Below are positions 1 through 64,000 of a stretch of 64,000 bases of DNA, in pieces; position 1 is the first letter of the stretch; each line of letters begins with the position of its first letter. The notes under the pieces were generated by a model. The model had not been told where the DNA came from, ran no database searches, and worked only from the letters and a program-made list of their open reading frames with translations. A program made the translations under genes and the position numbers. The stretch is from Acholoe squamosa (lineage: Eukaryota > Annelida > Polychaeta > Phyllodocida > Polynoidae), in contig OX439051.1 in assembly GCA_949317995.1 (NCBI GenBank), positions 45,759,250-45,823,249 on the forward strand, written 5' to 3'.

Positions 1-629
1 ATACAATTCTACAGTGGATTGCGAGATCCGGATCACAAGCAAGTGGTCTGGGACTCTTGGAAAGATGACACTTCCTTCAGTGACCTGTTCATAGCAATCG
101 ATGGACATGACATGAAGAAACGTTTGGTAGGTCTTGGACCTAGTCCAGTAAGAGCAGCTCCATTCCAATACGGAGGTACACCTGCTCCGGTATATGATAC
201 TTCCCAGTTAGCTCCGGTTGAATCGAATGAAGTTGATGAGGAATTGAATATGTCTCCGATGAAAACGGAGAGTATATTGGTTCAGTCCAGGTAGCTGGAA
301 AGTATTACCGACAAAAGCGGTATAGGAAAGTACATTCGAGAGGGAGAGGAGGATCTGTTGCTGGTAAAACAGCTTCCGGATCAACTCAACATGGCAGTGT
401 AGCCTCTACGGCGAACTCAACTGTAGCAGCCACTGTTGCTCCGACTAACATGATGGAAACATTAATAGCCGGATTAACAGAAGCTCTAAGGAGAACAAGA
501 GTTGACAAATCTCAAAGGAGATGTTTCAGATGCCAGAAACTGGGGCATTTTGCTCCCGAATGTATGGCTGAGAAGCCTGTCCCGCGTAAACAGGAGGGTG
601 TCTCTGGGATAAGTACAGAGGAAAACTAG
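1..629 (+). pseudogene. gag C-terminal part, copy A
   Basis: Gag is the structural protein that packages the element RNA. The window opens in frame 1 inside capsid-like sequence (motif WDSWKDDTSFSDLF), which aligns by eye with copies B and C (LRDEDQQQ and KWKDDTSFNDLF). The frame breaks near 235-255; the reading then continues in another frame to a CCHC zinc knuckle, CFRCQKLGHFAPEC (about 527-568; CX2CX4HX4C), and stops at TAG 627-629 after EEN. The zinc knuckle is the RNA-binding nucleocapsid signature. The final GGAAAAC plus stop is shared by all three Gypsy copies. The N-terminus is missing because of the window edge. Confidence 0.85.
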
Positions 630-1210
630 AAAGGGATCTCCCGAGGGGCAAAGAAGGGGATCCCAGTGACAAATCTTGCCATGATATCACCATCCGTGAT
701 GATAATTCGCATGTAGTAACAAGATCGCCTAACACCGAGGTGGTTGTAGACACCCGGAAGGTTAGGGAAGCTGATATAACAGGTGCCACGGGAGCACAGG
801 GGAAACCCAATATCAGTAACGAGGCAGGCGGCTATGAATTAGCCAAGGTCTGTGGTGCCCACCTGCCCCCGGGTCATCCTTGTCTGGAATTCCTGAAAGG
901 ATGTGGATCGACTCCTGGTGTGAAAAATGACGTTCCGATCGTCACGGACATGCCCTCTGTTTTAAACGGAAGGCGGTGGTATGTTTGCCTCACTGTTAAC
1001 AGAAGATCTGCCGAATTCCTTGTGGATACGGGAGCTAGCCACTCTTGTATCTCCAGGGGGTTCTACGATCTTATACCGGATGAACATGATACTCTCAAAT
1101 CGGGAGGAAGTGCTCAGACGGCCGACGGCAGTACCTTGCAAATGTATGGTAGAACTTGTGTGAAACTACAGTTGGATGGTATACATGACTATGTCATGAC
1201 TATGTCATGA
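620..1210 (+). pseudogene. pol, protease region, copy A
   Basis: The aspartic protease that cuts the Gag-Pol precursor. The frame lies -1 relative to gag and is open from before the gag stop, so expression by frameshifting is the likely mode (inference). The motif AHLPPGHPCLEFLKGCG precedes the domain and is shared with copies B and C. The catalytic triplet is in LVDTGASHSC (about 1021-1050). The frame ends early because an 11-bp unit at 1185-1195 is repeated at 1196-1206 (ATGACTATGTC twice). Copy C lacks this duplication and reads through the equivalent point. The downstream flap/helix part (GILGLDF) continues in the next reading frame. Confidence 0.85.
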
Positions 1211-2187
1211 GCGCGGATATAGCAGATGAGGGGATACTTGGGTTGGATTTCGCATCCCTGTATGGTGCTGTGTTGGAACCTCAAACAGGAGTGTTGAGTG
1301 TGAGATACCCGTATCCCGTAAAGGTTAGATGTGTACTGAGACAAGTGAGCAGTATGGCTAGTGTGGCACACACTGTGCCAATCCCTCCGGGAGTAGCCTG
1401 TGATGTGCTTGTAAGAAGTGATCCTGCAATGCGTAATAAACCTGCAGTGATAGAACCGGATGTAGTTACTTTGTCAAGTATCGGATTAAATTCTGTAGAC
1501 ACGATAGTAGCGAATGCATCCTGGTCGGTAGTACCTGTCTCCAATACTGGAAACACTACTATCTACTTGAAAAAGGGACAAGTTTTTGGAAACGTGACCC
1601 TTTCGGAAACTGTAACGGATAGTAAGCTAAGCTTACAAAAGGTAACAGGGGATGATGAAATTTCGGAAGACTTACTTAAGTTGTATGAAGAAACTTCATT
1701 AGAAGATCCGGAACACCGGAAAGAGTTCTATGATATGCTCTGTCAGTATAATACTGCCTTTGCCAAACCTGGTGAAAAACTAGGTACGACAAATAAAGTA
1801 TTACATAAAATAGATACTGGAGATGCTGAACCCTTTAAGATACCGTATAGACGGTTACCTTTAGCGAAAAAGAGAGTAGCTGAAGATGAGATAAACAAGA
1901 TGTTGGAACAGGATGTAATAGTCCCTTCCAATAGTCCATGGAGTAGTCCTGTGTGTATGGTAACAAAGAAAGACGGTACTATCCGCTTTTGCAAAGACTA
2001 CAGGAAGTTGAATGGAATAACGAAAAAGAATTCGTATCCATTACCGAGAATAGATGAAACCATTGACTCTTTAGGAGGAAACAGCTGGTTTTGTACCCTA
2101 GACTTGCAATCAGGTTATTGGCAAGTGGGAATGAACCCTTCAGATATGGAGAAAACTGCATTTTCGAGTCATATCGGATTATTCTAA
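1207..2187 (+). pseudogene. pol, protease end and RT N-terminal half, copy A
   Basis: This continues pol after the 11-bp duplication. It begins with the protease C-terminal motif ADEGILGLDF, then a linker of about 150 residues, then the RT fingers/palm: VIVPSNSPWSSPVCMV, RFCKDYRKLNG, SYPLPRIDETIDSLGG and FCTLDLQSGYWQV. The last carries the first catalytic aspartate. It stops at TAA 2185-2187 within FSSHIGLF; at the same place copy B has a CAA (glutamine) codon, so a single C-to-T change is the simplest explanation. The frame is unchanged on the other side of the stop. Without readthrough the RT would be truncated before the YXDD box. Confidence 0.88.
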
Positions 2188-2196
2188 TATAATGTA

Positions 2197-4821
2197 ATGC
2201 CGTTTGGATTGTGCAATGCACCTGCAACATTTGAAGCAATGATGGAAACAATTCTAAGTGATTTATTGTGGAAAAGATGTCTTGTATATCTTGACGATGT
2301 CATAGTCTTCGGAAAAACATTCGAAGAGTGTTCTAATAACCTAAAAATGGTACTAGAACGTATTATTTCTAATGGTCTCAAGTTGAAACCTAAGAAATGC
2401 CACATGTTTAGAAAGTCCATAAACTATTTGGGCCGCATCATTAGTGATGAAGGAATAAAGGCTGATCCGGAAAAAATCGAATCAGTTACGAATTGGAATA
2501 GACCTAAAACACCCAAAGAAGTGAGGTCCTTTTTAGGATTCTGTTCCTATTACAGGGAATTTATTCCGAATTATTCTAGAGTCAGTTATCCATTACAAGC
2601 AATAGCTAACTGGACTCCAGGAAGTACCAAGGAAAAATTTCCTTGGACGCATGAACAGGAAACCGCTTTTCAAAAGCTAAAAGACCTGTTCACGAGTACT
2701 CCTGTATTGCAATATCCGAATGAAACGGATCATTTCATACTGGATACTGATGCTAGTAATGATAGCATTGGTGCAGCTCTCTCGCAAGTCCAAAATGGGA
2801 GAGAAGTACCGATTGCCTTTGCCAGCAATACACTGAGCAAGACTCAGCGCAATTACTGCACAACCAAAAGAGAGTTGTTAGCAGTAGTCGTATATACCAA
2901 GAAGTTCAAACATTTTCTATGGGGAACGAACTTTACTTTACGTACGGATCACTCCTCTTTAAGGTGGCTACTGAACTTCCGAGATGCTGAAGGAATGTTA
3001 GGCCGATGGCTAGCCCATTTATCCGAATATGGGCTTGAACATCAACAGATTCAGCATAGACCCGGAGTTAAGCATTTAAATGCTGATGCTTTGTCTCGAA
3101 TACCAATTCGGAAATGTGATAATCCGGATTGTACTGATTGTGGAGCTCATAGGGCAGTGTTAGCAGGGATTCGAAGACCATTCGCACCCCTAGTTGCCAG
3201 TATACTGGATTGGTCTATGGATCACATACGACATTTCCAGGAAGCTGACTCGATAACTGCGCAGCTACTGCAATTAGTACCAAAGGGTATACGTCCAGTT
3301 AGACCGGAGGTCTCTCTGGAAAATCGAGAAATGAGAAGGTTTCTTGCTCAATGGACCGAGCTTGAAGTCCGGAAAGGCGTGTTATACCGTTGGAAGCCAT
3401 GTAATAATGGTGAGAAAATCATGCAAGTGGTGATACCACATGCTATGAGACATGACATTATGTACTTCTGTCATGGGCATCGGACCAGTGGTCATTTCGG
3501 AAGGAAACGCTCGTTAGCACGACTTTCCAAGAAATACTATTGGCCTGGCATGACACGGGACTTGCAAAGATGGGTAATCACCTGTCCGGATTGTTGTAAA
3601 AATAAACCCGGACCCGGGATGGGCAAACTTCCCCTATCCCAAGAACTTTTCGGAGTTAGATTCGCAAGAATCGGGGTAGATATTATTAGTGGATTTAATA
3701 CAACTGCTAATGATAATACCTGTATGATGGTAGTGTGTGATTATTATACGAAATACACTAAAGTATTTCCACTACCGGACCACAAAGCAATTACTTGTGC
3801 CGAAGCCTTTGTAAAAGGTTGGGTACTAAGTTTCGGTGTACCATTAATGTTACACAGTGACCAAGGCAGAGAATTCGAATCAAATCTCTGGCAGGGTATG
3901 TGCGAATACTTAGCTATTTGCAAGACTAGAACCAACCCGTATAGGCCACAAAGTGACGGATTGGTAGAAAGGTTCAATAGAACCCTCATCCAAGTTCTAA
4001 AGTCACTAGTTAATGAACATATGGATGACTGGGATGAGCAATGTCATTTCGTGACACATGCTTATAACAGTACGGTACATTCAAGTACAAATTGTACTCC
4101 GAACCTTTTAGTATTCGTAGAGGATTTGATAATGCCTGCTGACCTAGTTTTTGGAGTCATAGGGATGGACCCTGAACTACCCTGCCATGTAGTTTTTGTG
4201 GAATGTTTGAGAGACAGATTTAAAAAAGCATATGAGTCTGTCCGAATTGATTTTGAGAAAAGCACCAAATGGCAGAAAGTAGGATACGATACCGATCTAA
4301 AGCATCGGAAATTCCAATCCGGAGACAGAGTTCTCAGATTACATGAACCACTTAGACACATAAAATTAGCGTCTAATTGGGATGGTCCCTTTACTATAAC
4401 ACAAGTTATCAGTGATTGTACCGTAATTATCAAATCTGACCTTGGTCGACTTTATAAGTCAAATGTGGCTAGATTAAGGAAATGGTCTGGGAGGGAGACC
4501 TCCACAGAAATGTATGGTAAAGGTTCCGGAAAGATCCTGAACCAGAATCGCATAATAGACCAGGTAAAGAACACTACAGTGAAGCGTGGTCGTGGTAGAC
4601 CCAAAAAGTGTTCCGAATCAGTGACACCCACGCCAACACCGATTAAGCGTGGGGGAGTTAAAAAAGTCTCGGCAGGTGAAGACAAAAAGAGGAGTGTTTC
4701 TAAGGCTAAGAAGCACCTAGAGAAAGCTCTTCAGACTGTCAGGTCCGATAAAGAGCTATCCGAGAAGGGGAGATACGTTCGCCGCAGCCCCCGAATTGCC
4801 CAGAGGACTGCAGTGACCTAA
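2197..4821 (+). pseudogene. pol: RT C-terminal half, RNase H, integrase with AT-hook tail, copy A
   Basis: An 874-codon open frame, uninterrupted from the RT nonsense codon to the natural stop. Domains in order: RT palm with YLDD (2287-2298); RNase H with FILDTDASNDS (about 2730) and RTDHSSLRWLL; integrase HHCC zinc domain (HGHRTSGHFG near 3475, CPDCC near 3585); integrase core with D in GVDIISG, D in HSDQGREF (3859-3861) and E in LVERFNR (3967-3969), which is exactly the D,D35E spacing; and a GPY/F-like module (NWDGPFTITQV, near 4375). The tail is strongly basic, with an AT-hook-like core RGRGRPKK (about 4588-4611) and a final RRSPRI. All catalytic residues look intact here. It is labelled pseudogene because the upstream stop separates it from the rest of pol. 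Confidence 0.9.
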
Positions 4822-5329
4822 CCTGTATACACAACGAGTGTAATGTTTACATTTAGAGGAACGGATGACAACTGACCCGAAAGGCTTATTTGTCGCCGCC
4901 GCATGATGTACCAATGGGTAGTGGACGGATAATCCGGTGGATTTGCTTAAGCTTTCCATAATCTCCACTTAAATCCCCAGACGAGTCATCGGTGTGAGCG
5001 ATAATTACCTAAAAACAATCAGTTTGTTGATGTACCGCCTGTAGCACGTGCGTTTCCGCATGACGTCACAGTGTCCAGTCTCGGCTGACCTCTCGTGACC
5101 CCGCGCGCAATGGGGAAATGACGTCACGAATGCTGGCCTGTCGCCATATTGTTTTTCGGTAACGTCCAAGACGGTCGAGCTCGCTCCCTTCTTGGATTTT
5201 ACCGGCTAGCAAACTCCTCGCTGCTCCTCCAGAGTCTGTCTCCTGGTAGACAGACTCCGTTTGTGTCGGCCCCGGCGCCGTAAAAGCCGGAAAAAGGAGT
5301 AGTTTACTCCCGTGGGCGATTCCCCAGTC
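4822..5329 (+). other. Spacer between pol and ORF3, copy A
   Basis: There is no convincing coding frame. The right half is GC-richer than the surrounding element and contains two perfect TGACGTCA palindromes (5061-5068 and 5119-5126) and a GCCATATT motif near 5152 that resembles a YY1 site. These lie 200-270 bp before the first ATG of ORF3 (5330). An internal promoter is a reasonable inference but not shown. The corresponding stretch of copy B (13530-13732) lacks the CRE palindromes. Confidence 0.5.
5061..5126. promoter_or_regulatory. Twin CRE palindromes upstream of ORF3
   Basis: TGACGTCA occurs at 5061-5068 and 5119-5126, 58 bp start to start. This is the full CREB/ATF consensus palindrome. 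An 8-mer is expected about once per 65 kb by chance, so a pair this close is unlikely to be accidental. Placement ahead of ORF3 suggests that ORF3 has its own transcript. I cannot see a TATA box nearby. Confidence 0.5.
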
Positions 5330-5620
5330 ATGGCTGAGGAATCCGTAGCTGCAGCCAAGCTATCCGGTGACCCAGATAAGCTGACTCCGTCCGCAGAAGC
5401 TTTTCCGGAAGCTTTGTCGCCTGTTACACAGGAAGAGAGCGAGATGATGGACGTGGAGGAATCCACGGATCGCTCGTTCGAGGAGAAACTGGCTTCATTT
5501 TCACTAAATGAGCCGGAGCGACTGCGAGTGCCAAACCCGCAGCGACAGAGTCCGAGACCACACAAGTCGACGGCTCGAAGGACCAGTGGAAGCCAGCAGT
5601 GGCTGACCCGTTCCCAGTAG
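5330..5620 (+). pseudogene. ORF3 N-terminal segment, copy A
   Basis: It starts at the first ATG (MAEESVAAAKLSGDP). The segment is acidic and Ser/Pro-rich (EMMDVEESTD) and then turns basic (RRTSGSQQWLTRSQ) before TAG at 5618-5620. It overlaps the next frame (open from 5512) by about 110 bp, so the two are probably one protein separated by a 1-base indel or joined by frameshifting. Copy B has a similar start (MAQSEVVATV, then ELMDTTEME), which supports this as the true N-terminus of ORF3. No domain is recognised. Confidence 0.6.
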
Positions 5621-8241
5621 AGTACGATGGTCGCTACCTGTATGTCCACCCGGAACTGCAGGCACAAGTGACCTACGCAGACGGGACACCAGTCAGGTTG
5701 GACCCGAAATTTAGGATAGCTGTCGAGGGCGTTATGGTTCCCGATCAGCTGACAAGGACGCCTCCCGAGTGGCTTCGAGACTGGCCGTGGTTCCAACGGG
5801 GACTTATGGTAGACGCTGACTTCCGCGAGACAGTGTATGAAGCCAACCGAGCCTTCGAGCTCAGAGCGTACCCGAAGCCTGACAAGTCCCTGTGGAACGT
5901 CAAGGCAACGAACATTAACTGGGTAGGCTGCGTCTCGGACTCCGAGGGGCAGACTTACCCACGCCCTTGTGCTACCCGGCCCCAGTACCGGACCACAAAG
6001 GAGTATCGGGAGGCCGCTGCTAACTTCGAGCAGTGGGATGAAGGTATTTATATAACCGAGCAAGAATTAGTGGACGTCCAGAACAGTTCACTAATCGGTT
6101 TGGACCGAGGTGCAGCCCTTCGGACGGTTCTCGTCCGCCGAATGACTGCCGAACGGGAGGCTCAGGAAGAGGCTAAGAGGGCCGCGGAAGCACCCGCACC
6201 TCCTATCCCCGACCTGAAACTTGCCACCAGGAGTTCAGCCAGTGCTACACCAGCCACCGGCAGTACTACCACTCAGGTAGAAGCCTCGACCTCCAGCGCA
6301 TCCGGAACCCAGGAACCGGAGGAAGACTGGAAGGTCAGCAAGAACCGAAGGTCCGCTGCTCGGAAACTTAAGAATCTCCCGGATTCTGCTAAGGCCGAGC
6401 CGAAACCCAGCACTTCAACCACTGGTAGTACTGCCATGGAGGTTGAATCGTCTGACGAGGAGTCTGTGCACGAGTCCTCGGTTGAGTATGATGAGAAGGC
6501 CACTCCATCAACTCAAACCGAGGCCGAACGCTGGGCTAACGCCAAATCCGGATTCAAAACCCGGATTCCGACGTGCTTCTCTGACTGTGTGTACGGAGTG
6601 AAGAAGGACGGCTCTACCCTCTATGCCTGTCCAGACTCAGTCAATAAGAACGATGAGTCGGATGATGAAGATTGGATGCGTCTTTCGGACGAGGACCCCA
6701 ATCCGAGCAAAGCCTATGGAAAGATGTGGCTTATGCTAAACCACACCGAAGGGTATTACACTTATACCCAGAGGAGGAAGCTGCGTTGGGCTTTAGAGAA
6801 GTGGTACGGTGACGACCAAAAGTCCTGTCCCTTCTCTATCTGCCAGGATGCGAGTGATGTCATGATCCGGACCTGGAGTACTCCAGCCCGGTTTCAACGG
6901 CATCTGGTAGAGGCCCACTTCCACCATCACCCGGTTTACATTTGTGATCCGAGTTATGGTAAGAAGGGCAAGAAGTGTACTACGAAGGTGCAATACAACC
7001 GACGTAGTGATCTGGCTAGACACCAGAAGAAATGCCACGCAGAAGGTTTGGACGGGGCACGGAAGCGCATCATGGAGCTTCATCAGGAACTCATGAAGGA
7101 GTTCGACAGTCTGAGCGAGGATGCTTGGTCTAAGATCCGACCAGGGGACCAAGTCCTCTGCGAAGTTCCGAAGACCAAGGATTCGAAACTCCAAGCAAAG
7201 ATAGTCCTGACTCCTGGAAAGGGTAAACTGGACATGCACGAGTCTCTCTGGCAGAAATGCGAGGAATCCGGAAAGGATGCAAAGAGAGCTCGTGAAAGGA
7301 ACAGGAGAGATCAGAACCGTGGCAGCAACGGTAATGGTCAGGGCACCACTAAGCCGAAAGTCAGAGCAGAGGACCGTTCCAGGTCCCCTCTGGCTAGGCA
7401 TCCCACAGAGCAGGCTCAGGGCACTCCGGTGTTCAAGAAGCCCGAACCTGCCGGATACGCTGGAGCCGTATCTAAGCCTGGGAAAGTTAGTTCTCGAAAC
7501 TTTCCGTCCTTAAACCAGGGACCTGGACCTGAGAGCCAGACCTTGGTGGTAGGAAAGGATGGTCGCCTTATGCCAAAGAAGACCACCGCATCTGCTGCTG
7601 CCGGATCTGCATCCGCTCCAGCCGCCCTACCAGTTACCTTTACCCAGGAGCAGTTGAACATGTACCTGCAAATGGGATTGAAACAGAACGCACCACCTGC
7701 CTACTGTGTACCAACGGCAGGTGTGTCCGGAAGCCCTAAACCCGGAAGTGGTCCACAGGCCGCCTCGACTCCTCCCAAGGCTGTCGCTGCACCTGCGAAA
7801 CCAAAAGACGCTATTACCATTAAAACCGGTAATGCGGAAGTTTGGTTCGAGAAGTCTCGCCAGGGGGAGGCAGATGTCCAGAAGGCCATCTACACCCACT
7901 GGGAGAAGTGTGTTCGTGAAAAAGCGACCGAGTTTCATCAGGGTCTCCTAAATGACACCCTGATGTGTATGAAACAGGTGGGCGACGCTGAAAAGCAACG
8001 CCTCGAGACCCTCATCCGGGACGATGTGAAGGCCCAGGAGGAGGCTGCCGCAGCTGCCCAAGAAAAGGCAGGTATGGATGTACACGTATTGGAGAAACGT
8101 GTAAAAGAGGAGATTACTCGGAACACCAATCTGAACACTAAGTTCATGAGGGTGTTCGGAGTCGACTTGGACGAGTGGGACGGCACTCCCGAGTCGGCTC
8201 TAGCTCTTCTTAAGAAGAAGCATGCTAAGAAGTCCGCTTAA
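5512..8241 (+). CDS. ORF3: large Cys/His-rich protein after pol, copy A
   Basis: A 909-codon open frame with no in-frame ATG needed at its left edge; it probably continues the 5330 ORF. The N-terminal 150 residues form a compact-looking region (VEYDGRYLYVHPELQAQV, PPEWLRDWPWFQRGL). Then comes a Ser/Thr/Glu linker, and then a Cys/His module: CFSDC (about 6574), CPFSIC (6826-6843), RHLVEAHFHHHPVYIC (about 6898-6945), KKC, and DLARHQKKCH (about 7008-7041). Spacing resembles two degenerate C2H2/C2HC zinc fingers. A low-complexity Pro/Ala/Lys region follows, then an Ala/Glu-rich helical segment and a conserved end, FMRVFGVDLDEWDGTPESA (about 8143-8199). Copy B encodes a diverged relative with the same Cys/His pattern and the same end, so the protein has been retained by the family. 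No envelope features are seen: no signal peptide and no membrane helix. Function is unknown; nucleic-acid binding is the cautious guess. Confidence 0.75.
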   Translation, partial: AGATASAKPAATESETTQVDGSKDQWKPAVADPFPVEYDGRYLYVHPELQAQVTYADGTPVRLDPKFRIAVEGVMVPDQLTRTPPEWLRDWPWFQRGLMVDADFRETVYEANRAFELRAYPKPDKSLWNVKATNINWVGCVSDSEGQTYPRPCATRPQYRTTKEYREAAANFEQWDEGIYITEQELVDVQNSSLIGLDRGAALRTVLVRRMTAEREAQEEAKRAAEAPAPPIPDLKLATRSSASATPATGSTTTQVEASTSSASGTQEPEEDWKVSKNRRSAARKLKNLPDSAKAEPKPSTSTTGSTAMEVESSDEESVHESSVEYDEKATPSTQTEAERWANAKSGFKTRIPTCFSDCVYGVKKDGSTLYACPDSVNKNDESDDEDWMRLSDEDPNPSKAYGKMWLMLNHTEGYYTYTQRRKLRWALEKWYGDDQKSCPFSICQDASDVMIRTWSTPARFQRHLVEAHFHHHPVYICDPSYGKKGKKCTTKVQYNRRSDLARHQKKCHAEGLDGARKRIMELHQELMKEFDSLSEDAWSKIRPGDQVLCEVPKTKDSKLQAKIVLTPGKGKLDMHESLWQKCEESGKDAKRARERNRRDQNRGSNGNGQGTTKPKVRAEDRSRSPLARHPTEQAQGTPVFKKPEPAGYAGAVSKPGKVSSRNFPSLNQGPGPESQTLVVGKDGRLMPKKTTASAAAGSASAPAALPVTFTQEQLNMYLQMGLKQNAPPAYCVPTAGVSGSPKPGSGPQAASTPPKAVAAPAKPKDAITIKTGNAEVWFEKSRQGEADVQKAIYTHWEKCVREKATEFHQGLLNDTLMCMKQVGDAEKQRLETLIRDDVKAQEEAAAAAQEKAGMDVHVLEKRVKEEITRNTNLNTKFMRVFGVDLDEWDGTPESALALLKKKHAKKSA

Positions 8242-9768
8242 GCATGCTAGGGTTATTTCTCCCATAATTTTTTTTCTCCAACACCGAATGACCAGATATA
8301 GTCTTTGCGGAACCCTATAGGTCTGCGAATGTTTTATTCACTAGTGTATGAACACCTATAGTATGTGTTCCGGGTCCCTCTTATGTCCAGCTTATTGTAT
8401 AATTCAGGTTGTATAACTCTTATTGCACCCTGAATAGTCTATTCGGATTTATAACTTCACCTATGAACAATCCGATAGTAGACTTGCTGCTGTGAGACGT
8501 ATCCGGATGCCAGTTCCAGATCCCTGCTGTTACCCGTGCTAACCACTTACTAGGATGGACTTTACGATTTACCTCTACAACTCATCTATACTCCCGAATG
8601 GACTTATACCAACTACTACTATTACTTCCGGATCAACCTATATTGGACTATTATCTACTTATGTCAACTAAGCTTAAAAAGGATTACGTTTTCTATATAG
8701 TTGACACATCCGGACTATTATTCTACATTCTACGCCATTCGGATTCACTTATAAACTTTAGCACTACTAGAGGATTGTGGGTAGCTGCCCCAAAATCAAC
8801 TACCGTGTTCACTCTATATAAGGAAACCATAAACTTTAGCACGTCCATCCCGTGGTTAGCTGACCACACCTACCTACTAGTACCCGGAGGATTACAGCAG
8901 AGGACTTCAGCAGCATTTATAATTTCTGTATATTTTATATAATGTCATACTTCTATTTTTCTATAATATTATATGTATGTGCATATCCACTAGATACATA
9001 TTATGATACGGGTACATAGACATTTCTTGATACGGATCTCTGATTATTATTAGTATTCATATTATAAGATCCATTAAACTTCACCAGAAAACACATATTA
9101 TTGTCCTGCGAGACAAATTATATAATAAGTATATTGATCTGGTGATATAAAGGTTATTAGGTACACGGTGATAATATATCATTATTATATTCATTACCAC
9201 ACCGTGATTTTTTTCTTTTCTTTTCAAGTGTATGGTATAAATGGTCCTATTCGTACTACTCACGGAACCCTTAACAGATTCGTATGTTAATAATATACGA
9301 CATGTCATTATATAGTGAAGTTACTATAACAGTCTTCTTTAAGACTATATATTCAAATGTGGTGTTAATAACTACAAACACACATACGGATGTTATTATG
9401 TGATTTATTTATTATCGACAGTTCCGTTACACATAACTGTCATCATCACATGTATACGATTCATATTACTTGTCTTATTAGTTATACCGTAAATATAATA
9501 TAATATTATATGGTATAATAGTTTAACAAACAGTTCCGTTTCACATAACTGTCTCTTATTCAAGTAATTCGTATAATATTTCAACATCCTAATTGCTATT
9601 TGTAACTACATTTCACTATCGAATATATATATATGACATTCGGTTCATACTCAATTTGGTGTTAATGTTATACCTATGGTTGTACCTCTATTACTAAAGG
9701 TTTAGACATGTAGAAATGTTATCCTAGTAATATTATAACTATAACACCCTCCTAAATGTCTGGGGGAG
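8242..9768 (+). other. 3' non-coding region of copy A with polypurine tract
   Basis: About 1.5 kb of AT-rich DNA with no credible ORF. It contains a repeated 25-bp-scale motif around ACAGTTCCGTT...CACATAACTGT at 9418-9443 and 9531-9553. It ends in the purine tract CTGGGGGAG (9760-9768) immediately before the LTR, the expected plus-strand primer. A comparable AT-rich stretch of about 1.1 kb follows ORF3 in copy B. Confidence 0.55.
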
Positions 9769-10138
9769 TGGTGTAGAGGTACACGTTATTAAACCATAGG
9801 AGTTGGGTACCGTCTGACGTGGTGGGTGAGTCGAGTCGTCGGACGTTCCTCAGGTTCCGGATAGGTGGCACCACCGATCCGGGTCTGTGGGGACATCTGA
9901 CAACGAACACCTGGGTCCGTATATAAAGCCCAGGGCTCAGCCGCTACGTCAGAGGCCCTTCTGGCCTCCACACCATGTAAACCATTGTCCTTTAATATTA
10001 GCTGCCTCTTTGACATCATCCGGCAGCCGTGAGTGTGCGTTAAGTAATAAAACTTACCGTTGGCATACACTTGGAATACTGTCTTACTCTTTCTTTCCGA
10101 ACCGTAAGACCCGAACCCCCCAGGTCCGTAAGGCCACA
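9769..10138 (+). repeat. LTR between copies A and B (probably 3' LTR of A)
   Basis: It starts TGGTGTAGAGG, the same as the copy C LTR at 53090, and sits directly after a polypurine tract. It contains an imperfect hairpin with CCGGATAGGTGG and CCACCGATCCGG arms (about 9858-9882; copy C has a matching hairpin), a TATATAAAG box (9921-9929), the shared ACGTCAGAG motif, and AATAAA (10045-10050), which marks the R region. The right end is set at CCACA by comparison with copy C and is approximate. No primer-binding site follows, so it reads better as the 3' LTR of A than as a working 5' LTR of B. Confidence 0.65.
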
Positions 10139-10186
10139 AACCCTTACAGGAGTGTTAACCGATGTCAAAAGTTGGTACGCTCGAAC

Positions 10187-11243
10187 AACGCAGCTAGACG
10201 ACAAGCCATCCTTCCAAAGATTTACGGGGGCGTAAAAACCTGGAAAGAATGGTTTTCGAACTTTACTGACGACATGTGATGCAATGCATGGACCCCAAGG
10301 AGGCCATGCCACACCAGAATTGCTGCCTGAAACACGGTCCAGGCCGGATAGCTGTTGAGAAATGGAATGAAGTATACTTCGAAAGAGGGACATTCCAGCA
10401 GTTAGTCGAGATTGCCAGTATTTTGCTGTACAACCTAGTGAGTGAAGATTCTTTTATGCTCTTCAAGAAGCTAACACAGAAACCTCAGGAATCATTTCGA
10501 GCCTACGGATACGAGCTGCAGTCTCTGTTACAGAGGGCCCGCCCAGGCACCAACCCCTCAGACAAATACTTTCTGAACGATTTGTTACCACAATTCATGC
10601 AAGGACTTCGAGATGAAGACCAACAGCAAGCAGCCATAGATGCTTGGAAGGGTAGAAACCCCACCCTTATGGATCTGTTCGAAGGAATCGAGTGCTGGAC
10701 AGTAAAGAAGACCCTCATGGCGGGGAAAGTGGAAATTAAGACCACAAACACCAAAGTTTGTGCAAGTACTAGCACTAGTACAACCCCCATGTCAGGGATA
10801 CACCAACTGACACACCCAGAAATGGCAGACAATGATTTTGAGATCATTGAAATTGAGGAGGAGGACGGAAGCATCTCCGCCGTACAAGTGAAAAGAGATG
10901 TGAAGCGTAAGTATATTCCTCGAAGAATAACAGAGCTCGAGGGGAGACAAGACCCACCACAGATAATCGAACTACAGAGATGGCTATAAGCCGCCCTCCA
11001 AGGCAACCTGTAGCAAGAGCCCCTGCTCCACCTGAGCCACTGGACATGAAAAAGATGATGGAAGATTTCATGAAAACGTTCGCTGAGACGATGTACACTA
11101 GACCTGAACGACGTAGGGTAGATCGAAGCAGGCTACGCTGCTACCGTTGTCAAGAGATGGGACACCATGCTCATGAGTGCACGGCCCCAAAGCCCGTGCT
11201 ATCCCGAATTAATAACGTAGAGAAGCCTGAAGAGGAAAACTAA
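10187..11243 (+). pseudogene. gag remnant, copy B
   Basis: Homology to copy C gag begins near ARRQAILPKI (about 10196). The frame is broken at TGA 10277-10279 and again near 10975. Between the breaks, 10276-10989 encodes capsid-like sequence (LTQKPQESFRAYGYELQSLL and FMQGLRDEDQQQ). The last part has the CCHC zinc knuckle CYRCQEMGHHAHEC (about 11139-11180) and ends EEN at TAA 11241-11243. The coiled-coil and Gly-rich N-terminal half seen in copy C is absent, so the remnant starts almost directly after the LTR. Confidence 0.85.
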
Positions 11244-11257
11244 AGAGGGTCACATCT

Positions 11258-11557
11258 GTGGCAAAGGATGTGTTCCGTAATTCGAAAATCTGCCAAAATG
11301 CCACCACTGGTGAGCCCGAGTTAGTTGGAGAGTCAGTACCTTCTGGGGGACTGGTATGTGGGAAGGATCCGCCCACCCCAGTCCGAGCCGGGGGCTTCGA
11401 CGGGGTAGGGACAAATGAGGGTCGGAACCCAGGCGAGAGATCCTGCGTCGAAGAAGAGGGAGGTTGGGTTGAAGGTTGGGCGGCACACCTCCCCCCGAAC
11501 CATCCATGTGTAACCTTTTTGAAGGGTTTTGGATGGGAGATCGGTGATTCTCAGTAA
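11258..11557 (+). pseudogene. pol, pre-protease segment, copy B
   Basis: In the -1 frame relative to gag, as in copy A. It ends with AAHLPPNHPCVTFLKGFGW, which is equivalent to AHLPPGHPCLEFLKGCG of copy A, and then meets an in-frame TAA at 11555-11557. The same frame resumes afterwards as the protease. It is a nonsense-interrupted part of pol, not an independent gene. Confidence 0.7.
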
Positions 11558-11587
11558 CAACTCCGATTTGCACAGAATTCCTCTCCT

Positions 11588-12811
11588 TTGGGGGGGAAGC
11601 GTTGGTACATTGCTGTATCGGTGAAGGGGCGGACTGGAGAATTTTTGATTGACACTGGTGCCAGCCATTCATGTGTCTCGAGAAAATTCTTCAATCTGGT
11701 GTCCGGCAACCATGAGACACTACCTGTTGGTGTTAATGCTTGCATGGCCGACAGTAGCCAGATGCAGACTTTTGGCAAGACGTTCATACAGATTGGAATG
11801 GGGGGCTACGAGTATGTGATGAGCTCCACCATTGCCAACATAAGTGAAGATGGAATAATCGGTTTGGATTTCGCAAGCTTGTATGGCGCTGTGTTGGATC
11901 CCCGTTTCGGGATGTTGAAAATTCGGCAACCATACAACTGCGAGATCCCATATTTATTGAGACATGTGTCTTCGGTAGGCCGAACTAGCAAGGTGTTACA
12001 CACGCTTGACACTGCCGATGCAAAGCCATTCAAAATACCCTATAGGAGACTACCGCTGAAAAAGAAAATGGAGGCCGAAATGCAAATTCTCGATCAGTTG
12101 GAAAAGGGGGTTATTGTGCCCAGCACGAGCCCCTGGTCCAGCCCCGTGTGTATGACTACGAAGAAGGACGGATCTATCCGATTCTGCATAGATTACCGGA
12201 AGTTGAATGGTCTGACTAAAAAGAATTCCTATCCCTTACCAAGGATAGACGAGACTTTACACTCTCTAGGGGGAAACAAATATTTTTGTACCCTGGATCT
12301 CCAATCCGGGTATTGGCAAATCAGGATGGACCCGAAGGACATGGAGAAAACTGCTTTCTCGAGCCACATGGGTTTGTTCCAATACAATGTCTTACCTTTT
12401 CGGCTGTGTAATGCACCAGCCACTTTCGAAGCTATGATGGAGGAGATGCTAAGTGACCTTCTCTGGAAGAGTTGCTTGGTATACCCTGACGATGTCATAG
12501 TATTCGGGAAGACTTTCGAGGACTGTATTCACAACCTCCAGTTAGTCCTAAAGAGGATACTATCTAATGGTCTGAAATTAAAGGCTAAGAAATGTAATCT
12601 ATTCAAAACATCTATTACTTATCTTGGTCGTATAATAACTCCCGACGGCGTAAAAGCCAACCCTGAAAAACTCCGGACAGTGTCCAAGTGGCATAAATGC
12701 GAAGGAAATAAGATCCTTCCTAGGGTTCTGCTCGTACTATCGAGATTTCCTCCCGAACTATTCTTAAGTGAGCTCTCCTTTACAAATATTAGCACATTGG
12801 ACTCCAGGTAG
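11588..12811 (+). pseudogene. pol, protease fused by deletion to RT, copy B
   Basis: The protease active site is FLIDTGASHSC (about 11641-11673), followed by GIIGLDFASLYGAVLD. The sequence then passes from LLRHVSSVG almost directly to SKVLHTLDTADAKPF. Copy A has about 140 more residues between these points, so roughly 430 bp were lost in frame. RT follows with SPWSSPVCMTTKKDG, SYPLPRIDETLHSLGG and FCTLDLQSGYWQI. The catalytic box reads YPDD (12482-12493) where copy A has YLDD; both aspartates remain. The frame is lost near 12710-12770. Confidence 0.85.
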
Positions 12812-13415
12812 AGCAAAGGAACGTTTTCCCTGGGGAGATGAACAAAATGCAGCCTTTGAGCAAATAAAACACCTGTTTGCTAACACACCAGTATTAAAAT
12901 ATCCTACAGTGGATGATCATTTCATACTGGACACCGACGCTAGCAATGATAGCATTTGCGCAGCCCTGTTGCAGGTCCAGGACGGGGTCGAAGTACCTAT
13001 TGCTTTCGCTAGTAACACACTGAATAGGGCACAACGAAACTATTGCACCACTAAATGTGAGTTGCTGGCTCTGGTGGTATATACCAAAAAGTTTCGACAC
13101 TTCCTATGGGGCACCGATTTTACACTTCGAACGGACCATTCCTCCCTGAGGTGGCTCCTTAACTTCAAGGACGCCGAAGGAATGATTGGCCGTTGGCTGG
13201 CACACCTGTCAGAATTTGGGTTGGAGCATAGCCAGATCCAACACCGAGCGGGTTCGAAGTATGTTGATGCGGATGCCCTATCGCGAAGGCCCATTAGAAA
13301 ATGCCAGAAAATCGATTGTGATGATTGTAGAGCCCACAACGCGGTAGTTGCTACAGTTCGAAACAGACAGGTCGAACCCCTATCGTATGCCTGTACGGAA
13401 AATGTTGTAGAATGA
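12768..13415 (+). pseudogene. pol, RNase H region, copy B; integrase lost
   Basis: The connection/RNase H part resumes in a new frame: LAHWTPGRAKERFPWGDEQ, FILDTDASNDSICAALLQV and RTDHSSLRWLLNFKDAEG, ending near ENVVE at TGA 13413-13415. A short further stretch (to about 13530) still matches the region before integrase in copy A. The sequence then changes to the pre-ORF3 spacer. No HHCC or DDE residues are present, so the whole integrase (about 1.3 kb) is deleted. This copy could not integrate. Confidence 0.85.
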
Positions 13416-13732
13416 CCAACAGAGACTATCCAACATTTCCAACAAGTTGATCCCACAATCAAGAGAGTGATTTCATTCCTGACACCAATGCAAAGCCCGA
13501 ACGGCCTGCATTATCCCTCGAGACAGAGAAAGATAAATGCAGTGGCGCATGCGTGTTGGTCTCGCTTTGCTTGTTGTGACCCTAATATCACTCACAGCAT
13601 GCGAACCGTCTTACAGGGGTAAGACGTGCCGCTGTTTCTCTTAAGCTTCTATAGCAAAGGAATCCAGATACCACCGATTAACTTAGTCTCTGTACGAAGG
13701 AGGGCAAACCCTGAGCCGTCTGAGCCCGAAAT

Positions 13733-14506
13733 ATGGCTCAGTCGGAGGTGGTGGCGACCGTAACGGCCAATCTTGATGGGCACCCGACCCCACTTCGAGC
13801 CCAGGACGAAGCACCCCGAAGTCCAGCAGTTGAACTGATGGACACCACTGAAATGGAGCCGTGTCTTCCCGAGTCGACTCCAGATACCTTGAGCATCCCT
13901 AGGGGTGCAGAATTAACTGCTCCAGCTGCAATGACACCACGATCGAAGGCATCTGAAGGAACCACACCTTCGGTCATTATCGAAGTCCTGGTGACTCTGC
14001 CGGACCGACCCCCAGCCGTCGCATACGTGAATGTGACCAAAGGATTCATCTGGATGGCCACAGGTAAAAACCGATATTGTCCACCGAAATACCTGTGTCT
14101 CAAAGGTGAGCCACCACAGTTGATTCCTTACGATTTACAAACCATAATCTGCCGAGGATGCACCGAGTTAGGGGTCTCTGACTTTGCCGACATCTGGTTC
14201 GAAAATTACTTCGGACTAGCTGAAGCCATGTGCATCAGCGATGGTCTAGTTGCCGTCGTTAATGCTATATGCGAGGATGACCGAATTAGGTCACAGACAG
14301 CATACCTGCTGCTGTACAGCCTAGTTGGGTTCGAGGAGCGCTTGCCAAGCATCCACTCACCCGAAGTCCTCCTACCACATGGATCTTCCCAAGAACGCAC
14401 CTATAGGCCAGGGGCTGATAGGGCCCACCATGCACCCTCCAACATCCCAACGCAACAGGTATTTTTTCGATCCTTAGGGTCCCCTGAACAAGATGCAAGA
14501 TGTTAA
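13733..14506 (+). pseudogene. ORF3 N-terminal segment, copy B
   Basis: ATG at 13733. The start is Ser/Thr/Pro-rich and acidic (MAQSEVVATV, ELMDTTEME), like copy A ORF3. A more ordered stretch follows (AYVNVTKGFIWMATGKNRY, IICRGCTELGVSDFADIW). The segment runs into the insertion boundary near 14500, so the last 10-20 residues are probably not element-derived. Similarity to copy A in the ordered part is weak by eye; position and the N-terminal motif carry the assignment. Confidence 0.55.
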
Positions 14507-16394
14507 CATTGATTATCTTGGGATGCATTACCGGTTTTTGCTCATTATCCATGTGTGGGGTCAGACCACTTTTGGGTCAATTTTAGTACCCTGTTATTCA
14601 AGGGATACACTCCTTCCCAAAGCTCTAATACTACCTTACCATGTCTGGATCCTAAAGCTCTTGGTCTTGTTGGAAAGAGAACATAATAAGCTTTTCATTA
14701 AGCCCTACTATATATTTTTAAGTTCAGATTTGAGTGTACCAGAAGGTCGGGAAGACGGAAGATTAAAATCATAAAGTTCCTTTTTTAACTGAAAACTTTT
14801 AAAGCACTCCAGATACATGCATAAAACTTACCCTTATCACCCATCTAACCACAAAATCTAGTATTATTTCTGTAGGCCAAACCTGTCTGAGTAATATGAG
14901 ACATTTTGCAGCATTCCTTGATGACTATGACCCATGTTATTGCCACAGACGCGAAGACAGTACCTTGAGCTAATATGATGCTGTTCCATTTCAATAAACT
15001 CCCTCTTTATGTAAATGGATGTTTCCATGCTAAATCTTTATCAATTTAGCTGATTCTTAGGTTAAAAAGGGTGCTGATTAAGAATATGGATGTTTCTACT
15101 TGATAAGATTTAATGGCGAGGCTGTATATGGCTGAAATTCAAAATGGCCGACAATAGATTCAAATGTCACTTTGCCTAGCAACAGCAGCTTTGCATAGCA
15201 ACCAGGCCTGAAAATATGTTTGCATGTGCAAATCTTCATGGTTTCCTTTCAGCAACTTACTCCCATGATGTAAACTTGCATATAACTCTTCTGTGACTTC
15301 CATCATAGACTAGGAATATAGGTGATAACAGGTTTGCTAGGTTGTTTGGTGGCCTAACAATAGCAGTTTTGTATAGCAACAGAGCCTAGATTCTTATCTG
15401 TAGGTACATACTTGTCTATAGTCTCCCCTCAAGGACATAGGTCACTGATTTCAAATTGCATATAACTCCCCTCTGCACATCACACAGTATGAACATAAGT
15501 AGTAAATGGTTGCTCTGTCATTTGGTTGCCTATCAACTGCAGCTTTACATAGAACCCAGTGTCCGAATCTATGAAGATAGTCACAGATAAGTGTAGGGTC
15601 TTGCCTCAAGAATGCACATCTCAGAATAGAAGTACATATAACAGGTTGCAAGGTTGTGTGCTTGATGTCAGTCTACCTTTTAAAACTATCTAATTGACAA
15701 AGACCATATGAGATAATGATAAAATGATGAAACATTTTTACATCCACACCATGTATATATTTTGTATATACATATCCATGCATACATGTATCTCAGGTCA
15801 TTCATGATTACACAAGATTGTAATTCCTAACAACTGCCCCATGCCCCCATGCCAAATTTCTGGAACCACTGTCATACTATCAAAGTTTACTAATGCTGGT
15901 ACTGATAACATACATACAGAATACAGAAGATTAGCTCTCAGTCTCAGTCTCATAAGGTAATGCATGTGTAATTGATTATCCCAAAAGCCTTGGGCAGCCT
16001 ACTTGTCTGAAAGTAGGGGCAAGGTGGAATTTGCCTTGACCTTAGGCAGTGCAGGTTTCATTCACATATTAATAAAATGAAAGAGAAGGCTTGGAATATA
16101 ACTGTACCATTCTCAGTATATTCTCGCCTCTGTTACCTCCCGAGAGCACCAGGCCCAGTGCTATCCATCCTCAGATATCTCTGAACATTATATTCTGGTT
16201 CAACGTCTTTCATTAACTCACAGGGGTGTGATCCCAACAGCTGGGGATTAAACTGCTGTACATTTGTGACAAGCCACGCTGATCTGTTAGAGTTCATTAT
16301 CCCCAGCACATATGGTGTAGTCAATTACTAGTTGACCCAAGCCATACTACTGAAGGCCACTGGCACACAGTCCTTTAGTATCTTCTACCAATCC
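14507..16394. mobile_element. Foreign insertion splitting ORF3 of copy B
   Basis: About 1.9 kb with different base composition from the flanks (AT-rich, no codon bias) lies between two parts of ORF3. It has three diverged tandem units of about 180 bp beginning near 15175, 15352 and 15529, each opening with a CCTAnCAAnnGCAGnTTTnnATAG pattern and containing GCATATAACTC or CATATAAC. I could not find clear terminal inverted repeats or an encoded protein, so the element type is unknown. The borders are approximate. Confidence 0.5.
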
Positions 16395-17078
16395 AGTTTG
16401 AATAAATGGGTCAATGCCCGAACTGGATTCACCAACTACACCCCGAAATGCTTCATGGACTGCCAGTGCTACACTGACAGTTACTTGATTCCTCCAGCCA
16501 CTAACCGTGATGGCGAGAGTGATGAAGGAGAATGGATGAAAATCCTAAAGAAAGATTCCGGCCCCACGAAATTTTATCGCGTGTGGGTGGCTTCCCTCGG
16601 AGACATGGTAAAGACGCCTAAGTCTTACTATGGCTTCGAGCACCGCACGAAGCTGCAGTATGCCGCTTCGAATTGGGCACCGACCAACCCGACCTGCCCC
16701 TTCGAGATTTGTGTCAACAAGTCAGAGAAAGAGAGAGTCTGGCCCAGCAAGGACTCCTTCTTCCGACATCTCGTTAAGCATCATATGCACCATGCCCCGG
16801 TGTATAGGTGCACCAACGAGAAGAACCAGAACCAAAGGTGCCAGGGACTGAAAACCATGAGGTGAGGACGCATGGCTGAGCATTTGGCTCAGGTACATGG
16901 CCTCAAAGCCAGTGACGCTCGACTTAAGGCCCTGAAGCTCCACGAACACCTGATGACAAAGTGGGAACAAATGACCTCCGAGGAGAGACACTCGATCACT
17001 TTGAGAACCGACCACTTCTGTCACTCAGTCGAGGGGAAGCAGGATGCCTACTTCCTCAAAAATGTATGCTCCCATTGA
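16395..17078 (+). pseudogene. ORF3 Cys/His module, copy B
   Basis: Aligns by eye with copy A ORF3: WVNARTGF, CFMDC (about 16450), CPFEIC (about 16697), FFRHLVKHHMHHAPVYRC (about 16760-16812), then a second half HLAQVHGLKASDAR and LHEHLMTKWEQ. A TGA at 16863-16865 interrupts the same frame between the two halves. The Cys and His positions match copy A although many other residues differ, which is the pattern expected for a metal-binding fold kept by selection before decay. Right of about 17040 the frame is no longer recognisable. Confidence 0.7.
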
Positions 17079-17175
17079 TTTGACATGTCTGCAGAAATGC
17101 ACTGATCTGTCAAAGTGCAGAGGAAGGACCTCGACGCAGTAGACCGTAACGGGAGGCCACATCCGCACCCTGGCG

Positions 17176-17976
17176 GTGACCCTCGATCTTGTGACACTAA
17201 GCGACCCAGATCCGAGTCAGAATCCCCAGCCCCGAAACCTGACCACAAGAAAAGATCCCCCAACCCTAGCAAGATCTTGGGAAAGGCATCTCAAGACCTT
17301 ACGAGTATGGAGCATGTCTCTAGGCTCGAGTAGTTACCAACCCTCAGCGGGGACCTCGACTGGTACCCATCAGACCTGGTTCAAGGGTCAGACCACCCTG
17401 TCCCACTCAGACTGGATGAGAGGTGACGCGGAAGCCACCCCACGATACCAGGGCACCCTGGAAGAAGATGCCTTGCTCCAGAGGCTCAAGGAGGCACCTG
17501 ACCCAGACAAATTCCCCACACTGACTGACAATCAGAAACCAGGCCACGAATGCCAGACCCTACTACCGTCTGGGAAACTGAAGCCTATGGGTCCACCGGC
17601 TAATCCTGCCACCACCTCCGCTCGTGGACGGGCCCAACCAGTGGACTCGAAGCGACCAGGCAGGGAGCTGGTGATGAAGGACCCCACCCAGTCATTACCC
17701 AAGGCTGGAAGGGGGCGTGGTGTCACCATCGACGAAAGTGGGGCGCTGACAGGATCGTCTCAACGACCCGGCACTACCACCCCATCCCCGAATGCCACTG
17801 CCACTTGGAGCTCTGCCTACGAGAGCAGCTCAGATTCACACACGACTCCTGTTGCAGCGCCTCCAGTCAGGAACATGAGAACCACCAATGTGCTACACTT
17901 GGTGAAGTCAAACCTCGAACTGGAGGACCCCGATGATTATATCAAGCATCGGACACAGGAGTCCTGTGATATCTAG
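17176..17976 (+). pseudogene. ORF3 linker region, copy B
   Basis: A low-complexity Pro/Ser/Thr/Lys-rich frame. Within it, KFPTLTDNQKPGHECQTL and PSGKLKPMG correspond to NFPSLNQGPGPESQTL and KDGRLMPKK in copy A, which places it correctly in ORF3. It ends at a stop at 17974-17976; a short gap separates it from the C-terminal segment. No domain is recognised. Confidence 0.6.
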
Positions 17977-18108
17977 GCCGATGTCTTTAAGGCATGGCAA
18001 GACAGACATATTAGTCAAGCGACCGGATACCTTCATGGTGTGACCGAGGGTGTCTTCGAATGCCTGCATGAGATACAGTGACAGGAAATATCCCGGATCT
18101 CCCAAGAC

Positions 18109-18519
18109 ATGCAGGGGCAAGCGAGGGACCAACTTCGGACCTTGCTCCAGTGTGAAAACGAGGTGAAAGCCATGAAACTGAAATATGAGACCGAACTTCA
18201 AGAACTATGGAGGCAGTATGACCATCAGGACGTTCGATTCATGGCAGTGTTCGGCTGTTTCATGAAAGACTGGGATGGCACTCCGGAAAGTGCGTTTGAG
18301 AAACTCCAGGGCAAACTTCAGGAGGCCAGACAGCTCAAGGCGGACATTGAATCCTTTGGGTTCATGAGTGTGTCCACCCCGAAGCACTCTGCCCCTGAGC
18401 CTGGAGACCCAGCCGGACCTCGAAGGGAACCCGAAGCTGCCATCGCTGCCCCGACCACTGCCACAGTTAACCCAATCGAAACCCCGAACCCAACTCCTGG
18501 AGTAGCCAGTAATCCCTGA
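18109..18519 (+). pseudogene. ORF3 C-terminal segment, copy B
   Basis: A helical, charged stretch (VKAMKLKYETELQELWRQYD) is followed by FMAVFGCFMKDWDGTPESA (about 18240-18296), which is the best conserved part of ORF3 (copy A: FMRVFGVDLDEWDGTPESA). A Pro/Thr-rich tail of about 75 residues extends beyond the end of copy A. It stops at TGA 18517-18519. Confidence 0.7.
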
Positions 18520-19595
18520 TTCAGCCCCCGTGGTTCACAACCTAATAAGTCTGGACTCTGAACCAGAAACCAGCCCTGGTGAGACAGTAATGGAGACAGA
18601 CTTATAAGTTCCCGATGTAGTAAATTACAGTTATTGACCTGACTCTCTATAGGGAACTATTGAATACATTGCCCTTGAGACCCGAACCATGCCCCCCTCG
18701 AAGGATCCAGGACGGATGCAGACCTAGGCAACCCAATGGACAAATCTACATCTTCCCATCTTGATCAGGGCACATCACACAGCAACGCGGCTTGCCACCG
18801 CCAAGTCCATCATTCACCGATTGGATCTGCAGACAAGCAGTGAACATCCCGAAGACACCCCCGAAGTATATTACTATTGTGCAGCAGACCCACTACACTT
18901 GTGGGCTGCTATAGATTTGTATATTGTATATTATATAGTTAACCACTATTTTCCTACCTGATGTACAGTATTTACTCTATAGAAATATAGACCTTAACAT
19001 AGTAAACTAGGTTCGATTTCATAAATATTTTTCTATTTATCACTACTAAGAAGTTAATTGGTGCTACAAACCTACGAGATCTGTAACTCGAAGTATGTAT
19101 ATTTGCTTTTAAAGTACTTCTCAGGTACCAACCTAATGTGTTCATATGATATTTCAGGTTAATAGTGGTGTATATATATAAATGTAAAAAAAACACATTT
19201 ACTGTAAACTGTGTTAAAAAAAAAACTTGTATATAGGGTTCATATGTGAACTATAAAAATTTTCTTTTCGGGTTATGTAACATATATTAACATAAATAAT
19301 TATGAACATGGTATGTCATTAATAACATACGTTAATACTCTGATGTACGGATTTGAACATGTTCGAACTTGTCTTAATCCCTCTCCAATTATGTTTATAG
19401 TGTATTAATATGTTTGATTTACCTTAAATAATTCTATGTGGCCTACTCCTACTACTAAGACGTCACACAAATGAAATATCACGTTCTACTTCGAACTCTT
19501 GTTTATTACGTCGAGCCCTTTAATGTAGAATAACGAAATCGTTCTACTTTAAATATGTTTTTTTGTACAGCCTTTCCTTATTCTGGTGGGGGTAG
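18520..19595 (+). other. 3' non-coding region of copy B with polypurine tract
   Basis: AT-rich, no coding frame. It resembles the copy A 3' region in places (CAGCAGACC... then TATATTGTATATTATATAG near 18880-18940). It ends in GGTGGGGGTAG before the LTR. Confidence 0.5.
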
Positions 19596-19953
19596 TGTAG
19601 GGGCTCGTAGATCGTGAAATAGTGTGAGCGTCTTCCTCAAGAGGGCGTTTCGAGCGGTGTGCCCATCACCGGTAGTCACTAGAGGTCCTTATGACCCCTG
19701 GTTGCTGCGGGGTGGTGGCAGCACTGTTCGCCTTCCTCCAGCTCCTACCTGGGGCTGGGGAAGGCGTTAGTCTGGCTCTGCCTGTCGACGTAGTCAGACC
19801 ACTTCTTATCGAGCTTAACATTTCATTAAGCAACCTATATCGAGGTAGATGTAAACCATACACCGAAATAAACACGTGCCAGTTGCACTAACCCGAGATC
19901 CCTTGTCTGGTTTTCACTTCAAACTATTCAAGTGGTTCATTCGAACTACTACA
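19596..19953 (+). repeat. 3' LTR of copy B
   Basis: Starts TGTAGGGGCTCG after a polypurine tract and ends near CTACTACA, comparable to CCACCACA at the end of the copy C LTR. It contains GACGTAGTCAGACC (compare ACGTCAGAG in the other LTRs) and AAATAAACACG at 19866-19876 as a polyadenylation signal. It is clearly diverged from the 9769 LTR, so A and B belong to different subfamilies. Confidence 0.6.
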
Positions 19954-20135
19954 CTGCTAAGACACAACCTTTAATAAGTGATGCTTTAGCAGTGCTTTCT
20001 AAGTGATGCACATGCAGTGACTAGTAACCACTGCTATGTTCCAGCTAGTAAACACTGCAAGTCAAGCCATTATCAAGTAATGATAGACAACAGCTAGTAA
20101 ACTACTGATATGTAACTTTTAATAAGTGATGCATT
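19954..20135. repeat. CTAGTAAACACTGCAAGT repeat field, left block
   Basis: Degenerate short repeats built on CTAGTAAACACTGC and TTTAATAAGTGATGC. The 45-bp stretch around 20019-20063 recurs at 22638-22684 on the other side of the LINE with few differences. The LINE therefore inserted into, or was caught between, units of one array. Confidence 0.65.
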
Positions 20136-20356
20136 GATGTTTGATGTTTGAAACGTGTTTATTGGCCAATAAATATCACATCACAATGGCGCTCTTCTTA
20201 TAAATCAGCCATAGTAAATATACAGTTCAGTCACCATGTTACATTTTCGTTTAACAAATAGAGAATAAACAAGTGGGTTTCCATGAATCTCAAAATTCTT
20301 CTTTTAAATCTGGTATATATCTCATTATGTAATTCATATGCCAACATAGGATCTCG

Positions 20357-21586
20357 TTAACTCAGTATTCTCTTTTTGAACAAATCTTTTTCCTCGAGAT
20401 TTTGAACATCTGCAGTTAAGCGGTCCCACAATAACATACCTCTATAAAGAGGGCTTTTTCTGTATAGTTCACATGTTGGACGACTGACCTTTAATTTCAG
20501 TTTATTATTACCTCGCAATATCCTAGTCGGGACAATTACATTTTCTGGGTCCTTCACATATCGATGTATAATCACCAGTATCATTCGCTCTCTTCTAACT
20601 AATAATGGTACGGTATCAGTTCTAGCTAGCAAATCTTCTACATGTACATCCTGAGGATCTCTGATTCGCATACACATACGCAGGCAATTATTCTGTATCA
20701 CTTCAAGATGGTTCACTATTCTTTCAGGACCGCTATCTATTATAAAGTTACAATATTCAAAAGTCGGCAGGACCATATGTTTATATATTTTCAATGCTGT
20801 CTCACTGTCTAGATAGCGCACAATGTTTGACAGTTGGGCCAATTTTGCATTGGCCATAGACTCCACCTTCCTACAATGTAGCTTAAAGTTTAGATCACTG
20901 TCTATGATTACCCCAAGATAATTAAATTGCTTCACAGTATTAATTACCTTTCCATCCAGATATAGGATAGGTACATGTATTCTTATTCTGTCAGAGTGAC
21001 ACCATAGTGCTTTGGTCTTTTTTACATTCATTGTGAGCATATTTTTTTCACACCATTGTTGTACTCTCATGAGATCAGCCTGAACTAACTCAGCCATTAT
21101 ATCCGTACTACGGCCATTCAATACGACGGCTATATCATCCGCATATAGATAGTACTCACTGTTTTGGAAACAATTTATAATATCATTTAAATATACAATA
21201 AATAGTAAAGGGCCCAGCACTGTGCCTTGTGCCACACCACAGTTCAATATTCTTTGTGTTGATGTATCTCCATTCGCTTTGGTTACCTGATATCTATTCA
21301 TTAAGAAACTTTTCATCCATCTTATACAACTCACATCGCACCCAATATGCTGTAGTTTTGATAATATGATGTCCAGATTTACCGTATTAAAGGCCTTTTT
21401 CAGGTCGAGAAATATCACCACAGAGAAAACACCTCTATTCCTGGCTTCACATAGATATTGAGTTAAACCAAACGTCGCATTTACTGTAGATCTTCCAGGC
21501 ATAAAGCCAAATTGTTTTTTACTTATTATGTCATTATTTATTAGATGCCTCATAATTTGGGCATGTACATGTTTTTCGATTAACAT
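20357..21586 (-). pseudogene. LINE reverse transcriptase, C-terminal part
   Basis: A 409-codon frame. Early residues (LIEKHVHAQIMRHL) match the RT finger region; then KKQFGFMPGRSTV, VIFLDLKKAFNTV, GVAQGTVLGPLLFIVYLND and YLYADDIAVVLNG carry all catalytic positions. A thumb region with FNYLGVIIDSDL and a C-terminal YRGMLLWDRLTADV follow. It ends at TAA in 20357-20359. The domain is intact but its start is out of frame with the upstream part, near 21580. Confidence 0.88.
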
Positions 21587-21851
21587 TTGTCATTGTGATG
21601 GGCCTCCAATTGGTGACATCGCTAAGTGGCCCGTCTTTAGGTAAAGGTACAACATATCCTATCTTTAAATCACTCGGGATATTCCCTAGCAACAAAGATC
21701 TATTAATGAACTCCTGCAATAGTTCCGGCCTGGTTAATAAACAGTCACGCAATACATTAGTTCTTACATGAGCAATACAAGAGCTCTTACTTCCATCCAC
21801 TGTCTTCAATACCTTTATACAGGAGGCACTCGTGATATTATTAATACTCAT
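21534..21851 (-). pseudogene. LINE RT, N-terminal fragment
   Basis: Encodes the pre-RT region and first fingers (SLLLGNIPSDLKIGYVVPL, TNWRPITM). The frame then runs out of homology and overlaps the next segment. A small deletion and frameshift near 21575-21590 removes the residues normally found between NWRPI and the EKHVH helix. The ATG overlaps the stop of the preceding segment as ATGA, so a 1-base shift separates them. Confidence 0.75.
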
Positions 21852-22640
21852 TCCACATCACAACCAGGAAATTCCGGTATATAAGGAACATTGTCTTCAA
21901 AATTCTCAGCAAGCTTATTTCCAATCTCAACATAGTATTTATTAATATAATTCGCAATACTGTCTTTTTTCACACTACTGCCGTCAGCATATTTCAGGCA
22001 TATTACTGGATTTAAATCTTTACCTTTCCAGTTACTGTTTATAACCTTCCAAAAATGTTTTGGGTCATTTTTATATTTGTTCAAATTATACAAAGTTATT
22101 CTCTTGCGTTTTGCATCAAGTTTGACCTTTATAGACTTTTTCAGCCTTTTTGCCATAATTATATGTTGATTGTGATACCTGTCGTCGGCCTTCCGGGCCT
22201 TTTTAAAACATCTTTTTTTCCTAGCAATCAATCTATTGATTTGCTCATCAAAAAATACATCATTCTGCCGCACTACTCGTGTACTAATAGGATGGTTTTG
22301 ATTCAAGTATGCCTCTACATTTGACACAATCACATTATATATCTCGGCTTCCGTGCTATCAGGTGCATTGACTAATGTCCAATCCTTCTCACTCATGTAA
22401 TTATCCAGTGCCAATTTCGAAAAGTTACGGTAATCCCTACCTATTACAGTTGCTTTGGGTTGTTTTTTAACCATAACTTGCTTTCTTATCACATACACCG
22501 GGACATGGTCCCCACAGATGTCATTACAAAGTCCAACTTCCTTTACATTATTACTATTCGTATAAAAATGATCCAGTATAGAACGACCGTGGGGGTGATA
22601 GTATGTGGCAGTGCTTTTACAGTGGTGCACCTTGCACTTG
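21848..22640 (-). pseudogene. LINE endonuclease end and linker
   Basis: The first recognisable part is the C-terminal end of the endonuclease, HPHGRSILDHFY and CGDHVPVYVIRK (the SDH/GDH catalytic region). A basic linker follows (KKRCFKKARKADDRYHNQH) and then FWKVINSNWKGKDLNPV. The open frame extends to 22705, but its first 20 codons come from the flanking repeat, not the LINE. It stops at TGA, overlapping the next ATG. Confidence 0.75.
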
Positions 22641-23030
22641 AAACAACTAATAACCGCTGCTATATTCCAGTTAGTAAACACTGCAAGTAAACTACTAACG
22701 TACAATGCTTAATAAATGACACATTTGCAATGCTTAATAAATTATTCATCTGCAGCCCTGCATTTGCAACAACTAGTAACCACTGCTTTGGTCCATTTAT
22801 TCAACACTGCTTATTCAACACTGCAAGTTCAGCCCTTCTTAAGCAATGCTGAACATTGGTTAATAAACCAACAATATGCACCCCTTGATAAAAGATGCTA
22901 AATCAACACTTACTAAGCAGTGCTACTGCGGCTACGCAATTGCATCTACTAATGAACATTGCTAAGCTGCACTTAATAATAGTTGATGTTGCAGCACTAT
23001 ACATGCAACACTTACTAATAACTTAATAAA
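22641..23030. repeat. CTAGTAAACACTGCAAGT repeat field, right block
   Basis: Many degenerate copies of ACTGCAA, CTTAATAAATGA and CTAGTAACCACTGC words. They continue after the miniature element, around 23340-23400 (GTGGCTAGTAAACATTGCA). No coding potential. Confidence 0.6.
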
Positions 23031-23032
23031 TA

Positions 23033-23299
23033 CCGTAATCTCCAGCGTATAAGACGCGTCTTATACAAGAGGTTTTAGTTCTTCCTGGATCCTCAAGGGG
23101 GAGATCAAGACCTTCATTTTGATATCTTACACTCCCATATAACCTCATCAGCTGAATATGGGGTCCAGGGGTTCTGGGGGGTCCATGCAACACATAAGTT
23201 TTTGAATTTTCAAAATCCATTCAGTATTTTTCTGGTCAAATCTCTAAACTCTAGGTGTGCCTAATAGGCAGGGTGTGCCTTATACGTGGGAGATTACGG
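23033..23299. mobile_element. MITE with TA target duplication (mariner-like)
   Basis: 267 bp. The left end CCGTAATCTCCAGCGTATAA and right end TTATACGTGGGAGATTACGG are inverted repeats, with 17 of 20 positions matching. The flanking dinucleotide is TA on both sides (23031-23032 and 23300-23301). It encodes no protein. Tc1/mariner superfamily is inferred from the TA duplication. Confidence 0.8.
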
Positions 23300-23784
23300 T
23301 ACTACTGTGAAATTTGGCAAAATGTTGATCCTAACCAGGAAGTTGCACGAGTGGCTAGTAAACATTGCAGTGAAACTAGTAACTCATGCAACGTTTATTA
23401 GCTAGTGCAGACTTGTGCTATGCCCACTGGGTAATGTTTGGTACATGCACAGGAGGTTGTGGTCATAATACTTACAATGTGAATGTATCCAACATCGCTG
23501 CATGAATTCCAGACAATAAAATGCAATTTGCTTTGAAAATAACACAGGACTCTAGTCATTAGTATTACATTAGTATACATGTACTACAGTTAGAGGCTGA
23601 CCATCTGGCTGACCATCTAACTGCTATCTGTGTAAAAATAACACTATTTGTATCAAACCTGGTGTTCCAAAAGAAATGTTACCTGTATTAAAGAGACATT
23701 AGACTTCCCGTTAATTGAATGTTACACCATGGCGTGTATGCCATAGTATTTTTATGTCAAAGGTTCTGCAGATAGCGTTAGGTT

Positions 23785-24015
23785 ACACAGATACACTGTT
23801 AAAACAGTGTTCAGGGATTAAACACCAGTGTTTAGAAATTGAACACTTGGTTAAACACTTATTTGTCCAATTTTTCTAAACATTTTAGTGTTAAATGTGT
23901 TCAAGTTTAAACATGTTTAGTTAAGTGTTTAAATGCTAAACACATAAACACTTCAGTGTTTAAGGGGCAAGTGTTTAAAAGTTAAACACTTAAACACTTC
24001 AAGCATTTATGTATT
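23785..24015. repeat. Cluster of GTGTTTAA / TTAAACAC words
   Basis: More than ten copies of GTGTTTAA-like words in both orientations within about 230 bp (for example CAGTGTTTA, TTAAACACTT, AAGTGTTTAA). The alternating orientation makes many small hairpins possible. It could be the subterminal repeat zone of a DNA transposon. No terminal repeats were found to prove that. Confidence 0.5.
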
Positions 24016-25520
24016 TAAATGTTGGTGTTGAAAACATTTTATTTTTTATAGCATGAACGGGGTCCTTTTACGAACCAAACCATGCCTTAAAAACAACAAA
24101 AAAACACGTCATAAACAAATGTTTGTTTTAATAAATACGTGTACATTTTATTCTCCTTGAAATTGTACAGAGAGGTATGACAAGATTAACACAACGCTGA
24201 GTCACTGCACCTGCCCAGTGCACAGGCGCAAAAGAGTTTTGAGCTTATGACACAAAACACCAGGGGGCGCCACATGAGTGTTGGTTTGAGTGAGGAAATG
24301 TCTGCTGCTCAATTGCGTCATTACAAACATTACAAATGAGACCAACAAGGACCATTTTAGTGTCTAAAACGTGGATTTAACGCCTATGTGATCAAATACT
24401 AACAAAGACAGTGTTTTCTTTCTCCATTATATATAAACCTCTCGATTATAACAATGACATTTTTTTTTCAAAGCAACAGCGAAAAGATGGAAGCGCTAAC
24501 CTGCAGCAGAAACAAGATGACTGAAGTTATTTTCTTTGTTATATTAGCATGTGATTGCACTTATGTCATTCATTAATCACATACAAATCCATTGTTAATT
24601 ACTCATTTCGATTAAATCTGGTTCGAAAAAATACTTCAGAATAATACTTCAGTGGGAAGATTAGATATGTGCTTTATTCCTGTTGCTAGAGTTTGTTATA
24701 ATAGGCAGGTTGGAAACATCGAAATTGTGAAAATGTTCTAACAAGTGACTGAAAACTGACTTGAAGACAATAACATACTTGATTTGATCTTTACAGAGAA
24801 ATACTGCTTTGGGAATACTGAAAACTAAAAACCTTTCATTATTGTTTTATCCAATGTAGCTATGTAGTTGTGAAACATAGTAACATGTTTAGTCTTGCTG
24901 TGTTATAGCATAGGTTGGTTGTTCAAAATTGTCTGTCTTTTGAAAGAATAATTCCTTTTGCCTTTCTGATGGCAAACAAGTCTATGTATCCTTATAGTTC
25001 CTAAATGATTGCATCTTAAATAATCTATTGAAATATAATTCTCAAACACATCATTGAAAGATATACATATTGTCATTAATACAGGGGTCCTTAGAAGGAA
25101 CCTGATACAGCAATGCAGTATGCAGTGCTTTCACCAGTATGCCAGTTATAGAATATACTTTAATACAATGAAACAGAGTAAACTAAGAATCAAACCTGAC
25201 TCTAGACTTGCAGAGGAAGTTAAAGGGAGGAGAACTGAAACTAGATAACACTGTAGAGCATCACACACACACCTTTACCAGAAAGGTGCTCACTGTTTTC
25301 GTGGTCAGTAGGAAAGGATAGACTTGATTTGTGGATCACAACACTCAAAGCTTAGACCGAGAGTCTGGGACAAACAGACATGTATGATGGTACCTTAGTG
25401 ACAAGGACTAGAACTGCTCACAGTATGGAACACAGAGCAGCTCACTCTTATAGTTGTCAAACCATACCCCCTCCTCTATGCCAGGCTAGACTCACTCCTT
25501 GACACTCCATACCACGCCTG
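24016..25520. other. AT-rich intergenic DNA, no gene seen
   Basis: No ORF with recognisable protein, no splice-bounded homology and no clear repeat boundaries. The 64-codon frame at 25054-25248 has no recognisable features. Confidence 0.5.
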
Positions 25521-25684
25521 GGACATGCCAGACACTTACTACTGGGGCACACCAGACACTTTATGCTTTGTCTAGGACACACCAGACACTTTATGCCATG
25601 ACCAGTGCACACCAGAAACTTAATGCATTGTTTAGGGCACACCAGACACTTTATGCAATAACTGGTGCACACCAGACACTTTAT
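25521..25684. repeat. 30-bp minisatellite, left block
   Basis: Degenerate 30-bp units of the form CACACCAGACACTTTATGCA plus a variable ten (for example ATAACTGGTG). About five units before an unrelated insertion. Confidence 0.8.
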
Positions 25685-25690
25685 TTTATG

Positions 25691-26022
25691 TGGATAACTT
25701 CTTCCCATAGAGATAGCATTGCAGGGCCGATCCGCACACCCCCAGTGGTGTAACATGTGCCGATCCTCCACAGCGGACGATCCGGTACCGTAGCCTCATT
25801 CTAGGTGCATGTAAACATTCAAAATGGCGGACCGGCGCTCGTACGGGGAACCACAGTACCAGATTTTGATCATTTTTCTTTATTTAAACCCTCTAAAAAC
25901 ATAAAATAAATATAGAACTAAACTCCCCTGGTGTCCTTGGTGGCCGATCCACCCCTCGGGGGGGGGTCTCCCCCTCGTGGTGGATCGGCCACGTCGTACA
26001 CCACGGTCTTTAGTTCTATCTA
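25691..26022. mobile_element. Insertion with hairpin between minisatellite blocks
   Basis: About 330 bp unrelated to the array. Its right part folds on itself: TAGAACTAAA and TGGCCGATCCACC (25914-25960) pair with TGGATCGGCCA and TTTAGTTCTA (25980-26018), with mismatches. The array after it restarts with a near-exact copy of 25589-25670, so insertion and array duplication are linked. Element type unknown. Confidence 0.45.
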
Positions 26023-26440
26023 TTTATGCCATGACCAGTGCACACCAGAAACTTAATGCATTGTTTAGGGCACACCAGACACTTTATGCAATACCTGGTG
26101 CACACAAGATACTTTATGTATTGTCTAGGACACACCAGACACTTTATGCAATGACTGGTGCACACCAGACACTTTATACAATACCTGGTGCACACAAGAT
26201 ACTTTATGTATTGTCTAGGGCACACCAGACACTTTATACAATACCTGGTGCACACCAGACACTTTATACAATACCTGGTGCACACCAGACACTTTATACA
26301 ATACCTGGTGCACACAAGATACTTTATACAATACCTGGTGCACACAAGATACTTTATGCAATACCTGGTGCACACAAGATACTTTATGCAATACCTGGTG
26401 CACACAAGATACTTTATGCAATGCCTGGAGCACACAAGAC
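26023..26440. repeat. 30-bp minisatellite, right block
   Basis: About 14 units of 30 bp with two main variants: CACACCAGACACTTTATACA and CACACAAGATACTTTATGCA, each followed by ATACCTGGTG. Two units fill each 60-base line. Higher-order alternation of the variants is visible. Because 30 is divisible by 3, several artificial open frames cross it. Confidence 0.9.
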
Positions 26441-26867
26441 TCTTTATAAAATGTTGGGGAAATACCAACAACACACTTCAACGTTTGGCCTGAAACATAC
26501 ACTATCATTAAACCAGAGGCAATAGCATCTCTTCAAGATGCGATCTTATATAATTTAAATATTTGAAACTAACTCATTCTGATGGTACTTGTACAGTTAG
26601 AAAACATTATATATAAAACATGACACTAAGACCACTAGAAATTGTCTCATGTCATAAATCATCATCAGTATCTACCATCACTGTAATTTTTATATATTAT
26701 TCCTTTTTGAGATATGAATGATACAAAGATTCCATTATTCGAGACAGCTTGTTCTGTGACACTCAATAGGTACTTCCTTCTTCAGGAAATTAGTCACATA
26801 AGTCTCATTCACAATGATCTAGAGAAAATATAAGATATTGATCAACTCAGCAACATTCTGTCTGTAA

Positions 26868-26999
26868 AGCGGGTATTCCACTGCCATCAGTCGGCCAAGA
26901 TTTTGCTAATCTGTTTTTTTTTTTGTTATACAAATGTATAGAAAAAAATCGGTCCGATTAGTAAAAATACGGCCGACGGATGGCAGTGAAATACCCGCT
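26868..26999. mobile_element. MITE with TAA target duplication (Harbinger-like)
   Basis: 132 bp. The ends are AGCGGGTATTCCACTGCCAT and the inverse of ATGGCAGTGAAATACCCGCT. The inverted repeats extend about 44 bp with few mismatches. TAA flanks both sides (26865-26867 and 27000-27002), the 3-bp duplication typical of PIF/Harbinger. The centre is T-rich and encodes no protein. Confidence 0.82.
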
Positions 27000-27002
27000 T
27001 AA

Positions 27003-28211
27003 TGAGTCTAAATTGCCTAACCGACCGCAATCGCCAAGGGTATCAGCCAATTTTCCTGTTGGTTATCAATGAGATCGTTAATGAAAACATACTGCTATGC
27101 AACCACGAGGAAAGATTAGAATTCTACCCAAATGTAAGAATAATCATCATGCAGATAAGTATTGAGAATAGCTGTATGTATCAGGCCAGTGACATTGGTA
27201 TGCTACTTTAGGAGTTGTGTTTTTTTTCACAAGATGCAACGACAGCTCACCTTCAAATAGTAATGGGAGTATTTGGTCCCGACACGCTCTTAATGTTAGC
27301 AGTGTATACTAATCCTTTCACTGCTGAGACAGCTCTACCTAGCCAAATATGAGTACTTTCATATAGGGCAGCCACAGGTCATACCTTTGAACAGCCAGTA
27401 CTCTTTCATTGTCCGGCGGGCGCTGACTCTTACCTAACGGGAGAGTCAGGCTTCCTGCATAGGGCTAATTTGTCAGGTGGCTGGAATTGTAGGACATATT
27501 TTTTTTATGTCAATTTCCTCTTAAGGATGGCTTCCTAAGACATGTTTGTTGCCATTTTGTGAGAAACCTTTCATACAGGGGCCCAGATTATTTGGTTCTT
27601 GCAAATCTGTTAGCCTTCACATCAAGTTTAGCTGCCACGGTCGGCCATGATGGAAGTGGTTTCAGGTCTCACAACAAAGGTGTTATTCATGAAATAATGT
27701 TATCCATGAGAATCTGCTTGGTGAGTGGAGATTGACTTCCTGTCTGGCAGAAAATGCACCTGCTGATAGCTACCTGTTGCAGCCCACACAGCATGTGCCA
27801 AACCTTGGAAAAAGGTGCGATCTAAAGGTTTCCAACAAAAGACGCTCTTCCCACTCACAGACAGTAAAACTAAGGTGGTACTCTTGTCAATATTATAAGC
27901 TGATTGTTGGGGATTTGTTTCTGTCAAATGTTATTCTTAGAAACTTGCTGTTTCTAGAGCACCTGCAAGTTTTAGCTAGGGCAGTCCCAGCGACTCAGTC
28001 CTTAACTGAGTCGCGCACAGTGACTACTCTTTCAGGGCTTTAAATTGTGTTGACCATAACCTGTCTTAGCATCTTGTGAAACAACCTCCAGCATAAACAC
28101 CATCTTCAGTGACCTGAATGGCTGTAGGGAATGAGTCAAGTACTTAGTAGGCATATCCTTGTTCTGTCAGGCTAAAGGAATCATTCGGTCCTTTCGGCAC
28201 CCGGTAAAAAG
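27003..28211. other. Intergenic DNA, no gene seen
   Basis: Short open frames only (up to 103 codons at 27732-28043) without recognisable domains or low-complexity structure. Nothing else can be supported. Confidence 0.5.
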
Positions 28212-28345
28212 GAGGGGTATTCAATAGGCGGCACACCTGGCAAGCAGCGGGTGCGGCATGCACTCTTCTTCCCTAGCAAGAGTGTGAGACTATTCAGGAA
28301 ATGTGCATGCTGCGTGCGGTAAGCTTTGCCTGTTGAATACCCCTC
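28212..28345. mobile_element. Miniature inverted-repeat element
   Basis: 134 bp. The left end GAGGGGTATTCAATAGGC and right end GCCTGTTGAATACCCCTC are inverted repeats (17/18), with weaker inner pairing (GGCATGCAC with GTGCATGC). No clear target duplication. The GGGGTATTC core resembles the end of the 26868 element, but the families differ. Confidence 0.7.
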
Positions 28346-29830
28346 TGACTTAAGTAAACAACTACAAACCGTAACACTCCTCTAATTGGATAGATAATAT
28401 CTGGGTCAAGGCTGGTCGCACAGGGACTCTCACCACTTTCAAAAATAGTCGGCAACTGGGACCTACCCAGACATGGAGAGGGACCAGTTCAGTATTCTGA
28501 ACTGTGTTGGAGGATAGTGTCAGCTATAGTCAGCTTACTTTAGTCAAGTTACCGCTCCTCGAATGCACCAGTTATATCATTTTTGGACACTTACGAACAG
28601 CTAAGTCTTATCGCACCTTCTGAAGTAGTTAACACACATTTTCTAGTACCATAGGGTGAACACCGCCGTTACAATTATTATGATCATTAGTATTGATAAT
28701 CAAGTTCATTATTACTTGAAATTGCAAAAGAACCCCCCTCCATATTCAATTATCAGATAATATGTGTCATACAGCATGTATTGGGATCCAGAATAGTCCT
28801 TTCAAATTGGATCCTATTAATTTTCTGTTTACCAAATTTCTGGCCATCAATGTTAAAAAAAAGACCCAAAAATGACTCTCGTACCTTCACACTCTCACAC
28901 TTCGCTTAAATAAATTCCTGTCTTCCCATTCACATGCGTAGATTCAACACAAGAAGTCTTCGCCAATGTAATCTGTCGCACACCGATTGAACATTCATAA
29001 TCACTTCTAATATCTGGTGTATTATGACCAATACCTTTATAATTATAGTAAACATTGTTATACATACTAGATAATAATTCAGACCACAAGGGTCTAAGTT
29101 TTACTGCCACAGCCACAGAAAGAATATTACAAAGTTTATCTTTATCCCTAGCCCTATATATCTTCCATTTGGATGTATCAGTACTCAATCTCATAAATAA
29201 TAAGTATTAACCCTGGTGTGGCAATAATGCCTTTTGTGTCCATACTTGATGAAAGATGTTGCTTTAGTCCGAGTAAGGAGGTTGCAGATCCCTTGTGTTT
29301 CATACGCATGCGTACCAACACTACGTCTCCCTAGTCGACTTGCGCCACACAAGATAGCACATAACCTAAATGACTTGTCCTCAGTCTTGACCTTGAAGGG
29401 CACTGCCAATCTTTCATAAAAGTTGTTCCTGTTGATCCTGGTATAAGGGCACAGGGCAGAAGCCACACCAAAGTGGAATTTGAGTCTGAGAAAGTGAGTA
29501 ATATCTCACTGTTACACAAACCTCTGCATAATGAGATAAGTGCTTAAGCATCATCCTACACTGTACACTCCTGCCATAGATGTATTCTACAAAGACTCTT
29601 CATTGGATCAAATATATCACGTGGTTTAAAATGCACAGTACTGTCATTGCCCAGTGTAAATCATGTATGATGCGACCCGAACCCTATTTACGCGCTCGTG
29701 TATATAATATGTGTACACTCCGAAGGGTGCAATGTAGCCAGAGGCCATTCTTGTTCTCATCAAGGTAAAGAAATGCACAGGACAAAATCTTTTACTCCTT
29801 ATAGGCATTCCCTCAACAAACACATCGATC
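28346..29830. other. Intergenic DNA, no gene supported
   Basis: Two adjoining minus-strand frames (28895-29194 and 29191-29466) look vaguely protein-like, but I recognise no domain and see no splice pattern. I do not call them genes. Confidence 0.4.
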
Positions 29831-29832
29831 AA

Positions 29833-30156
29833 TGACGTCATAATGGCGTCATCAAGTGACGTCATCAAGCTCTCGACCTCTAGCGACAACCATTTTTGAC
29901 AATGGTGACACCAGATAAAAGAACATAGCTGGCCAAGGTTGCTATGGCAACGTTGGACCGACCTACCATAGGTGGCCACACACCTTGCAGATGCTAAAAT
30001 CTCAGAGGGTTTGTGCTGGAGTATCTTTCTCTCTAAAAAATGAACACATTAGAAATCACCAGTTTTTCTTTACACTTTACAGCATCCGCATGGTGATTTG
30101 GCATGTCCAGACAATGATGGCCTTCAATGACGTCACTGCGGTCTTTATTGACGTCA
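29833..30156. promoter_or_regulatory. CRE cluster with RFX-type X-box
   Basis: Four perfect TGACGTCA palindromes (29833-29840, 29857-29864, 30128-30135, 30149-30156) in 324 bp, with further half-sites (GGCGTCATC, GTTGACGCG). Between them, at 29938-29951, is GTTGCTATGGCAAC, a near-perfect RFX X-box, and nearby is a CCATTTTTGACAATGG hairpin. It lies just downstream of the receptor 3' end. It could be a promoter of an unseen neighbouring gene or a distal enhancer; direction is unknown. Confidence 0.55.
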
Positions 30157-30303
30157 TTTGATGTTGACGCGCTCCATCCGACAGTCTCGTACCTTCACTG
30201 CTCATCAAGTTGCACAGCGCTCCCCCGTTTTGTCCATTGTCATCCTGACTGCCAAACCGATGGACTGTCTTGGCTGTTGTCAGTGCTAACTACCATTTTG
30301 GGA

Positions 30304-30309
30304 TTTATT
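30304..30309 (-). terminator. Candidate polyadenylation signal of the receptor gene
   Basis: AATAAA on the minus strand, 462 bp downstream of the receptor stop codon (30771-30773). It is the first canonical hexamer I see in a plausible 3' UTR position. Use is inferred. Confidence 0.4.
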
Positions 30310-30770
30310 CCATCACAGACACCCCCAAGTAGGCACTGATATTTTAAACATGAAGATGGCACCTGTCATCGACTCATCCTCAAAGTGGCTGAGATTGTTC
30401 CTTACAATGACACTTTCATTGCCACAAAAAGGCAATCGTCACTTGTGTACCGGTATATAGCGGACTGCATTGTATGGTTGAAAGCAACCTTTTCCATCTA
30501 GCACCCAAAACTGCTGAATGAGTGAATGGCATTGCTGCTGCTGCTTCTTCTCCTTGTATTGTTGCTATACATCCCTGATGGTGATGCTGATGACAACAAT
30601 GATGACAACGACAACAACAATGGGGTTGGTGCTCGAATCCTCAGTCTACAATGACAACAATGGATGACATCCGTCATCTGTCGACATGCTCAGACGCTGA
30701 CACTGACATGCTGGTTTTCCTTGTGGGAGGAGGAGGAGGAAGACCCAGAGGAGCGTGTTGGGGTCATGAG

Positions 30771-31079
30771 TCAGCTGAAGGACTTATGGCCTGGCTTAAA
30801 GGTCACCGTTGGTGTTCGCTCTTCACCGCCACAAGAGGACGGTTCCATCTGGATGGCTACGCCCTCAGCTGAGTTGGTTGACTCTTCGGGCGTCTTGGAC
30901 AGCTCATGGTCATGGTCGTGATCATGGTGATGCCGATGCTTGTAGTGGAACGCTTGTAGGGAGAAACGCCGGTGCGTCGGTTTGCGCCCGCCGCGCCGCT
31001 TAGGGATATGGGGATTATCCTTCCGCATTGTCTTTGTCTTGAAGATCTGTAGCTGTGTATACAGCCGCTTCAATTCAGC
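30771..31079 (-). CDS. GPR158-like: Receptor terminal exon: coiled coil and His/Asp-rich tail
   Basis: 309 bp with TGA at 30771-30773. Acceptor ATTGCAG/GCTGAA. AELKRLYTQLQIFKTKTMRK continues the DPEDIR helix, then a basic stretch (RRGGRKPTHRRFSLQAF) and an unusual HYKHRHHHDHDHDHE run that could bind metal. The post-TM7 tail totals about 162 residues, much shorter than the several-hundred-residue tails of vertebrate GPR158. After the TGA the same frame continues for about 25 more plausible codons (SSGSSSSSSHKEN), so an alternative end or readthrough cannot be excluded. Confidence 0.85.
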   Translation of the reverse strand, partial: AELKRLYTQLQIFKTKTMRKDNPHIPKRRGGRKPTHRRFSLQAFHYKHRHHHDHDHDHELSKTPEESTNSAEGVAIQMEPSSCGGEERTPTVTFKPGHKSFS

Positions 31080-33111
31080 CTGCAATAGGAAAAGAAATAC
31101 CGTGCATCAGTCATTGAATGAATTTTACAATTTTCTGTTTTCTCATTTTTCACTGGCTTGTTTATTGTTCTCTATGATGTTGTGTTCCTTTCCTTAAAAA
31201 ATAATGTTGAGATCAGTAGTGACATGGGTCAACTGTTGTGGCATGCATGATTTTCAAGATAACTCCATCTTGGATAATATGAATATAACAATGCACATGA
31301 ACATGAACAACGAACAACTCCTTTTCCTTCTTTTTGTGCCCACTCCTCTTTCAGTTTATTTATTGTTATACCACAGTGGGCACGGAGAACAAAGGTCTTC
31401 ACATCTTTTACATGTTCCATAACACTGGTTACCGACCTAGCGGGATACATTATTGATGAGATAGTTCCCTTCATTCCGTGCAGACCTTTTAGGTTTTAGG
31501 GTGCATTATGTAATATCTGGTACTGACTATTATCAGTGCCTATCTCCCCAGGTACCAGATCAAGCAATGGTGCAGGCCCCTACTAAGGTATATCGCTCAC
31601 AGCAGCTTGGTCCTTATAAAATAGCCCCTACTATAAACTTGAACATATTTAGCCCAATGGATGGTTCAAGCCTGTAGGTTCCATAGGATGTAAAAATACT
31701 CCTATCAGGAAGTCTAGTTTATATTCACATGGTACTATTGGTACTTGACTTTGTCTGATGTTAAGACACCAAAGAATTTCCTCTTCAAAGGCGTATAAAG
31801 ATAAATACCCCGGTACACTAAATATGGACTTAATGGAAAAGGACGACTAAAAGGTACACCACATTTTGTACTGAGCTAAAGTTAACCTACCCATGGTAAA
31901 CCTTCGAGGGCTGCATAATGTCTCTATATGGTCACATTCATTGGTCATCACAATACATCAATTATAACAGTACTGGTAAGACTACACTCCACTCTAAGAA
32001 ATAATTGTTGAATCTACCAGCCATCCTCGTAAAATTGAACAGTGAACCACCGTGATTGTAAAGTAGTGAGGAAGTTTAGTTTGTAAAGTAGTGAGGAAGT
32101 TTAGTTTGTAAAGTAGTGAGGAAGTTTAGTTTGTAAAGTAGTGAGGAAGTTTAGTTTGTAAAGTAGTGAGGAAGTTTAGTTTGTAAAGTAGTGAGGAAGT
32201 TTAGTTTGTAAAGTAGTGAGGAAGTTTAGTTTGTAAAGTAGTGAGGAAGTTTAGTTTGTAAAGTAGTGAGGAAGTTTAGTTTGTAAAGTAGTGAGGAAGT
32301 TAAGTTTCAACAATGAAGACCCAGGGGGGGGGCAATACAGTGAAGTACTGTCTTACACGTTTCCCTTTGAAATAATAGTGAAATCCTTCTCTCAAAGTTA
32401 GGGATCCATCGTTATCTTGACGATATTTTCTTACAGTGTGCTGACAAACACTGAAATGGTGCATCATTCAAATCGTTCAGAGGTGTATTGACCCCTGATA
32501 CGCTTTATCAGAAAGGATTTTATGTTATTGAACAGTACTAAAATTGCCAAAATCTGGTCTCAGTTGCGCCTTATATGTCTTGCATGAACCACACTTCCCT
32601 CTCGGTGTTACAAACTTATCAATCCCTTATAGCCATTTCACATGTATGTCACATGTATGTCGACCTACCCGGATATCCTCGGGGTCCATTTCGGCGAGGT
32701 TAATTTCGCCAACATCTACGTCGCCGTTGGAGGAGACGCCCACATGGAGCTTCATAGACTCGGGTAGGATGGTGTCATGTACATCTGATGATGAATATGC
32801 GCGATTCCGAAAATGGTCGTCTTCTGGCGGCCGATGCGCATACCATAACTGGGTGAAGAGGAAGCAACATTTTAGTAAAGCTTAGTATGGTAGTATTAGG
32901 CTAAAAATGAAAGGTTGTGATAATTCGCCCAGGCATCGATAAACCTATATAGTTTATATGCCGATACTTTTTTTTCTTCTTTTCTATGTTTTCTCTTTTT
33001 TTTTCTTTTATATCAATCTTCACTGGTCTCGTTATAATACATCCCTTTCATGTCAAGTTTTATTTTATGTTGGTTCCTTGCAAGAACTTTTACTATAGCT
33101 AGCGACATGAC

Positions 33112-33172
<61 letters not shown>

Positions 33173-36100
33173 GGAGAGACAGGCAGACAGATAGCCCGAC
33201 AAACAGACAGACAGTCAGACAGAGACAGACAGAGAGTGCTGCTCACCTTGGGTCCTAATACTAGGATTAACGTCATAGTAACTGTTAGTTGGCAACGCAA
33301 GAAGTACATCAAGAAGATGTAGTCTGGATGAACTGTCATCCATATAAAATGTCTGAAACAAAGGCAAGATACCATTATCAATAGTGTAGTAGCATAGTGT
33401 GTATTTCCTGGTTAGATTTATATCCAATTTTGTATCATATATATTGTCTAAATGCCTTGGTGTTTAATTGAGGTGGAGAATGTAAAAGATAATGGGCACC
33501 ATCAAATATATTTTCGTTTAGGCTATACGATCCTAAATCATTAAAAGAAGTGGTCCAAAATCATATAAAACCGTTTATAGATGACCCCTAAATCAGATTA
33601 TGATAAGCTTCCAAGAATGGTACATGTAATTAAATACCACCATACAATATGCCACAGTTATATTGATTACCATATGAAAAAAAATAATACACCTTATAGA
33701 ATAATACGTACGGAGCCCCTAATAGGACATACTAAAAAGTTTTTTTTTCATGCAAAATATATTCCTGCGGGTATAGGAACATTCCTGCGGAAACAGGAAC
33801 AATTCTTGCGGGTACTGAACAATTCTTGCGGGTACAGAAACAATTCTTGCAGGTACTGAACAATTCTTGCGGGTACAGAAATAATTCTTGCGGCTACTGA
33901 ACAATTCTTGCGGCTACTGAACAATTCCTAAAGGTACAGCAACATTGAGCAACATTCTTGCGGGTACATCAACTATTTAAGCGGCTACAGAAACGATTTT
34001 TGCAGGTAAAGAACTATTCTTAGGGGTACATACAGAGTCCTGGATAGTACGTATAAAAAATATTTTTAGTACCTGCAGGAATATTTTTTTCATGAAAAAA
34101 ATCTTTTTGGTATTGTTCAGTATCCGCAAGAATTCTTCAGTACCCACAAGAATTCTTCAGTACCCGCAAGAATTGTTTCTGTACCCGCAAGAATTCTTTA
34201 GTACTCTAAAGAATTATTTCTGTACCCGCAAGAATTGTTCAGTACCCGCAAGAATTGTTTCTGTACCCGCAAGAATTGTTCAGTACCCGCAAGAATTGTT
34301 TCTGTACCCGCAAGAATTGTTCAGTACCCGCAAGAATATTTTTTCTGGTGAAAAAATTATTTTTGGTATGTCCTATTAGGGGCTCCGTAAATACGTTTAA
34401 TCTTGAAGTATACATAATAATTCTATGTTGATCATTTCTTAAAATGTCTTCTAGATATTACCTTATGATATGAAGCAGGGCAGATATCACCGTCTCATTA
34501 TAGATGGCCCATGATATATACCGTGTTTCGGAATAGTCTGACGGTGCTGCACGCACACAATAACAAAGGTACACACCAAAGCATAAAAACAAGAACTCCC
34601 CTGAAAAGAATAATATACATGGATTAGATTAAAGATATTCATGCAATGATAAATATTCTGTACATATCACCATAGACCTTCATCATTTAATTATTGTAAC
34701 AAGAGTAAGTTTATTAAAATTAGTATGTTTGTTTTTTAGCAATAGGTCTTTTCCATTTCCAATAATTTACCATAAGGCCTCTTGAACTAACATTTCCAAA
34801 CATTATAATTAAATACCACCATACAATATGATTACCATATGACATGTAGAATTACTTGGGTAAAGCATCCTAAATGGTAATAAAATTAAGATAAAACTGC
34901 CTGTTGATCCCGAATCCCCGTGAGCGTTACCCATATTTCAAATTTCTATTAGGAAAGGGGATAGGAGTGCAAGACATTCAGAATCTAAAACACAAATGCA
35001 AAGAAAAGAAGAGAGAACAGTATGGGGGATCACTTTGCCTTTTCTTCCTAAGACAATAATGCCCTTCAACTTTAATGCTCTAAAAACGCAATGATCTCCC
35101 ATGAAAATTAGTATAGGAGCACCTACCAACTTCTATCACATAATCCCACCAGAAGGATTTACATATATGGTACTGGAGAAAGGCTTTCTCGCCGACTCGT
35201 GCCTTGCCTATGGCTATCATAGTATCGCCATCATGGACGTGGTCCATGTTGACGGCCGTCCATGCTGACATGTAGCCGATCACTACGAGCACGATACCGA
35301 GCAGATACTTGAGCAGGTCACGGTCTCGGACGTGCACGCGGTGAGCCTTTCGGGACTGGAACTCAGCCAGTACTCTGCAGAAAAAGGGTTAACTGTATTG
35401 GTACAATGTATAGGGAATAACGTGGAAGGAGGGGACAGGGGTGGAGGGTTTACATGCAGACTTATGAAAAAGATAATTTGCCTCCCTCTTGAGGACCAAG
35501 ATTTTTTGCCCCACCCCCCATTTGAGAGGTCAAAAACCGTGCATGGATGTGCCCCCACATCATAATAACACACAGGCTTTTTCGCTGAAGAATAGGTTAA
35601 ATCTGTTGACCCCCCACAGAGGACCTAAAAGAGGGGAAAAAAGAGAAAAAGATTAATTTTGTATCGCTCGTTTAACAGTATGAAAAACCTCAATAAATGT
35701 GTGAATAACAGAATGTTTTTACTATTTAATATGCTCACTAATTGGTGGTTCTAAATCGTAGAATGTACACCTACCTGTAAACCTTGAGTATTAGAGCGCC
35801 GTATATAACGGCAAATCCTACCTCCCTGAACCAGGGCATAAGGAGACACGTCAGGGTGGAAGGTTCAAAATACTGAATAATCACCTGGAAAAAGATAATA
35901 TGTTGGGTAAATTATAAAGACTATATTGTGAATATGGTAAATTATCACCTGAAAATGGATCATATGAAATAGGTAATTAGACATGGAAAAATCTCTGAAG
36001 AAACAAAAAATTATGAATGACTGTAGGGCATATTGGAGAACCAAATTAATTACATGTAAAAGGGAAATATCAAAACGACGTCAGGAGCTTAATTCAAAAC

Positions 36101-39100
36101 ATCCTGGGATCACAACCCCAGAAATCTTAGTGTAGGCACATATCATAATTGGTCTGGCTGGTCTACCCTATCTAATGCAGTGGTTGCAGGCCTGTCCAGA
36201 ATAGCTAGTCCTGGAATCACTTCACTATTCCATTTCCACCACTAAGATCACTGCGATCTTAGTGAAAGAAATGCATAGTGGTTTCACCTGAGTACAAGTG
36301 CACTTACAGGTAACACTCCAGATCGAAATAGGGAACAGCCTGCTGATTACATAAACAGGGGAGGGAGGACATTTACTGAGACCTTGAGGGCCCATAGGCC
36401 TACTCATGCGTTAAGGGCACCCTTTGGTATCCTCTTGCTGCAAGCCAGACTCTGTCTTTGCAATAAAGTTACCTTATTTACAGATGGAATCTAATATATT
36501 TCTTAGCCCATATGGGGATGGGGAACGATAGTATGAGCACTCTTGTGAAGAAGAGTGACTCCACAGCTATTCCTTTATTTTGGGACTCTTACCCCTGTGC
36601 CTAGTCAGTTCTACTTGGAATAGTGTAGGAGGGCTGAGGCTAAGATCGATGCGATCTTAATGCTGGCTAGGATATGTGAACCCAGTCAACTCTTAAGATT
36701 GCTTAATAGGATAAGGCTTATTTATTCCTAAGATAGCTGGGGTCGTGATCCCAGGATGTTTTGAATTAAGCTCCAGAGCACTGTGTAGGCAGCTTTCTAA
36801 AAATTAAGTAATTGACCACTCTTTTACCCACGAGGCAAAAGAACATATTTGTAACGTCCGGAAAATACTTGGGTCATAAACGTTTATAAAATATGTGTTT
36901 CTTACGTCAAAAAACGTTTAAAATATATTTTGAACATTGACAAACGTACTTCAAGAAAACGTAAATTAGGTTTTTGGTGAATATTATAACTCAAATTGTC
37001 ATGTTTCCAATACGCATAAGGAGGGCACATAAACTTAGAAATGACCGTTTTAACGTAAAGAGAAACCACACATTTCATACTGTGTGGATTAGTAACAGTA
37101 GTTCCTCCAGTTGACACCAGATGCCCCTTTGTGCCAGTCCTCACCATGGTTACACAGATTGTTGTCACAGAGCATCCAGACAGCCAGACTCCTCCTCCCT
37201 CTGCCTCCACCACCTTATACACACACTGGTACTGCTCTTAGTCAGCAATGTACTATCATACTCTATGTATTGTTAATGCTTTCAGGCCTGCATATTTTAT
37301 AAATGCCTTTAGGGCCATGTATCTTTCTTTTCATGATGTACACCACCCACTTGGCAATGACACGTTTATTTATTGATTTATTTTCTATATGTTAACAACG
37401 TCAAAATAAAGTAACTATTCACACTATAGCCGATCCTGAGTAGGATAAACAATTAACAATGGTAGAATCGATAAGCCACACTGGCCTATGCCAGGCAGAA
37501 TGGACAAGCCAAACTGGCATGTAGGCTACTATGCAGAATGGCTGGCCAATTTACACTTGACAATTCACAACGGCCCAACTGAGCAGAAGGAAACGTATTC
37601 ACTATCCCATGCTATGAATGCACTCTTTGTAGGTTTGGTACAATGTTTTAGGATTTGTTTTCTCTCAGTTCTGTAAGCTGTCAGGTGTAAAAAATTACAA
37701 CATAATCATTATGGATAGAATAATCCATAACAATTCACCCGTTCTTTCCATTCACAAATCCATAAAGATAATTTTTGATACGTTCAATATGTAGATGTCC
37801 CCGCAACAACCCTCATGCCCATTCTCCTCACGTTCAACTATTGCACACATACGAAACTATGTCTTTTATACATTTACAACAAGCGGTTTGATGTACACAG
37901 TCCACTTATAGAACAAAATTTAATTGATAAAAACCTAAAAGAATTAGATAGAATCATTGTACTTACTGTAGCGTAGGACATGAGGGCCCCAAGTAGCACC
38001 GTCTCCAACATCACCCACATACTCGCCTTCATCACCTGGGAAAGATCAATGAAGTTTTAATAACCATTTAAAGGCTGCTATTGCAGGAGTGCATCATGCC
38101 AAATGACCGCCATGATGCACCAAGGGAGTGCTCGCCAGCACTTCATTGTTGCATCATGCCAACCCTTTGGGGATGTTACATAATCTCCCGGACGGTCTTC
38201 ATTGGTGCATCATGATACCCAATGGACATGATGCATTAATGACTATGATACATTGATATATTAGCGGTCCTTAAAGCCTGACTAATGTATGATACATTGA
38301 TGTATAAGCGGTCCTTAAAGCCTGACTAATGTATGATACATTGATGTATTAGCGGTCCTTAAAGCCTGACTAATGTATGATACATTAATGTATTAGCGGC
38401 CCTTAAAGCCTGACTAATGTATGATACATTAATGTATTAGCGGTCCTTAAAGCCTGACTAATGTATGATACATTGATGTATTAGCCACCCTTAAAGGCTG
38501 ACTAATGTATAATATATTGATGTATTAGCCGCCCTTAAAGGCTGACTAATGTATGATATATTGATGTATTAGCCGCCCTTAATGCCTGACTAATGTATGA
38601 TACATTGATGTATTAGCCGCCCTTTAAGCCTGACTAATGTATGATACATTGATGTATTAGCGGTCCTTAAAGCCTGACTAATGTATGATACATTGATGTA
38701 TTAGCGGCCCTTAAAGCCTGACTAATGTATGATACATTGATGTATTAGCCGCCCTTAAAGGCTGACTAATGTATGATATATTGATGTATTAGCCGCCCTT
38801 AATGCCTGACTAATGTATGATACATTAATGTATTAGCGGTCCTTAAAGGCTGACTAATATATGATACATTGATGTATTAGCTGCCCTTAAAGCCTGACTA
38901 ATGTATGATACATTGATGTATTAGCTGCCCTTAAAGCCTGACTAATGTATGATACATTAATGTATTAGCGGCCCTTAAAGCCTGACTAATGTATGATACA
39001 TTGATGTATTAGCGGTCCTTAAAGCCTGACTAATGTATGATACATTGATTTATCTCAAGTTGAATACGAGAGCCCCATAGGCTCTCGTATTCAACTTGAG

Positions 39101-42100
39101 ACTTTAAGGGCTTTGCCTCGTGTGATAACCCTCAGTGCTGACCAATTCTCGTGCACCTTTGTCTATGTATTAGCAGCCCTTAAAGGCTGACTAATGTATG
39201 ATACATTGATGTATTAGCCGCCCTTAAAGCCTGACTAATGTATGATACATTGATGTATTAGCCGCCCTTAAAGCCTGACTAATGTATGATACATTGATGT
39301 ATTAGCCGCCCTTAAAGCCTGACTAATGTATGATACATTGATGTATTAGCGGCCCTTAAAGCCTGACTAATGTATGATACATTGATGTATTAGCGGCCCT
39401 TAAAGCCTGACTAATGTATGATACATTGATGTATTAGCCGCCCTTAAAGCCTGACTAATGTATGATATATTAATGTATTAGCGGCCCTTAAAGCCTGACT
39501 AATGTATGATACATTGATGTATTAGCCGCCCTTAAAGCCTGACTAATGTATGATACATTGATGTATTAGCGGTCCTTAAAGCCTGACTAATCTATGATAT
39601 ATTGATGTATTAGCCGCCCTTAAAGCCTGACTAATGTATGATATATTGATGTATTAGCCGCCCTTAAAGCCTGACTAATGTATGATATATTGATGTATTA
39701 GCCGCCCTTAAAGCCTGACTAATGCTCAGAAGGAAGAGCACACTAAACAGTAAAAAGGCCAACGGTATTTACAAATGGTAGTGAGTATAGGACGAATATG
39801 GCTTTGGATATGATATTTATGTGACATGTACTGGAAGAAGGGATCTTAATGCGCTTTGTAATCGCATACTTTTCTCTCCTTTTTTATCAACCAACAACTT
39901 GAATTCTTGAACTGTGATTAAATGCTTCACACAAAATCTACCCTCAACTCCTGTATATGACAGAGGAATTTGTCCCTAATATAGAACCTCTAGAATAGAC
40001 ATCTATAGGTTGCCAGCCACTGGGATGGATGTGAAGTACCTTCCCAAACCGATTTAGAAACAAGTCAAGGCCTCTCTCAAAGAAGTATTGATGCCGCTTG
40101 GGGCTGGATGGCAGAGGTTAATACAGGCTCTGGGACACAAGCGGCTTGTAATAGCGACAAAGCCTTTGAAATATTGGTTTGATATAATGGTGGAATAATG
40201 TACATTTAAGTAGGCGTTCCACCAGTAATTATTGGGAAACTCTGTGTAAATCAAACCTGATTTACATTTACATTTACAATTTCACTTTTGAAGAAGACCA
40301 ATTATCTTCTTTTTCAGAGGGGGTAGGAGTGGCTCAATAATAATTTTGCTGAAATTGGAGGCAGTTAAAAGATATTTCAGTTTTGCATTTTCTTCTACTG
40401 GAAGGCAAATTGTACCGACCTTCCCTCTCATTCCTAATTCATATATTCGGGTGAGGTGGTGACAGAGGCAATCAGTTTCAATGGGACACCTACTTTACAA
40501 AAAGGTATATGCCTCTTTAAAACTAACAAAAGTATGTCTTGCAATGTTTCCATTGTTGAGCAAATACAAAGTAAATAGGTTTCATTCGCATATAATATAA
40601 GCTGGGATTTATAAGCAAGGTTTCATATTATATAGAAGTAGTCTACGTACCTCTCGCCCCATATGGTGCTGCAATATAAAATGATAAACATAATGAGTCA
40701 AATTAAATATGTCATTCGTCAGAGCCCAAAATTCACTGGTGGGATACTGAAATGAGGAAGGGGTAATTTTTAACAGGGGGGTTGCTGGATATCCGCAGGT
40801 AAAAAAAAATCCTCCCCCCTCTATTCTATAGTAGCGTGTGGACTTTTTCCTCTGCAGAAACGGCGTGCCCCTTATTTTACTCCCTCCAAATAGGCTGTTC
40901 TTTTAAATCCAAGGTTTCATCTGTTTTCGCTTACACTACATAGTGCATGGGGGTATCTTTTCTGCTTGCTAGTTCAAGGCAAGATACAAATGATCTTTCT
41001 TTCTTTTAATTTAATTAAATTTATACAAACAAAGGTTACATATTGTATTGGAGTCGGGTAGGAAAACTGATTTAGGAAATAAGTATGAAAACAGTAAAGT
41101 GAAGTTACATAAAAGTCATTGGGAGATATATCAAAGAAAAGGGAAATCAAATGAAATAACCAACAAAGCATAAATTACATCTATCACGACAGTGATGATA
41201 GAGTCCATACATAACGCCGAGGCCAATTCTTATGAGAAAATATTAATAAACATATTCTGCAGACCTATGTAATCTATGATAATTGTCAGCAGTATTATTA
41301 ATATTGATAATCAAATAATGCTGTCTGACACCTCAGATATCTCGACCATTCCTGCCTGTCCTTAGAGCCTGGATGCCATCTGCTGTTCTCAAAGGAAGCA
41401 GAGCAGACGACATTTGTTTGAAAGGTCATTGAGTGCAAGTCAACTGGTCTGGTGGTATTTAGCTATTAGACAATTTCGGGGAGTATGACCTGGCAGGCGA
41501 AGAAATAGATTCACACAAAAAAAAATTAAGCCTTTTGGCTAACATTTGTTGGACTTACTAAGCCAAGTTGGGAGTTTGCACGTCCCCAAACCACCAAAGT
41601 TGTCTTGGGAATTTACACCTAATCATTGGGAAAAATGCCCAACTTGCCTGATTTCTCCTAACTTGCCTTAGACTTTTTCACTAACTTCACAAGCTTTCAA
41701 GCAACATAGTAATTCTTTTATCCTAATGCTGAAATGGCAAGTGTAAACTCCACATAGGTTAAGACACCAAGAACATAGCCTCTCCATTTGAGAAGCAAGT
41801 TAAATGCCTCACATCATTTTCTTTGCAACCCATGAACTTAGTTGCTGTCAGTTTATCATGATATCAAAGTTGTGGATATATAAGTAAATTGAATTTCCAC
41901 AGAAAAGGTGTTTCCATTCTTCTTCATTGCTCCTTCAATAAAGTATATACTTATTAGGTGTATTCTGTTTAACCCCATGCCAGGTTGAATTGTAAAGGCT
42001 TTATCATGTCAATAGTCATAAAAGCACCATTATTCGGACATTCATAGGCTGTTCCATGATATGCACTAACTATAAAAATCCTCATTCAAACCACACTGCC

Positions 42101-45100
42101 ACCTGGTGTGAAAAAATCTACTACCCCTTAGACGAAACTACTACCCTTAGACAAAACTACTACCCCTTAGACATGGCTAAGTCAAGTCAGCTTGGCTTAA
42201 TAGGTTAGTTAATACTATTAACATATTAGTAAGAAGTTACTAACATGTTGGGTATTTTGCCTAATCAGTGGTATTGTCTCAGTTAAATTAGTATTTACTA
42301 GCTTGGGTCATTTTCTGTGTTATTGCTTAAAGCCTAGGAGGTGTTGATATAGTGTACTACAGTGACGTTGCAATTAACATAGTGAACGTTGACAAAAGAA
42401 CGTTACCTAGGTTTCAAAATGCTTCAAACTACAAAAACTAATGAAAAAACGTGCACTGACAAAGGGGTATTAGGAAACTTTTGCTAATTGTCTGGCTTTG
42501 CATGGTTGACAAGATTTCCCATTTTTGTTTTCAAAGGATGGTGAACCTGCCGAAATGACGTTTGTTCCCTAGTAAGTTTAATGATTTCATTATATTTAAG
42601 TACCTATGTGCAGCTACGTCAGTCCCTAAGTATTGTATTGATTAATTGTAAGGTACATGTTGACTATAACATTTCATCTAGATGAAAAAAAAAAAGCGAG
42701 AAATATGGAAAATGCATAAATAAATTTTATCCATCACTATAGAAAGGAGTCGCTGTTTCTTTACGTGTGTGTGTTTTTTTTTAATTTGCTGTATCTTATA
42801 CTTTTGGGGGTTGCATTATGCTACCAGGATCAATTACCCTTGTCATCATGATTCATGATACTCAAAATGCATTTCTGACAAGGCTTCTCCCACTGCATCA
42901 TGTCAATGGGAGGGTATCAACCCTGAGAAGGCATCACGCAGCATGAATTGCAGCCCTGATGAGCAGACTTTACTACATCCATCATGCCAGCACCTAGCCA
43001 TAATGCATACAAAGACTATTGGGTCTTTAAAGTGTTCAGAGATTTTATAAATAGGCAGGCAGGTGGCAGCCGTAACTGTGGTTGTGGCAAAAGGGAGGCC
43101 TAATTGTCTCAATGTTTTATATCAAATGTGTTTAAGTCATAGACTCATTGCTAAAATACTAATTGTCTGAGTCTCACTTTCCCTTTCACTGATAGATTAG
43201 TGCACTGCATGTCATTTGGCCGGGATGACATTTCTTAACATTCTACGACCAAATCATTTTAAGCTGTATAAGAAGCCTACTGTACGACTACATTCCAGCC
43301 TAGTTGTACCGGGTGCTCATGTATCTCCAGGAGGGTGTTTCTAAAAGATTGGAAATGAGTTCTGTCGGAACTGACTCACAATAGGGAATTGATTCTATGT
43401 TATTTTGCCAAAAGGTAATTGGTGAGAGAAATGGTTCAGGGGTGTTCCAGAATTGGTATGTACTTCCCAAGTATGAAACTTTCTCGTCTAGTTCCCTCCT
43501 CCAATTCCCTGGCCTAAGTAATATATGATTTGAACCCTAAAGCGTTCAGATGTGACCAATTATGGAACCACATCCCCCACTTTTCACACCACTGTCTAAT
43601 TCAGAGGAAGCTAATTCCAATTTCCATTAGAGCATAATGTGGGAAGTCGCTTCTCAGGGTGGAGAACAGCAGGGAACTGGAGGGTGAGCCAGCTACAGTG
43701 AGAATTCAATTCCCAATCTCTTCAAAACACTCTCCTGACATACTTCCATAGAATTCAGTGTACATTCCCAGACCTCACCATGCAAGATATTAATACAAGT
43801 GCTCTGTACGACTAGAAGTCCTTTGGGATAAATTGCAGAATACTTGATAATGTGAACCTAGATCTATACAGATTTGTGCAATTACAGTTGTGGAAATTGT
43901 TTAATTACGGTCGTACATTTTAATTGCACAGCAACGAGTAGTTCAAATCGTCTTCATCCACTATTTTAGAAATATGACAATAAACCATGGTATAGAGGAG
44001 TGGCTCTCTGGAATACTCTACCTGAGGAGATTCAGAGAGCCACAACAAAGGTAAAATTCAAGGAGTGTGTGATGAAGATAGAAAATATAAGGTTGAACCT
44101 GAAATTGTGTTATAATTGACAATAAGAAGCAGGTGTAGAAACCGCGCCACTTCATATTCATATTCATATTCTGAAATTGGGTTATAATTGACAATGAGAA
44201 GCAGGTGTAGAAACCGCGCCGCTTCATATTCATATTCATGTTCATATCCCTTTTCATGTTTATATCCATATTGATATTGTTGATGTTCCCATATGCATAT
44301 AACAGCAGTATAACACTTCAATTATCACTTATTTGAACTCAAAACAAGATGTATCTAGCTGTAATCATGACGTACTGAAATAATGTGTAGAGGCACAAAT
44401 CTCTATGTATGACACATTATTATCCTTATTATCTATTTTGCTTTAAGTATGTTTGTCTGTACTAACTATGTTAATAACCTGTTGTGTGAATATTGCCAGC
44501 CCCTTTTTCTTCTCCATCTCCTGATTATGTTCATATTGACATTTGTCAAGATCTATGATGTTATTGTACTGTTTCATTTGTAACTTTCCTTTGAAAAAAA
44601 TCAATAAAACTTGGTCTGCTCTATAGCATTATTTAAATGAACATAGCAGTTCATGAATGCAATGAGCAAGTCCAAAAAAAAAACAAAAAAAACAAAAAAC
44701 ATTTGGTGATCGTTCTTAAGACCGCGTTAAGAAACACCCCCAGCGATGACTCACAGCTAGCTGTTTTAGTTTGCCAGTTTGAATAAACAAAGAGAAAAAA
44801 TATACTTCAGGTATATTCTAGGTGCGCTCAGTCGTCAATCAGTGTGGTTCATTAGTCGCCATCATAGTTTGGCAGCAAATGAATTTCTATCACAAGCTAA
44901 TCTTGAAGTATTGTTGGACTATACTTGACAAAAGGGAAGGAAAAGAAACCATGTAATGTCCTTTATCAAATCACAGTTCAAAAGAGGATGATTTAAAAAC
45001 AACTACAGTAAAACATCATCAGGACTCCGTCTTCTATAATAATTCATCCAGGACTCCCTATTTGGTCTATTCCTGTATGTCTTTTGTCTGGATGTTGCAA

Positions 45101-48100
45101 AACCTTAACGGGTCACATAGTGCTTAAATTCTGCATGCCATTCGGTCATCATGGTGTATCAATGTGGCACTGGCGAGTTATTCGCCATCGCTGCATTCAT
45201 GTATCATGCTAACCCAAAATTATGCTGTCCAAAATAGTCGGCATGATGCAGTGCTGGCGAGTGCATGCCAGTTGTACATCATGACAACAAAGGAACATAA
45301 ACCTGGAGGCACCGTCCAGTAGCCCTTGTCGCGGTGTGGTTCGATTTGAGGTTTATAAGAACTCAATCAGTTCAAAGTTGGAACTTAACAAGGTTGGAAG
45401 TTTCATATGGAAAAAAATACAAATATAAAAACCCTGATTTGTATACAAAACTGGTAATGCTTGTGGATTATGTAAGACAAAGTTTCCCCTTTTAAGGTTT
45501 GCACTCTAAAAATCGCAACGATTTTTCTGATTTACAAACCACAAAAAAGAAAAGGGATGTAAGTCATCATCTGTACTGGCATTTTCGGTCCACCAAGGAC
45601 CCTAGGGTGAGTGTCGTTCGCCCCTAGTTACAGACCTGTAGACATTCTGTGGTCCTTAGAGGTTTAATAGTCCTCCCTATTGTTACCAATCACCCTGGGT
45701 AGCTATTTCTGGTCCTCCCTATTGTTACCAATCACCCTGGGTAGCTATTTCTGGTCCTCCCTATTGTTACCAATCACCCTGGGTAGCTATTTCTGGTCCT
45801 CCCTATTGTTACCAATCACCCTGGGTAGCTATTTCTGGTCCTCCCTATTGTTACCAATCACCCTGGGTAGCTATTTCTGGTCCTCCCTATTGTTACCAAT
45901 CACCCTGGGTAGCTATTTCTGGTCCTCCCTATTGTTACCAATCACCCTGGGTAGCTATTTCTGGTCCTCCCTATTGTTACCAATCACCCTGGGTAACTAC
46001 TTCTGGAAGGCTATTGTCTGTGTACCCTAGTCCTGATGGATAGAATTGATTCCTCATGAAAAATGTACCACGACGTTTATAATTGGCTGGGGTGGTATTA
46101 AAGAGATTGCTTGGCATTGCTTTATGTGACATGTTTCTTATAACAGGAGGGGCGTTCAAGTATTTAAGATAACTAAAGAGGAGTCAGTCTTGTGGCTAAC
46201 CTTAAAACTGAATTTGCCCGTCCCCTTCCTGCCTTTGCTCATCTACTCTTCTCCTTTTAAGTCTTACATTCCTTCACTTTCCCCTACTCTATCCCTTCTT
46301 CTCATTCTTAATATTAGATTTCTTAGCCCCCCCCCATCTTCTGTCCTTCTAGGTTCTCTTCCTGTGCTTATAATAGTCTCTCATCCTTACTCTTTGCTTA
46401 TATTTATCTGGAGGATCAAAAGCGTTATCTCAATATCGTATAGAAATCTCAGTAGATTCTTACAGTTAATTCTTATTTTATCAGATCTATATACTTTGCT
46501 GAATTACAGCTGCCCATGTAACGGAGATTTATAAATAGAATGACAATTGTTCCACCACATGGTATCTTCTGAGGAATACTAGTAGAATAAAGCCATCGCC
46601 AAAATGACTCACACTTTAGGCTGCTTTAACACATAACATTCATTTATAATACCACAGAAGCAGAATTGTTCAATAGCATTTGTTCAAAAGATTGAAAATT
46701 ATTTGTACCCTCCCTATGCCACAGCCATGGACCACTGGCTGCTTTATAAATATATCTGGTTAACTCAATCGGAAAAGATTGTTTTCTCCAAATCTGAAAT
46801 GTCATTGGTTTGAACCTATTTTAGAAATTCCTATTATAATGGCTTCTAAATGTGACCAGGAGGGTGTTGCTCCTATGGGAAAAGTAAGTTTTGGCTAAGA
46901 AGTGCCTCTTCTGCAGAACTGGCTTTCCATGTAGTGATAACCTTTGACTTGAGTTGCTCACAAGTGGTCATGCTAGTACGGTGATGGAAAAGGGGTGATT
47001 TGAGTAGGTAGCTAGTCGGAGAAGTCAGTCAGTATAGTATAGAGTGTGTGACATGAGTAGGTACCTGATAATGCAGCTCTCTCTCTCTGTTTTAAATAAG
47101 GCAGGTGACTTTTCCGACTAATCTGGTGATTGCAAGTTGAATTGTGAAGCAGAGTGTGACTTGTTTTGAAAAGAGGGCACATAATGACAGGCCTTTACCA
47201 TAGGAGCAACACCCTCCACACTAGGCCGAATCCCGCATGGCGATTTAGGGCCCCAATACCTTTGCATTCTAGGGGCCTTCCTGAACACCTAGATCGCGAG
47301 GATCAGTGTTGGATTTAGGATGAGTTGAACAGTATTTGCGTTCCAGCGGCCCAGGAAGGCCCCTAGAACGCAAAGGAAAAAAAGTTGCAGAGATAATTTC
47401 ATCCCTAAATTGTCATGTGAGACCTACTCAAGCCCAAGGGTTTTCGCCACCAGCTCGCAATACAAATGACAACACCAAGTTTAATATTCTAATCAACTCA
47501 CTCATTTAACACGAGCATGGAAGGTTTCAACTGTAGGCCTAAGTATATTTGCCTCAGCATAACATGATTATCATACTGCATTTCAATGCATCCTACATCC
47601 ATAGAACCCCCAGCCATGCCCATGGTCAATTCACACCTCTCTTCTCAGACTCTGATTTATACTAAGTACTATACTGTCTACTCTGAGGTAGCAGTAGCTT
47701 GTTACCAGCGACCTCTATGCTGATAAAACCTATCAGGTGGGTACCAGTTGGCTCCCGAGAGGGCTGCAATGAATAGATTATCTCATTAGCTAATAATTAA
47801 TCCTGCTATGTCCATATAGGCCTCTGTATAGAGGCCTAGTGGAACGGCCATTGCTTGATCCAGCAATTGGTTGATAATGCATCTTGGGTCAACCATATAG
47901 CTCTTCCTAACCCCCCCCCCTTTATGATTTTTGAACATATTTCCGGCATTGTACCCCCTGCCCAGGTTCATTTTTCTCTTCCTTGTCTTTATTTTATAGA
48001 TAGGACTCTAGACCCATACCCAATTGCAGTAGCTCTAGTCCCGTTTGGAGCATATACACAGTCCAAAACTGTGCTTTATTTGCCATTGTGTAGGCGCCAG

Positions 48101-51100
48101 TCACATCATTACCTTTTAAAGGCCAGTCGTGCATCATGGAGCCCATTTGCCAGCATGATGCATGAATGCAGCCCTTGTGAGTTACTCACCAGTAGCCCTG
48201 GTGAGTTACTCTCCAGGGCTGCATTCATGCATCATGCTGGCAAATGGGCTCCATGATGCACGACTGTCTTTAAAAGGTAATGATGCCATGCTGTTTCAAG
48301 GGTTCAAATTCATTTGTCAGCATGATGCAAATTGATGAAGTGCTGCCTGCACTACCATGGTGGTGCATCATGCTAACCCTTCCATGCTAACCCTTCAGAG
48401 ATAAGCTCACAGTCAGGCTAGATGCATTCAGGAATGCAGCACATTCACGAATTAAACCCGAAATAAATATTTGCAATTATATTTACACAATTGCCACTAA
48501 TTTGTAAGATTATTTGATAATTATTGGACACATATATCATATCGGCAGCAATAGTTATAGCTTTTAAGATATCAATGGCCTTTTTATATGTGCAGGTGCA
48601 ATGATTTATATGGTTATAGATAGATCAAAGTATCTGGGCGTTTGTTGTGAGGCTTTTTGGTGCAGCCGTCGCCGAGGTATACACTTATAAAAATTAATGC
48701 ATGACCCATCTGGGCCCGCTTTCAGAGGGTGGGTTTACCTTAATTCTGACACTTGGCTATTTATGTCTGTTTAGGCCTCTTTGAATCACATAGAACACGA
48801 GGATCTTGTATCTCTAAATGTAAATCCTACATGTAGGGGTGCACCTTATACTGAACTCAGTGTAGTGTGTGTCTTACATGTCCTCCTCCCTCAATCACAA
48901 ATTCAAAATCATACCATTAACTCATTTGTACAAATGAACGGAGTACATTTAACTGGGTAACAGAAAATATTTTTAAAAAAAAAAGAAAAAAAGAAACACG
49001 AGTAATTAGAGAGATCTATCAGGTCACCAGTGTGGTTATTGGACAGTTTTGAAATGCTAGAAAACCCAAAGTGATGATCAATACTTGTGTACCTTATACT
49101 ATATAGAGTAAAACATACATCTATGCGTTGTGACGCTAGCCTAATTCACTCTCTATCAAATACATACAGACTCTTATAGTAGAACTAGTATACTGCACCA
49201 CAAGGAATTGTGAATAGTTAAGGAGATAGATGTATAAGCTTAAAGATGCAGTTTGAACAAGTTAGCCCTTTGAATACAGCATGTTGCCATGAGCCTTCAT
49301 GTTCTTCCATCAACCTGAATTCATGCAGTCCTGGGAGACATTTCCTAACGTGCTACGATTTGATCAGGTTGTAATTTAGTTGTTCATGATGATTCTCGTA
49401 CAACTTGAAAAGTTCAAATTATAGCCGTCTTGACCCCGGAATTGATACTTTTTCAATGGGTCCGTACAAAGGCGATGCATTGCAGTGCCTGTCAGGATAT
49501 AATTTGATATCAAAGTCTTTGATTGTGATATTGAAGTTTCTTTCTCGGATATCAGGCTCTTACTCTGTTATCGAACCAGGGATATCAAAGTATGAAACAT
49601 TTTTTTCTTTATAAATTCAAAGTTTAATTGTAATGCAGTCAACATATATGGTTTAATTGCCATAGGCGCAACATTGCATCAGTGACTTGAGGCTTGAGAC
49701 ACCATGCTACTTTCAAAGGGTCCTATTTAAGAGCTGCTAATGCATTGAAACATCATGCCTATTGGTCGTCACAATGCACCAATGAAGACTGACCCGCACT
49801 TCATTGGTGCTTAACGCCAATCCTCCGGGAGTGTGCATCTAACCCCCATAAGGCCAGCATGATGAATTAATTGCACTATCAGAATTCAAGGGCTATAGGG
49901 AGAAGGGGTAGAAGTAAAGTCAAACACACGTGCCTGGTTTCGTACCTTGGACTTGCGAATCTTCATGATGACGAGCCCTAGCACCAACGTGATGGTCATG
50001 GTGAAGGTTTGGATGCCGAGTGGTACGCCGCGTATCAGCACATCATACTGTACGAAGCACGGCTCAGCGCTCGAACACTCCAAACAGCCTTCGGAACATG
50101 GTAAACATGTATACCTGTCACCATAGTCCGAAGACAAGTTCTGCAGCTGGTTGAGGTAGCTGCGTTCGACATCAGTGCCATTGTAGTAACCCGCATGGTT
50201 CTTGGTGCGCTCGTATGCCGGGAAGAAATAGCCTCGTGAACATACGCACTTGTAGCTTCCCCGTCGGAAACCCTGATCACTCACATTTTTGCACTGCAAT
50301 AGAAAGGTTTGTGTATCTAAGGTTTTGATGATGATCGATAATATGGAGTGAAATCGTAACGGCATTATCATACTTTGATATCAAACTGTTGTAGAATGCA
50401 TGCATCAAAATTAATAGGGAATGTTGACCTTTCCTCCATGAGAAAATATCTCTCAGACAATACCAAATACTAGAAACAGCGAGGACAGCAACATGTCCTC
50501 TACTCGGGTATGTTTCAAAAGGATTAACAATTTGACACTTGAGATTTTTGTACGTTCATAATCGTAAGACCATATGGTGAACGTAGTTTTCAATTACACA
50601 ACACAAAATCATACAAATTCCTGGTCAAGGCTCCAAGCTATCTACAAGTAAAGAACAAGTAGTGTTGTTGTACATTGTGAAGGACTATTTGCACTATCAC
50701 CTTGGACGATTTGCTTTGTACTAAATCATTGTTGAGACCTATTTTCTGCTAGAATCTGAAAGTGGTGGTCGTAGAGCCATTTGGTGATCGTTAGTCGTTC
50801 TGAAACATACCCTGGGGGGTATGTTTCAGAACGATTAACGATCACCAAATGGCCCTATACACTCTCCACATTCAGATTCTAAAATATAGTAGGAGGTAAG
50901 CCCTCTAGACGATCACCAACTAACTTGTACAAATCAAATTGTACAAGGTGATCATACAAATATGCCTACAAAATACCGGCATATGAAACCACTACTTATT
51001 CTATAGTTGTAGATAGTCTGTGGCCTTGTAGAGAAATGAGTAGCATTTTGTGTTGTGTAATCGATTCCTACGACCATGAATGTACAAATCTTGCGATTGT

Positions 51101-51368
51101 GATTATACAAAGTGTCAAAAAGTACCAAATCGTTAATTGTTTTAAAGCAGTCATGTGGATTTGTTTTTCTTTACACAGAGGGGAGGGGGCACTTTGGGAT
51201 TGACTATTAAATCCTCTTCTGAGAAAAAGATAAAAAGTGAAATGGCCAAGACTTGTCCTTACCTCGGTGGTAGGCCTACATCTGTGAGTATTGGCAAAGA
51301 AGGACTTGTCCGTGGCACACTGGTTGATGTCCACCCTGGCCAGGTCAATGTCCACTGCCACTGCACCT
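30771..51368 (-). CDS. GPR158-like: GPR158/GPR179-like class C orphan receptor, 3' nine exons
   Basis: A host gene on the minus strand. Nine exons with GT-AG borders and matching phases read: end of the extracellular ligand-binding region, Cys-rich EGF-like stalk, seven membrane helices, and cytoplasmic tail. The residues track the vertebrate GPR158/GPR179 family closely: the stalk with CLPC and EPCFVQYD, RKSK before helix 2, LETVLLGAL, YFEPSTLTCLL, HICKSFWWDY, GVYLCYCVR, YNETVISALLHIIR and the DPEDIR/AELKRLYTQL tail motif. In vertebrates GPR158 is a membrane receptor reported to sense glycine and to bind RGS7-Gbeta5; whether that holds here is inference. The exons in the window total 1413 bp including the stop. 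The 5' exons (signal peptide, most of the ectodomain) lie beyond 51368. Copy C and the L1-type LINE sit upstream on that side, so they are probably in an intron of this gene. Confidence 0.92.
31080..32668 (-). other. Receptor intron with 25-bp satellite
   Basis: 1.6 kb of non-coding DNA between the tail exons. The only structured part is the tandem array at 32058-32307. I see no other gene. Confidence 0.6.
32058..32307. repeat. 25-bp tandem array, 10 copies
   Basis: Ten head-to-tail 25-bp units (GTAAAGTAGTGAGGAAGTTT plus five bases). The first nine are essentially identical and only the last has a change (GTTAAG for GTTTAG). The perfect homogeneity means recent expansion. It is intronic. Confidence 0.97.
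32669..32848 (-). CDS. GPR158-like: Receptor exon: proximal cytoplasmic tail
   Basis: 180 bp, 60 codons, phase 0 at both ends. Acceptor CACCCAG/TTATGG, donor CGG/GTAGGT. It is less conserved and acidic, and ends MDPEDIR, the family motif that opens the coiled-coil segment continued in the next exon. Confidence 0.88.
33113..33170. repeat. (GA)n microsatellite
   Basis: About 27 uninterrupted AG dinucleotides, followed by CAGACAGA-rich sequence. It lies in the intron just after the TM7 exon. Confidence 0.97.
33247..33352 (-). CDS. GPR158-like: Receptor exon: TM helix 7
   Basis: 106 bp. Acceptor TTTCAG/ACATTT, donor AAG/GTGAGC. Encodes HFIWMTVHPDYIFLMYFLRC and LTVTMTLILVLGPK. The helix-ending PK motif is a class C hallmark. 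A (GA)n microsatellite starts about 75 bp into the next intron. Confidence 0.92.
33711..34387. mobile_element. Fold-back element with TA target duplication and subterminal arrays
   Basis: 677 bp in a receptor intron. The ends CGGAGCCCCTAATAGGACAT and ATGTCCTATTAGGGGCTCCG are perfect inverted repeats, and TA flanks both sides (33709-33710 and 34388-34389). Inside each end lies a tandem array of about 20-bp units around TTCTTGCGGGTAC; the two arrays face each other (33780-33990 and 34110-34340), so most of the element can fold into one hairpin. No protein is encoded. Mariner-type mobilisation is inferred from the TA. Confidence 0.85.
34462..34600 (-). CDS. GPR158-like: Receptor exon: TM helices 5 and 6
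   Basis: 139 bp. Acceptor TTTTCAG/GGGAG, donor AAG/GTAATA. Encodes EFLFLCFGVYLCYCVRAAPS and YISWAIYNETVISALLHII. The short third cytoplasmic loop (RAAPSDYSETR) is typical of class C receptors. Phase 1 in, phase 2 out. Confidence 0.93.
35127..35374 (-). CDS. GPR158-like: Receptor exon: intracellular loop 2, TM4, extracellular loop 2
   Basis: 248 bp. Acceptor TCTGCAG, donor GTTG/GTAGGT. Encodes VLAEFQSRKAHRVHVRDRD, helix 4 (LLKYLLGIVLVVIGYMSAW), a loop with YHICKSFWWDYVIEV that carries the second Cys of the conserved disulphide, and the start of helix 5. Phase 2 in, phase 1 out. Confidence 0.93.
35775..35884 (-). CDS. GPR158-like: Receptor exon: end of TM2, loop, TM helix 3
   Basis: 110 bp. 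Acceptor TTCCAG/GTGATT, donor CAG/GTAGGT. Encodes YFEPSTLTCLLMPWFREVG and then FAVIYGALILKVY. The Cys is the conserved extracellular partner at the top of helix 3. Phase 0 in, phase 2 out (AG joins A of the next exon to give Arg). Confidence 0.93.
36084..36774. mobile_element. Non-autonomous element with long inverted repeats
   Basis: 691 bp. The left arm GGAGCTTAATTCAAAACATC matches the inverted right end GATGTTTTGAATTAAGCTCC exactly, and the similarity continues to about 47 bp (GGGATCACNACCCCAG, ATCTTAG). Internal palindromes include CTAAGATCACTGCGATCTTAG (36240-36260). No coding capacity. No clear target duplication. Confidence 0.78.
36775..37966. other. Receptor intron, remainder
   Basis: Part of the intron between the TM2 and TM3 exons. 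No ORF or repeat with clear structure. Confidence 0.5.
37967..38035 (-). CDS. GPR158-like: Receptor exon: TM helix 2
   Basis: 69 bp, 23 codons, phase 0 at both ends. Acceptor CCCAG/GTGATG, donor ACA/GTAAGT. Encodes MKASMWVMLETVLLGALMS plus flanks. Such a small exon is easily missed by gene finders; it is fixed by family similarity and clean splice sites. The intron upstream of it is 11.9 kb. Confidence 0.9.
38236..39724. repeat. 44-bp satellite array, about 30 copies
   Basis: Tandem 44-bp units: ATGATACATTGATGTATTAG, then CGGTCCTTAAAGCCTGACTA, then ATGT. Variants alternate CGG/CCG and GTCC/GCCC. Each unit contains two small palindromes (AATGTATGATACATT and ATACATTGATGTAT). The array is interrupted once at 39050-39165 by a non-repeat segment holding a perfect hairpin. 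Confidence 0.96.
39054..39100. repeat. Perfect 21-bp inverted repeat inside the satellite
   Basis: Left arm 39054-39074 (CTCAAGTTGAATACGAGAGC plus C), 5-base loop CCATA, right arm 39080-39100, with no mismatch. It sits in a non-satellite segment of about 115 bp. The satellite resumes directly afterwards. Confidence 0.95.
43328..43737. mobile_element. Inverted-repeat element, about 410 bp
   Basis: The left end CAGGAGGGTGTTTCTAAAAG and right end CTTCAAAACACTCTCCTG (inverted) pair with a few mismatches; pairing extends into AGATTGGAAATGAGTTC and GAATTCAATTCCCAATCT. No ORF. Its GGAGGGTGTT terminus is shared with the element at 46859, so they may be one family. Confidence 0.6.
43910..44640 (+). 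mobile_element. 3' fragment of a CR1/Jockey-type LINE
   Basis: A plus-strand frame reads NKPWYRGVALWNTLPEEIQR, then KVKFKECVMK, which is the conserved C-terminal end of this LINE class (compare YRGMLLWDRL in the minus-strand LINE). A 72-bp direct duplication follows (about 44100-44171 and 44172-44243), then a TTCATA-rich stretch and an AATCAATAAAACTTGG end. The fragment is 5'-truncated and dead. Confidence 0.6.
45669..46004. repeat. 42-bp tandem array, 8 copies
   Basis: Eight 42-bp units (GGTCCTCCCTATTGTTACCA, ATCACCCTGGGTAGCTATTT, CT). Nearly identical; only the first base and the last unit differ. It yields an artificial open frame because 42 is a multiple of 3. Confidence 0.97.
46859..47217. 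mobile_element. Inverted-repeat element, about 360 bp
   Basis: The left end GGAGGGTGTTGCTCCTATGG and right end CCATAGGAGCAACACCCTCC are perfect 20-bp inverted repeats. The inside is non-coding. The target duplication is unclear. Confidence 0.82.
47238..47416. mobile_element. Inverted-repeat element next to the previous one
   Basis: TTTGCATTCTAGGGGCCTTC (about 47253-47275) pairs with GAAGGCCCCTAGAACGCAAA (about 47352-47373) with one mismatch. Outer pairing GATTTAGGG with CCCTAAATTG suggests larger, gapped arms. Borders approximate. Confidence 0.55.
48104..48285. repeat. Near-perfect 70-bp inverted repeat (GCATCATG family)
   Basis: Left arm 48104-48174 and right arm 48216-48285 pair almost completely, with a mismatch and indel near CAGTCG. 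The 41-bp loop itself holds GTGAGTTACTCAC and its partner. Arm sequence includes GTGCATCATGGAGCCCATTT. Shorter related GCATCATG/CATGATGC stretches occur at 38085-38250, 42830-42990, 45150-45290 and 49670-49860, which marks a dispersed family. Confidence 0.9.
49946..50293 (-). CDS. GPR158-like: Receptor exon: Cys-rich stalk and TM helix 1
   Basis: 348 bp, phase 0 at both ends. Acceptor ATTGCAG/TGC, donor AAG/GTACGA. Encodes an EGF-like piece (GSYKCVCSRGYFFPAYE), two N-glycosylation sequons (NGT, NLS), a Cys cluster RYTCLPCSEGCLECSS, then CFVQYD and a hydrophobic helix around TFTMTITLVLGLVIM, ending KIRKSK on the cytoplasmic side. Confidence 0.93.
50507..50811 (+). mobile_element. MITE, left copy of a head-to-head pair
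   Basis: The element starts GGTATGTTTCAAAAGGATTA and ends TCGTTCTGAAACATACC, so it carries terminal inverted repeats of about 20-25 bp. It contains AATTACACAACACAAAATCA, matched in inverse orientation by the right copy. It lies in the receptor intron. Confidence 0.7.
50818..51147 (-). mobile_element. MITE, right copy, inverted
   Basis: Starts GGTATGTTTCAGAACGATTA. The whole copy is an inverted, diverged version of 50507-50811, separated from it by six bases. The right end is near CGTTAATTGTTTTAAA. Together the two make a hairpin with arms of over 300 bp; the central 38 bp pair with two mismatches. Confidence 0.7.
51263..51368 (-). CDS. GPR158-like: Receptor exon: end of ectodomain
   Basis: 106 bp. 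Acceptor CTTACAG before AGGTGC; donor GAG/GTAAGG. Reads GAVAVDIDLARVDINQCA and then a Cys-containing THRCRPTTE. VDINQC and NTHRC match the family just before the EGF-like stalk. One leading base completes a codon from the upstream exon; the exon ends in phase 0. The acceptor is the last unit of the 55-bp array described separately. Confidence 0.88.
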
Positions 51369-51693
51369 CTGTAAGGGAATCAGTATATTGTGTCAGTGCC
51401 GTAAGCATGATGTATGGAAATCTCTGTAAGAGAATCAGTGCAATATGTGAGTATCATGAAACCTCTGTATAAGAATCAGTACATAATGCAAATACTGTGA
51501 GTATACTGTGTGAGAATCCCTGTATCAAGAAAAGTGTATTATGTCAGTGATGGGAGAAAAGAATGTGTGGAAACCACTGTAAGAGAGCCAGCATGTATAC
51601 TAGGTGAGTATTGTGAGTATGATGTATGAAAATCTCTGTATGAGAATAAGTACACTATGTGAGCAAATTGAAAATGGTGTATGAAAATCTCCA

Positions 51694-52026
51694 GTGGCGG
51701 ATTTAGACGGGGGGGGGGGAGCAGGGGCGCGTGCACCCCCTCCATTTTGTCAGTACTTAAGGTGGCTAGCGTGGATTGTTAGTTCAGCATTTGGACACCA
51801 GGGCTCTCTGTGATACATTGACATGAGACCCCCACATTATATTTGCATATATGAAAACTCCATATCATTTTGAAACTATGATGAGAATATAGCGAAAATC
51901 TAATTACTTTTGGTCTATCCCCGCCAGCCACCTTAAGAGTATCCCAAAATTAGCTCAAAAATAGGGGGTGCACCCCCTCCTTTTGGGCCGCGCCCCCTCC
52001 TTTTTCATATCCTAGATCCGCCACTA
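51694..52026. mobile_element. hAT-like MITE with 8-bp target duplication
   Basis: The ends AGTGGCGGATTTAG and CTAGATCCGCCACT are inverted repeats. The flanks AAATCTCC and AAATCTCT look like an 8-bp target duplication, which fits hAT. Subterminal parts contain GGGGCGCGTGCACCCCCTCC-type inverted sequence. It contains a nested element at 51761-51932. Confidence 0.78.
51761..51932. mobile_element. Nested MITE with TTAA target duplication (piggyBac-like)
   Basis: 172 bp. The ends GGTGGCTAGCG and CGCCAGCCACC are inverted repeats. TTAA flanks both sides (51757-51760 and 51933-51936). The sister hAT-like MITE at 52172 has the uninterrupted site GTACTTAAGAGT, which proves the insertion. TTAA duplication is the piggyBac signature. 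Confidence 0.88.
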
Positions 52027-52171
52027 AATCTCTGTAAGAGAACAAGTAAATTAAGTCAGTATTGTGATTATAACGTATGAAAATCTCTGTAAGAGAATCA
52101 GTATAGTATGTGAGTATTGTGAGAATATTGTATGAAACCCTCTTGTATAAGAATCAGTACACTAGGTGAGT

Positions 52172-52336
52172 CGTGATTTAGATGGGGGACACGGGGGCGC
52201 ATGCCCCCTCCTTTTTTGCTAGTACTTAAGAGTTTATTTGCTTATTTTGGACCTAAAAATAACTCAAAAACAGGGGGTGCCCCCCTCCTTTTGGGCCACG
52301 CCCCCGCCTTTTCCAAATCCTGGATCCGCCACTGAT
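52172..52336. mobile_element. Second hAT-like MITE copy (empty site for the nested element)
   Basis: About 165 bp. It shares GGGGGCGCATGCCCCCTCCT, AGTACTTAAGAG, AACTCAAAAACAGGGGGTGC and GGATCCGCCACTG with the copy at 51694. The left terminal repeat is decayed. Confidence 0.75.
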
Positions 52337-52450
52337 TGTGAGAATAATGTATGATGATTTCTGTGTAGAAATCAGTACAGTATGTCAGTGTTGGAGGTAT
52401 GATGTATGGAAACCTCTGTATGAGAATCAGTATAGTGTTGGGAGTCATTC

Positions 52451-53089
52451 TTACAGATGGCGTTCTTCCTAGTTCTATTAGAGCTTGGAGCATGTTATCT
52501 TCGTTTATCCATTCCCCTTATTTACTTTATTCCTGATTTCATTAACAAAAAAGACCTCTCCCAACACCTGGATTTTGAACCCACGGTATGGCCATAATAA
52601 TGTTTACCAATACCCGGACTCGAACCTATAACGCCGAACAAAACTTCATCTTATTCCATAAACAGTAAAACAATGATTTTTTTTAGATTAGATTTGAGTG
52701 GGCAAACAAAAGATGAATAGGTAACGAGGCAAGTGTCCTCAGGGCTAGTAGGGCCAAATAGAAAAAAAAGGTTTGTTTCCAGTAACCCGACCGACCCTAG
52801 CAAATCGGGGGAAAACCCATTTTTGCGATTTTAAAGAATTTTGTCACATTTTTTCATATTCTAAAGAATTTTTTCATTACTTTTTGAGAATTTTTCCTGT
52901 ACCCTTTTCGTGTTCTTCCCCTCTCTCACAGTTGTCATTTTCCCATCATTATTTTACAATGAAATCAAAGAAATTGATACATCCCTTGATGTGTGCCCTA
53001 ACATTTCTAATATAAATGTAAAAAGAAAAAATAAATTAAAAAAAAAGAAAAATCTGACCTACCGACCCTACCTTATTAAGTTATGTTAC
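52451..53089. other. Non-coding DNA before copy C
   Basis: AT-rich with poly-A and poly-T tracts. No exon or repeat border is recognisable. Confidence 0.5.
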
Positions 53090-53575
53090 TGGTGTAGAGG
53101 TATGTGTATAATATACGTTATTGGCACGGTGGGTGAGTCAGTCAGCCGGGCTCCACCCTCCACTTGTCGGATAGGTGGCAGCACCTATCCTGTCGGATAG
53201 GTGGCAGCACCTATCCGGGAGGTGAAAGGGTAGCACGATGTGGCACCACTGTCTCTACCTGTAAGGGGGACAGAGCTCAGCTGCCACGTCAGAGTTGGCT
53301 TGGCCGGCTCTAGGCTAACATCTCTAGGAGCTGCTGAAAGTACCCGATATATGCTGGAAGCTTTTCCCGCTACCAAGCCAACTCAGCCGCCACGTCAGAG
53401 TTGGCTTGGCCGGCTCTAGGCTAACATCTCTAGGAGCTGCTGAAAGTACCCGATATATGCCGGAAGCTTTTCCCGCTACCTCCGTAATTTGTGTGACACA
53501 ATAAACCTGTTCGCATACACCCGAATCACCTTTTTCTTGACGCGTTTGTCATACGCAAAAAGCAGAACCACCACA
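53090..53575 (+). repeat. 5' LTR of copy C
   Basis: TGGTGTAGAGG to CCACCACA. It contains the hairpin GGATAGGTGGCAGCACCTAT in two tandem copies (about 53168-53217) and a 106-bp tandem duplication starting GCCACGTCAGAG at 53283 and 53389. AATAAA is at 53500-53505. The duplications explain its greater length (486 bp) against the 370-bp LTR at 9769. Confidence 0.8.
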
Positions 53576-53576
53576 C

Positions 53577-53592
53577 TGGTGCCGTGACCAGT
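53577..53592 (+). promoter_or_regulatory. Primer-binding site of copy C
   Basis: TGGTGCCGTGACCAGT directly after the LTR CA end. TGG is complementary to a tRNA CCA tail. I cannot identify the tRNA without a search. Confidence 0.65.
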
Positions 53593-53670
53593 GGGTTTGG
53601 TACGATGCATAGCCCGAACACATAGTGTTCGAACAGGCCAGTACAAGATTGGCGGATAACGCAAATCTGA

Positions 53671-55956
53671 ATGAGTCTCAGGAGAAAAATGACGCAAAAT
53701 GACGCATCCTCCACAGACCAGCAATGGAGAGACTCAAAACCTCACTATATGGATAGTGAGGAAAACGTCCCAGATTCAATCCTAGTAAAACATAGGAATG
53801 AGCGACCTGACCAACATTATTCTGTTAATCTGGAATTAGCAGATTCTTTGTTTGAGACAGGGGGTAGCCATGATCCGAATCATCCGGCTCCTATGCCAAG
53901 GAAGGTAACCTTTGGTGAACTTCCTTACGATATCCCAGGACAATTGCCACCACTAGATTGTAGTGCAATAACAACTGGGAATGTTACTTTCACAGTTCCG
54001 AATCATGATAAATATGATCGGGAAATGGATGAAATGAACCAGCAATATCTGGCTATGAATGAAACGCTGAATCTAATTGCTAGAGCAAAAGATGAAGCCG
54101 AAGATGAAAAAGAGGATATTTTACAAAATATCCGAGAGATGAGGGAAGAGTTCGAATATGAAAGAAAAACTCTGAGAGAACGCCTGCATGAGGAAGAAAC
54201 TCAATTCCAAAATGCAAAGTAATCTCTGCAGACTGAATACGAGCGTCTGAAACAATGTTGTGTTCAACAGGCCGAGGACAATGAGACTGTCAGAATAGGT
54301 ATTCTCCGATATAATGAGCGATTGATGAGTGATAGGGATGACTACCTACTCGAACTGCAGGATTTACAAAATACTGCAGCTGCCTTGGGGGATTATGTTG
54401 AACAGACCCAACAAGCTATTGGCCCATTGGACAATATGGTAATAGTACAATTAGCGAATCGTCTGCAGATTAGTGCCGATATAAAAAATGATACTGCTGA
54501 TAACACGCAGAAAGCGGCACTTGCAGCTGGCCCTCCTCGGTACAATCCTTTTGTGACCGACAGTGCTGATAAGCACATACAGGGGGGGTATTTATAAGCT
54601 GGGTACGTACCCTGATGGGAATGGTGCACACACTATAACTGTCAGTGCAACGGCACCTCCCATAAGTATACTGCGAGGGCACCATCAGTACCGGTCCTGA
54701 CCTTCTTAACAAATAAGAAGACAGATGCTGGTGGAGCCGGAGATCACAGGGATCCAAATAATATCGGTTCAGGTGGCCCAGATAAACATCGGGCCAGGGA
54801 TCAGAAACAACCGGATCCACCTAAATCCGTCCCGGGACCTCAACCCCCATGTCCTGGAGCAAGTACTCCACGGCCTCCTGCTCGGAATGCTATGCCGAAT
54901 GCATCATCCAACAATGTCCCATCATACCCCGCATATGCAAGTAATCCACAACCCGGATCACAATATGTCTATAGCCCACCCCCATCTTCATGTGCCGATG
55001 GTAGTCAGCCACCAAGGTCTGACTCCCGGGGTTTGAATAGAAACCAAGGAAATAGCTATGGCTATGGCAGTAGATATACTGGATATAACTATACCCAAAA
55101 TTTGAATTATTTTGGGTCAGGAGGTTCCTACAGCTACAGCCATGGAGATGGTGCAGGATCCGGAGGTGGTGGCTATCCATCAGGAGGATCCGGTGGTGGT
55201 GGCTACCCATTGGGAGGATCCGGAGGTGGTGGCTATCCATCAGGAGGATCCGGCAGTGGTAGATACCCATCGGGAGGATCCGGAGGTGGTGGCTATCCAT
55301 CAGGAGGATCTGGCGGTGGTGGATATTCACCAGGAGGATCCGGAGGTAGGGGTAATCCACCAGATGGAGCAGGTCAAGGAAATAGAGGAAGGCCTAAGAA
55401 ATTGAATAGGCGTTCATCCATGTCTCCCGGGATGCAAGAAATCTTTGATAAAAGTAGATGTATCCAAGGACTAGGCATCGATTGCTATCGCAAAGGTGCC
55501 GACGATATAGAGGTAATGGATTGGAGTTTAAGGGAAGCCAATCGCCTTAAAGGTTGCTCCAATCCTGCTCGTCGTATGGCTAGAATACCTCCGCCATTTG
55601 ACCCGAATGAACCTTGGAAAGACAATTACCAGATCTTTGTAGATGAGGTAAATTGTAGCCGATGGACTAAAGATGAAGCATTACCATATTTAGTCTGTTG
55701 GCTGAGTAAAGGGGGTAAGGTAGCCCTCAACCAGTGGCGAAAAGAATATGGAATCGATGGCACCTATGACGAATTGTTAGAGTGTGCCTGTTATTTCTTT
55801 GGTTCCATCATCCGGGAAGATCCTTGGATTACATTCAAGAGACGGACCCAGAAACCCAAAGAATCCCACAAGGTTTTCGGGCTAGAACTGCAGGACTTGC
55901 TCAGTAAAGCTAGACCAAATTGGGAGTACGATGATAAGTTTTGGATACCGGAGTAA
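53671..55956 (+). pseudogene. gag N-terminal and capsid part, copy C
   Basis: ATG at 53671. An acidic N-terminus precedes a long coiled coil (ILQNIREMREEFEYERKTLR) that meets TAA at 54220-54222. The same frame goes on (YERLKQCCVQQAEDNE) to TAA 54595-54597, where a G7 run has shifted the frame. From about 54660 the original frame resumes with a Pro-rich stretch, then decapeptide repeats of the GGSGGGGYPS type (about 55150-55370, seven units of 30 bp). Capsid-like sequence follows (PFDPNEPWKDNYQIFVDEV, TQKPKESHKVFGLELQDLL) and stops at TAA 55954-55956. It supplies the N-terminal half of gag that copies A and B lack here. Confidence 0.82.
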
Positions 55957-56616
55957 TTCACTCAATTTATCGCTGGTTTCTGAGACTCGGAGCATAAGAC
56001 AATAGCCTGGGACAAATGGAAAGATGATACTTCTTTCAATGATTTGTTCCTGGCTATAGAAAATTATGACAGAAAGAAGCGATTGTTAGGTGCTAATGCA
56101 CCCCCTGCAAGAGCTTCGGCAGTTAAAAGTGAAATCCCTGTACTGGAATACACCGCTTCAGTTGAATCTGGATCATTGGATTCCGACTATGAATATGTCT
56201 CTGATGAAAATGGGGAACATATAGGATCAGTACAAATCGCCGGTAAATACTATCGGCAGAAAAGATACAGGAAGGTGGGTTTGAAGAAGAAATCTAACTT
56301 CATTAAACCTACCGGTAATGCCTCGCCGGTGCCACCCCAGCTACCGGTACCTCAGAAACCGGTATCTCAACTACCGGTACCGCAGCTTCCCAACTTCTCA
56401 ACTCCCCAAGTAGCAGTGTCTACTGCTCAAGGTGATTTTATGGAGAATTTGTTTACCTGGTTAATAGATGCACTGATATGCCCACGGGTGGATAAATCCC
56501 AAAGACAGTGTTACCGATGTCAAGAATTCGGTCATTTTGCTGCCAATTGTATTGCGGAGAAACCTGTATATAGGTCGCGGATGAGTTTTTCTACAGTAGA
56601 AGATAAGGAAAACTAG
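55957..56616 (+). pseudogene. gag C-terminal part, copy C
   Basis: After another stop (TGA 55981-55983) the frame reads KWKDDTSFNDLFLAIENYD, EYVSDENGEHIGSVQIAGKY, a Pro/Val-rich linker with repeated LPVPQ, and the zinc knuckle CYRCQEFGHFAANC (about 56509-56550). It ends EEN-like (DKEN) at TAG 56614-56616. The longest open piece is 56044-56616. Confidence 0.85.
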
Positions 56617-56655
56617 AGGGGGATTCTGTTATGGGCAAGCAACGGGATCCCAGAA

Positions 56656-57684
56656 ATGTCACTTGCCATGATATCACCAACAGTGGTACAGAACCGAATG
56701 TATTCGCCCAATACTGAGGTGGTTGGGGAGCCCACTCAGAAGATTGGGGAATCCGGTATAACAGGTGCCCAGGGAGCATGGGGGAAACCAGGTACTGGAT
56801 TAGAGGTAGGAGGTCATTTGTTGGCCAGGGTTGGTAGTGCTCACCTACCCCCAGGTCATCCTTGTCTGGAATACCTAAAAGGATGTGGATGTGACCCGGG
56901 TGTGAAAAATGAGGCTTCTGTAGTTACTGATATACCTCCCGTGTTACAGGGAAGGCAGTGGTATGTTTCACTTACTGTCAATGGAAGACCCGCTGAATTC
57001 CTAGTGGATATGGGAGCTAACCACTCATGTGTCTCTCGGAAGGTAGTGGATCTTATTCCGGATGTGCATGATACTCTCCTAATGGGAGGAAATGGCCAAA
57101 CGGCCGACGGTAGTAAGATGCAGACATATGGTAGGACGTGTGTAAAATTGCAATTGGAGGGTACTCACGAGTATGTGATAACCACCACCATTGTCGGTAT
57201 AGCGGATGAAGGGATATTAGGATTGGACTTTGCAATACTGTATGGAGCAGTGTTAGACCCACGGTCAGGTGTATTGAGTGTGAAGCATCCTTATCCAGTT
57301 AGAGTACAGTGAGTATTGAGGCAAGTCAACAGTGTGGCATCCGTCGCCCAAACTGTAAAGATTCCTGCGGGAGTAGCATGTGACGTCCTGATCCGGAGTA
57401 ATTCCGAGTTAAGGAATCAAGCTGCAGTAATTGAGCCGGATACAGTTATGCTGGCTGCTATAGGATTGGAATCGGTTGATACAATAGTAGCCAATGGTGC
57501 TTGGTCAGTCACACTAGTTTCCAACCCAGGTACTAAGACAATATATTTGGAGAAAGGATCCATTTTTGGTAACGTTACATTGTCTGAGACAGTAACGAGT
57601 TGTTTCTCCAGTGAGATGTATGGAGAAGGTTCCAAATCTATATTAAATGTGGATAGGATCATAGAGCCTTGCTGTGGTATCTGA
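56656..57684 (+). pseudogene. protease and pol remnant with internal deletion, copy C
   Basis: AHLPPGHPCLEYLKGCG is followed by FLVDMGANHSC, where the normally invariant catalytic DTG is DMG. Then ADEGILGLDFAILYGAVLD. A TGA at 57310-57312 interrupts; the frame continues with RQVNSVASVAQTVKIPAGVA to NVTLSETVT. Here it jumps to SSEMYGEGSKSILNVDRIIE, which corresponds to the residues after the GPY/F module at the end of pol in copy A (about 4501-4560). About 2.9 kb of pol is therefore missing. Confidence 0.82.
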
Positions 57685-58307
57685 CTTGAGTGTGCTGGGT
57701 GTGTTCGAGACACTACTACTACAGTTAGTAACAGTAACTCTACAACTTTAAAGTATACAACTATTCTTTAAGCAACTACACTGTGGGAAACCCCCATAAA
57801 CTATATATTGTTAGAATCGTGAGATCAAGCCTGATTCAATGCACTTGATAATTAGTGGGTCTGACGCACATGGATTGGAACCGCTCTACGTGCTCAGCAA
57901 CAAAACTGTCAGGCAGACAGTCAGATCGTGAAAAATTCAAAGTTTGCCAGAAAGTAGACGCTCCAAGGGTTCTAGATCCAAAAGAATTTTTCAAATTGGA
58001 TGGTTCTAACCGGTCCATATTGAATGTCTAACTGAATGCACCCAAAGGTATGGAGGCAGGCTCTATGTAACATGTAGTGGCCATACATGGCTCCATGTCC
58101 ATGTGTTCTCAATTGTCGGTGCTGTATCATCAACTTAACCACATATGAAATATGAGTATATAACCCAGTGAACTACTGCACAGGTCGATTCCCTATTAGC
58201 TGTCCCTCCCCAGCCCTATTGTGACTAAATACCCAACACTGGTCAAGGTTTAGTCAGTTGGTAGGGGTCAGACCTTGTGCATCTTTAGACTTCGCCCAGG
58301 TTTTAAT
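57685..58307. other. Junction and LINE 5' untranslated region
   Basis: The first 100 bp may be the last part of copy C. From about 57800 the sequence is probably the 5' UTR of the L1-type LINE. The exact border is not visible; no LTR, target duplication or ORF. Confidence 0.4.
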
Positions 58308-59789
58308 ATGTCAACATCAAATGTCAGTGATCAATGTGGGGGTGCTGTATCTATTCCAACCAGTGCACCACTGGTCACAATGGAGAGCAACTCATCTGGG
58401 GAAGGGGAGACCCCCATAGACTGTAAAAACACTGACAAAGCAGTGAAAAAAAGAATGCCTGACGAAGCAGGACTGTCTGATGACGATACTGATAGAAAAC
58501 TGAGGGTCACCGAAGAAGCCCACCAACACCAGTCTAACAGCGGGGTAGCTGGTACTGCTAGCAAACCTACACTAACCCAGAACATCAACCCTGAGGAGCT
58601 GAGTTTACTCACGCTAGCTAGAACTTTAGCCAGGATCGAGGAACGGCTTATCAGAGTCGACAATACTGGTCAAACTACTGCAAACGACATCAAGGAATTC
58701 AACGATAACCTTTCAAGTGTGGCGGAGGATGTAGAAATCAACAAAGGCGACATCCAGGTCCTGAAGGAGCAAGTCGCTAAGCTCCAGAAGGATCTAACGG
58801 AAACAAAGAACGAACTATCAGAGATGAAAACCAAGCTGGAGGAAACTGAGATACAGGTTAAAGGAAATAAGGCTCACCTCGAGAGAAATGAGGACAACAC
58901 CATCAAACAGGAAGCGTACTCAAGAAAATTGAACTTACTGCTGGATGGCCTCCCAGAGGGTGAAAACGAAACATCTGAAAGTTTGAGGGCAGAGTTGGGA
59001 AGAATCTTTTGGCGTCATGCAAAAATGGAGAGTAGCTGCATTGACGTGGCTCATCGCATTACGAGGAACCCTGGACAAGCTACAAGGCCTGTACTAATAA
59101 GGCTGAAATTCCTGGTTGCAAGAAATAAATTGTGGGGGCGAAGAGCACAGTTTAGGGACTACAAAGTAAACGGTGCCCAACTCTGGCTCAGTGAGGATAT
59201 CCCCACCAAACTGAAAGGGGAACTAGCTAAAGTTAAAAAGACGTATTGGGTGGCCAAGAACCATGGCACTTACAGAGAGGTGAGAATGTCGGGCACATCC
59301 CTGTACCTCGATGGCAAGCTCTACAACAAAGAAAACTGGGACACTCTTCCTGAATATCTGGGACCAGAGGCTCTGGCTACACTAGAGAATGAGAACACCG
59401 TAGTTTTCTTCACCAAGGCCTCCCCTTTTAGCAACCACTACCCTGCTACATTTAAGATTGGAGACAAGACCTACACATCAATGGAGAAATACCTCGCCAT
59501 ACAAAGGTGCATTATCGCAAGGCGTGACGACTTAGAGAGACAGGCATGGCAGCTGGATGTGCCTGCCAAGCTAAAGGGCATACTACACAAGTGCAAGGAA
59601 GAGCACAAGGACGAATGGATCGCTAAACCCAAGTCCATTGCAATGGAAGGGATTAGGGCTAAGGTCCAACAAAATCTACTCATTCGCCAGCGTCTCCTTA
59701 GCACAGGAAATAAGGTTATTGGTGAAGCCTCAAAAGACGCTGTATGGGGCATAGGGATGAGACTGACTGATAAGAACGCCTTAAACTAA
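58308..59789 (+). CDS. LINE ORF1: coiled coil, L1-type RNA-binding domain, NADAR domain
   Basis: ATG at 58308 (the open frame extends to 58275 without an ATG). Residues 1-110 are Ser/Thr/Glu-rich. About 120-205 is a heptad coiled coil (LKEQVAKLQKDLTETKNELS). About 205-350 resembles the L1 ORF1 RRM and C-terminal domain (RKLNLLLDGLPEGENE, DVAHRITRNPG, RPVLIRLKF). From about 364 it reads as a NADAR/YbiA-like domain: VVFFTKASPFSNHYPATFKI, YTSMEKYLAIQRC, RQAW, then RQRLLSTGNKVIGEAS and WGIGM. The chain stops at TAA 59787-59789, although the same frame continues with the expected last NADAR motif. NADAR proteins act on ADP-ribose/NAD-related substrates; here the role is unknown. Confidence 0.85.
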   Translation: MSTSNVSDQCGGAVSIPTSAPLVTMESNSSGEGETPIDCKNTDKAVKKRMPDEAGLSDDDTDRKLRVTEEAHQHQSNSGVAGTASKPTLTQNINPEELSLLTLARTLARIEERLIRVDNTGQTTANDIKEFNDNLSSVAEDVEINKGDIQVLKEQVAKLQKDLTETKNELSEMKTKLEETEIQVKGNKAHLERNEDNTIKQEAYSRKLNLLLDGLPEGENETSESLRAELGRIFWRHAKMESSCIDVAHRITRNPGQATRPVLIRLKFLVARNKLWGRRAQFRDYKVNGAQLWLSEDIPTKLKGELAKVKKTYWVAKNHGTYREVRMSGTSLYLDGKLYNKENWDTLPEYLGPEALATLENENTVVFFTKASPFSNHYPATFKIGDKTYTSMEKYLAIQRCIIARRDDLERQAWQLDVPAKLKGILHKCKEEHKDEWIAKPKSIAMEGIRAKVQQNLLIRQRLLSTGNKVIGEASKDAVWGIGMRLTDKNALN

Positions 59790-59864
59790 GAGCTATGGTC
59801 TGGAAAAAACCTGCTTGGTAAAATTCTTCAGGAGGTGCGCCAGGAATTTGAGGATACTGCATAA
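59790..59864 (+). pseudogene. Detached C-terminal end of the NADAR domain
   Basis: In frame with ORF1 after its stop: LWSGKNLLGKILQEVRQEF and a TAA at 59862-59864. NADAR proteins end with a W-x-G-x-NxLG-x-x-LM-x-VR pattern, which this matches. The TAA at 59787 is therefore read as a nonsense mutation in an originally full domain. Confidence 0.75.
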
Positions 59865-60245
59865 CTTACTCGGTCCCAAAATGTGTACATGTATGTGTAT
59901 ATGTGTGTATTGATGGTAATGAATGCAACAACTGGGTATAACCATGTGGTGCTCAAGATTCATTCAACTTAGGGATGGATCTTCTTGTGTGTTTATGTTT
60001 ATCTGTTATTTGTGTGCGCAAGATTATGTACATCATTTTGGTAGTTGTGTTATTGTATTTCGTTTCTATGAGGTGCCAACAGAATGTTAGCAAGGCGTAT
60101 ATGATGATATATGAGTATTGTACCCTCACAGCATGGCTGTGGATGATTGTAAGACAACTGAACCTAAAAAGTAGAGTTATTGATACCCCACAAATTCTGT
60201 GTAAAACCAAACATAATATGACCCCTATTCTGAATCCAAAAGGCT

Positions 60246-63098
60246 ATGACCAATAACACAAGAGTGATTAACCTATGCTCTTTTAATGTTAATGGCATAA
60301 GGGTGAGAGATAAGCGAAGAGCTATTTTCAAGAAGCTAAAGGATGAAAGTTATAATATTGTCTTCCTTCAGGAAACCCACTGCACAGCAGAAGTAGAAAA
60401 GATTTGTAAGGCTGAGTGGGGTGGTGATATGATATGTGCAAATGGCAGCTCATCATCCAAAGGTGTAGCCATACTCTTCAATAGAAATTACCCTTACAAG
60501 TGCCTAGAAAAGACACTGGATGCCAATGGGAGGTATATTATATTACACATCGAGGTTCAGGGAGTGGATTATGTCTTATGCAATATTTATGCTCCAACAC
60601 AAAACTATGAAGCAGACCAGATGGCTGTATTAGATGAAATATCAGATAGATTAAAAGGCTATGAAGTCGAAAACCTTCTCCTTGGAGGTGACTTTAATGA
60701 AACCCCGGACCCATATATAGACAGAAGGGCAACTAATAGTATAAGGGCAGCTAATAAGCAGTATAGGAAGCAAATATACAGTCTACAAGATACTCTCAGC
60801 TTAGTGGATATATGGAGAGTTAGACACCCTAATTTATGTAGATATTCTTTTCATAGGCAGGAGCAAGCATCCAGGATAGATTTCTGGCTAGTGTCTGAGC
60901 ATTTGACAGGCTTTGTTCATAAAACAGATATCCGTCCTGGAACGCTATCTGACCACAGTAAGGTAACACTGGGAATCTCCAGTGCTGACCAGGACAGAGG
61001 CCCAAATGTGTGGAAGTTTAATAATACCCTTCTCTCAGATAAAGACTATGTGAATCAACTTAAGACTATGCTTGGAAAATGTAAGATAGAATACCAGGAT
61101 CTGGCACCCAATGCGAAGTGGGAGATTCTGAAGTATGAGATAAGGAAATTTTCAATTAACTACAGCAAAAAGAAGAAGGCAGAGTCTAAAAAGGTAGAGA
61201 GGGAGGTAACAAACAGTCTGGGCAAATTGACTGCAGCCTTTGATGAGGGCCATGATGTAATTGATGAAATGGAAAGTGTTAAGAGAGACCTAAAAGATAT
61301 TGAATTAAAGACAGCTAGAGCCATCATGTTTAGGTCAAAAGCGAATTGGTCCCAGTTAGGTGAACGACCAACCAAATACTTTTTGAATTTAGAAAACAAG
61401 AATTTTATGGACAAACTTATTACTCAACTGAAAGATCAAAATGGGCATATAGTCACTGAATGCAAAGATATCCTTAGCGTACAGAAGCAATTCTACAGAA
61501 ATCTATACTCAGATAGCTATAGAGAGTTAGATGATATTGATGACCGTTGTCCCTTCACAGATACAAACAACTTAGCTGTCTTGTCTGACAACCAGAGAGA
61601 GATGATAGAGAGACCCTTATCAAAGTCAGATTTTCTCAACAGTCTTAAATCCTTAAAGAATGGGAAGTGCCCAGGCACTGATGGGCTAAGTGCGGAGTTT
61701 TATAAGTTCTTCTGGACTGATATTGGGGATAATGTTAGTCAAAGTCTACTCTATGCCACGGAAACGGGCAGCTTGAGCCAAGAACAGAAACGTGGCATTA
61801 TAACCCTTATCCCTAAAAAGGAAAAAGATAGACTCCAGCTAGGAAACTGGAGGCCGATCAGCCTGCTGAATACAGACTATAAGATCTACACCAAGGCCCT
61901 GGCAGAAAGGATAAAACCCCACCTCCCTAGTATTATAAGCTCAGATCAATCTGGATTTGTTAGGTCAAGGTATATAGGAACAAGTATTCGCACAGTTGAA
62001 GATATATTAGCATACACCACAAAGTTAAGTCGCCCTGGTATTCTGATGGTGGTTGATTTTGAAAAAGCATTTGATAAGATAAGGTGGGAGTTTATCTTTA
62101 AGGCACTTGAAAGGTTTGGATTTGGGGAAAAATACATCTCATGGGTGAGGATATTATATAAAGACATTGTTGCCTGTGTCATAAATAATGGGTACACAAG
62201 TGACTGGTTTGAACTTGCATGTGGAACCAGACAGGGATGCTGTCTATCGCCTTTTTTGTTTGTTATTGCTGTAGAACTGTTAGCTCATAATGTACGCATG
62301 AATGTAGATATTAAAGGTATAAGACTTGGTACTAGAGAAGTAAAGATATGTCAATATGCTGCTGATACCACTTGTTTTATCGAATCAGCAGCAGCTCTGC
62401 ATCACCTGCTAGACTGTTTGAGAAGGTTTAGGAGGTACTCTGGTCTAAAGGTGAATAGATATAAGACACAATATCTTGCACTTGGTGGTATTGACACTAG
62501 TCAGACTGGATTGGAGGGTCTTGCAAGGAGCGAAAGATTGATTGTCCTGGGCATCTCTGTAGCACCGAATAGGACAGAAGCCCAAAATTACTCGTGGAAC
62601 TTTGAACCCCAGATACAGAAAATCACCAACATAAGTGATGATTGGAGGCACCGCAACATCTCACTCAAAGGTAAAACTATCATCATAAACAGCCTAATGC
62701 TACCATGTGTGACGTTCCCGGCCTCAGTCACCACTACACCATCTAGAGCAATAGATGAAGTCAATAGAATTATTGACAAATTCCTATGGGGCTCCAACAG
62801 GAACAAGGTAGCCAGGGCACGTGTTCAGGCACAGACTAAACATGGTGGACTTGCAGTAGGCAATTTTAAAATGAAAATCATTGTATCTAACATAAACTGG
62901 ATCAAAAGGTTCTATTGGGATACCACCATGGTTCCATGTGATTTTATTAAGTTATTTCTCCATGAAGTGTCTGGCTTGAAACTGTTCATTCATACAAAAT
63001 CAGATATTAACATACCACGAGAAGCAAGCCCATTCTATTATCAGGTTCTCAAGGACTGGCATGAATTCCAAAATAGTAAGAGAAACGGAGGTCCGTAA
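60246..63098 (+). pseudogene. LINE ORF2: endonuclease and reverse transcriptase
   Basis: ATG at 60246. AP endonuclease: CSFNVNGIR, VFLQETHC, GGDFNETPD, SRIDFWLVS and TLSDHS, all catalytic positions present. Long linker, then RT: NGKCPGTDGLSAEFYKFFW, GNWRPISLLNTDYKIYTKAL, DQSGFVRSRYIGTSIRTVED, MVVDFEKAFDKIRWEF and TRQGCCLSPFLFVIAVELLA. The catalytic box reads YAAD (62355-62366) instead of YADD: GCT for GAT in the first Asp codon. The frame ends early at TAA 63096-63098 because of a 1-base frameshift shortly before it; the protein continues in another frame. Confidence 0.9.
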
Positions 63099-64000
63099 TG
63101 AAGTATTGTGGAAAAATAAGTTTATTACTATCAATAATACACCAATATTTTGGAAGTCGTGGAGGGAGGCTGGTATTGTCAGGGTTGAAGATTTACTGGA
63201 TAATGGAAGTTTTATGTCAGACACTCAAATTTCTCAAAGGTATGGTGTTCAGTGTAACTTTCTTCAGGCTCTACAAATCCGACAAAGTATACCAGGTAGC
63301 TGGAGAGCTAGCATATCCAGTGACGAAATTCAAAGGCCAAATGACTGTATTTGGGTCATTGATAATACCCCAGATGTAGTTAATCTCTTTTCAACATCAA
63401 GCAAGGAATTGTATTGGATAGTTCTATACCGTCACTCACAACAATTGCCAAGGAATGAAATGAAATGGGCAAAAGTCTTTCCTGAGGTCCAATTTACAAA
63501 GGTTCCATGGTATGACATATATATGTGTCCATACCAAGTGAGTAGGGAAACAAAGTTACAATCATTTCAATATAAGGTACTCCATAAAATACTAGCTTGT
63601 AACAAATACTTGTTTGATATACGTGCAAAGGAAAGCCCAGAATGTGTATATTGTGATGGTAAGACTGACACTCTTGATCACTTCCTTGTGAAATGCCCCC
63701 CAGTAGCCTACTTTTGGAAGTCAGTCATACGATGGATAAACACTGTTGCTAAGATTGATACAGGGAATTTAGATGAGCATGAATTGATACTTGGATTATG
63801 TAGAAAAATTCCAAATGGTGATATCATCAACAATGTAATGCTTAGAACCAGGTTTTACATTTATAGGCAGCGTTTGTATCACAAGTGCCATCTTGATCTG
63901 TTGCAATGGATATATGCAGTCTGGAGAACAAGCAAAAGAGGTTTAGGAAATGGGAGGCTATTTTGGACTCAATGTAACCGCTATGCATACACTGAAAGAA
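63094..64000 (+). pseudogene. LINE ORF2 C-terminal region, shifted frame
   Basis: The +1 frame is open to the window end (RNEVLWKNKFITINNTPIFW). It holds the C-terminal zinc-binding motif CVYCDGKTDTLDHFLVKC (CX2CX8HX4C, near 63643-63696), as found at the end of L1/Tx1-type ORF2, then a helical tail. It belongs to the same protein as 60246-63098. Confidence 0.85.

Follow-up and report, generated by a model that had tools for sequence, protein, structure and literature searches.

Does the LINE at the end of this stretch of Acholoe squamosa DNA truly carry a NADAR domain on its ORF1 protein, is the domain a property of a whole element family, and what would a retrotransposon do with it? A preliminary description of the 64,000-nucleotide stretch that was analysed (the window) had proposed that a NADAR (YbiA-like) domain is fused to an L1/Tx1-type ORF1. 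The features of the LINE copy in the window are listed in Table 1.

Table 1. Positions of the LINE copy and its parts in the window
Feature	Position	Strand	Evidence or remark
LINE copy, L1/Tx1 type	57658..64000	+	blastn against eight genome copies; 3' end lies past the window edge
ORF1, 493 aa	58308..59789	+	terminal stop codon absent from the fetched relatives
ORF1 coiled-coil part (approximate)	58605..58922	+	weak coiled-coil Pfam matches at about residues 96-203, under curated cut-offs
RRM and CTD, L1-type ORF1	58932..59324	+	approximate limits, carried over from P0001
NADAR domain, C-terminally cut short in the window copy	59394..59786	+	Pfam E 1.7e-16; 8bau, 2b3w
Glu393, equivalent of E43 of Phytophthora NADAR (distal ribose)	59484..59486	+	mapped on 8bau
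Glu473, equivalent of E125 of Phytophthora NADAR (catalytic, YbiA-type)	59724..59726	+	mapped on 8bau
Detached last NADAR stretch, GKNLLGKILQEVR onward	59790..59864	+	3' of the in-frame stop; in frame in relatives
ORF2, endonuclease and reverse transcriptase	60246..63098	+	Pfam; human L1 ORF2p match

Identity of the domain and type of the element

The C-terminal third of ORF1 is, by profile match and by the modelled fold of an intact relative, a NADAR domain with the YbiA fold. The search against Pfam NADAR (PF08719, hmmscan) gave a significant match to residues 370-487, with 57.6 bits against a curated cut-off of 35.1 (E 2.4e-15), and the domain run alone scored 61.3 bits (E 1.7e-16). The remaining Pfam matches of ORF1 were weak, below cut-off and largely to coiled-coil families. 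NADAR was found by Pfam in 6/6 L1-type ORF1s. A profile made from the window ORF1 and five database relatives (P0001-P0005) matched the NADAR 8bau (E 1.2e-17) and YbiA, 2b3w (E 2.7e-7), in the PDB. Modelling the truncated domain of the window copy from its sequence alone gave a poor, uninformative fold (mean pLDDT 45). The AlphaFold model of P0001 showed a coil at residues 75-174, RRM and CTD at 176-307 and NADAR at about 326-482, with a mean pLDDT of 72.8, a pTM of 0.43 and values of 79-94 in the NADAR region by blocks of ten. Foldseek ranked 8bau first for this model (E 3e-9), followed by LINE-1 ORF1p chains (2yko, E 1.2e-6) and YbiA, 2b3w (E 2e-6). The fusion proposed earlier was thus borne out both by a Pfam score above the curated cut-off and by the fold of P0001; the NADAR motifs quoted for it were present in ORF1, and the coordinates given for the NADAR region were right, though the domain in the window copy is cut short.

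The element showed the features of the L1/Tx1 superclade, namely an APE-type endonuclease and an L1-like reverse transcriptase in ORF2 and a coiled coil, RRM and CTD in ORF1. ORF2 matched human L1 ORF2p (8sxt) over residues 1-885 (E 6.3e-103), together with Pfam RVT_1 (E 1.9e-38) and Exo_endo_phos (E 3.5e-14). The ORF1 profile matched human LINE-1 ORF1p (2yko) with E 8.6e-4, amid similarly scoring coiled-coil chains. These matches agree with the L1/Tx1 type given in the preliminary description. The coiled-coil region was also backed by the helix at residues 75-174 in the model of P0001, and the predicted order of the ORF1 protein, shown by profiles and this model, is coiled coil, RRM, CTD and NADAR.

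Two narrower assignments of the domain were tried and rejected. The riboflavin-intermediate N-glycosidase subfamily (NCBIfam TIGR02464) scored 71.8 bits, slightly below its cut-off of 73.7, on the cut-short window copy only. The DarT1-associated (BC4488) antitoxin NADARs did not fit, with Glu, not Asp, at the last-strand catalytic position; the rule that Asp or Glu at this position separates DarT1-linked from YbiA-family NADARs was taken from the available part of PMC11125620. We grouped the LINE NADARs with the YbiA family, and not with the DarT1-linked one, because of the glutamate at position 125.

The window copy and its family

We searched the window's own genome (1.48 Gb, 63 contigs) for further copies. 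Since 150 of 1529 candidate places were scored, the copy counts are lower bounds. The scored places included at least 84 close copies (the window among them), which aligned over 124 or more of the 133 residues with an identity of 90% or higher. Stops lay inside the NADAR domain in 8/84 of these, and frames of at least 523 aa were present in 31/84, 29 of which had no stop inside the domain.

Eight same-family copies, all from other contigs, were fetched. ORF1 had a complete tail in seven of them, where its frame runs for 518 aa counted from the first Met, and L042 was shifted inside the tail. ORF2 matches were present in all eight, in one piece in six (five at 97-98% identity, L041 at 84%) and in two pieces in the other two (95-98% identity). 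The DNA identity of the fetched copies to the window was mostly 97-98%, with single pieces from 83 to 98% (blastn). The domain therefore proved to be family-wide, in at least 84 close copies and with complete ORF1 and ORF2 in the fetched ones, which answers the refuting condition set in the preliminary description, that no further copy of the family would carry it. Alignments to the window copy spanned 57658 to 64000 in 6/8 genome copies, and L038-L040 and L043 reached about 420 nt further 5', so that the window copy is 5'-shortened relative to the longer copies. Target-site repeats of 11-15 bp together with a poly(A) end were found in L039, L040 and L043 (3 of 4 copies tested), and no repeat was found in the fourth, L038. 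Such end repeats and the poly(A) end are marks of target-primed reverse transcription.

The ORF1 frame of the window was open from 58254 to 59789 with its first ATG at 58308. Its stop is a TAA at 59787-59789, after which the same frame continues for 24 codons to a stop of its own at 59862-59864. We assessed read-through of this stop position in P0001-P0005 and in the eight fetched genome copies: 5/5 database relatives read through it, and the stop at 59787 was absent from 8/8 fetched copies. On the relatives and copies so assessed, a premature ORF1 stop as a trait of the family was therefore rejected. The ORF2 frame of the window breaks near 63098 and resumes in another frame up to the window edge. 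The window thus holds one damaged copy, broken in both ORFs, of a young multi-copy LINE of L1/Tx1 type. No second NADAR was found in the window at E 1e-3 (tblastn of the domain).

In the fetched sequence L045, two segments of about 600-700 bp (about 340-1650 and 8036-9399) matched the same 5' region of L038, with the start of another window-family copy directly downstream of them.

A second LINE lineage with a NADAR ORF1

Weaker matches in the genome led to L051-L057 and L058-L061, each with an ORF2 match downstream of a NADAR-bearing frame; in L059-L061 this ORF2 match is broken or short. NADAR was detected in all four second-lineage ORF1s scanned (L051, L052, L053 and L054; E 1e-14 to 2e-26), and the ORF2s scanned (3/3) gave RVT_1 and endonuclease matches. 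L050 was placed in the same lineage by its ORF2. Three of the ORF2s (frames of 956-977 aa) were 30-36% identical to one another over nearly their full length, and matched the window ORF2 in the RT core only, at 22-28% identity. The best PDB matches of two of them were R2 or L1 reverse transcriptases at about 1e-14. Because the ORF2 matches to the window and to PDB reverse transcriptases are distant, these elements are not close relatives of L1. L054 and L055, on different contigs, were 99.7% identical over 5.5 kb. What is new here, as read from these sequences, is that the genome holds another LINE lineage whose ORF2 is very different but whose ORF1 has the same RRM-CTD-NADAR cassette.

Some neighbouring sequences were also recorded. 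An extra frame of 239-265 aa with no Pfam match lies between the NADAR ORF1 and ORF2 (L051:3847-4563:+, L052:4776-5570:-). L044 contains a stretch matching the ORF2 of the second lineage (719 bits summed to the L054 probe) near its window-family copy. In the window itself, a decayed LINE on the minus strand at 20357-22708 has a reverse transcriptase 31-32% identical to that of the second NADAR-LINE lineage and 28% identical (130 residues) to that of the window's L1-type ORF2.

One cassette or two fusions

The ORF1 sets of both lineages aligned in hhalign with E 3.4e-39 over 310 columns. Between the lineages the RRM-CTD alone gave E 1.5e-18 and NADAR alone 9.4e-26, and the crossed control gave 0.65. 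The LP that closes the CTD and the SN motif of NADAR stood 28 residues apart in 12/12 ORF1s from both lineages. The alignment of the cassette and its junction of constant length (28 residues) favour a single fusion, after which ORF1 was exchanged or was inherited by both lineages from a very old common ancestor. On this evidence the domains were probably joined a single time, and two distant lineages later used the resulting RRM-CTD-NADAR cassette with their own ORF2s.

We also built NADAR trees. The outgroups were chosen by LINE-derived patterns, with 17 confirmed loci among 141 stretches of viral contigs and 12 among 125 of genome contigs. Seven of 35 rows, near-duplicates or short, were removed from the first tree (L003, L008, L012, L013, L014, L028 and L029). 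The second tree (41 rows) lacks the same seven, L048 and L050 (split frames), L055 and L057 (near-copies) and the same-family copies L030-L038 and L040-L045. In the 41-row tree the 10 L1-type NADARs formed one clade (100/97), and the nine second-lineage NADARs branched without clear resolution beside short-type NADARs. The NADAR tree by itself does not show one origin, and the free tree leaves the two LINE sets ununited. This would fit an independent gain of NADAR by each lineage, with the common spacing set by constraint. However, constraining all 19 LINE NADARs to group together was not rejected (p-AU 0.158), and RRM-CTD, linker and NADAR all align in register, so we regard two separate gains as unlikely.

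Among the rows sampled, which include no animal host NADARs, those nearest to the LINE NADARs were the viral contigs L001, L002 and L004, then Firmicutes L018-L021 with L005-L007. A search of the viral contigs with ORF2 gave no matches. In viral contig L002 the NADAR gene lies near NAD-metabolism genes (NAPRTase/NAMPT, and Nudix plus cytidylyltransferase-like) at 2601-3656 and 7745-9235.

Conservation and selection

Identity between P0001 and P0002-P0005 was 35-39% in NADAR and 19-27% in RRM/CTD, and between the window and P0001 it was 58% and 52%, respectively. In the second lineage, L051 and L052 were 61% identical in NADAR and 35% in the rest.

For five same-family pairs the NG86 dN/dS of NADAR was 0.18, 0.08, 0.03, 0.32 and 0.04, with 0.21-0.31 for the rest of ORF1. 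NADAR was thus at 0.03-0.08 in three pairs, and in the other two (0.18 and 0.32) it was near or above the rest of ORF1 (0.21 and 0.26). The pair L054/L056 gave 0.056 for NADAR against 0.21 for the rest of ORF1, and L054/L060 gave 0.071 against 0.094. The order was reversed for L039 and the decayed copy L046 (0.29 against 0.14), and synonymous sites were saturated in five further pairs. All these dN/dS values are rough, with few changes per pair, pairs that are not independent and changes in young copies that are partly neutral. In most comparisons, though not in every one, NADAR was better conserved than the remainder of ORF1, which points to a real target of the domain.

A functionless one-off, by capture of a host gene or an assembly join, would suit a window copy broken in both ORF1 and ORF2. 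Against it stand the number of close copies, the complete ORF1 and ORF2 of fetched copies, the target-site repeats, relatives in other sequence collections and the low dN/dS in most pairs. It was rejected on copy number, target-site repeats and selection, and we consider it extremely improbable.

Active site

Active-site residues were mapped on 8bau, with roles taken from the available part of PMC11543638; the glutamates are aligned with more certainty than the surroundings of R79 and R93. Compared with the Phytophthora nicotianae NADAR (8bau), which is a separate enzyme, the L1-type ORF1s share the fold (E 3e-9) and kept E43, K75, W89, E125 and W133 in 6/6. In contrast, R79 was replaced by Y, H or N and R93 by A, P or I in all six, and K50 was replaced in four (R, R, Q, R, K, K across the set; Arg in the window copy). 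The D130 position was D in four and N in two. Among 22 other NADARs, 21 have R or K at the R79 position and 20 at the R93 position.

In the nine second-lineage NADARs the K50 position was K in three, M in four, A in one and R in one, the K75 position was K in five and M in four, and W133 was Y or F in seven. Both ribose-binding glutamates (E43 and E125) and W89 were kept in 19/19 LINE NADARs, some of which are near-copies. Because the phosphate-side residues are changed, and in the second lineage W133 also, the LINE NADAR pocket differs from that of enzymes of proven activity. Judged from the alignment, such changes at the phosphate-binding positions may point to a different substrate or to a domain that simply binds.

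Plain binding is the basis of a second reading of the domain, in which NADAR would serve as a reader of, or dock for, ADP-ribose or nucleotides, would hold the RNP at repair sites or on ADP-ribosylated chromatin, and would hydrolyse little if anything. The changes at K50, R79 and R93 on the pyrophosphate side (and W133 in the second lineage) with the ribose glutamates retained would agree with it, and PARPs act at DNA nicks such as the LINE endonuclease makes. However, binding alone need not demand both catalytic glutamates, which all 19 LINE NADARs compared have kept. Moreover, in the available part of PMC11543638 a K-to-R change at the K50 position of a bacterial NADAR (K95R) kept hydrolysis in vitro, but did not give rescue. 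We consider a role in binding alone somewhat unlikely.

Predicted role of the domain

As predicted from its sequence, the domain most likely equips the RNP of the element with a de-ADP-ribosylating activity. Trimers of L1 ORF1p coat the RNA of their element. An ORF1p multimer on the RNA of the present elements would bring NADAR active sites onto the RNP, which would then carry many of them. These sites would hydrolyse ADP-ribose, or a related N-glycosidic adduct, from element RNA, nascent cDNA or target DNA, and the hydrolysis would remove a modification, host-made or related to damage, that otherwise stands in the way of retrotransposition. The counter-defence role put forward in the preliminary description would agree with the retention of the catalytic glutamates and with purifying selection as estimated from the copies.

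ZAP is a PARP-family protein without transferase activity. This human antiviral protein restricts LINE-1 (PMC4423928 and PMC4441479, available parts). Bacterial NADARs reverse toxin-made DNA ADP-ribosylation. Hydrolysis of guanine-ADP-ribose by bacterial and eukaryotic NADARs is described in the available part of PMC11543638, and that of PMC11125620 terms the roles of animal NADARs unclear.

A processing role on element RNA or its 5' end, unrelated to defence, has also to be weighed. RNA processing has been proposed for retroelement NADARs in the available part of PMC12477816, and such a role resembles this Ectocarpus-paper proposal, or the suggestion from nematode SNA-3. However, the reactions described for NADARs in the sources available in part concern guanine-ADP-ribose and riboflavin intermediates, with no RNA processing among them, and we hold this role to be improbable.

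The whole account, in which the fusion was made once, the cassette came to be used in two lineages and NADAR borne on ORF1p would act in de-ADP-ribosylation on the RNP, falls in our judgement a little short of an even chance. That a single-fusion RRM-CTD-NADAR ORF1 was passed between two deep LINE lineages and selected as an eraser of nucleic-acid ADP-ribosylation is possible, though on the doubtful side. If it were true, host animals would use nucleic-acid ADP-ribosylation against retrotransposons. The elements offer a system for seeking an ADP-ribose modification that acts on retrotransposons, and one cassette in two LINE lineages is a clear case for studying ORF1 exchange.

Comparison with known systems

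The NADAR-ORF1 fusion itself is already known, because PMC12477816, the one paper on this fusion among those listed by the literature searches, has it in oyster LINEs: one sentence of its available part notes the domain in the ORF1s of several Crassostrea gigas Tx1 families. Those elements share with ours a NADAR (YbiA-family) domain in ORF1 of L1/Tx1-type LINEs. They differ in being given as divergent Repbase hits, which we compared by their description only, and the oyster account, as far as available, holds no copy, selection, active-site or second-lineage analysis. The same source reports NADAR in Ectocarpus Gypsy elements, likewise NADAR-bearing retrotransposons, with the domain there sitting in Pol. 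The word NADAR is absent from the main text of a paper on bivalve transposable elements (PMC10294476). Neither a second-lineage NADAR ORF1 nor the common junction nor the pattern of selection was mentioned in the papers listed by the searches, whose scope mostly excluded subscription journals. The locus is thus part of a young LINE family with a real domain fusion; the fusion was printed earlier for oyster, and the present data add a second lineage that shares the cassette.

Human LINE-1 (2yko, 8sxt) shares with the window family the coiled coil, RRM and CTD, the endonuclease and reverse transcriptase, the poly(A) end and the target-site repeats. Human ORF1p terminates with the CTD, whereas in the window family NADAR follows it.

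Replicase polyproteins of animal RNA viruses also carry NADAR on a replication protein of a genome parasite (PMC9503650, available part, and BFVD matches), in an RNA virus polyprotein as against the RNA-binding protein of a retrotransposon. The available part of PMC9503650 proposes that these viral NADARs reverse host ADP-ribosylation, a precedent for the logic of a LINE NADAR that would remove ADP-ribose.

Other features of the window

Scans of the window for tRNAs and against Rfam gave no matches. LTR-retrotransposon-like relics were noted by eye at 590-4821 and 10270-13415, with protease- and RT-like frames, and at 55984-57684, with zinc knuckle and protease-like frames; the third of these relics reaches up to the start of the LINE copy. 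At 25905-26525 lies a run of tandem repeats that look coding (GAHKILY/GAHQTLY), with open frames on either strand. A frame on the minus strand at 49886-50380 gave the impression of an exon of a host cysteine-rich membrane protein.
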